From Acidobacteriota bacterium (GTDB lineage: Bacteria > Acidobacteriota > Blastocatellia > HR10 > J050): 34,288 nucleotides of DNA. The notes below the pieces were generated by a model. It did not search any database. It was not told the origin of the DNA and saw nothing but the letters and a program-made list of their open reading frames with translations. The translations under genes were made by a program, and so were the position numbers. Where the stretch lies: positions 1 to 34,288 of the forward strand of contig RFHM01000249.1 in assembly GCA_003696865.1 (NCBI GenBank). The letters run 5' to 3'. Each line of letters opens with the position of its first letter. Position 1 is the stretch's first letter. Positions 1 through 34,288 of the stretch are shown here, one piece after another.

Positions 1-43
1 AACTCCCCTCCGGCCTTTCTTCCGGCTATTATTACCGTGCGAC

Positions 44-1624
44 ATGATGTTCGGCGACCTGAAAAACTTTGGCGACATCGTCCGGCGACACGCTGAGTAT
101 AGTGGGAGTCGGATGGGCATCGTGTTTGAGGACGTGCGATTGACGTGGCGGGAGGTGAACGCCCGCGTCAATCGCATCGCCTCGGCGCTGCAGCGGCGAG
201 GCGTCGGTCACGGTGATCGTGTGGCCATCTTGAGCAGAAACTGTCACCAGTACGTTGAATTGCTTTATGGGTTGGCGAAGATCGGCGCCGTCAGCGTACC
301 CATCAACTATCGATTGACGGAGAGAGAGGTCGCCTACATTTGCAACGATGCTGGCGCCATCATGCTCGTTGCTGGACCGGACTACTTCTCCTTGGCCGAG
401 CAGGTGGCCGGACGGTCACCCACGATCAAAGAAGTAATCGGCCTGGGGAAGGACGTGCCCCGCCATTTGCTGGACTACGAGGCGCTCATTCGGGAGGGAG
501 AGGAGTCCGAGCCGGCCCCCGATCGCCCCATCGAGCCGGAAGATTTGCTGTTATTCCTGTACACCAGTGGGACGACGGGATTTCCGAAAGGCGTCATGTA
601 TACGCATCGGCGAACGCTCATCGGCATGTTCGTCCACGTCCATGCCATTGGGAGCCATTCCAGTCACCGCGTGATGTTACCCGCCCCGCTCTACTCGGCA
701 GCGGGGATTGCCGGGATTTTCTGTGCCGTTTACGTGGGAAGTTTCATCGTCATCATCAATTTTGAGCCTCAGCGAGCGCTGGAGACGATAGAGCGGGAGC
801 GCATCACATTCACCAATCTCGTTCCCACGACGATCCAAATGTTGGTCACTCGAGATGATATCGACCACTATGACCTCTCCAGTCTGAGGGTTCTTCTCTA
901 TGGAGGAGCGCCCATGCCCGAGCCGGTGTTGCGACGCGCGGCCGCCGTCTTTAGGTGCGATTTTCGCCAGACCTACGCGACTTCGGAGACGGGATGTTCG
1001 GGAACGGTGCTGGAACCTCATGAACATCGACTCGCTTTGGCCGATGAGCGCTGGACGAAGCTGCTCATGTCCTGTGGTCGCCCGCAATGCAACGTCGCCG
1101 TGCGCGTTGTCAATGATGCTGGTGAGCGCGTGTCGCCAGGTGAAGTGGGAGAGATCTGCGTCTATGCCGATGGAAATATGGTAGGATATTGGAACAATCC
1201 TCAAGCTACGGCTGAGGCGTTGCGCGATGGATGGGTGTACACTGGCGATCTGGCCACCATCGATGAAGAAGGATACATTTACCTGGTCGATCGGAAACAC
1301 GATATGATCGTCACCGGAGCGCTCAATGTCTACCCCTCAGAAGTGGAGCGCGTCCTATACGAACATCCGGCAGTGTTCGAGTGTGCCGTCATCGGCGTGC
1401 CTCATCCGGTATGGGGCGAAGCGGTGAAAGCTGTGGTCGTGCTCAAACCGGGAGCGACGGCGTCCGAAGAGGAGTTGATCGCTTTTTGTAAGGAGCGGCT
1501 CGCCGGTTACAAGACGCCTAAATCGGTGGATTTCGCCCCACGCCTGCCCAGAAACCCAACGGGGAAAGTCCTCCGACGAGTGTTGCGCGAGCCCTACTGG
1601 AAGGATTATCGACGAAGCATCTGA
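44..1624 (+). CDS. AMP-dependent acyl-CoA synthetase/ligase (FadD-like)
   Basis: 526 aa ORF; P-loop-like LYTSGTTGFPKGVMYTH, YATSETG, DGWVYTGDLATIDEEGYIYLVDRKHDMIVTGALNVYPSEVE and C-terminal NPTGKVLRR, all typical of ANL-superfamily ligases. Confidence 0.95.
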   Translation: MMFGDLKNFGDIVRRHAEYSGSRMGIVFEDVRLTWREVNARVNRIASALQRRGVGHGDRVAILSRNCHQYVELLYGLAKIGAVSVPINYRLTEREVAYICNDAGAIMLVAGPDYFSLAEQVAGRSPTIKEVIGLGKDVPRHLLDYEALIREGEESEPAPDRPIEPEDLLLFLYTSGTTGFPKGVMYTHRRTLIGMFVHVHAIGSHSSHRVMLPAPLYSAAGIAGIFCAVYVGSFIVIINFEPQRALETIERERITFTNLVPTTIQMLVTRDDIDHYDLSSLRVLLYGGAPMPEPVLRRAAAVFRCDFRQTYATSETGCSGTVLEPHEHRLALADERWTKLLMSCGRPQCNVAVRVVNDAGERVSPGEVGEICVYADGNMVGYWNNPQATAEALRDGWVYTGDLATIDEEGYIYLVDRKHDMIVTGALNVYPSEVERVLYEHPAVFECAVIGVPHPVWGEAVKAVVVLKPGATASEEELIAFCKERLAGYKTPKSVDFAPRLPRNPTGKVLRRVLREPYWKDYRRSI

Positions 1625-1635
1625 GGAGAAACAGC

Positions 1636-2481
1636 ATGCGGATCATCGACATCGTCGTGAACCTGTGGACGCCGGAAGTGACCCGTCAATATACCCATAA
1701 ACTCGATGAATTTTGGCGTCGGGTCAAGATTCTCGATCTCACCAAACAAGGTATCCCGCTGGAGGAGCAGATTCGCCGCATGGATGCCGCGGGCATCGAG
1801 AAAGGGTTACTCATTGCCACGACGGGCGGAAAACCGGGTTCTGACGAGTTCTTCGAAAAACCTTACACGGTGATTCAGGATGTCATCGAGCGACATCCGG
1901 ATCGTTTCAAGGGAATAATCGGCGTGAATGCTCATCGCATCATGCCCTGGTTGGAGAAGGTGGAGCGCGCCGTCCGCGAATTCCATTTCGTCGGCGCTCA
2001 TCTCTATCCCCATTGGCACGGTGTTCCCCCGGACGATCGTATCTTTTATCCGTTTTATGCCAAATGTGCCGAGTTGAGGATTCCCATCGAGATCCAGGTG
2101 GGTCATTCAGCGCAAAGCTTCCTGCCCACAGTAGCGCGGCCGATGACGCTCGATCGTGTGGCCATCGATTTTCCCGAATTGAAGATTATCGGCATTCACA
2201 TCGGTTATCCCTGGACCGAGGAGATGATTTCGTTAGCCTGGAAACATCCCAATGTGTTCATCGGCACGGACGCCCATGCTCCTCGTTACTGGGATCGTTC
2301 GCTCGTTCATTTCATTAATACGCGGGGGCAGGATAAGGTCCTGTTTGGTACGGATTGGCCGGTCGTCGACTTCGAGCGCGCCATCCAGGAAATCGACGCT
2401 CTGGAATTGAAAGAATCGGCCAAAAAGAAGTTGCTCTTCGAAAATGCCGTGAGAGTGTTCAATCTCGAGGGGTGGGTATGA
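1636..2481 (+). CDS. Amidohydrolase_2-family (ACMSD-like) TIM-barrel metal-dependent hydrolase
   Basis: 281 aa; HPDRFKGIIGVN, IGIHIGYPW, KVLFGTDWPVVDFE and ENAVRVFNL C-terminus typical of the family. N-terminal HxH motif appears absent (see findings). Confidence 0.85.
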   Translation: MRIIDIVVNLWTPEVTRQYTHKLDEFWRRVKILDLTKQGIPLEEQIRRMDAAGIEKGLLIATTGGKPGSDEFFEKPYTVIQDVIERHPDRFKGIIGVNAHRIMPWLEKVERAVREFHFVGAHLYPHWHGVPPDDRIFYPFYAKCAELRIPIEIQVGHSAQSFLPTVARPMTLDRVAIDFPELKIIGIHIGYPWTEEMISLAWKHPNVFIGTDAHAPRYWDRSLVHFINTRGQDKVLFGTDWPVVDFERAIQEIDALELKESAKKKLLFENAVRVFNLEGWV

Positions 2482-2966
2482 TGAGATTGACGCACGATCT
2501 ATTACTCTTGATACACGTTCTCCTGATCGTCGTGTGGCTGGGAGGGGATCTCGTTGTGTTCTGGTTGAGTATGAGTTTGCTCAACCGAGAACGGCCCATC
2601 GCCGTACGCCTCGATCGGGCGCACATCGCCGAAGAGATCGACCGATGGGTCGTCATAGCCCTCCTGCTCACCATTCCCATTGGATTTTCGCTCGCTCACA
2701 TGAGTGGTTACCGGTTGTTCGAAACGCCGTGGTTGAGTTTGAAGTTGGCCTTCTTCGGCATCATTCTCCTGGTCGGCATAGGGATTCTGACCGGCGCGGC
2801 GGGGACGACGCAGACGTTGGAGCGTATTGCCGAGCGCCAGGGAGACGTCGAGGCACTGGAGGCGCGACTCCGCCGACGCATCCTCGTGATGGCTCCTCCA
2901 GCGGTGACCATTCACGTATGCATCGTCATCATCATCTTCATCGCTTTGACGAAATACCGGTGGTGA
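2478..2966 (+). CDS. Integral membrane protein, about 4 TM helices (CopD/DUF2269-like appearance)
   Basis: ORF track starts at 2355 in this frame, but ATG at 2478 overlaps the upstream stop (ATGA), suggesting translational coupling. Hydrophobic segments LLLLIHVLLIVVWLGGDLVVFWL, WVVIALLLTIPIGFSLAHM, LAFFGIILLVGIGILTGAAG, HVCIVIIIFIAL. Confidence 0.75.
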   Translation: MMRLTHDLLLLIHVLLIVVWLGGDLVVFWLSMSLLNRERPIAVRLDRAHIAEEIDRWVVIALLLTIPIGFSLAHMSGYRLFETPWLSLKLAFFGIILLVGIGILTGAAGTTQTLERIAERQGDVEALEARLRRRILVMAPPAVTIHVCIVIIIFIALTKYRW

Positions 2967-2988
2967 AGGGTAGAAGGAGGATACGCGA

Positions 2989-3204
2989 ATGATCCTGGTA
3001 TGGCTTTTCTGGCTGGAAGTGTTGAGCTTCTCTTTATACGCCCTCTGGCGGCTTTCGGTGAGTGCCAGGGCAGATTCCCTCACCGGATATCAATGGGCTG
3101 ATATGGTCATCTACGGATTGGTGTTCCTTTACGGCCTCTATGGATTCGCCTCGTTCCTTCGTCGCCGGCTGACCGCTCAACCATCGGAAGCCAAGGCCCG
3201 ATGA
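2989..3204 (+). CDS. Small membrane protein (about 2 TM), unknown function
   Basis: 71 aa ORF right after the upstream membrane-protein gene, same strand, GAAGGAGGATACGCG SD-like region; hydrophobic N- and C-halves. Confidence 0.65.
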   Translation: MILVWLFWLEVLSFSLYALWRLSVSARADSLTGYQWADMVIYGLVFLYGLYGFASFLRRRLTAQPSEAKAR

Positions 3205-3277
3205 GAGCGATGATCGCCTCTTCGGTGAGGCGGACGGGCGAACCGTGATCTCATCTTAGCTAATGAAGGAGGTGTGT

Positions 3278-3535
3278 ATGGCCAAGGGCAAGAAACGCCG
3301 ATTGAGCCCGGCCGTGCGGGCGTGGCTCAAAAAGGAGTTGAAGGAGCAACAGGAGCGCTATAGAAAGATCGTAAAAGAGATGGAGGCGCTCGCCCCTCAA
3401 AGGGAGAAATGGATCCAAGAATTCTTCCAGCGGATTCAGACGCGAGGATTTTGCGTCCATGCCGACATTCGTCGTCGCATCAAACCCGAAGAGATCCCTC
3501 AGCGGCCCAAGCGCAAGCTTCGCGTCATCTATTGA
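3278..3535 (+). CDS. Small, very basic, coiled-coil-like protein of unknown function
   Basis: ORF track start 3263, but AAGGAGGTG SD sits just before ATG 3278 (MAKGKKRRLSPAVRAWLKKELKEQQERYRK...). Confidence 0.65.
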   Translation: MAKGKKRRLSPAVRAWLKKELKEQQERYRKIVKEMEALAPQREKWIQEFFQRIQTRGFCVHADIRRRIKPEEIPQRPKRKLRVIY

Positions 3536-3621
3536 CGAGCACGCCCTTTTCACAGACATGGGGCGGTGCTCTTCATTCCATCAGATCACCATGCCAGTCT
3601 CAGCATAGAGAGGAGGAAACG

Positions 3622-4491
3622 ATGGCACGACCTCACATTGAACCATTTTGCGACAGAGATGTTCCGTTCAAGAAGATGACGTTGCCCGGATTCCCTTCGG
3701 GGATGCACTACAAGATGCTCAGTCTGGATAAAGACACGGGTGCGTGTACGATGACCGTTCAGTTCGATGCCGGATACCGGCAGCCTCCTGGATTCAGCTA
3801 TTCGGATATCGAGCTGCTCATCATGGAAGGAGGGTTGCGAGTGGGCGATGAGATGTGCGGACCGGGTACGTATTTCTTTATCCCCGCCGGAGTGGCTCTG
3901 CCCGCCGTATCCACTAAGACGGGCTGTCTGGCCCTGCTCATGTATAATCAGACGGAGCCCAATTTTGTGGAATCCGACGAGGATGGTGACGGCGCCGATC
4001 GTTCCCGGCTCATTCAGGTGAATGCCTACGACGACCTCAGTTGGCAGGTGCCGACATTGATGCCCGCCACGGCACCCGGATGTCTTCTGAAGATTCTTCG
4101 TTGGGATGAGGTGACCGGCGCTCTGTCGTTCCTCTACTGCATGGTGCCCGGATTCTGGCAGGATAATATCTCGTTTCACGATTGTGCCGAAGAAGCCTAT
4201 CATATTTGGGGAACGTCCTGGATCATGCAGTTTGGCGATCTGCCCACGGGCGGATATTTCTGGCGGCCTCCGTATATCAATCATGGGCCGTTCGCCAGCG
4301 AACATGGGATTCTCGCCTTTGGTCGAACGGATGGCGAACTTTATAATCACTTCCACTTCAATCCCTACACGACGCTCAAGGAGAATCGTGAATGGGCGGC
4401 CGAGAAGTTGAAGCATCGAAAGCCGGCCCTCTTCAAATGGATCGTCGCTCACGAGCACAATCATCTGACGGGCAGCGAACTCAAGAAATAG
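3622..4491 (+). CDS. Two-domain cupin-fold protein (ChrR/DUF4437-like appearance)
   Basis: ORF opens at 3409 but AGGAGGAAACG precedes ATG 3622. Two cupin-like halves (GDEMCGPGTYFFIPAG; FGDLPTGGYFWRPPYINHGPF). Confidence 0.65.
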   Translation: MARPHIEPFCDRDVPFKKMTLPGFPSGMHYKMLSLDKDTGACTMTVQFDAGYRQPPGFSYSDIELLIMEGGLRVGDEMCGPGTYFFIPAGVALPAVSTKTGCLALLMYNQTEPNFVESDEDGDGADRSRLIQVNAYDDLSWQVPTLMPATAPGCLLKILRWDEVTGALSFLYCMVPGFWQDNISFHDCAEEAYHIWGTSWIMQFGDLPTGGYFWRPPYINHGPFASEHGILAFGRTDGELYNHFHFNPYTTLKENREWAAEKLKHRKPALFKWIVAHEHNHLTGSELKK

Positions 4492-4667
4492 GCCGCCACG
4501 CTGACTAACGATCAGTGCTGTGGGACGAACAATGAAGTGACGCCCGCGGACGGGTGTCCGGGCGGGGAACGATGGCTTCCCGATCACTGCCCGGTTGGAT
4601 CTGAAAGAACGGGATCGACTGGCCATCATTCCCGTTCGGAGAAGGATAGAATCCAGGAGGATCTGAT

Positions 4668-5120
4668 ATGAGCAAATCTCCACCAGACGCTCTCATACCC
4701 GAGGACGCCATGTCGCCAGAATCGACGAGAGGGGGTGAATCCTCGCGACATCACTTCGTCAACCTGGTGACGCGATATTTCGAAGCTGTCGATGCCAAGG
4801 ATGTCGACGGGACGTTGGCCTGTTTTAACGATGACGCCATTCTCATCGTCCAGACGGATCATCGCCGGTATGAGGGAAAGTCGGCCATCCGGGAGATGTT
4901 CGTTGGACTCTATGAGGATACCGATGAGATGACCCATCGCGTCGTGAATTGGGTCGTCGATCCGGCGGCCAACGCCTGCGCCACGGAGCAGATCTATAGA
5001 GGGAAGTTGAAGGATGGATCCCTCTACGATATGCACAATTGTAATTTCTTCGAGTTCAGGGGCGGAAAGTTTCAGCGCGTGACCATTTTCTTGAGCGGGG
5101 CGAGCCCGCTGCGGTCGTGA
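4668..5120 (+). CDS. SnoaL/NTF2-like fold protein
   Basis: 150 aa with VTRYFEAVDAKDVDGTLACFNDDAILIVQ...YEGKSAIREMFVGLY...HNCNFFEFRGGKFQRVTIFL; AGGAGGATCTGAT SD. Confidence 0.8.
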   Translation: MSKSPPDALIPEDAMSPESTRGGESSRHHFVNLVTRYFEAVDAKDVDGTLACFNDDAILIVQTDHRRYEGKSAIREMFVGLYEDTDEMTHRVVNWVVDPAANACATEQIYRGKLKDGSLYDMHNCNFFEFRGGKFQRVTIFLSGASPLRS

Positions 5121-5244
5121 GCGCGTGCAGCCATCCTGAGAGCGCGTTTCTCTCCTCGAGAAGGGGTGGGAACCACGTGAGGAGCGATCGCGCCTCTCAT
5201 GCCCCCTTTGGGAACTCTTGTCTGATTCGGAGAGGAGAGCGGCA

Positions 5245-6153
5245 ATGAGAGCAAAAAAAAGTACGTCATGGATGACCGGTATCGTCATCGTCATCGGGCT
5301 CGTGATGTGGGCCTGGGGAAAGCCGGGCCATCGACCTGATGGAACGCCGATGGGATCGGGACAAAAGAGCCTGGGCCAGCTTTGGCTGGAGATGCAGGCG
5401 ACGACCCAGGAGACGTTGTACTACATGAAAGGATATGCCTATGCGTTCATTCCCGGGCAGCGGCCACGGCGGTTGTTCGGCCTGGAGGGATATAACATTC
5501 GTCGATTGATCGAGACGCCCGAGAAGGATGGTTATTTCGTCGCCACCCGGGAGATCGTCTTCTACACTGATCCTCGAACGGGCGAAGTCCTCTGGGAGTG
5601 GGAGAATCCGTTCACCGGAGAAAAAGTCGAGGTTTTTCACATCACTAACGACCCGGTCAACTTTCGCGTTCGCATTCGCGATGGCCGGTATTATAGCGTC
5701 TCTCTGGACGGCCGGCGCGAGTTCGGTGAGATGAGACCGCCTCAGGAGTGGGAAGACTTCTATGTGTGGTACGCGGATGTTTTCCCGTTCTACCCGCTCC
5801 CCGGCTGGAAGAAGAATTATACGGCCGCCGAACTCTTTGACTTCTACGTTCCCAAGCGAGCCCAGTACACCCAGGGACCGCCTGAGGTCATGGTCAGTTG
5901 GACGCGAGTCGGCCCCTGGCTCCCCTGGATGCACATGGATGACCATGACGGCGTGATGATCTATCACGCCCGAAGTCGAAGATTCACCTCCTGGAATGAG
6001 CTCCCCGATCACATCAAGCGATTGGTCAAAGAGAAGTATCCGCTGTATATGAGGGCTCCGGATAAGGTCGATCCACATCGACCGAATGCGACCTCCTGGA
6101 CGGTATACATGGAGAAGATGAAGAAGCGAAAGGCTCGCCAAAAGGGACAGTGA
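5245..6153 (+). CDS. DUF1838-like protein with N-terminal membrane anchor/signal
   Basis: ATG 5245 after GGAGAGGAGAGCGGCA; TM-like SWMTGIVIVIGLVMWAWG; KGYAYAFIPGQRPRRLFGLEGYNIRRLI...ATREIVFYTDPRTGEVLWEWENPFTGEKVEVFHITNDPVNF resembles DUF1838 members (from memory, not searched). Confidence 0.6.
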   Translation: MRAKKSTSWMTGIVIVIGLVMWAWGKPGHRPDGTPMGSGQKSLGQLWLEMQATTQETLYYMKGYAYAFIPGQRPRRLFGLEGYNIRRLIETPEKDGYFVATREIVFYTDPRTGEVLWEWENPFTGEKVEVFHITNDPVNFRVRIRDGRYYSVSLDGRREFGEMRPPQEWEDFYVWYADVFPFYPLPGWKKNYTAAELFDFYVPKRAQYTQGPPEVMVSWTRVGPWLPWMHMDDHDGVMIYHARSRRFTSWNELPDHIKRLVKEKYPLYMRAPDKVDPHRPNATSWTVYMEKMKKRKARQKGQ

Positions 6154-6309
6154 GGAGTCGGTCATCGCGGATAAGATATGGTGAGAGTCCAGGACGCAAC
6201 CGATGGGCCATGCACTCTGACGTTCGAACCTCATGCTATTGCTCGTTAACGCCGGTCGAGGAAACCCGATTCATGGCGCGATGAGAGAGATGGGGAAGGA
6301 GAGTGAGCG

Positions 6310-7269
6310 ATGGTGGAACGGCAACTCTGGGTGAGTCCGGTGAGAAGCGTGATGAGGCTCGTCTCTCGTCTGGATGAGGCTCGGCGTCTCTATGAAGAGG
6401 CGTTAGGGCTGACGTGCCTCGCCGAGACGGAGAACATCCCTCCGACCATGCGAGAATTATGGGGGATCGATGGTCATTCGCTTCGCATGGCGCAGTTGGG
6501 CCAACCCGGTGAGCCGTGGGGGACGATCGAACTCATCCAGTGGCCGGGCGCCGATCATCGGCCATCTCCCGATTCTCCTCACCCAGAGGGACTTGGATTG
6601 TTCACTCTGAATTTCCTCACCAAAGACTTGGATCGAGCCATGCAACGACTCGCGTCGCGGGGGGCGTCGTTCGTCTCCTCTCCTCAAGTTTATGAGACGA
6701 TGCCGGGCCGGATCATCCACGAAGTCGTCGCCCGGGCGCCGACTGGCGAACGATGGACGCTCCTCCAGATTGGCGAGAAGATTGACGATGGTCAACATCC
6801 CCTCGGCCGAGCCATCGCGACGGTGGGGACGATGGTCGCTTCGTTGGAAGAAGCGCGGGCCTTCTATGCCGGTATTCTTGGGCTGACCGTCGCACTGGAG
6901 CTGGAAGGGAAGGGAGAGCCGTTCTCCACGCTCCTGGGAGCGCCTCCGGAGACGGAGATGAAGTTGATGTTGTTCACCAGTGGCGAGACCTGGGTGGGGA
7001 AGATCGAGACCCTCCAGCTCAAACTTCCCGGGGGAGATCATCGGTCGACCGGCGATTTCGCGCTCGCCCGGGCCGGGGGCTATTGGATGATGAGCGTCCT
7101 CGTTTCGGGTTTGGATGAACTGATCATTCGTTGTCGCCAACGGGGAGTTCGCTTGCTCCAGGGTCCCCTTGCCGTGGAGCGACCGTTTCTCGGTTCAGCG
7201 CGGGCGATGATCATCGATGGGCCGGGGAACATACGATTGGAGCTCGTCGAGCGCACTGCAGATGCGTAG
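6310..7269 (+). CDS. Two-domain VOC (glyoxalase/extradiol dioxygenase-fold) protein
   Basis: 319 aa with two repeated modules (RLVSRLDEARRLYEEALGL... and TMVASLEEARAFYAGILGL...), each a VOC betaalphabetabetabeta-type start. Confidence 0.8.
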   Translation: MVERQLWVSPVRSVMRLVSRLDEARRLYEEALGLTCLAETENIPPTMRELWGIDGHSLRMAQLGQPGEPWGTIELIQWPGADHRPSPDSPHPEGLGLFTLNFLTKDLDRAMQRLASRGASFVSSPQVYETMPGRIIHEVVARAPTGERWTLLQIGEKIDDGQHPLGRAIATVGTMVASLEEARAFYAGILGLTVALELEGKGEPFSTLLGAPPETEMKLMLFTSGETWVGKIETLQLKLPGGDHRSTGDFALARAGGYWMMSVLVSGLDELIIRCRQRGVRLLQGPLAVERPFLGSARAMIIDGPGNIRLELVERTADA

Positions 7270-7320
7270 ATCGACCGGTGGCCTCACGATACATGCCGGA
7301 CAGGACTCGTGACTCGTGGG

Positions 7321-8289
7321 TTACACCACGATTCCGGCGCGCAGGCGGGCCTGTTCGGAAGACCGCCCATCGAAGGCCATCTTGGGATGTGTGACCATTT
7401 TCATGCGCCTCAGGCTGGCGGGCATATCCGGCCAGAGCTTATTGCTGATGAGAATCATCTGACACTGGCCCGACTTGAGGCGGCGCTTCACATCCTCGAC
7501 GGTAGTGAATGGCCTGACCCGGAAGTTCACCTTCTTGCTGGCAAAGCCCCGCTGATAGTTGGCCAGGATGAGCCCTCCATAGCTGGCGAAATCGTGCTCA
7601 TCGAGGATGATCTCCACCGTGGCCCCATCCCGAAGCGCGTTGATCTCGTCGATCATCGTTTGGGTGAACTTGAGGCCGATGGGAATGATATCGGCATTGG
7701 GATGGGTGACGAGGCGGGTCACTTCACCATATCGCCAATGATTGGTGAATACTTTCAAAGGAATATCTGATGGGATCTCATCGAGCACCTGGATCCGACT
7801 CATGGCCAGACCGGCAACAGTCATCTGCCAGGCGCGACTGATTTGATCGGCCCGTTCGCGAGCTAATGACTCCGTGATATCCACGTAGAAGAAGCGCTGT
7901 TGAGCCCGCTCCCGCTCGAGCGCCAATTGATAGAGCATGCGGGCAAAAGATGTTCCAGCCAACCCGGCGGCGAGAGCTCTGGTCAGCGTCTCCTCGGCGA
8001 GTTTCTGACTCCGGCCGGCGAGGGCCAGATCGTTGGGATAAGAGAGTTCCGTATGGACGATCACTCCTTTGCCATGTTTGAGTTTCAAGATGCCGAACGA
8101 CTCCAGTTCCAGGTAAGCGCGACGCACGATGTTTCGACTCACACCCAACTCCTTCTCCACGTCGCGAATGGAGGGGAGCGTATCCCCAGGGCGGAGTTCG
8201 CCGAGGAGGAGTCCGAGCTTGATGCGATCGATGATCTGGGCGTGCGGGGGAATTTGACTATACGGTTCGAGGTAAAATTTGATTCCCAT
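7321..8289 (-). CDS. GntR-family transcriptional regulator with atypical C-terminal domain
   Basis: N-terminal wHTH: IIDRIKLGLLLGELRPGDTLPSIRDVEKELGVSRNIVRRAYLELESFGILKLKHGKGVIV. SD GGGGAGAACCT before ATG on the minus strand. Confidence 0.9.
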   Translation of the reverse strand: MGIKFYLEPYSQIPPHAQIIDRIKLGLLLGELRPGDTLPSIRDVEKELGVSRNIVRRAYLELESFGILKLKHGKGVIVHTELSYPNDLALAGRSQKLAEETLTRALAAGLAGTSFARMLYQLALERERAQQRFFYVDITESLARERADQISRAWQMTVAGLAMSRIQVLDEIPSDIPLKVFTNHWRYGEVTRLVTHPNADIIPIGLKFTQTMIDEINALRDGATVEIILDEHDFASYGGLILANYQRGFASKKVNFRVRPFTTVEDVKRRLKSGQCQMILISNKLWPDMPASLRRMKMVTHPKMAFDGRSSEQARLRAGIVV

Positions 8290-8407
8290 AGGTTCTCCCC
8301 AATCTAGATCGTGGATGCGTCACATCGGGACCATCTTCTCAGATGGCCTCCGGTTGGCGTCTTCCAGCCCCTCCCTCCAATCTCCTCGGAGGGGGCCCAA
8401 AAAGTCG

Positions 8408-8437
8408 TTGACATTGACGACGAATTGGGAAACAATA
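8408..8437 (+). promoter_or_regulatory. Possible promoter: TTGACA at 8408-8413 with weak -10 ACAATA near 8432
   Basis: -35 hexamer is consensus; -10 is weak; lies between divergent GntR gene and TonB receptor. Confidence 0.3.
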
Positions 8438-8465
8438 CTGTTTGGATTTTAAAACAATTGTGTTG
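8430..8465. promoter_or_regulatory. Tandem operator-like sites AAACA-N4-TGTTT (8430-8443) and AAACA-N4-TGTTG (8452-8465)
   Basis: Direct reading: AAACAATACTGTTT and AAACAATTGTGTTG, start-to-start spacing 22 bp, between the GntR gene and the TonB receptor. Confidence 0.5.
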
Positions 8466-8681
8466 ATTATGCGAGGTCAGTGGAGGCGAAACGACGGTCG
8501 ACGTGAAGTGCTGCATAGACAACATTTTGCAAGAGCGGAGGCCGTTTGTCTAGAGAGACGAAGCTGGTCCGAGGGAGCTGTTGAACCGGGCCGGCTCGCG
8601 CATCGGTGGATTCGCCTCGTTCCCCGGAGATGGAATTGACCTCGCTCGGTCAGCGCGAATCACTTGGAGGGAGGTGGTGAT

Positions 8682-11600
8682 ATGTACGCGAAGTCGGTTG
8701 AGAACCATGGGATCTCAGTGCCTTGGCTCATTGGTTTAGGGGTGATTGTGATCAATCTCTTCAATCTCATCCACGCCGTTGCCCAGAGCACGACGGCCAA
8801 TATTGAGGGGTATGTGACGGACCCTCAAGGTGCCGTCATTGTCGGCGCGCGCGTGACGGCGAGAAATGTGGCGACCAATCTGGAGCGGTCCACGGTGACC
8901 AATGCCAACGGGTTGTATTCGCTGCGATTACTTCCTATCGGGACCTACGAACTCACGGTGGAGGCCGAGGGATTCCAGACGGAGGTCTTGAAGGGCATCA
9001 CATTGGAAATCGACCAGACGGCGCGCATCGACATCGAGCTACCGGTGGGGACGACGACCGAGACGATCACGGTGACGGCAGCTCCGCCCATCACGGAAAC
9101 GGCTAATGCGACGATTGGAGAAGTGATCGAGAACCGGCGGATCACAGAACTCCCCTTGAACGGGCGGAATTTCCAACAATTAGCGTTGTTGACGGCGGGG
9201 ACGACGGCGGCCCAGGAAGGAGGGACGCAAGGATTCTTTGGCACGGCTGGTGGGGGTATTGGGTTCGTCATTCACGGAGGACGCGATGATCAGAATAATT
9301 TTCTCGTCGATGGGATCAACGTGATGGATCATTATTTCAACTCCATCACGCTCACCCCCTCCATCGACGCCATTCAGGAATTCAAGGTATTGCAGAATTC
9401 CTATTCAGCGGAAGCGGGCATGTTCGGTTCGGGTCAGATCAATATTTCCACCAAGTCGGGAACCAATGAGTTCCACGGCACGGTCTTCGAATTCTTGCGG
9501 AACGATAAGCTGGACGCCAAGAACTTCTTCGATCTTCCCGATCGGCCGATTCCTCCATTTCGCCAGAATCAGTTCGGTTTCAGTTTAGGCGGACCGGTGG
9601 TGAAGGATCGAACGTTTTTCTTCACCGCCTACGAAGGGCTTCGCATTCGACAGGATCAGACGCGCCTCTCGGCGCTCCCCACGATATATCAGCGTCAGGG
9701 GCTCTTCTTGGAACCGATCATCGATCCGGAGACGGGAGAACTCTTCCCGACGGTCGAGGTTGATGGGCAGACTTTCTATCGCATTCCGCCCGAACGGTTC
9801 GGCGTGGTGGCTCGGACGATCATCGAGCGATTCTTCCCCGTGCCCAACCTCCGGCCGACGGAGCCGGGCCTCAATCATGTCAGCGTAGATACGCGCAAGG
9901 AGGATCGCGATCAGATCGTCGTCCGGATCGATCACCGATTCAGCGAAGCTCATCAGTTTTTCGGCCGCTACATCTGGGCGCGGAGCGATCAACTCTTCCC
10001 CTTCGGGGACAATATTCTCACCTTCGATCCGCCGCCACCGCCGGGGTTTGGGACGCCGGTGGAAGATGACAGTCAGAACCTGGCCCTGGGCTGGACCTGG
10101 GTGGTCAGTTCCACGAAGGTGAACGAGTTGCGCCTCGGCTGGAATTTTTATGATGGGAAGCGGACGGCCGAAAATAAGGATGTGAATTTCGCCCGGCTGG
10201 TTGGGGTGGATATGGACATCGCCGAGCGAGATCGGGGATTCCCCGCTTTCACGTTGGCGGGAATTTCTCAATTTGGCGATTCCGACGTGTTTAATCCGTT
10301 ATTCCGGAAGAACAACATCTATCAGATCAGCGACAATTTCTCCTGGACGGTCGGTCGCCATAGTTTGAAATTCGGGGGCGATTTCCGCCACGTCCGGTTC
10401 GATACGTTGAGCAACTTTTTCACCCGAGGATTCGCCCAGTTCCAGGGCGGCGTGTGGGCGACGGGAAACATCTTGACCGGAGGAAACGTGGTCGGGAGCC
10501 CGATTGCCGATTTCTTATTGGATCGACCGTTTGCCAACATTCGCTTGCGAGGCGATACGACGGGGAACTTCCGGACGAATCTCTACGGCATCTACTTCAA
10601 CGATGAATTTCGCGTTTCGCCTCGCTTCACTATCACCTATGGCGTTCGATACGAGGTGTTTCCACCGATTCACGAGATCAACAATCGATTGGCCGTGTTC
10701 GATGATCGTACGGGGAACATCAGCATCGCGGGAGATCGCCTCCCGCCGGAGGTGAATGGCGAACTGGCCGCGCAGTATGATGCGCTCTTAGCGGCGCTCG
10801 GGCTTCCGCCGGTGAACTATGTGACGGCCGATTCTGTGGGGCTCAACGATGCCATCGTCAAGACGGACTTTGGCAATATTGCCCCCCGGATAGGCATCGC
10901 CTATGATCTGACGGGAAGTGGGCGGACGGTCCTTCGTGCGGCCTATGGCATCTTCAACGCTCTGAGGGACTGGTCGGCGCCGAGCGATAGCCGGAACATC
11001 CTCCCGTTCACGGCGCAGACCGTCTTTGTCGACTTCGCGCGGTTTGGCGTCCCCATTCCTCCCATCACTTATGCCGATGCGTACACGCAGATCGGGAATC
11101 AACTCATCGGGGGGATTGGGCCACAAGTCGAGATGCCCATTGGGTACACGCAGCAGTATACAGTGAATCTGCAGCACGCTATCACCGCCAATCTGGGCAT
11201 CGAGATCGCCTATGTCGGAGTGACGGGGGTGAATCTGAATCGGCTGACCACCAGTAATCAAGAGTTCATCGAAACGGGCATTCGTCCCTTCCCCAACTTC
11301 AGCTTCTTCATCCAAGAGGACAGTGGCGTGAATAGCTCATACCACAGCGCCTTCGTGCGCGTCGAGAAGCGAATGAGTCAGGGGCTCGCCTTCACGGCGT
11401 CGTACACCTTTTCCAAGTCCATCGACACGGCGTCCTCGGCCAGAGAGAATGGAGGAGCGCCCACGCGCGAGCAAGACGCCTACAATCGAGCGGCGGAAAA
11501 GGCACTCTCCAATTTCGATGTGCGCCATCGGTTCGTGGCCAGCTTCGTCTACGATCTCCCCTGGGGGCCGGGGCGTCGCTATGGAGGGAATCTCTCCGGG

Positions 11601-12113
11601 GTGATCGGCAAGCTCCTGGAAGGATGGCAGCTTGGTGGGATCGTCACGTTGCGTTCGGGGCAGCCATTCACGCCTCAGTTCCCCGGAGGGACGGTGGCCG
11701 GTTTCCGATTTCCGCGGCCGGACGTGATTCGGAATCCCAATCTACCGTCAGATCAGCGCGATCCCGCTCGATGGTTCGATGCCGGGGCATTCAGGGAACC
11801 CCCACTGGCGGTTGAAGCACAGGCGCTCATTCCGGGTTCCCATCTGCCGGGAAACGCCGGTCGAAATATCCTGGAGGGACCTGGGTTCAAGAACGTCGAT
11901 TTCACGCTGCAGAAGGTGACCAGCCTCGGCGAATCGGTCGATTTGCAGTTCCGTGCTGAGTTCTTTAACATCTTCAATCACCCGAATTTCGATTTGCCGG
12001 ATAGAAACTTCGTGCCCGGTCCGGGCGGCATCAATGCCAATCCCAATTTCGGCGTAGTGACATCGGCGAAAAACTCGCGGCAGATCCAGTTCGGGTTGAA
12101 GCTGATTTTTTAA
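8682..12113 (+). CDS. TonB-dependent outer-membrane receptor, Oar-like, with N-terminal carboxypeptidase-regulatory/Cna-B domain
   Basis: ATG 8682 after GGAGGGAGGTGGTGAT. IEGYVTDPQGAVIVGARVTARNVATN...GTYELTVEAEGFQ; ELPLNGRNFQQLALLTAG; VDGINVMD; terminal ...RQIQFGLKLIF (beta-barrel ending in Phe). Confidence 0.95.
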   Translation: MYAKSVENHGISVPWLIGLGVIVINLFNLIHAVAQSTTANIEGYVTDPQGAVIVGARVTARNVATNLERSTVTNANGLYSLRLLPIGTYELTVEAEGFQTEVLKGITLEIDQTARIDIELPVGTTTETITVTAAPPITETANATIGEVIENRRITELPLNGRNFQQLALLTAGTTAAQEGGTQGFFGTAGGGIGFVIHGGRDDQNNFLVDGINVMDHYFNSITLTPSIDAIQEFKVLQNSYSAEAGMFGSGQINISTKSGTNEFHGTVFEFLRNDKLDAKNFFDLPDRPIPPFRQNQFGFSLGGPVVKDRTFFFTAYEGLRIRQDQTRLSALPTIYQRQGLFLEPIIDPETGELFPTVEVDGQTFYRIPPERFGVVARTIIERFFPVPNLRPTEPGLNHVSVDTRKEDRDQIVVRIDHRFSEAHQFFGRYIWARSDQLFPFGDNILTFDPPPPPGFGTPVEDDSQNLALGWTWVVSSTKVNELRLGWNFYDGKRTAENKDVNFARLVGVDMDIAERDRGFPAFTLAGISQFGDSDVFNPLFRKNNIYQISDNFSWTVGRHSLKFGGDFRHVRFDTLSNFFTRGFAQFQGGVWATGNILTGGNVVGSPIADFLLDRPFANIRLRGDTTGNFRTNLYGIYFNDEFRVSPRFTITYGVRYEVFPPIHEINNRLAVFDDRTGNISIAGDRLPPEVNGELAAQYDALLAALGLPPVNYVTADSVGLNDAIVKTDFGNIAPRIGIAYDLTGSGRTVLRAAYGIFNALRDWSAPSDSRNILPFTAQTVFVDFARFGVPIPPITYADAYTQIGNQLIGGIGPQVEMPIGYTQQYTVNLQHAITANLGIEIAYVGVTGVNLNRLTTSNQEFIETGIRPFPNFSFFIQEDSGVNSSYHSAFVRVEKRMSQGLAFTASYTFSKSIDTASSARENGGAPTREQDAYNRAAEKALSNFDVRHRFVASFVYDLPWGPGRRYGGNLSGVIGKLLEGWQLGGIVTLRSGQPFTPQFPGGTVAGFRFPRPDVIRNPNLPSDQRDPARWFDAGAFREPPLAVEAQALIPGSHLPGNAGRNILEGPGFKNVDFTLQKVTSLGESVDLQFRAEFFNIFNHPNFDLPDRNFVPGPGGINANPNFGVVTSAKNSRQIQFGLKLIF

Positions 12114-12121
12114 TATTCAGG

Positions 12122-12158
12122 GGGAAGCCGGTCTCCGTGCAGTACGACTTGGCTTCCC
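12122..12158 (+). terminator. Hairpin after the TonB receptor gene (terminator-like, no long T tract)
   Basis: GGGAAGCC (12122-12129) pairs with GGCTTCCC (12151-12158); 21-nt loop; followed by only TT. Confidence 0.3.
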
Positions 12159-12196
12159 TTCGATAGAGACATTCAGATGTTGTGGTGGAGGGAGGT

Positions 12197-14257
12197 ATGG
12201 CCTATCGTTTAGGTGTCGATGTGGGTGGAACATTCACCGACGTTCTCTTGTTCAACGAAGAAACGGGCGAACTGTTGCTGGCCAAGACTCCATCCACGCC
12301 CCAGGATCAATCCATCGGTGTGATCGATGGCATTCGGAAGGCGGCGGAATTGGCCGGCATCGATCCCGCCGAGATCCAGCTGATCTTGCACGGGACGACA
12401 GTGGCCACCAATGCCGTCCTGGAGGGGAAGGGGGCGCTGGTGGGGTTGATCACGACCAAGGGGTTCGAGCAGATTCTTCACGTGGCTCGGGGACAGACGC
12501 CGGGCCCGCTGGCCGGTTGGATCATCATGATCAAACCGGAGCCGTTGGCTCCCCTGGAGTTGACGCGAGGCATTTCGGCTCGCATGAGCGCCAGAGGCGA
12601 AGAGATGGTGCCTCTGGATGAGGAGGAGGTTCGGGAAGCGGTCACGGAACTCCATGATGCGGGTATTGAGGCGTTGACCGTCTCTCTCATCAACTCTTTC
12701 GCCAATCCGGCTCACGAACGGCGCGTCAAGGAGATCGTGCAGGAGATGTTCCCCGACCTCCCGGTGACCATTTCCACGGATATTCTGCCGGAATTCCGCG
12801 AATACGAACGAACATTGACCACGGTGATGAACTCCTACGTGCGGCCGAAGATGAGCCTCTATCTGGCGGGCATCAAGGAGAAGCTGGAGGCGGCGCGATT
12901 GCATCCGACGGTGAATATCGTGCGATCCGACGGCGGGGTGATGAGTCTCGAACACGCCGCGGAAAAACCGGTGGCCACGCTGATGTCCGGACCCTCGGGA
13001 GGCGTCGTCGCCGCCAGCTATATCGGCGAGCTGACCGGCTATCGAAATGTCCTCTCATTCGACATGGGCGGCACGTCCACGGATGTGGCCATCAGTTTCG
13101 GGGGATCGCCCAATATCGTCCGCGAGACGCGCATCGGGTACTATCCGGTCAAGGCCTCGACCGTCGACGTTCAGAGCGTGGGGGCGGGTGGTGGATCGAT
13201 CGCTCACGTGCCCATCACCGGCGCCCTTCGCGTGGGTCCGCAGAGCGCAGGAGCCGAGCCGGGACCGGCCTGCTATGGCAAAGGAGGAGAAGAACCCACC
13301 GTCACCGATGCCAATCTCGTGCTCGGTCACTTGCCGCCGAGATTGCTCGGCGGTGAGATGACGCTCGATGTGGAGGCGGCCAAAGCCGCCGTCGAGAAGA
13401 TCGCCCGGGCACTCGACCTGGATCTTTACCAGGCGGCACAGGGCATCATCGATATCGTGAATGAGAATATGTTCGGGGCCATACGTCTCGTCTCCATTCA
13501 ACGAGGGTATGACCCGCGCGACTTCGCTCTGGTGGCTTTTGGGGGTGCGGGGCCGCTCCATGTGAATGCCCTCTCCCAATTAACTGGTTCCTGGCCGGCC
13601 ATCGTGCCCCCAACACCAGGCGTCCTTTCAGCTCTTGGATTCCTCCACTCTGATATCCGCAATGAATTCGCTCAAACCTATATTCGCACCATGGACAAGG
13701 TCGAGCTCCATGAGGTCAAACAGGGGCTCGCCAAACTCGCCGAACAGGCCATCGCCTGGCTCGATGGCGAGGGTATCCCGTCGCCGCGACGGCGCGTTCG
13801 CTACGAAATCGATGTGCGCTATTACCGACAGGGCTACGAGTTCCCCGTGGAAGTGACTCCCGAGCAGTTCGATTCGCCGGCCGGATTCGACAAACTGGTT
13901 GCCGATTTCAAGGAGATTCACGAGCGGAACTATGGCTTCAATCTCGACTCGCTGATCGAAATGGTCAATCTCCGCGCCATTGGAATCGGTGAAGTTCGCA
14001 AGGTCGAGCTGCAGAAGTACGATCTCGATTCGGAGGATGCCTCGCCGGCGGTCATCGAAGAACATCACATCCACTTCAAAGGAGGATTCCTTCCCACGCT
14101 CATTTATCAGAGAGAAAAACTGCGGCCGGGAAACGTGATCAAAGGGCCGGCGGTCATCACCCAGACGGATTCCACCACCGTCATCTTGCCCGGACATTAT
14201 GGGAAGGTGGATCCTTACCTCAACATCCTGATATGGCCTGATGGTCAGGGCCAATGA
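12197..14257 (+). CDS. hyuA: Hydantoinase/oxoprolinase A subunit (HyuA-like), copy 1
   Basis: ATG 12197 after GGAGGGAGGT. LGVDVGGTFTDVLLF, HGTTVATNAVLEGKGA, LPEFREYERTLTTVMNSYV, SFDMGGTSTDVAI, GAGGGSIAHV, FGGAGPLHVNAL. Confidence 0.93.
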   Translation: MAYRLGVDVGGTFTDVLLFNEETGELLLAKTPSTPQDQSIGVIDGIRKAAELAGIDPAEIQLILHGTTVATNAVLEGKGALVGLITTKGFEQILHVARGQTPGPLAGWIIMIKPEPLAPLELTRGISARMSARGEEMVPLDEEEVREAVTELHDAGIEALTVSLINSFANPAHERRVKEIVQEMFPDLPVTISTDILPEFREYERTLTTVMNSYVRPKMSLYLAGIKEKLEAARLHPTVNIVRSDGGVMSLEHAAEKPVATLMSGPSGGVVAASYIGELTGYRNVLSFDMGGTSTDVAISFGGSPNIVRETRIGYYPVKASTVDVQSVGAGGGSIAHVPITGALRVGPQSAGAEPGPACYGKGGEEPTVTDANLVLGHLPPRLLGGEMTLDVEAAKAAVEKIARALDLDLYQAAQGIIDIVNENMFGAIRLVSIQRGYDPRDFALVAFGGAGPLHVNALSQLTGSWPAIVPPTPGVLSALGFLHSDIRNEFAQTYIRTMDKVELHEVKQGLAKLAEQAIAWLDGEGIPSPRRRVRYEIDVRYYRQGYEFPVEVTPEQFDSPAGFDKLVADFKEIHERNYGFNLDSLIEMVNLRAIGIGEVRKVELQKYDLDSEDASPAVIEEHHIHFKGGFLPTLIYQREKLRPGNVIKGPAVITQTDSTTVILPGHYGKVDPYLNILIWPDGQGQ

Positions 14258-14286
14258 CCGTGAGATTCCAGGGAATGAAGGAGGCG

Positions 14287-16140
14287 ATGATGAGCACCCA
14301 ACGAACGAAATTAGATAAGATCACGCTGGACATCATCGAGAATGCCTTACGCAACGCCCGTCACGAGATGGACGCCGTCGTGTTTCGCTCGGCGATGTCA
14401 CCGGTGATTCGGGAACAGCACGACGCCTTCCCGATGATTTGTACGCCGGATGGACGGATGGTCGTCGGGCAGTTCGGGTCCTACATCAGCGGATTCATCA
14501 AAGAGTGGAAACGGGGCATTCATCCGGGGGATATTTTCCTCACCAGCGATCCCTACAAGTGCCAGGCAGCCATCTCCCACATCAACGATTGGTTGGTGCT
14601 CATGCCCATCTTCCGCGATGGCGAGTTGATTGGATGGGCTTCGCAGTTCGGCCACACGCTGGATATTGGCGGACCGGTTCCCGGATCATTGCCCACCGAT
14701 GCCACGACGATTTATGGCGAGGGCGTTCGCATTCCACCGGTGAAGCTGTTCGACCAGGGGAGGCTCAATGAGGACGTCCTCGATCTCATTCTCAACAACT
14801 CGCGAACTCCGGAGATGAATTACTTCGATCTCATGGCCATTGTCGCCGGGTGCCGAACGGCGGCCCGGCGCGTATTGGAACTCTGCGATCGGTTCGGCAA
14901 AGAGACGGTCATGGAGGCTTTCGAAGCTCTCCTGGATCGAACCTATCGGGCGATGAGTCAGCTCATCGTGAAGAATCTACCCGAAGAGCCCGTCTCGTTC
15001 GAGGATTACGTCGACGATGATGGACGGGGTAACGGTCCGTATAAAATGAAGCTCACCATCTGGCGGGAAGGAGATCACGGGTATTTCGACTGGACGGGAA
15101 CCGATCCGCAAGCGCCGGGGCCGATCAATTTCTATCTCAGCGAAGAGATGTTCAAGATGTTCATCGGCGTGTACTTGATCATGGTCTTCGATCCACAGAT
15201 CCTGTTCAACGACGGATTCTATCCCCTCCTGCACATCATCATCCCCGAAGGCTCGCTCCTCAGACCGAAATTCCCCGCCGCGCTGGGATGCCGGACGCAC
15301 GCTCTGGCGCGATTGTTCGATGTCCTGGGTGGCGCGTTGGGGCGGCAGGCACCAGAGCTGACCACGGCGGCCGGTTATGGGACCAGTCCCTATCTGCTCT
15401 ATAATGGCTACGATGAGAATGGCGAGTTCTTCCATTTGATGGAGATCAGTTTCGGCGGCATTCCCGGTCGACCGGTGGATGATGGGCTGGATGCCCATTC
15501 CTGGTGGCCGCTGTTTGAGAATATTCCCACCGAGTATCTGGAGAGTTATTATCCATTGACCATCGAGCAGTATGGATCGATGATCGATTCCGGAGGCGCT
15601 GGCTTCCACCGCGGAGGGAATGGTGTCATTAAGGTTTATCGATTCGAAGCCGATGGCGAGATTGCCATCCACGACGATCGGGAACGCTCTCATCCCTGGG
15701 GCGTGCTGGGAGGACTGCCCGGTGCTCCCTCATCCAAACTCCTCATTCGAAAGAATGGGGAACGCGTCCCGCTTCCGTCGAAAGTCAGTTGCGTCAAGGT
15801 CGAGAAGGGCGATCGCCTCATTTACGTTACCGCCGGCGCTGGCGGTTGGAAAGATCCCCTGGATCGACCGCCGGAGAAGGTCCAAAAGGATGTCATTCGC
15901 AAACTCGTGTCGCTGGAGAAGGCGCGCCGAGACTATGGCGTCGTGCTCGATCCCAAGACGTTGGAGATCGATCATCGAGCCACAGAGTCCTTGCGCGCCA
16001 AGATGCGGCGGGAACGTGGTCCTGTGCCCACGTTCACCTTCGGTCCAACGCCTGAGCCCATCGGCGTCATGGCCGAGTATTATAGTCGAAAGGCGCGAGA
16101 GGAGACGGCGGGCGCGGGCGTGGGAGATCGGCGAGCGTAG
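14287..16140 (+). CDS. hyuB: Hydantoinase B/oxoprolinase subunit (HyuB-like), copy 1
   Basis: ORF opens at 14254 (ATGA overlap with hyuA), but AAGGAGG at 14278-14284 favours ATG 14287 or 14290. KITLDIIENALRNARHEMDAVVFRSAMSPVIREQHDAFPMI; DPYKCQAAISHINDW; FHRGGNGVIKVYRF; VTAGAGGWKDPLDR. Confidence 0.93.
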   Translation: MMSTQRTKLDKITLDIIENALRNARHEMDAVVFRSAMSPVIREQHDAFPMICTPDGRMVVGQFGSYISGFIKEWKRGIHPGDIFLTSDPYKCQAAISHINDWLVLMPIFRDGELIGWASQFGHTLDIGGPVPGSLPTDATTIYGEGVRIPPVKLFDQGRLNEDVLDLILNNSRTPEMNYFDLMAIVAGCRTAARRVLELCDRFGKETVMEAFEALLDRTYRAMSQLIVKNLPEEPVSFEDYVDDDGRGNGPYKMKLTIWREGDHGYFDWTGTDPQAPGPINFYLSEEMFKMFIGVYLIMVFDPQILFNDGFYPLLHIIIPEGSLLRPKFPAALGCRTHALARLFDVLGGALGRQAPELTTAAGYGTSPYLLYNGYDENGEFFHLMEISFGGIPGRPVDDGLDAHSWWPLFENIPTEYLESYYPLTIEQYGSMIDSGGAGFHRGGNGVIKVYRFEADGEIAIHDDRERSHPWGVLGGLPGAPSSKLLIRKNGERVPLPSKVSCVKVEKGDRLIYVTAGAGGWKDPLDRPPEKVQKDVIRKLVSLEKARRDYGVVLDPKTLEIDHRATESLRAKMRRERGPVPTFTFGPTPEPIGVMAEYYSRKAREETAGAGVGDRRA

Positions 16141-16236
16141 TCTGAAGGTGGCCCGTGATGTTCGGGTACGCTCGACCGAGATGAAAGCCGCCAGACGGCC
16201 CTTTCGACAACACATGATCGTCACAGAGACAGAGCT

Positions 16237-16881
16237 ATGACGGACGAACATACGCGCGAACTCTACAAACAACGGGGATTCTCAGCGCGGGTCGGATTCG
16301 GCGAGCGCCCGGCGCTGCTCATCATCGATTTCATCAATGCCTTCACGGATCTCTCATCGCCGCTGGCCTCCAATCTGGACAAGGAGGTGGAGGCGACGCG
16401 TCAGTTGCTGGTGGTCGCGCGCCGAAAGCGCATTCCCATCTTCTTCACCACGGTGGAATATGATGAGCGATTTCGCGAGGCGGGCGTGTTCATCAAGAAA
16501 GTCCCGTCGCTGGCCGTGCTCAAAGCGGGCTCCCGATTGGTGGAGATCGACGAGCGATTGAAGCCAGAACCGGGAGAGCATATCATCTCCAAGCGCTACG
16601 CCAGCGCCTTTTTTGGTACACCGTTGGCATCCACGCTGACCGCTCTTCGGGTGGACACGTTGTTGATCGCCGGTTGTACGACCAGCGGTTGCGTTCGGGC
16701 CTCCGCCGTGGATTCCTGTCAGTCCGGCTTTCGCACCATCGTGGTGGAAGAAGCCGTCGGTGATCGGGCCCGCGGCCCGCATGAAGCCAATTTATTCGAT
16801 ATCGATGCCAAGTACGGAGACGTCGTCTCCCTGGCGGAAGCGCTGGAGTATCTCAACGGCCTGGAGACCTGGCCGGACTGA
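16237..16881 (+). CDS. Isochorismatase-family cysteine hydrolase (N-carbamoylsarcosine amidase / maleamate amidohydrolase-like)
   Basis: PALLIIDFINAFTD (Asp), FIKKVPSL (Lys), LIAGCTTSGCVRASAVDSCQSGF (Cys), GPHEANLFDIDAKYGDVVS. Confidence 0.88.
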   Translation: MTDEHTRELYKQRGFSARVGFGERPALLIIDFINAFTDLSSPLASNLDKEVEATRQLLVVARRKRIPIFFTTVEYDERFREAGVFIKKVPSLAVLKAGSRLVEIDERLKPEPGEHIISKRYASAFFGTPLASTLTALRVDTLLIAGCTTSGCVRASAVDSCQSGFRTIVVEEAVGDRARGPHEANLFDIDAKYGDVVSLAEALEYLNGLETWPD

Positions 16882-16969
16882 GGAAGGAACGAGAAGGATA
16901 TATCTGTCATCTCCCGTTTCCATCGCGGACGGGAGAACACGAATCATGAAAGGGAGAGGGAATTCTATT

Positions 16970-18190
16970 ATGGCCAATGGAGCAAAAGGAAATGCAGAGA
17001 TGCCCTTACGAGGCCTGCGCGTCCTCGAGATGGGACAACTTCTCGCCGGTCCGTTCGCGGGCGTCATCCTGGCGGCATTTGGTGCCGAGGTCATCAAAAT
17101 CGAACCACCAAAGATCGGCGACCCGTTGCGCCGCTGGCGAGAGGTCTATAAGGGAACGGCACTATGGTGGTACATCCTGGGTCGAAATAAGAAATGCATC
17201 ACCTTGAATCTCCGTCATCCTCGTGGCCAGGAATTGGCTCGCCAACTGGCCAAGGATGTGGATATCGTCCTGGAGAACTTCAAGCCGGGAACGTTGGAGA
17301 AGTGGGGACTCGGCTATGAGGATTTGAGAAAGCTCAATCCTCGAGTGATCATGGTTCGCGTCTCGGGATGGGGACAGACCGGCCCCTACTCATCACGACC
17401 GGGCTATGCCAGCGTGGCCGAAGCCATGGGCGGATTTCGATATGTGACGGGATATCCCGATCGCCCGCCGGTCCGCCCCAATCTCAGCTTGGGGGACACG
17501 TTGGCCGGACTTCATGCTGCCTTGGGAGCCCTCATGGCCGTTTATCATCGGGACGTGAAGGGAACAGGACGGGGTCAAATGGTCGACGTGGCCATTTACG
17601 AAGCCGTGTTCAACATGATGGAGAGTCTCGTTCCGGCCTATGATAAGCTGGGATACGTCCGCGAGCGATTGGGATCCAAGCTCTCGGGGATTGTGCCATC
17701 CAATACGTACATCTGTAAGGATGGCAAGTACATCGTCATTGGCGGGAACGGCGATACCATCTTCAAGCGACTCATGACGGCTATAGGTCGAGAGGATCTG
17801 GCACAGGATCCTCGGCTGGAACACAACGACGGTCGCGTAGAACATGAAGAGATGATCGATCAGGCCATCGAGGCGTGGACCAAAGCCCACACTTACGATG
17901 AAGTTTTCCGTACCCTGGAGAGCGCCGGCGTCCCTTGCGGGCCCATTTATAGTGCCGCCGAGATTCTCAAGGATCCCCATTTCAACGCTCGCGGTTTGTT
18001 CGAGACGGTGGAGATTCTGGATGGGGAGAAGGTGAAAATTCCTGCCATCCTCCCCTTCTTGAGCGAAACGCCAGGTCGCACCGAGTGGGTTGGACCGCCA
18101 CTGGGTGCGCACAATGAGGAGATCTATTGTCGCCGTCTCGGACTCTCTCAACAGGAACTGGCTGCCCTCCAGGAAGAGGGGATCATCTGA
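16970..18190 (+). CDS. CaiB/BaiF family (family III) CoA-transferase
   Basis: ORF opens at 16760; AGGGAGAGGG at 16951-16960 precedes ATG 16970 (ATG 16946 is an alternative). LRGLRVLEMGQLLAGPFAGVILAAFGAEVIKIEPP; ILGRNKKCITLNLRHPRGQELARQL; VENFKPGTLEKWGL-type motif; GPIYSAAEILKDPHFNARGLF. Confidence 0.93.
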   Translation: MANGAKGNAEMPLRGLRVLEMGQLLAGPFAGVILAAFGAEVIKIEPPKIGDPLRRWREVYKGTALWWYILGRNKKCITLNLRHPRGQELARQLAKDVDIVLENFKPGTLEKWGLGYEDLRKLNPRVIMVRVSGWGQTGPYSSRPGYASVAEAMGGFRYVTGYPDRPPVRPNLSLGDTLAGLHAALGALMAVYHRDVKGTGRGQMVDVAIYEAVFNMMESLVPAYDKLGYVRERLGSKLSGIVPSNTYICKDGKYIVIGGNGDTIFKRLMTAIGREDLAQDPRLEHNDGRVEHEEMIDQAIEAWTKAHTYDEVFRTLESAGVPCGPIYSAAEILKDPHFNARGLFETVEILDGEKVKIPAILPFLSETPGRTEWVGPPLGAHNEEIYCRRLGLSQQELAALQEEGII

Positions 18191-18276
18191 GGAGTCCCAT
18201 TGAGGGTGATCGACCGATGGTCTCAACGATGCGGGACGAACGCTCCTGGAGGGAGAAAGATTGAGGAGGAAAACCG

Positions 18277-19164
18277 ATGCATTTACCAAAGGAGGTCCAG
18301 ATCGTTGATGTGGCACCGCGCGATGGACTGCAGAACATCGCCGGCGAGATCCCTACCGATCAGAAAATCGAACTGGTGAACGCCTTGGTCGCTGCCGGAT
18401 TATCGCGGATCGAGGTCACCTCATTCTCCCATCCCCGATGGGTTCCCCAGCTTCGAGATGCCGAACAGGTGTTGGCAGGGATCAACCGCTCGCCGGGAAC
18501 GCGCGTCATGGTACTGATCCCCAATCGGCGAGGGTATGATCGCGTTGGCCCCTGCCGGGATCTGATAGATGAGGTGGCCGTGGTCATCTCGGCGACGGAA
18601 TCGATGAATCAGAAAAACGTCAATCGACCCATCGCCGACTCCATGCGGCAATTCGCCGAGATCACCGAGGCGGCCAAAAGAGATGGTTTGTGGGTGCGAG
18701 GCTCTATCGGTGTGGCTTTCGTGTGTCCCTACGAAGGGAAGACGCCGGAAGATCAGACGCTTCGTCTGGCCGAGGAATTCTTCCAGATGGGCGTCGATGA
18801 AGTCATGTTCGCCGATACCATCGGGCGGGCCAATCCTCGACAGGTGTATGAACTGCTCGCGCGGGCGCGCGATCGATGGCCCGATCGCCCCCTGGCCGTT
18901 CATTTCCATGATACCACTCACTTGGCCCTGGCCAACGCCGTCGCCGCCCTGGAAGCGGGGGTCACCATCTTTGACGCCTCGGTCGGTGGACTGGGCGGCT
19001 GCCCCTTCACTCCCAAGGGCGCGGGGAATGTGGCCACCGAGAAGCTCGTCTATATGCTCCACGAGATGGGGATCGAGACGGGGATCGACGATCGCGTACT
19101 GGCGCAGACGGCCGCCTTGGCCCAACAATTGAAGCGCGCCGCGTCGGTTGAGGTGGTCGGTTAA
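18277..19164 (+). CDS. Hydroxymethylglutaryl-CoA lyase family protein
   Basis: DVAPRDGLQN, SFSHPRWVPQLRDAEQVL, HFHDTTHLALANAVAALEAGVTIFDASVGGLGGCPFTPKGAGNVATE. SD GAGGAGGAAAACCG. Confidence 0.88.
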   Translation: MHLPKEVQIVDVAPRDGLQNIAGEIPTDQKIELVNALVAAGLSRIEVTSFSHPRWVPQLRDAEQVLAGINRSPGTRVMVLIPNRRGYDRVGPCRDLIDEVAVVISATESMNQKNVNRPIADSMRQFAEITEAAKRDGLWVRGSIGVAFVCPYEGKTPEDQTLRLAEEFFQMGVDEVMFADTIGRANPRQVYELLARARDRWPDRPLAVHFHDTTHLALANAVAALEAGVTIFDASVGGLGGCPFTPKGAGNVATEKLVYMLHEMGIETGIDDRVLAQTAALAQQLKRAASVEVVG

Positions 19165-19251
19165 AGTAAAGTTGGAACGCATCGTCCATGGGATCCGCTC
19201 CTGGCGATGATCCTGTGGTCCTGAACGGTCATCAGGGAGGAGCGAACAGCG

Positions 19252-21306
19252 ATGGCATATCGGCTCGGTATCGATGTTGGAGGAACGTTCACCGATCTTC
19301 TCTTGCTCGATGTGCAGTCGGGGAAGACGTTCCTGGTGAAGACACCGTCCACGCCACAAGACCCCTCTGTGGGGATCATGGAGGGCATCGAACGGATATG
19401 TCAGGTGGCTGGGCTGTCGCCCGGTGAGATCGCGCAAGTCCTGCACGGAACCACGGTGGCCACCAACGCCGTTCTGGAAGGGAAGGGCGCGCGCGTGGGA
19501 TTATTGACCACGGAAGGGTATCGTTACATTTTGCATCTGGCGAGATCGTGGACGCCGGGGCCCTTGTTCGGGTGGATCATCATGAAGAAGCCCGAGCCAT
19601 TGGCGGCCATCGAAGACACCCGGGAAGTGGAAGAGCGGCTCTCGCCCACGGGAGAGGTCGTTCGTCCATTGAATGAAGAGAAGGTTCGGCGGGACATCAT
19701 CGATCTGCGAGATCGGGGCATCGAGTCGTTGACCGTCTCCTTGCTCCATTCTTATGCCAATCCCGTTCACGAGCGGCGCATCAAGGAACTGGCTGCCGAA
19801 CTCTGTCCCGATATTCCCATCTCGATTTCCTCTGAGATCCTGCCCGAGTTTCGAGAGTATGAGCGGACGTTGACCACGGTGATGAATGCTTACGTCAAAC
19901 CCAAAGTTCGTTCCTACTTTCTCAATTTCGAGCGGAAACTCAGAGAGGCGGGTATCAATTCGGTGGTCAATGTAGTGCGGTCCGACGGAGGGCTGATGAC
20001 CTTGCGGGCGGCACAAGATCGACCGGTGTATGGATTGCTGTCAGGGCCTGCTGGTGGGGTTGTGGCTGCTGCCTATGTGGGCAGGTTGGCTGGCCATCCA
20101 TCGGTTCTTTCGCTGGATATGGGGGGGACCTCGACCGATGTCGCTCTCACGCGCAATGGTCAATTGACCATCGCCCGAGAGACGAAGGTCGGATACTATC
20201 CGGTGAAGTCTCCATCGGTCGACGTTCAAACCATTGGTGCCGGCGGTGGGAGCATAGCTCACGTCCCCGAGGTCACCGGAGCCTTACGCGTTGGACCGCA
20301 GAGTGCCGGAGCCGATCCTGGGCCCGCTTGCTACGGTCGAGGCGGACAAGAAGCGACGGTGACCGATGCCAATCTGGTGTTGGGACATTTGCCCCCTCAA
20401 CTGGTCGGAGGCGAGATGAGCTTGGATGTCGATGCGGCTCATCGCGCCGTCGAGCGCATTGGGCGCCGCCTGGGACTCGATGTCCATCAAGCCGCTCAAG
20501 GTATTCTCGACATCGTTAACGAGAATATGTTTGGTGCTCTTCGATTGGTCTCGGTCGAGCGGGGCATCGATCCCAGGGAATTCGCGCTGGTCGCTTTTGG
20601 AGGGGCTGGCCCCATGCATGCCAATGCTCTCGGCAGGCTGATCGGTTCTTGGCCGGTGATCATTCCTCCCGACCCTGGCGTGCTCTCGGCGTTGGGATTT
20701 CTCATCTCCGAGTTCAAGAACGAGTTTGCGCAAACGTTCATTCGCGTCATGGATGATCGGCTGACTCTGGACGAGGTGCTCTCCACCATGGATCGCCTGG
20801 GCGAGGAAGCCCGGCAGTGGTTGATCGAGGAGGGGATTCCCCCTCAGGACCAGGACATCCGATTCAATATCGATGTGCGCTATTACCGTCAGGGGTATGA
20901 GATCCCGTTGGATGTGACTCACGACCAGCTTCGGCGGGAAGGGCTCGCCTCGCTCAAACGGCGTTTCGATGAGATTCACCATCAGTTGTATGGCTTCATT
21001 CCGGCAACGCCCATGGAACTGGTCAATATTCGCGCTATCGGCGTCGGTCGCATCAAACACTTCGAGCTCCACAAACACGAACCAGCCCCCGGTGAGGCCG
21101 CTGAGGCGATCATCGATCAGCATCGGATCTACTTCGATGGGGAGTTCATTCCCACGCCGATTTACGACCGATCGCGCTTGGGCGTGGGGCACCAACTCAC
21201 CGGTCCGGCCATCATTACTCAGTACGATACCACGACGGTGGTGCTCCCCGGATATCAGTGTACGGTGGACGAATACTTGAACTTGCTCATTCGACCGCAG
21301 ACTTGA
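19252..21306 (+). CDS. hyuA: Hydantoinase/oxoprolinase A subunit (HyuA-like), copy 2
   Basis: Same motifs as copy 1 in the same order (LGIDVGGTFTDLLLL, HGTTVATNAVLEGKGA, LPEFREYERTLTTVMNAYV, SLDMGGTSTDVAL, FGGAGPMHANAL). Confidence 0.93.
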   Translation: MAYRLGIDVGGTFTDLLLLDVQSGKTFLVKTPSTPQDPSVGIMEGIERICQVAGLSPGEIAQVLHGTTVATNAVLEGKGARVGLLTTEGYRYILHLARSWTPGPLFGWIIMKKPEPLAAIEDTREVEERLSPTGEVVRPLNEEKVRRDIIDLRDRGIESLTVSLLHSYANPVHERRIKELAAELCPDIPISISSEILPEFREYERTLTTVMNAYVKPKVRSYFLNFERKLREAGINSVVNVVRSDGGLMTLRAAQDRPVYGLLSGPAGGVVAAAYVGRLAGHPSVLSLDMGGTSTDVALTRNGQLTIARETKVGYYPVKSPSVDVQTIGAGGGSIAHVPEVTGALRVGPQSAGADPGPACYGRGGQEATVTDANLVLGHLPPQLVGGEMSLDVDAAHRAVERIGRRLGLDVHQAAQGILDIVNENMFGALRLVSVERGIDPREFALVAFGGAGPMHANALGRLIGSWPVIIPPDPGVLSALGFLISEFKNEFAQTFIRVMDDRLTLDEVLSTMDRLGEEARQWLIEEGIPPQDQDIRFNIDVRYYRQGYEIPLDVTHDQLRREGLASLKRRFDEIHHQLYGFIPATPMELVNIRAIGVGRIKHFELHKHEPAPGEAAEAIIDQHRIYFDGEFIPTPIYDRSRLGVGHQLTGPAIITQYDTTTVVLPGYQCTVDEYLNLLIRPQT

Positions 21307-21456
21307 GAGAGTGCGCCTGGTTCGAGATCGTGGGGTTGATTGCGGAGAATGAACGAGGCGCCATGGACGTCGACGACGAGCCGACGGTCGGTCAGAAGGC
21401 GAGGGCGTCCGGAACGCCATGCCATTCATTGACCACTTCTCAGGGAGGATATAGGG

Positions 21457-23253
21457 ATGACTCAACGGACAGCGGTGAGCATTGATCCCATCACCTTGGA
21501 TATCATCGAGAGTGCGCTCAAGAACGCGCGCTTCGAAATGGATGCCGTCCTCTATCGAACGGCGATGTCGCCGAGCGTTCGTGAGCAGCACGATGAATTT
21601 CCCATGATCACCGATCCTGATGGCCGGATGGTCGTCGGTCAGTTCGGATCATACATTCCCGAACTGTTGAAAGACTTCGGTCCCATCGAAGAGGGGGACG
21701 TCATTCTGATGAGTGATCCCTATGAATGTGCGGGCTCCATCTCTCATTTGAACGACTGGATGGTCATTTATCCGATCTTTTATGATGGCCAGCGGGTCGG
21801 TTTCTCATCACTGTTCGGGCACATGATGGATGTCGGTGGGCCGGTGCCGGGCAGTCAGCCTCAGCATGCGACGACCATTTTTGGTGAAGGGTTGCGCATT
21901 CCGCCGGTGAAGTTGTTCGAACGGGGGAAGCTGAACGAATCGCTGCTCAAGCTCATTCTCCACAATGTGCGCACGCCGGAGATGAATCGGAGCGACCTCA
22001 TGGGCATCATTGCCGGTTGTCGCGTGGCCGCCCGGCGGGTGCAAGAGCTTTGTGATCGATTCGGAAAAGAGACGTATCTGGCCGCCTGCCAGGAGCTGTT
22101 GGATCGTACCCGTCGGGCCATGGCCAAGCTCATCCGACGCTATATCAAGGAAAAGAAGAAGACGTTCATCGATTGGGTGGATGAGGATGGGTTGGGGAAT
22201 GGACCGTTCAAGATGCAGCTCACCGTCTGGCGGGAAGGAGAGAAGGCCTATTTCGATTTCACCGGCACGTCGCGACAGGCTCCGGGCCCGATCAATTTTC
22301 ATATCAACGAGGGATTGATGAAGATGTTCTGTGGGGTCTATTTGATCATGAACACGGATCCTCAGATTCTGTTCAATGATGGATTCTACGATCTGTTCGA
22401 AGTCATCCTCCCCAAGGGGACGATCATGAATCCGGAGTTTCCGGCGGCGGTGGGGAATCGACTCAATACGCACACGCGGATGTTTGATGTGCTGAGTGGA
22501 GCGCTGGGCCTTCACGATCGGCAACTGGGCATGGCCGCTGGCTATGGGACGAGTCCCTACTTCGTGTACAGCGGTCGAGATCGTCGGGGGAACTACTTCC
22601 AGTTGGTCGAACTCCTGTTTGGCGGCATTCCAGGACGCCCTCACGATGACGGGTTGGATGGACACTCGTGGTGGCCGCTGTTCACGGCCAACGCCACCGA
22701 GTATCTGGAGAGCTACTACCCGGTTCGCATCGAACAGTATTACCCGCGACGAGACACCGGTGGGCCGGGGCGCCATCGAGGGGGAACGGGGATATTGAAG
22801 AAGTATACCTTCCTCGAACCGGGCGAGGTGTCCATCAATGATGATCGCCACATCACCCATCCTTGGGGTATTTGGGGAGGGCGACACGGGGGACGCTCTT
22901 ACAAGAAGCTCATCAAGAGAGACGGAACGGAGATCGAACTCCCGGCGCAAAAAGACTTCATTCGCGTCGAGCCGGGCGACCAGTTACTGTTCTGTACGGC
23001 CGGTGCGGGAGGATGGGGTGATCCGTTAGAACGCGCTCCTCATCGCGTGTGGTTGGATGTCATTCGCGGATTGGTCTCCATCGAACAGGCGCGGGACGGG
23101 TATGGAGTGGTGATCGACGAGCGAACGATGGAACTCGATGAACGGGCGACCGAGGAACTCCGCGCCAAAATGCGAGAGAAACGGGGCCCGCTACCAGATT
23201 TCGACTTCGGCCCTCGACCGGAGGTGATTCCACCGTCCGAATGGCAAGGATAA
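21457..23253 (+). CDS. hyuB: Hydantoinase B/oxoprolinase subunit (HyuB-like), copy 2
   Basis: TLDIIESALKNARFEMDAVLYRTAMSPSVREQHDEFPMI; DPYECAGSISHLNDW; GRHRGGTGILKKYTF; CTAGAGGWGDPLERAPHRV. SD CAGGGAGGATATAGGG. Confidence 0.93.
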   Translation: MTQRTAVSIDPITLDIIESALKNARFEMDAVLYRTAMSPSVREQHDEFPMITDPDGRMVVGQFGSYIPELLKDFGPIEEGDVILMSDPYECAGSISHLNDWMVIYPIFYDGQRVGFSSLFGHMMDVGGPVPGSQPQHATTIFGEGLRIPPVKLFERGKLNESLLKLILHNVRTPEMNRSDLMGIIAGCRVAARRVQELCDRFGKETYLAACQELLDRTRRAMAKLIRRYIKEKKKTFIDWVDEDGLGNGPFKMQLTVWREGEKAYFDFTGTSRQAPGPINFHINEGLMKMFCGVYLIMNTDPQILFNDGFYDLFEVILPKGTIMNPEFPAAVGNRLNTHTRMFDVLSGALGLHDRQLGMAAGYGTSPYFVYSGRDRRGNYFQLVELLFGGIPGRPHDDGLDGHSWWPLFTANATEYLESYYPVRIEQYYPRRDTGGPGRHRGGTGILKKYTFLEPGEVSINDDRHITHPWGIWGGRHGGRSYKKLIKRDGTEIELPAQKDFIRVEPGDQLLFCTAGAGGWGDPLERAPHRVWLDVIRGLVSIEQARDGYGVVIDERTMELDERATEELRAKMREKRGPLPDFDFGPRPEVIPPSEWQG

Positions 23254-23570
23254 GGGAACTTCTGGTCATCGGAGCGGCGGCGAGAGCCCGGTTGATCCCT
23301 TCGGCGAGCACATGCTATGGTAAGAATCGGCGTGAGTCACAGCCGAGGCAGGTGGATCGCATCGAGCGGAGGTGGCGATTTTTCGTTCCCGATTTTGGGG
23401 AGAGGAGTAGTGAAACGCGAGATGGGTAGAGCGATATTCAAAGGTCTGGGGCGGTGAGGATGTGGCTCGTCCACATCCGGAGCGGCCTGAATGAGAGTTC
23501 CCCTCCATCCCCCTCGCAGGCAGCGCCGCCCCAGGCATGCGGATGTGCTCGGGATCAATAGCGAGAGCGA

Positions 23571-24440
23571 ATGAAGCTCAAAGTAGCATTGGTTCAGATT
23601 TGTTCAACGGAGGATGTCCGGCGAAACTGCGCACGAGCGCTAGAGTGGATTGAGGCGGCGGCGCAACGTGGCGCGCGCTGGGTTTTGTTCCCCGAGAATA
23701 CGTGCTACATTCGTGGAGAGAATGATCCGGTGAGCTGGAGCGAGCCGCTGGATGGGCCGATTGTCGAGTCGTTCTGCCGGGCGGCGCAGAGATGGGGTAT
23801 CTACGTGTTGCTGGGGAGCATGCCCGAGCCGATTCCTGGTTCGACGAAGGTGTACAACACGTCTCTCCTCATCGGGCCGGAAGGGGACATCCTGGCTGCT
23901 TACCGCAAGCTCCATCTGTTCGATGCCGTCCTGCCCGATGGTCGGGTTCTGAGCGAATCGCGATTCGTGGAGAAGGGCGACGATCTCGCGCTGGCCCATG
24001 TTGATGGAGTGACCGTTGGATTGAGCATATGCTACGACCTTCGCTTTCCCGAACTCTATCGAGCGTTGACGGTTGCTGGGGCAGAGGTGTTGACGGTTCC
24101 CTCGGCATTCACCGTACCCACGGGACAGGCTCACTGGGAGATCCTCCTTCGTTCTCGGGCAATTGAAAATCAGGCCTTTGTGCTGGCTCCGGCGCAAACG
24201 GGGCAACATACGTCGTCGCGTCGCAGCTATGGGCACAGCATGATCATAGACCCCTGGGGGAGAGTGATCGCGGCGGTCGGACAGGAGGAGACAGTGGTGG
24301 AAGCAGAACTGGAGATGGATCAGGTTCGGCAAATTCGCCGGCGCATGCCCTGTTTGCGTCATCGCCGCTTCGATATTGTTGGACCGAACGAAGGGCATCC
24401 AGACGCGGCTCGCGGCGGGGAAAGAGGGGGACATGTTTGA
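23571..24440 (+). CDS. Nitrilase/carbon-nitrogen hydrolase (Nit1/Nit2-like)
   Basis: Catalytic triad motifs FPENTCY (Glu), YRKLHLFD (Lys), LSICYDLRFPELYR (Cys). Confidence 0.92.
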   Translation: MKLKVALVQICSTEDVRRNCARALEWIEAAAQRGARWVLFPENTCYIRGENDPVSWSEPLDGPIVESFCRAAQRWGIYVLLGSMPEPIPGSTKVYNTSLLIGPEGDILAAYRKLHLFDAVLPDGRVLSESRFVEKGDDLALAHVDGVTVGLSICYDLRFPELYRALTVAGAEVLTVPSAFTVPTGQAHWEILLRSRAIENQAFVLAPAQTGQHTSSRRSYGHSMIIDPWGRVIAAVGQEETVVEAELEMDQVRQIRRRMPCLRHRRFDIVGPNEGHPDAARGGERGGHV

Positions 24441-24507
24441 GCGAGTTCGGGATGCGAGCAATCTGCGTGGGGAAGAATGAAACTCGCGTCCGATAACAGA
24501 TAAAATT

Positions 24508-24972
24508 ATGCCCGCACACAACCCGAACGAACCTTGCAGATTCTGTCTCATCGCCCACGGCCAAGACCTCAGTCACACTGTTTTTGAGGACCAGTACTCC
24601 CTGGCCTTCCTCGATTACCGCCCACTATTTCCAGGCCACACCCTCCTGATTCCCAAGCAACACTACGAAACGTTACTCGATGTCCCTTCGGCGCTGATTG
24701 AACCTCTCTTCACCAATGTACAATTGATTGCCAGAGCTTTGGAAGTGGGCCTCGGTGCTCAAGGCTCATTCATCGCCATCAACAACCGCGTGAGCCAAAG
24801 CGTCCCTCACCTTCATATCCACATTGTCCCACGGCGACGAAAGGATGGCCTGAAAGGTTTCTTCTGGCCTCGTCAGCGTTATAAGGATGAAAGAGAGATG
24901 GTCGAGGTTCGGGAGAAGCTCCGACGAGCCATTCGGTCATTGAAACGCCACCGGACGCCACACCACGGGTGA
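24508..24972 (+). CDS. HIT-family (histidine triad) nucleotide-binding protein
   Basis: CRFCLI near N-terminus; FPGHTLLIPKQHYETLLDV; histidine triad HLHIHIVP. Confidence 0.92.
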   Translation: MPAHNPNEPCRFCLIAHGQDLSHTVFEDQYSLAFLDYRPLFPGHTLLIPKQHYETLLDVPSALIEPLFTNVQLIARALEVGLGAQGSFIAINNRVSQSVPHLHIHIVPRRRKDGLKGFFWPRQRYKDEREMVEVREKLRRAIRSLKRHRTPHHG

Positions 24973-24981
24973 ATCCGCGGC

Positions 24982-25014
24982 AAAAATCAAAATTAATAAT
25001 TGCTATTGATTTTT
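24982..25014. promoter_or_regulatory. Operator-like inverted repeat upstream of the PerR-like gene
   Basis: AAAAATCAA (24982-24990) and TTGATTTTT (25006-25014) are perfect inverted repeats; overlap the putative -35; related to the dps upstream site. Confidence 0.55.
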
Positions 25015-25034
25015 CTCAGCCGTTCGGCTATACT
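25006..25034 (+). promoter_or_regulatory. Sigma70-type promoter for the PerR-like gene: TTGATT-N17-TATACT
   Basis: TTGATT 25006-25011, 17-bp spacer, TATACT 25029-25034; the start codon is at 25046. Confidence 0.6.
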
Positions 25035-25045
25035 TATCGCTCCTT

Positions 25046-25498
25046 ATGGCCAAGACGTCGACATCACTCCGCAGAAGCGACGAGGGAAGGGAAGCGCTGA
25101 GGGAGAGACTCCAGGCTAAGGGGTATCACCTCACCCGCCAACGCATGGCCGTTTACGAAGCGTTGAGTCGTATCCCGCATCATCCCACGGCGGAAGAAGT
25201 CTTTTTAGCGGTAAAAAAGCGACTTCCTCGCATTAGTCTGGCGACGGTGTACAAGAATCTCGAAGCGCTGGTTCAATGTGGAGCGGCGGCGAAGCTCACA
25301 TACGGGGGAGATTCGGCACGTTACGACATTCGAACCGATCATCACGACCACGTTCGTTGTTTGAGATGTGGCAAGATTTGGGATATTGAACCTCGCGCGG
25401 GCTCGTCACGAGTCACGCCGATGGAGCTTCCCAAGGGGTTTCAGGTGCTCGAATGTCGTGTGGAATTCGTCGGTTACTGCCGATCGTGCCGGAGGTAG
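25046..25498 (+). CDS. Fur-family metalloregulator, PerR-like
   Basis: LTRQRMAVYEAL...HPTAEEVFLAVKKRLPRISLATVYKNLEAL; TDHHDHVRCLRCGKIWDIEP; VGYCRSC (two CxxC). Confidence 0.9.
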   Translation: MAKTSTSLRRSDEGREALRERLQAKGYHLTRQRMAVYEALSRIPHHPTAEEVFLAVKKRLPRISLATVYKNLEALVQCGAAAKLTYGGDSARYDIRTDHHDHVRCLRCGKIWDIEPRAGSSRVTPMELPKGFQVLECRVEFVGYCRSCRR

Positions 25499-25517
25499 CC
25501 GAGGGTGTTTTTTTCGC

Positions 25518-25539
25518 CAAGAATCAATAGTAATTCTTG
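25518..25539. promoter_or_regulatory. Operator-like palindrome upstream of dps
   Basis: CAAGAAT-N8-ATTCTTG, perfect 7-bp arms, ~30 bp before the dps start. Confidence 0.6.
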
Positions 25540-25570
25540 TTTTTCATTCAATGCAGAAAGGAGATTAACG

Positions 25571-26050
25571 ATGGCAGCAAACATTGGATTAACCGATGAG
25601 CAACGGCAGGGAGTGATTCAAATCCTGAATACTCTGTTGGCCGATGAATATGTCCTCTACACGAAAACGCGCAACGCGCACTGGAACGTTGTGGGGCCGC
25701 ACTTCAGTCAACTCCACAGCTTCTTCGAAGAACAGTATCAACAACTGGAACAGATCATTGATGATGTGGCCGAGCGCGTTCGCAGTCTGGATGGCCGGGC
25801 ATGGGGTACGTTGCGGGAATTCGTCGAACAAACCCGGTTAAGAGAAAACCCGGGATCGTATCCTGGAGCTCGAGAAATGCTGGCCGATCTGCTGGCCGAT
25901 CACGAGACGATCATTCGACATCTCAGAGAAGATCTGGAAACCTGTGAAAAAGAGTACCACGATATGGGAACTAATGACTTCCTCACCGGGCTCATGGAAA
26001 CCCACGAGAAGATGGCCTGGATGCTTCGAGCCCATCTGGAGGGAGAGTGA
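25571..26050 (+). CDS. dps: Dps-family ferritin-like DNA-protection protein
   Basis: ATG 25571 after AAAGGAGATTAACG. LNTLLADEYVLYTKTRNAHWNVVGPHFSQLHSFFEEQYQQLEQIIDDVAERVRSLDGRAWGTL typical Dps ferroxidase region. Confidence 0.93.
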   Translation: MAANIGLTDEQRQGVIQILNTLLADEYVLYTKTRNAHWNVVGPHFSQLHSFFEEQYQQLEQIIDDVAERVRSLDGRAWGTLREFVEQTRLRENPGSYPGAREMLADLLADHETIIRHLREDLETCEKEYHDMGTNDFLTGLMETHEKMAWMLRAHLEGE

Positions 26051-26197
26051 CGATGGTCGAAGGGGACTTTCCCCTTGATGAGCGGAGAAAGGTTTGAGCG
26101 GAAGGCGAGCGATAGGTGTCCGGCCTCAGAGGGATGTCGGACGAATGGACCCGTCCCGACCGAGGTTCTCCTGATGCCCCGCGCGCTCGGAAAATGA

Positions 26198-26227
26198 TTG
26201 ACAAGGCCGAATATCGATCGATATAAT
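26198..26227 (+). promoter_or_regulatory. Consensus sigma70-type promoter TTGACA-N18-TATAAT
   Basis: TTGACA 26198-26203; TATAAT 26222-26227; upstream of the ctaA-ctaB-coxIII cluster. Confidence 0.75.
26211..26224. promoter_or_regulatory. 14-bp perfect palindrome ATATCGATCGATAT overlapping the promoter spacer and -10
   Basis: Direct reading; reverse complement is identical. Confidence 0.45.
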
Positions 26228-26459
26228 GCGCCGTTAGTGGAGCGAGGGACGGGTCATCCCGAAACCAGACTCGAGGCTCACGGGCATTGAAGATCGACGT
26301 AACAGGAAGAACGTGTGTTGATCGAACCTGTATGGGACCGGCCCAGATAGAGCACAGTCTGGTTCGAGGCGCCCGTCTTCGTAGGTTGCTTCACGAGAGC
26401 AACGCGGTCGATGGAGAACTGCACGTCGAGTGCCAGTCATGGAAGAGGGAGGATCACCG
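26228..26459 (+). other. Long, potentially structured 5' leader of the heme A synthase mRNA
   Basis: Complementary arms AACCAGACT (26263-26271)/AGTCTGGTT (26356-26364) and GCGCC (26228-26232)/GGCGC (26368-26372). Confidence 0.35.
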
Positions 26460-27428
26460 ATGGAATCGATCATTCAGCGATATTCAGGGTTACACCGGCT
26501 CGCCATCGCTACGACGATCGCCACATTCTTCTTGATTCTTATTGGGGCGGATGTCACCAGTCACGAAGCGGGGGATTCTGTGCCCGACTGGCCGCTGGCC
26601 TTCGGTCGGCTCGTCCCCTGGGCTCATCTGCAAGGCGGAGCGATCTACGAGTACACGCATCGCGTCATTGGAGCGATTGTCGGGTTGCTGATGATTGCCC
26701 TGACGATCGGGCTCTGGCGAAAGGAGTCGCGCCGCTGGGTTCGCCTCATTGGAGGGGCTGGTTTGATCCTCGTCATTCTTCAGGGAGTGATGGGAGGCAT
26801 TCGAGTCCTGCTCGTTGAATACCGATTAACCACGGCTATCATTCATGCGCTGCTCGCTCAACTCTTTCTCGGACTGGTGGTGAGTCTGGTCGTTTTCACA
26901 TCGCCCGCCTGGTTCAAAGCAGAAGAGATGAAGTCTCATCGCCTCACCTCTACGCCTATGGCATTATACGCCTTGGTGGTGGCGACGCTATCGCTATTCG
27001 TTCAACTCGTTCTGGGCGCCGCTTTTCGACACGGCGGGCTTGGCATTCTCCCTCACATCATCGGTGCGGTGGTGGTCACCGTGCTCATCGGGTGGGCGCT
27101 CTTTGCTTCCATACGAACGGCAGCTCAGGCATCGGCATCGCTCCCGGCCGAAAACTTTACCACCTATCTCACCCGGCCAGTACGTTGGGCGATCTGGTTG
27201 ATGCTCATCCAACTTGCCTCGGGGATCGCTGCCTACCTGACCCGACTGGCGTCGATGACGGCGCCTCACCCATTGGCTTCCATGATCTGGTCGACCATCA
27301 CTCATGTTACTGTGGGAGCAGCGGTCCTCGCCGTGATGGTCGTGCTCACACTGCGAATGTACCGCTTTCTCTCACTCACGGGTGTCCTTGCTGATACCAG
27401 CTCAACCCCTCAAGGAGCGACGCCATGA
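26460..27428 (+). CDS. ctaA: Heme A synthase (COX15/CtaA family)
   Basis: ATG 26460 after GGGAGGATCACCG (ORF track uses GTG 26430). TSHEAGDSVPDWPLAFG, YEYTHRVIGAIVG, IIHALLAQLFLGL, LPHIIGAVVV; multi-TM. Confidence 0.93.
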   Translation: MESIIQRYSGLHRLAIATTIATFFLILIGADVTSHEAGDSVPDWPLAFGRLVPWAHLQGGAIYEYTHRVIGAIVGLLMIALTIGLWRKESRRWVRLIGGAGLILVILQGVMGGIRVLLVEYRLTTAIIHALLAQLFLGLVVSLVVFTSPAWFKAEEMKSHRLTSTPMALYALVVATLSLFVQLVLGAAFRHGGLGILPHIIGAVVVTVLIGWALFASIRTAAQASASLPAENFTTYLTRPVRWAIWLMLIQLASGIAAYLTRLASMTAPHPLASMIWSTITHVTVGAAVLAVMVVLTLRMYRFLSLTGVLADTSSTPQGATP

Positions 27429-28477
27429 ACCGGAACCAGCGGAGGTCTTCTAATCCCCACGCATCATCGGTCATGGTATCTCGCCGTTCCGCACCGGCGG
27501 AGGGGGGCGCATCGCTTGATGGTTGGGGGCGATTGCGCGCCTATATTGAATTGACCAAACCGCGGGTCTCCGTTCTCATCGTCATGGTCGCTCTCGCCGC
27601 CTTCTGGTTGGGGTCCGAAGGGGAACCCGAGTGGTGGCCGCTGATTGCCACTTTGATCGGCGTCAGTACGCTCGCCGGAGGCATTTTCGCGCTGAATCAG
27701 TATTTAGAGCGCGACGTCGATGCGCTCATGCGACGGACCGAGCGGCGCCCGCTTCCCACGGGGAAACTCGAGCCTCGAAAAGCGGCGTGGTTCGGCATCA
27801 TTCTGTCCGCGGCGGCCATTGTCTTCATCGCCGTTGAAATCAATGTGCTCAGTGGATTGATCGCTCTGTTTACGCTGGCCAGCTATTTGTTCGTTTATAC
27901 GCCATTGAAGCGCCGGACACCTCTCTGCACACTCCTGGGAGCACTTCCCGGGGCGACGCCACCGCTGCTCGGGTGGGCGGCCGCTCGAGGAGCCTTGGGG
28001 ATAGAGGCCTGGATTCTCTTTGCCATTCTCTTCTTCTGGCAGTTTCCCCATTTTCTGGCCATTGGCATTCTCTATCGAGAGGACTACACGCGGGCCGGGA
28101 TTCGTATGCTCCCTGCCGTGGAGACGGACGGGAAACTGACCGGGCAACACATCGTAGTCTGTACGCTCATGCTGGTGATTGTGAGCGCCCTTCCCGCGCT
28201 CTCCGGCTTGTCTGGACATCTTTATCTCTATGGGGCGGTAGCCCTCGGTGTCTTTTTCCTTTATGCGGGAATACGAACGGCGCTGAGGCGGACCAAGTGG
28301 CAGGCCCGACAACTCCTCCTGGCCTCTGTCTTTTACCTCCCTTTGCTGTTCGGCCTGATGTTGTTGAATGCGCCGGCCTCACAGCGAACCGAGAAAAAGG
28401 TTGAGGTGAAGGTGATTTCACATTCCAGCCTGGAGCGATGGACGTCGCTCCCATTGTCTATTCTTTCCGAAGATTGA
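27425..28477 (+). CDS. ctaB: Protoheme IX farnesyltransferase (heme O synthase, CtaB/CyoE)
   Basis: Start overlaps ctaA stop (ATGA). YIELTKPRVSVLIVMVA, GGIFALNQYLERDVDALMRRTERRPLPTGKL, LYTPLKRRTPL-type motif, FFWQFPHFLAIGILYREDYTRAGIRMLP. Confidence 0.95.
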   Translation: MNRNQRRSSNPHASSVMVSRRSAPAEGGASLDGWGRLRAYIELTKPRVSVLIVMVALAAFWLGSEGEPEWWPLIATLIGVSTLAGGIFALNQYLERDVDALMRRTERRPLPTGKLEPRKAAWFGIILSAAAIVFIAVEINVLSGLIALFTLASYLFVYTPLKRRTPLCTLLGALPGATPPLLGWAAARGALGIEAWILFAILFFWQFPHFLAIGILYREDYTRAGIRMLPAVETDGKLTGQHIVVCTLMLVIVSALPALSGLSGHLYLYGAVALGVFFLYAGIRTALRRTKWQARQLLLASVFYLPLLFGLMLLNAPASQRTEKKVEVKVISHSSLERWTSLPLSILSED

Positions 28478-28588
28478 TGCCGGGCGCTCAGGGAGATGTT
28501 GCATGGTCTGAACGGGGCGGGGCATTGGAGAATCTCAAAGCGTTCTCCATAGGTTCGAACTTCTGATAAGCGCCATGAGCGCGGCAGC

Positions 28589-29362
28589 GTGGGAAAGACG
28601 TTGCGGATAGCCATGGTTGTTACTTCGCCCAAGGATCGAGCGTTGATCAAAACTATCGGTCGCCGAACATCATCGCATCATTTTCCACCAGGTCGAGGGA
28701 ATAACAATGGCAACGGCGACTCCCCGTCTCATGGGGGCGACGGGCGCGATCTCCATCCTCGCGCCGATGACGTCTATCGGTTGGGCATGGGAGTTGCTCT
28801 GGTGGCCATTGGCGTATTTTTCGTCGCCTTCACCATCATCTATCTGGCTCGCCAGGGGAGTGCGAATAACTGGCCATCGACGCCCATGCTCCCCATCTTA
28901 TGGATGAACACCGTCGTTTTGGTCACCAGTAGCATAACATTGGAGATCTCCCGCCGATCGTTGGAGCGGCGACAACTGTTTCGATCAAACCGATGGCTCA
29001 CCTTGACGACCCTGTTAGGGCTTTTATTTCTCAGCGGGCAAGTGACGGCATGGGTCCAACTCTCGAAGCGTGGGCTCTATCTGACTTCCAATCCTCATAG
29101 TATGTTTTTCTACTTGCTCTCGGCGGCGCATGGCGTCCATCTCCTCGGGGGCTTAATCGCCCTGTTATGGCTGACAATCAAAACCTGGGAGGCAGATGGA
29201 GCGCCCTTCTTCGCGTCGACGTTCGGTCGCGGGGATGGGGTGGGCGAATCGCCATTCGGCGTTCGGAGGAGGGGACGGTCGGTCAACCTCATCTCACTCT
29301 ATTGGCACTTCATGGCCGTTCTGTGGATCTATCTCCTGGTCGTTCTCTTCGTGTGGAGATGA
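28589..29362 (+). CDS. Cytochrome c oxidase subunit III-like protein (start uncertain)
   Basis: 5 TM helices; LEISRRSLERRQLFRSNRWLTLTTLLGLLFLSGQVTAW, SMFFYLLSAAHGVHLLGGLIAL, LYWHFMAVLWIYLLVVLF. Opens with GTG at 28589; N-terminal region lacks good homology-like sequence. Confidence 0.8.
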   Translation: MGKTLRIAMVVTSPKDRALIKTIGRRTSSHHFPPGRGNNNGNGDSPSHGGDGRDLHPRADDVYRLGMGVALVAIGVFFVAFTIIYLARQGSANNWPSTPMLPILWMNTVVLVTSSITLEISRRSLERRQLFRSNRWLTLTTLLGLLFLSGQVTAWVQLSKRGLYLTSNPHSMFFYLLSAAHGVHLLGGLIALLWLTIKTWEADGAPFFASTFGRGDGVGESPFGVRRRGRSVNLISLYWHFMAVLWIYLLVVLFVWR

Positions 29363-29403
29363 TGGGTCACGGCGGTAATCTTCGTTGAAGACGGTCTCTG
29401 GCT

Positions 29404-29826
29404 ATGCTTACCACAAGTATGCTTCCCACGCTCAATGCTATCCTCAACGGAACGAGCGCCGTCCTCCTCATCACAGGATATCTGCTCATTCGTCGAGGTC
29501 GGAGATCGGCGCACCGGCTATGTATGCTGAGTGCCTTTGGTGTCTCAACGCTTTTTCTCGTCTCATACCTGGTTTACCACTACCACCATGGCTCGACGAA
29601 GTTCATGGGAGAAGGCTGGCTCCGACCGGTCTATTTTGCCATCCTCGGCTCGCACACGATCCTGGCCGCCGTCATCGTACCACTCGTTCTCATTACATTG
29701 AGCCGCGCCCTCCGTCGTCGCTTCGAACACCACAAGACGATCGCTCGATGGACGCTTCCTCTATGGCTCTATGTGTCTGTTACCGGTGTGTTGGTCTATT
29801 TGATGCTATATCAGCTTGGTCCATGA
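29404..29826 (+). CDS. DUF420-family membrane protein
   Basis: 140 aa, 4 TM: LPTLNAILNGTSAVLLITGYLLIRRG, HRLCMLSAFGVSTLFLVSYLVYHYHHG, PVYFAILGSHTILAAVIVPLVLITL, WTLPLWLYVSVTGVLVYLML. Confidence 0.88.
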   Translation: MLTTSMLPTLNAILNGTSAVLLITGYLLIRRGRRSAHRLCMLSAFGVSTLFLVSYLVYHYHHGSTKFMGEGWLRPVYFAILGSHTILAAVIVPLVLITLSRALRRRFEHHKTIARWTLPLWLYVSVTGVLVYLMLYQLGP

Positions 29827-30050
29827 GGTAGAGGAAGTCACCCGAGCGTTTCAGGCTTTCATAAGATTTCTTATCGGACGCAAGACGCTTCCCTCCAAAC
29901 GAATGCTCCCCAACCTCAGCAGTGCCACACTGAATGGCCCTCGTGCGTAAAGGACGCCCCTACCATTCAACCGTGCGACTCAACGGCGTTCATTTTGGAA
30001 GCGGCCATAACCTCCCCAGGCCCAGTGACCGTTTTCAATCTGATGCGAGT

Positions 30051-30908
30051 TTAACCCGGTTCCCCAGGAGTATCACCAGGACAAGTGTCGCTGGAGATCG
30101 AACAAAAACTGTGGCTTGGTGGGGGAAGATTGCACCACATACCATCCTGATCCACACAAGTATCTGTGCTCGGGACTTCACCGCCACCCTGATCACAGCA
30201 ACGATCATTCTGCCACCAACTAAAGAGTCCAACGGCACGAGCACTATGGACGGCCTCAATGACAGATTGGGGCGTATCCTGACGAGTCCGGATAAAAAGA
30301 TCGGTGAACGTGAGGTCGGCAGCGACCTCCAACAGTTGTCGGACAGCCACAAGCCGCATCGCAGCGTCACGCCCACGTGAAATGGGCAGAGGAATTCGAA
30401 TCCCGTTTCGTCGAAGCTGGATCAACACCTCAAGGACCTCAAATGGAATCTGACTTCGAGACCGAACGAAGAGTTCTTCAATGAGCAACGAGCCTCCCAT
30501 ATCATGAAGCTGTTCAACCAGTGCTTCCACCTCTGCCTGGCTGGCGATCAGGCCAAGCCCGGCCGCTTCTTGAATGCGAGGGAAAATCATCGGGATGAGC
30601 TCAGCAAGAGGCAACCGAAAAAGGTCACGAAATGGGATATCCCCGATGAGCACGACCATGCGATTAATGGTGTCGTAGATGCACTGAATACACTCATTAT
30701 CGTTTTCTGCGCCAGGTATGGCATCCCGAATGTCGAACGGTAACCTCTGCGGGCGAGTCGCTTGATGGACTCGTTCGGGAATCACCGCGGCCACCACTGT
30801 CAATCCACCCGTCGTAAGCATGGCCCGCCTCGTCATTCGGAGAGCCCCCTCATTGAGGGCGAGAATTTCTCCCGATCTCGGGTCACGACCAACCGTTCCT
30901 TTTGGCAT
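30051..30908 (-). CDS. Tat-like exported protein of unknown function with internal repeats and Cys-rich C-terminus
   Basis: 285 aa; SD AAGGGGGG before ATG 30908; MTRRAMLTTGGLTVVAAV twin-Arg signal-like segment; CIQC motif; C-terminal RCCDQGGGEVPSTDTCVDQDGMWCNLPPPSHSFCSISSDTC. Confidence 0.6.
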   Translation of the reverse strand: MPKGTVGRDPRSGEILALNEGALRMTRRAMLTTGGLTVVAAVIPERVHQATRPQRLPFDIRDAIPGAENDNECIQCIYDTINRMVVLIGDIPFRDLFRLPLAELIPMIFPRIQEAAGLGLIASQAEVEALVEQLHDMGGSLLIEELFVRSRSQIPFEVLEVLIQLRRNGIRIPLPISRGRDAAMRLVAVRQLLEVAADLTFTDLFIRTRQDTPQSVIEAVHSARAVGLFSWWQNDRCCDQGGGEVPSTDTCVDQDGMWCNLPPPSHSFCSISSDTCPGDTPGEPG

Positions 30909-31216
30909 AGCATTCCCCCCTTCACAATTTTGTCCAGCGAATTGAGGGAGGCAGTGAAGGAAGCAGTGATAGTGAGGTCAACGAGCTGGTTCAGCTTCAG
31001 GTCGCAGTAGCCTCATTTCGAGCTCAACTCGCTGAGATGACGGAGCAGATTATACGGTGCCGTAACGGGCCAGCACAAGGCTGCCCGGGATGAAAGATTC
31101 CCCTCGAAGACAGATTCCCCGACGACCATCGGTTGTTCAACGCGTCATTTTCGGTAACTGAGCCGCAGATGCGGGGTCACGAGTTCCAGAAACGAAACCC
31201 GCCGATGGGCTCAGAG

Positions 31217-31282
31217 TTACTGACCGGAGGAAAACCAGGATAGTGATAGCGATCTTGAAAGTTGTTTCCGTGAAATTTTCAT
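31217..31282 (-). other. Short ORF (21 aa) with strong SD; possible start of a decayed exported-protein gene
   Basis: On minus strand: GGGGAGGGAGTGGTG-ATG, MKISRKQLSRSLSLSWFSSGQ stop. Confidence 0.25.
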
Positions 31283-31505
31283 CACCACTCCCTCCCCATA
31301 ATTCTAGCATTCTTACTCTGAAGGCACTTCGCTCTCGCAGCACCTTGACATCCCACTCGTTTTCTGATCTCTTGGTCGTCTCACGTTATCGGACGCTGGT
31401 TAAATCGCTACCTCTCGGCTCATCTATATATTGCTCCAACAGACACCTTATAGACATACAGAGGACAACATTCCCTCATCAAGGGACTAAGCCTAACTCA
31501 TGGAA

Positions 31506-31572
31506 GGCGCGCGCGACGGTGGCGCACGAAGCCCGGTTCGGGGCTCCCACGCCACCGCACGCGCCGTCGCCA
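31506..31572. repeat. Large imperfect hairpin element in the intergenic region
   Basis: Left arm GGCGCGCGCGACGGTGGCG... and right arm ...CGCCACCGCACGCGCCGTCGCC are near-complementary; apex AGCCC-GGTTCG-GGGCT at 31530-31545. Confidence 0.6.
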
Positions 31573-31575
31573 GAA

Positions 31576-31595
31576 CAGATCCTCGCGAGGATCTG
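31576..31595. repeat. 20-bp perfect palindrome CAGATCCTCGCGAGGATCTG
   Basis: Direct reading; lies just downstream of the BNR gene's stop. Confidence 0.75.
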
Positions 31596-31612
31596 GCGGA
31601 ACTCACCCGCCT

Positions 31613-34288
31613 CTACTCTAGCTTGAGTGGTTTGGCTTTGGGCAGTAACTCGATATTGGCCCCCCGGACCTGGCGACGAAATGCCGCCACATCTTCTTGG
31701 AAGAAACGATTGAAGTCTCGCAGCACATCTCGAAGCTGCGCCTCTACCCGGTTCAGGTAAGCCTGTTGGGCCGGCGTCGGCCGATTCCAGTGCGACGCAA
31801 TAGCGCGCTGGACGTAACGCAGCCTGGATAACACGTCCGTCTCGGCTACGATACCTTTGGTGTCCGGCGGTTGCCAGAATCGCTTCTCCAGGGCCTTGAG
31901 TTTCTGCTGCAGGTCCTCGGCCGCCTTCTTCAGATCCTCAACCGGGCTCCTTCCATTAGCGCTCTTCTCTTTCTTCTCTTCCCTGCCCTTGAGCTTGGTG
32001 AGGACGGCCTTCACATCGGCGCGCGTCTGCTGGATCCGTTCGACGGCCGTGGCCACGATCTCCTGAAGATGACCCGCTCTCAACAGCGCCTCATAATTGG
32101 CTTGACGATCTTCGGGCGCGATATCGAATCGCGGATCGGGGAGAACGCGCACCTTTCCGCTGACCTCGCGATCTTTGAACGTGATCGTCACGCCATAAAC
32201 GCCAGGAGGGACTTCCGGACCCCGCGGTCGGAAGAAGCCCGTCGGTTCCGGGCGCGGCGGTTCCTTGAACTTATCGCGCCGCAAATCCCAGACGGCGCGA
32301 TTGAGGCCCAGCTTGGCCGGTCCTTTGAAGGTGCGGATGACCTTTCCATCGGCATCGGTGATCTTGATCTCCACTTGCGGCTCTTTCTTCTTCTCTTCCC
32401 TCTCTTCTGGCCCCGCCCGCTCGCTCTCACCGGCTCTCGACGCTCGCTCTTTCTCTTCCGGACGAGGCAATCCGGGCATGTTCAGCCAGTACGTGATGAG
32501 CGCTCCATAGGGTCGATTCTCTCCTCGAAAATCGGTTTGTCCCGGAAACCTGGAGCCGGCGGGTTGCGCCACGCGATACTGCTGGGCATCGGGTATGGTG
32601 AACAGGTGCAGCGGCTCGGACAACACCTCGTCGGACAGCTCGGCCAGCGGGCGAATATCGTCCAGGATGAACGCCGACCGGCCATGGGTTCCCAGGATGA
32701 GATCATGGTCACGAGGATGAATGGCCATATCCATGACGGAGACGGTCGGCACTCCGTGCTTCCAGCGAATCCAGCGTCGCCCGCCATTGAAGGAGACATA
32801 GAGCCCGAACTCCGTGCCCAGGAAGAGAAGATCCGGATTGACGGGATCCTGAACGATGACCAGCGCATAGCCCCAGATATCATCGGTAGCCAGGCTCTGC
32901 CAGGTTCGACCATAGTCCGTCGTTTTGTAGACGTATGGCGTCCAGTTGGCCCGCCGATGATCGTCAAAGACGACGAACGCCGTCGCCGCGTCGAACCGCG
33001 ATGGTTCGATGTGCGGCACCCAGGTATTGGGCGGGACGCCGGGAACGTTCTTCTCCACGCTCGTCCATGAGCGACCGCCATCGCGGGTCACGTGCAGACG
33101 TCCATCGTCGGTCCCCACCCAGATGACGCCTCGTTTCACCGGACTAGGGGCGATGGCCACGATAGTCGTGTAGTTCTCCGCTCCGGTCACGTCCGGCGTC
33201 AAGCCGCCGCTTTCGGCTTGCTTCTGCCACTCCGGGTTATTGGTGGTCAAATCGGGACTGATGATCTCCCAGGTCTCGCCGCGATCAGTCGATCGGTGGA
33301 CGAACTGGCTGCCGAAGTAGATCGTATCGGGATCGAAGGGATCGATGGCCAAGGCCGCATTCCAATTGAATCGCAGCTCGACGCCCTCCGGTGGAGCCGG
33401 CCTGATGTCCTTCCGCTCGCCGGTACGCAGATCCCACCGGACGAGGTATCCTTCCTGGCTCATCGCGTAACCGCGCGTGGGATCGCGGGGATCGGGTACG
33501 GTATCGAACCCATCACCAAAATCGACTTCGTGCCAATGGTGATTTCGAATGCCGCCGCTCTCCCACACCTGGCTCGGACCCTTCCACGATCCATTGTCCT
33601 GCATGCCGCCATAAACGTGGTAGGGCACGGCATTATCGACGCGAATGTGGTAGAACTGCCCCACGGGGAGATTGGCGACGAACCGCCAGCTTCTCCCCCG
33701 ATCCCTACTGATGGCGACGCCGCCATCGTTGCCGTCGATGAGCAGACGCCCGTCCAGCGGATTGATCCACAACGCGTGGTGATCAGGGTGAATGTGGCGG
33801 AATGGAACGAGAATGCGAAACGTCTTGCCTCCATCGTCGGAGACGCTCATCTGCGACCACAGGCTATAGACCCGATTGGGATTCTCGGGATCGACGCGGA
33901 TCTCCGAGAAATAAAACGGGCGATTGCCAACGCGCCGACCCTTGCCGACCACTCTCCACGTCTCGCCGCCATCATTGGAGCGCAGGAGAACATTCTTTTT
34001 CGCTTCCACTAAGGCATAGACGATGCGGGGATCGGATGGAGCAATGGCCAACCCAATGCGACCGAGCTCCCCGGCAGGCAACCCTTCCTTTTCAGTGAGT
34101 CGCTTCCAATGCTCTCCGCCATCGTAGGTGAGATAGAGGCCGGAGCCCGGTCCACCCGAGCGGAAGAACCAGGGCCAGCGACGATAATCCCACATGGCGG
34201 CCAGCAGTTTATTGGGATTGGACGGGTCCATGACCAGATCGGTCGCCCCGGTTCGCTCATCGACGTAGAGGATCTTCTTCCACGTCCG
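31613..34288 (-). CDS. VPS10/sortilin-like BNR-repeat (beta-propeller) protein, 5' end beyond the window
   Basis: Repeated Asp-box/BNR motifs (SNDGGETWRVV, SDDGGKTFRI, SRDRGRSWRFV, STDRGETWEII, TRDGGRSWTSV, TTDYGRTWQSL, SFNGGRRWIRW). Frame stays open past ATG 34231 to the edge: RTWKKILYVDERTGATDLVMDPSNPNKL. Confidence 0.9.
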   Translation of the reverse strand, partial: RTWKKILYVDERTGATDLVMDPSNPNKLLAAMWDYRRWPWFFRSGGPGSGLYLTYDGGEHWKRLTEKEGLPAGELGRIGLAIAPSDPRIVYALVEAKKNVLLRSNDGGETWRVVGKGRRVGNRPFYFSEIRVDPENPNRVYSLWSQMSVSDDGGKTFRILVPFRHIHPDHHALWINPLDGRLLIDGNDGGVAISRDRGRSWRFVANLPVGQFYHIRVDNAVPYHVYGGMQDNGSWKGPSQVWESGGIRNHHWHEVDFGDGFDTVPDPRDPTRGYAMSQEGYLVRWDLRTGERKDIRPAPPEGVELRFNWNAALAIDPFDPDTIYFGSQFVHRSTDRGETWEIISPDLTTNNPEWQKQAESGGLTPDVTGAENYTTIVAIAPSPVKRGVIWVGTDDGRLHVTRDGGRSWTSVEKNVPGVPPNTWVPHIEPSRFDAATAFVVFDDHRRANWTPYVYKTTDYGRTWQSLATDDIWGYALVIVQDPVNPDLLFLGTEFGLYVSFNGGRRWIRWKHGVPTVSVMDMAIHPRDHDLILGTHGRSAFILDDIRPLAELSDEVLSEPLHLFTIPDAQQYRVAQPAGSRFPGQTDFRGENRPYGALITYWLNMPGLPRPEEKERASRAGESERAGPEEREEKKKEPQVEIKITDADGKVIRTFKGPAKLGLNRAVWDLRRDKFKEPPRPEPTGFFRPRGPEVPPGVYGVTITFKDREVSGKVRVLPDPRFDIAPEDRQANYEALLRAGHLQEIVATAVERIQQTRADVKAVLTKLKGREEKKEKSANGRSPVEDLKKAAEDLQQKLKALEKRFWQPPDTKGIVAETDVLSRLRYVQRAIASHWNRPTPAQQAYLNRVEAQLRDVLRDFNRFFQEDVAAFRRQVRGANIELLPKAKPLKLE

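Follow-up and report, generated by a model that had tools for sequence, protein, structure and literature searches.

Here we describe a conserved gene module in a 34,288-nucleotide stretch of DNA from an Acidobacteriota bacterium (contig RFHM01000249.1; hereafter the window), in which two HyuA/HyuB pairs are joined with an isochorismatase-type hydrolase (ISO), a CaiB/BaiF family III CoA-transferase (CaiB) and an HMG-CoA-lyase-family lyase (HMGL), and whose linkage recurs in both bacteria and archaea. Judged from sequence, there is about an even chance that the module encodes the breakdown of a five-membered cyclic imide. The enzyme families are all known; the linked set, its distribution and two enzyme exchanges among its loci are new in that the searched papers contain no account of them. 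The literature search returned no paper on the HyuAB-ISO-CaiB-HMGL combination, nor on maleimide hydrolysis or maleimide biodegradation matching the module.

Pfam and open reading frame analysis of positions 8682-23253 located a receptor gene, two HyuA/HyuB pairs, ISO, CaiB and HMGL, all co-directional on the plus strand, which confirms the whole gene set proposed in a first-pass annotation, with motifs present wherever they were checked. The order is receptor (8682-12113), HyuA1 (12182-14257), HyuB1 (14254-16140), ISO (16237-16881), CaiB (16970-18190, with its start at 16970 or 16946), HMGL (18277-19164), HyuA2 (19252-21306) and HyuB2 (21457-23253). The HyuA1 and HyuB1 reading frames overlap by 4 bases. 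The set is not a chance assembly: a genus-mate carries the same genes in intact form (91-98% identity). The unit extends past 23253, since a CN_hydrolase gene of the nitrilase/omega-amidase superfamily (PF00795; 23571-24440, plus strand) follows and is kept with the module in the family, adjoining it in loci L024 (84%) and L025 (65%); its predicted product is probably an accessory amidase. So far, neither HyuA2B2 nor the CN_hydrolase has been seen outside this genus and family.

The receptor matches OMP_b-brl_4 (PF25183, 763.6 bits) above its cut-off and contains CarboxypepD_reg, and the Plug (PF07715) and TonB barrel (PF00593) models match below their cut-offs; it is therefore called a putative Oar-like TonB-dependent outer-membrane receptor. 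Relatives adjoin the module in L024 and L025 and, at 36%, in L082, and this adjacency, found in Acidobacteriota only, makes the receptor a candidate for substrate uptake. Divergent from the receptor gene lies a gene for a GntR-type regulator (PF00392; 7321-8289, minus strand), with a 65% relative at the same position in the family-mate L025 and a 41% relative within the L082 module; it is likely the local regulator of the module. Comparison of the gap at 8290-8690 with L025 for a GntR operator gave short matches only, one of them of 16 bases at 94%. Further upstream, at 44-7269, are AMP-ligase, amidohydrolase, cupin, DUF1838 and VOC genes, which partly recur near the L099 and L027 modules and whose products may ready the ring for opening.

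By sequence, both HyuAB pairs are assigned to the ATP-dependent hydantoinase/oxoprolinase family. HyuA1 and HyuA2, the predicted ATP-dependent ring-opening subunits, each carry all three Hydantoinase_A domains (PF05378, PF01968 and PF19278) above the curated cut-off, together with the nucleotide motifs, and HyuB1 and HyuB2, the predicted metal-dependent hydrolytic subunits, match PF02538 above its curated cut-off (E ~1e-145). The metal ligands D41, H99, D102 and H124 of CapB, the caprolactamase reference (PMC8453981), have their equivalents in D57, H109, D112 and H134 of HyuB1 and in D46, H97, D100 and H122 of HyuB2. A HyuA tree was built with N-methylhydantoinase, CapA, ApcC and unlinked HyuAs as outsiders, and the 34 HyuAs of ISO-linked loci, HyuA1 and HyuA2 among them, formed one clade with support of 100/100. 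The three other HyuA genes of the genome have neither ISO nor HMGL alongside.

The best NCBIfam model for the module HyuAs was caprolactamase (557-565 bits against a cut-off of 1000), and the acetophenone/acetone carboxylase models gave 315-348 bits against a cut-off of 1500. Given the sub-threshold score and the position of both references outside the clade, HyuA was rejected as a caprolactamase or N-methylhydantoinase proper; it was likewise rejected as an acetone/acetophenone carboxylase, ApcC also lying outside. The grouping with such carboxylases that the first-pass annotation had thought could undo its proposal is thus absent from both the tree and the model scores. A reading in which HyuAB would attack a lactam, or would be a ketone carboxylase, and ISO would be an esterase or act on an unrelated amide becomes very doubtful on the same data. 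Caprolactamase is indeed the top model, the HyuA superfamily includes carboxylases, and PatE, an ISO relative discussed below, is an esterase, but the scores fall far short of the caprolactamase cut-off and further still of the carboxylase ones, the HyuAs stand outside those clades, and a lactam would yield an amino acid and so leave ISO no task.

A further alternative, which we regard as unlikely, is a hydantoin branch as in creatinine breakdown, in which HyuAB would use ATP to open N-methylhydantoin or a 5-substituted hydantoin, ISO would be an N-carbamoyl amino acid amidohydrolase, and the carbon skeleton would pass to CaiB and HMGL only later. The closest solved HyuA structure is an N-methylhydantoinase, although that enzyme lies outside the module clade, and the scan of the neighbours revealed no sarcosine or creatinine genes.

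The identity of ISO bears on the same question. By its PF00857 match and its Asp-Lys-Cys triad (D31/K119/C152, unchanged in 13 sequences), ISO is classed as a member of the cysteine hydrolase (isochorismatase) superfamily. Relatives of ISO are labelled N-carbamoylsarcosine amidohydrolase in PDB and NCBI, as a hydantoin route would have it, and its best solved relative, PDB 26st (57% identity, 255 bits), bears that title, yet 26st is 99.5% identical to a phthalate-operon protein of Rhodococcus jostii RHA1 plasmid pRHL2. The true, characterised N-carbamoylsarcosine amidohydrolase (CSHase), 1nba, reached 149 bits and ranked behind 26st, 4l07 and 3ot4, and by this measure ISO is not assigned to that enzyme. 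The gene of the pRHL2 protein sits directly after ABC transporter genes in the phthalate operon. In RHA1, PatE is the monoalkyl phthalate hydrolase of phthalate ester breakdown (PMC13040137), and the transporter PatDABC adjoins it (PMC10973024); from this gene position we infer that the pRHL2 protein is PatE, which would then be the nearest ISO relative with an assigned role, acting on phthalate half-esters. A function of ISO as a half-amide or half-ester hydrolase of diacids would fit both the 26st/PatE kinship and the distance from 1nba. An earlier comparison set ISO beside N-carbamoylsarcosine amidase and maleamate amidase; the protein is nearer to the Rhodococcus phthalate-operon protein than to either.

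To assess conservation of the neighbourhood, ISO relatives were collected from 396 Acidobacteriota genomes, 17 of which had a match, from plasmids, and from a scan of 84,980 species genomes whose 80 best loci were kept. This gave 91 non-redundant loci, scored up to 10.5 kb from ISO, with HyuAB counted at 45% identity or more. HyuAB of the module type was found in 36 of the 91 loci. CaiB together with an HMGL/LeuA-type lyase accompanied 23 of these 36, compared with 3 of the 55 loci lacking HyuAB (Fisher p 1.5e-9, a value that overstates the association because related sequences are not independent). The full set occurs in Acidobacteriota, Bacillota (Peptococcaceae L060, DX2 L092, Alicyclobacillus L116 and Lysinibacillus L119), Pseudomonadota (L063, L064 and L069) and Haloarchaea (L045, L046, L086, L108 and L121), with a gene order that varies by group. 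The neighbourhood, whose absence from relatives the first-pass annotation had named as grounds for abandoning its proposal, recurs in four phyla or more.

Such recurrent linkage in differing gene orders argues for a single pathway. It is rather improbable, by comparison, that two unrelated operons happen to be adjacent, HyuAB-ISO serving nitrogen scavenging and CaiB-HMGL serving HMG or leucine-type acids. HMGL is the sole copy found in its own genome and may for that reason serve leucine breakdown, and the CaiB/HMGL pair is missing from 13 of the 36 HyuAB-ISO loci; against this, the linkage repeats in four phyla, two Chloroflexota loci (L050 and L052) keep ISO-CaiB-HMGL without HyuAB, and another lyase replaces the pair in 6 of the 13 loci without it.

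The first of the two exchanges concerns the ring opener. A PuuE-type protein of the polysaccharide-deacetylase superfamily is encoded in 24 ISO loci without HyuAB and in none of the 36 HyuAB loci; its gene is mostly in line with ISO and less than 130 bases away (15-120 bases in most of them), and these loci fall in the ISO clade without HyuAB. A far more distant deacetylase-type protein occurs near four alphaproteobacterial HyuAB loci (L054, L055, L064 and L073). The exchange implies that ISO probably acts on an already opened ring, with either HyuAB or an imidase-like enzyme as the opener. PuuE itself opens a hydantoin ring, so this exchange alone does not separate an imide from a hydantoin, and the kinship of the PuuE-type partners with allantoinase speaks for the hydantoin branch. 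The allantoinase PuuE and the cyclic imidases HxnM and CIH (the latter from P. putida) are related proteins (PMC9304392; PMC3084791), and Aspergillus HxnM turns a hydroxy-glutarimide into a half-amide that an amidase hydrolyses next (PMC9304392).

The second exchange concerns the lyase. CaiB matches CoA_transf_3 (PF02515, 413 bits), has the catalytic Asp in an LGD motif and is 42-72% identical to the CaiB of most other modules; no specific family III equivalog model of NCBIfam was reached. HMGL (PF00682) passes the NCBIfam HMG-CoA lyase subfamily model NF004283 (359 bits against a cut-off of 246) and has the RD, HFHD and GLGGCP motifs, so that by sequence it is assigned to this subfamily with its catalytic residues in place; it could have a second role beyond the module. 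HMGL-family enzymes classically split 3-hydroxy-3-methylglutaryl-CoA, not malyl-CoA types, which counts against the pathway proposed below. An isocitrate-lyase (ICL)-superfamily lyase lies near ISO in L034, L054, L089, L097, L106, L109, L111 and L120, seven of them HyuAB-ISO loci and one (L097) without HyuAB, and CaiB and HMGL are absent from six of the seven. The lyase motif EDQ...PK[KR]CGH was present in those read, and the haloarchaeal one tested had 2,3-dimethylmalate lyase as its best match. In other haloarchaeal modules a LeuA-type enzyme stands at the HMGL position; LeuA-type enzymes condense acyl-CoA with alpha-oxo acids.

The ICL-type and LeuA-type alternatives both imply cleavage of a substituted malate into an alpha-oxo acid plus either an acid or an acyl-CoA. 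Because these lyases use substituted malates, hydroxy-diacids rather than amino acids, a cyclic imide is a likelier candidate than a hydantoin or a lactam, and a five-membered imide is favoured because it yields a malate skeleton with one amide, which a hydantoin or a lactam does not. The order proposed earlier, of ring opening, half-amide hydrolysis, CoA activation and lyase cleavage, fits both exchanges, whereas of the ring types then listed the imide is preferred over the hydantoin and the lactam; likewise, CoA activation is retained, with a malate-type diacid more likely than the glutarate-type one first suggested.

In the proposed pathway, whose enzymes are assigned at the level of family only, HyuAB would open the cyclic imide to a half-amide at the expense of ATP, and ISO would hydrolyse the half-amide, releasing ammonia and leaving a dicarboxylate. 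This diacid would be a 2-substituted malate, directly or following hydration. CaiB would transfer CoA onto it and the HMGL-family enzyme would cleave the resulting malyl-CoA, giving an alpha-oxo acid together with an acyl-CoA, while in some organisms the ICL-superfamily enzyme would split the free malate in place of CaiB and the lyase. The two HyuAB pairs of this genus may serve two related rings. The imidases known to us need no ATP, which counts against ATP-dependent imide opening by HyuAB.

A more specific version, which we consider a long shot, is that the module breaks down maleimides or malimides, for example from heme or chlorophyll breakdown, with HyuAB opening the ring, the half-amide being hydrolysed and then hydrated to give a dialkylmalate, and this in turn being split either via CoA (CaiB with HMGL/LeuA) or by the direct action of a dimethylmalate-type lyase. 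A hydratase would be required if the ring is a maleimide. No hydratase was consistently linked among the loci, a point that also counts against the imide pathway in general, aconitase-family genes being found in L034 and L120 and MmgE/PrpD in L027, L089 and L120 only. The linked PrpDs are ~28-32% alike, the genome's own PrpD ~26-31%, and given the sporadic linkage and low similarity a hydratase is not counted as part of the module.

HyuA and HyuB genes commonly receive the names hydantoinase or oxoprolinase with no evidence behind them. For one HyuA clade, the conserved partner set in bacteria and archaea narrows the likely chemistry to a small number of compounds that can be tested. The ISO partner further suggests that many genes bearing the label N-carbamoylsarcosine amidohydrolase may act on half-amides or half-esters of diacids. 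Maleimides from tetrapyrroles are a compound class known from sediments, and should the substrate prove to be one of these, the module would provide enzymes that degrade them.

Compared with the HyuAB/CapAB/N-methylhydantoinase family, the module proteins share all Pfam domains, the nucleotide motifs and the HyuB metal ligands, but the module HyuAs form their own clade apart from N-methylhydantoinase, CapA and ApcC, score little over half of what the nearest curated equivalog (caprolactamase) requires, and are linked with ISO and the CoA-lyase pair. As in the creatinine pathway, a HyuAB-type enzyme would be followed by an isochorismatase-fold hydrolase; in contrast to it, the module has CaiB and a lyase, lacks identified sarcosine genes, and has an ISO that CSHase resembles less than 26st does. 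ISO shares the triad and 57% identity with 26st, the presumed PatE of R. jostii RHA1; the substrate of PatE is a half-derivative of a vicinal diacid, as is predicted for ISO, but PatE belongs to a phthalate operon without HyuAB. The 2,3-dimethylmalate lyase/petal death protein (ICL superfamily) represents the family of the lyase that replaces CaiB and its partner in six loci, and is absent from the window. In the Aspergillus nicotinate pathway, HxnM opens a cyclic imide to a half-amide and the amidase HxnN turns this into a hydroxy-diacid, steps like those predicted for the module, and the PuuE-related imidase HxnM resembles the ISO partner in loci without HyuAB; that pathway differs in being eukaryotic, in its six-membered ring, and in having neither an ATP-dependent HyuAB nor CaiB/HMGL (PMC9304392).

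The genes that precede the module of linked HyuA/HyuB, isochorismatase-type hydrolase (ISO), family III CoA-transferase (CaiB) and HMG-CoA-lyase-family (HMGL) genes encode an AMP-dependent acyl-CoA ligase, an amidohydrolase_2 protein, a cupin (DUF4437), a DUF1838 protein and VOC proteins (44-7269). At locus L099 the ligase, amidohydrolase and cupin genes also adjoin the module, divergently oriented, and DUF1838 and cupin genes are again found beside it at L027. The module is followed by a FUR regulator, a ferritin-like gene and, beyond these, genes for the assembly of cytochrome oxidase (CtaA, UbiA-type, COX3, DUF420; 25046-29831), which is ordinary gene content, and by a large BNR/sortilin-repeat protein gene on the minus strand, incomplete at the contig end (31613-34288).

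At each of two pseudomonadotal loci (L063, L069) the ISO gene is present twice, and so is HyuAB, one HyuAB set being accompanied by CaiB-HMGL and the other by redoxin and amidase genes. A CobW-type metal chaperone, encoded at L054:7337-8392 and recurrently beside related alphaproteobacterial HyuAB-ISO loci, perhaps loads the HyuB metal.

An isocitrate lyase-superfamily lyase is linked to ISO at L111:10709-11656, L054:10961-11830 and L097:12386-13258, a linkage seen in both archaea and bacteria; the best match of the haloarchaeal protein is 2,3-dimethylmalate lyase. In Actinomycetota and certain other phyla, a PuuE-type protein is encoded with an ISO relative at L043:11099-12651 and at approximately 23 similar loci, in most cases by two closely paired genes. 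The ISO relative is annotated as N-carbamoylsarcosine amidohydrolase, and the two genes look like an imidase and half-amidase pair.
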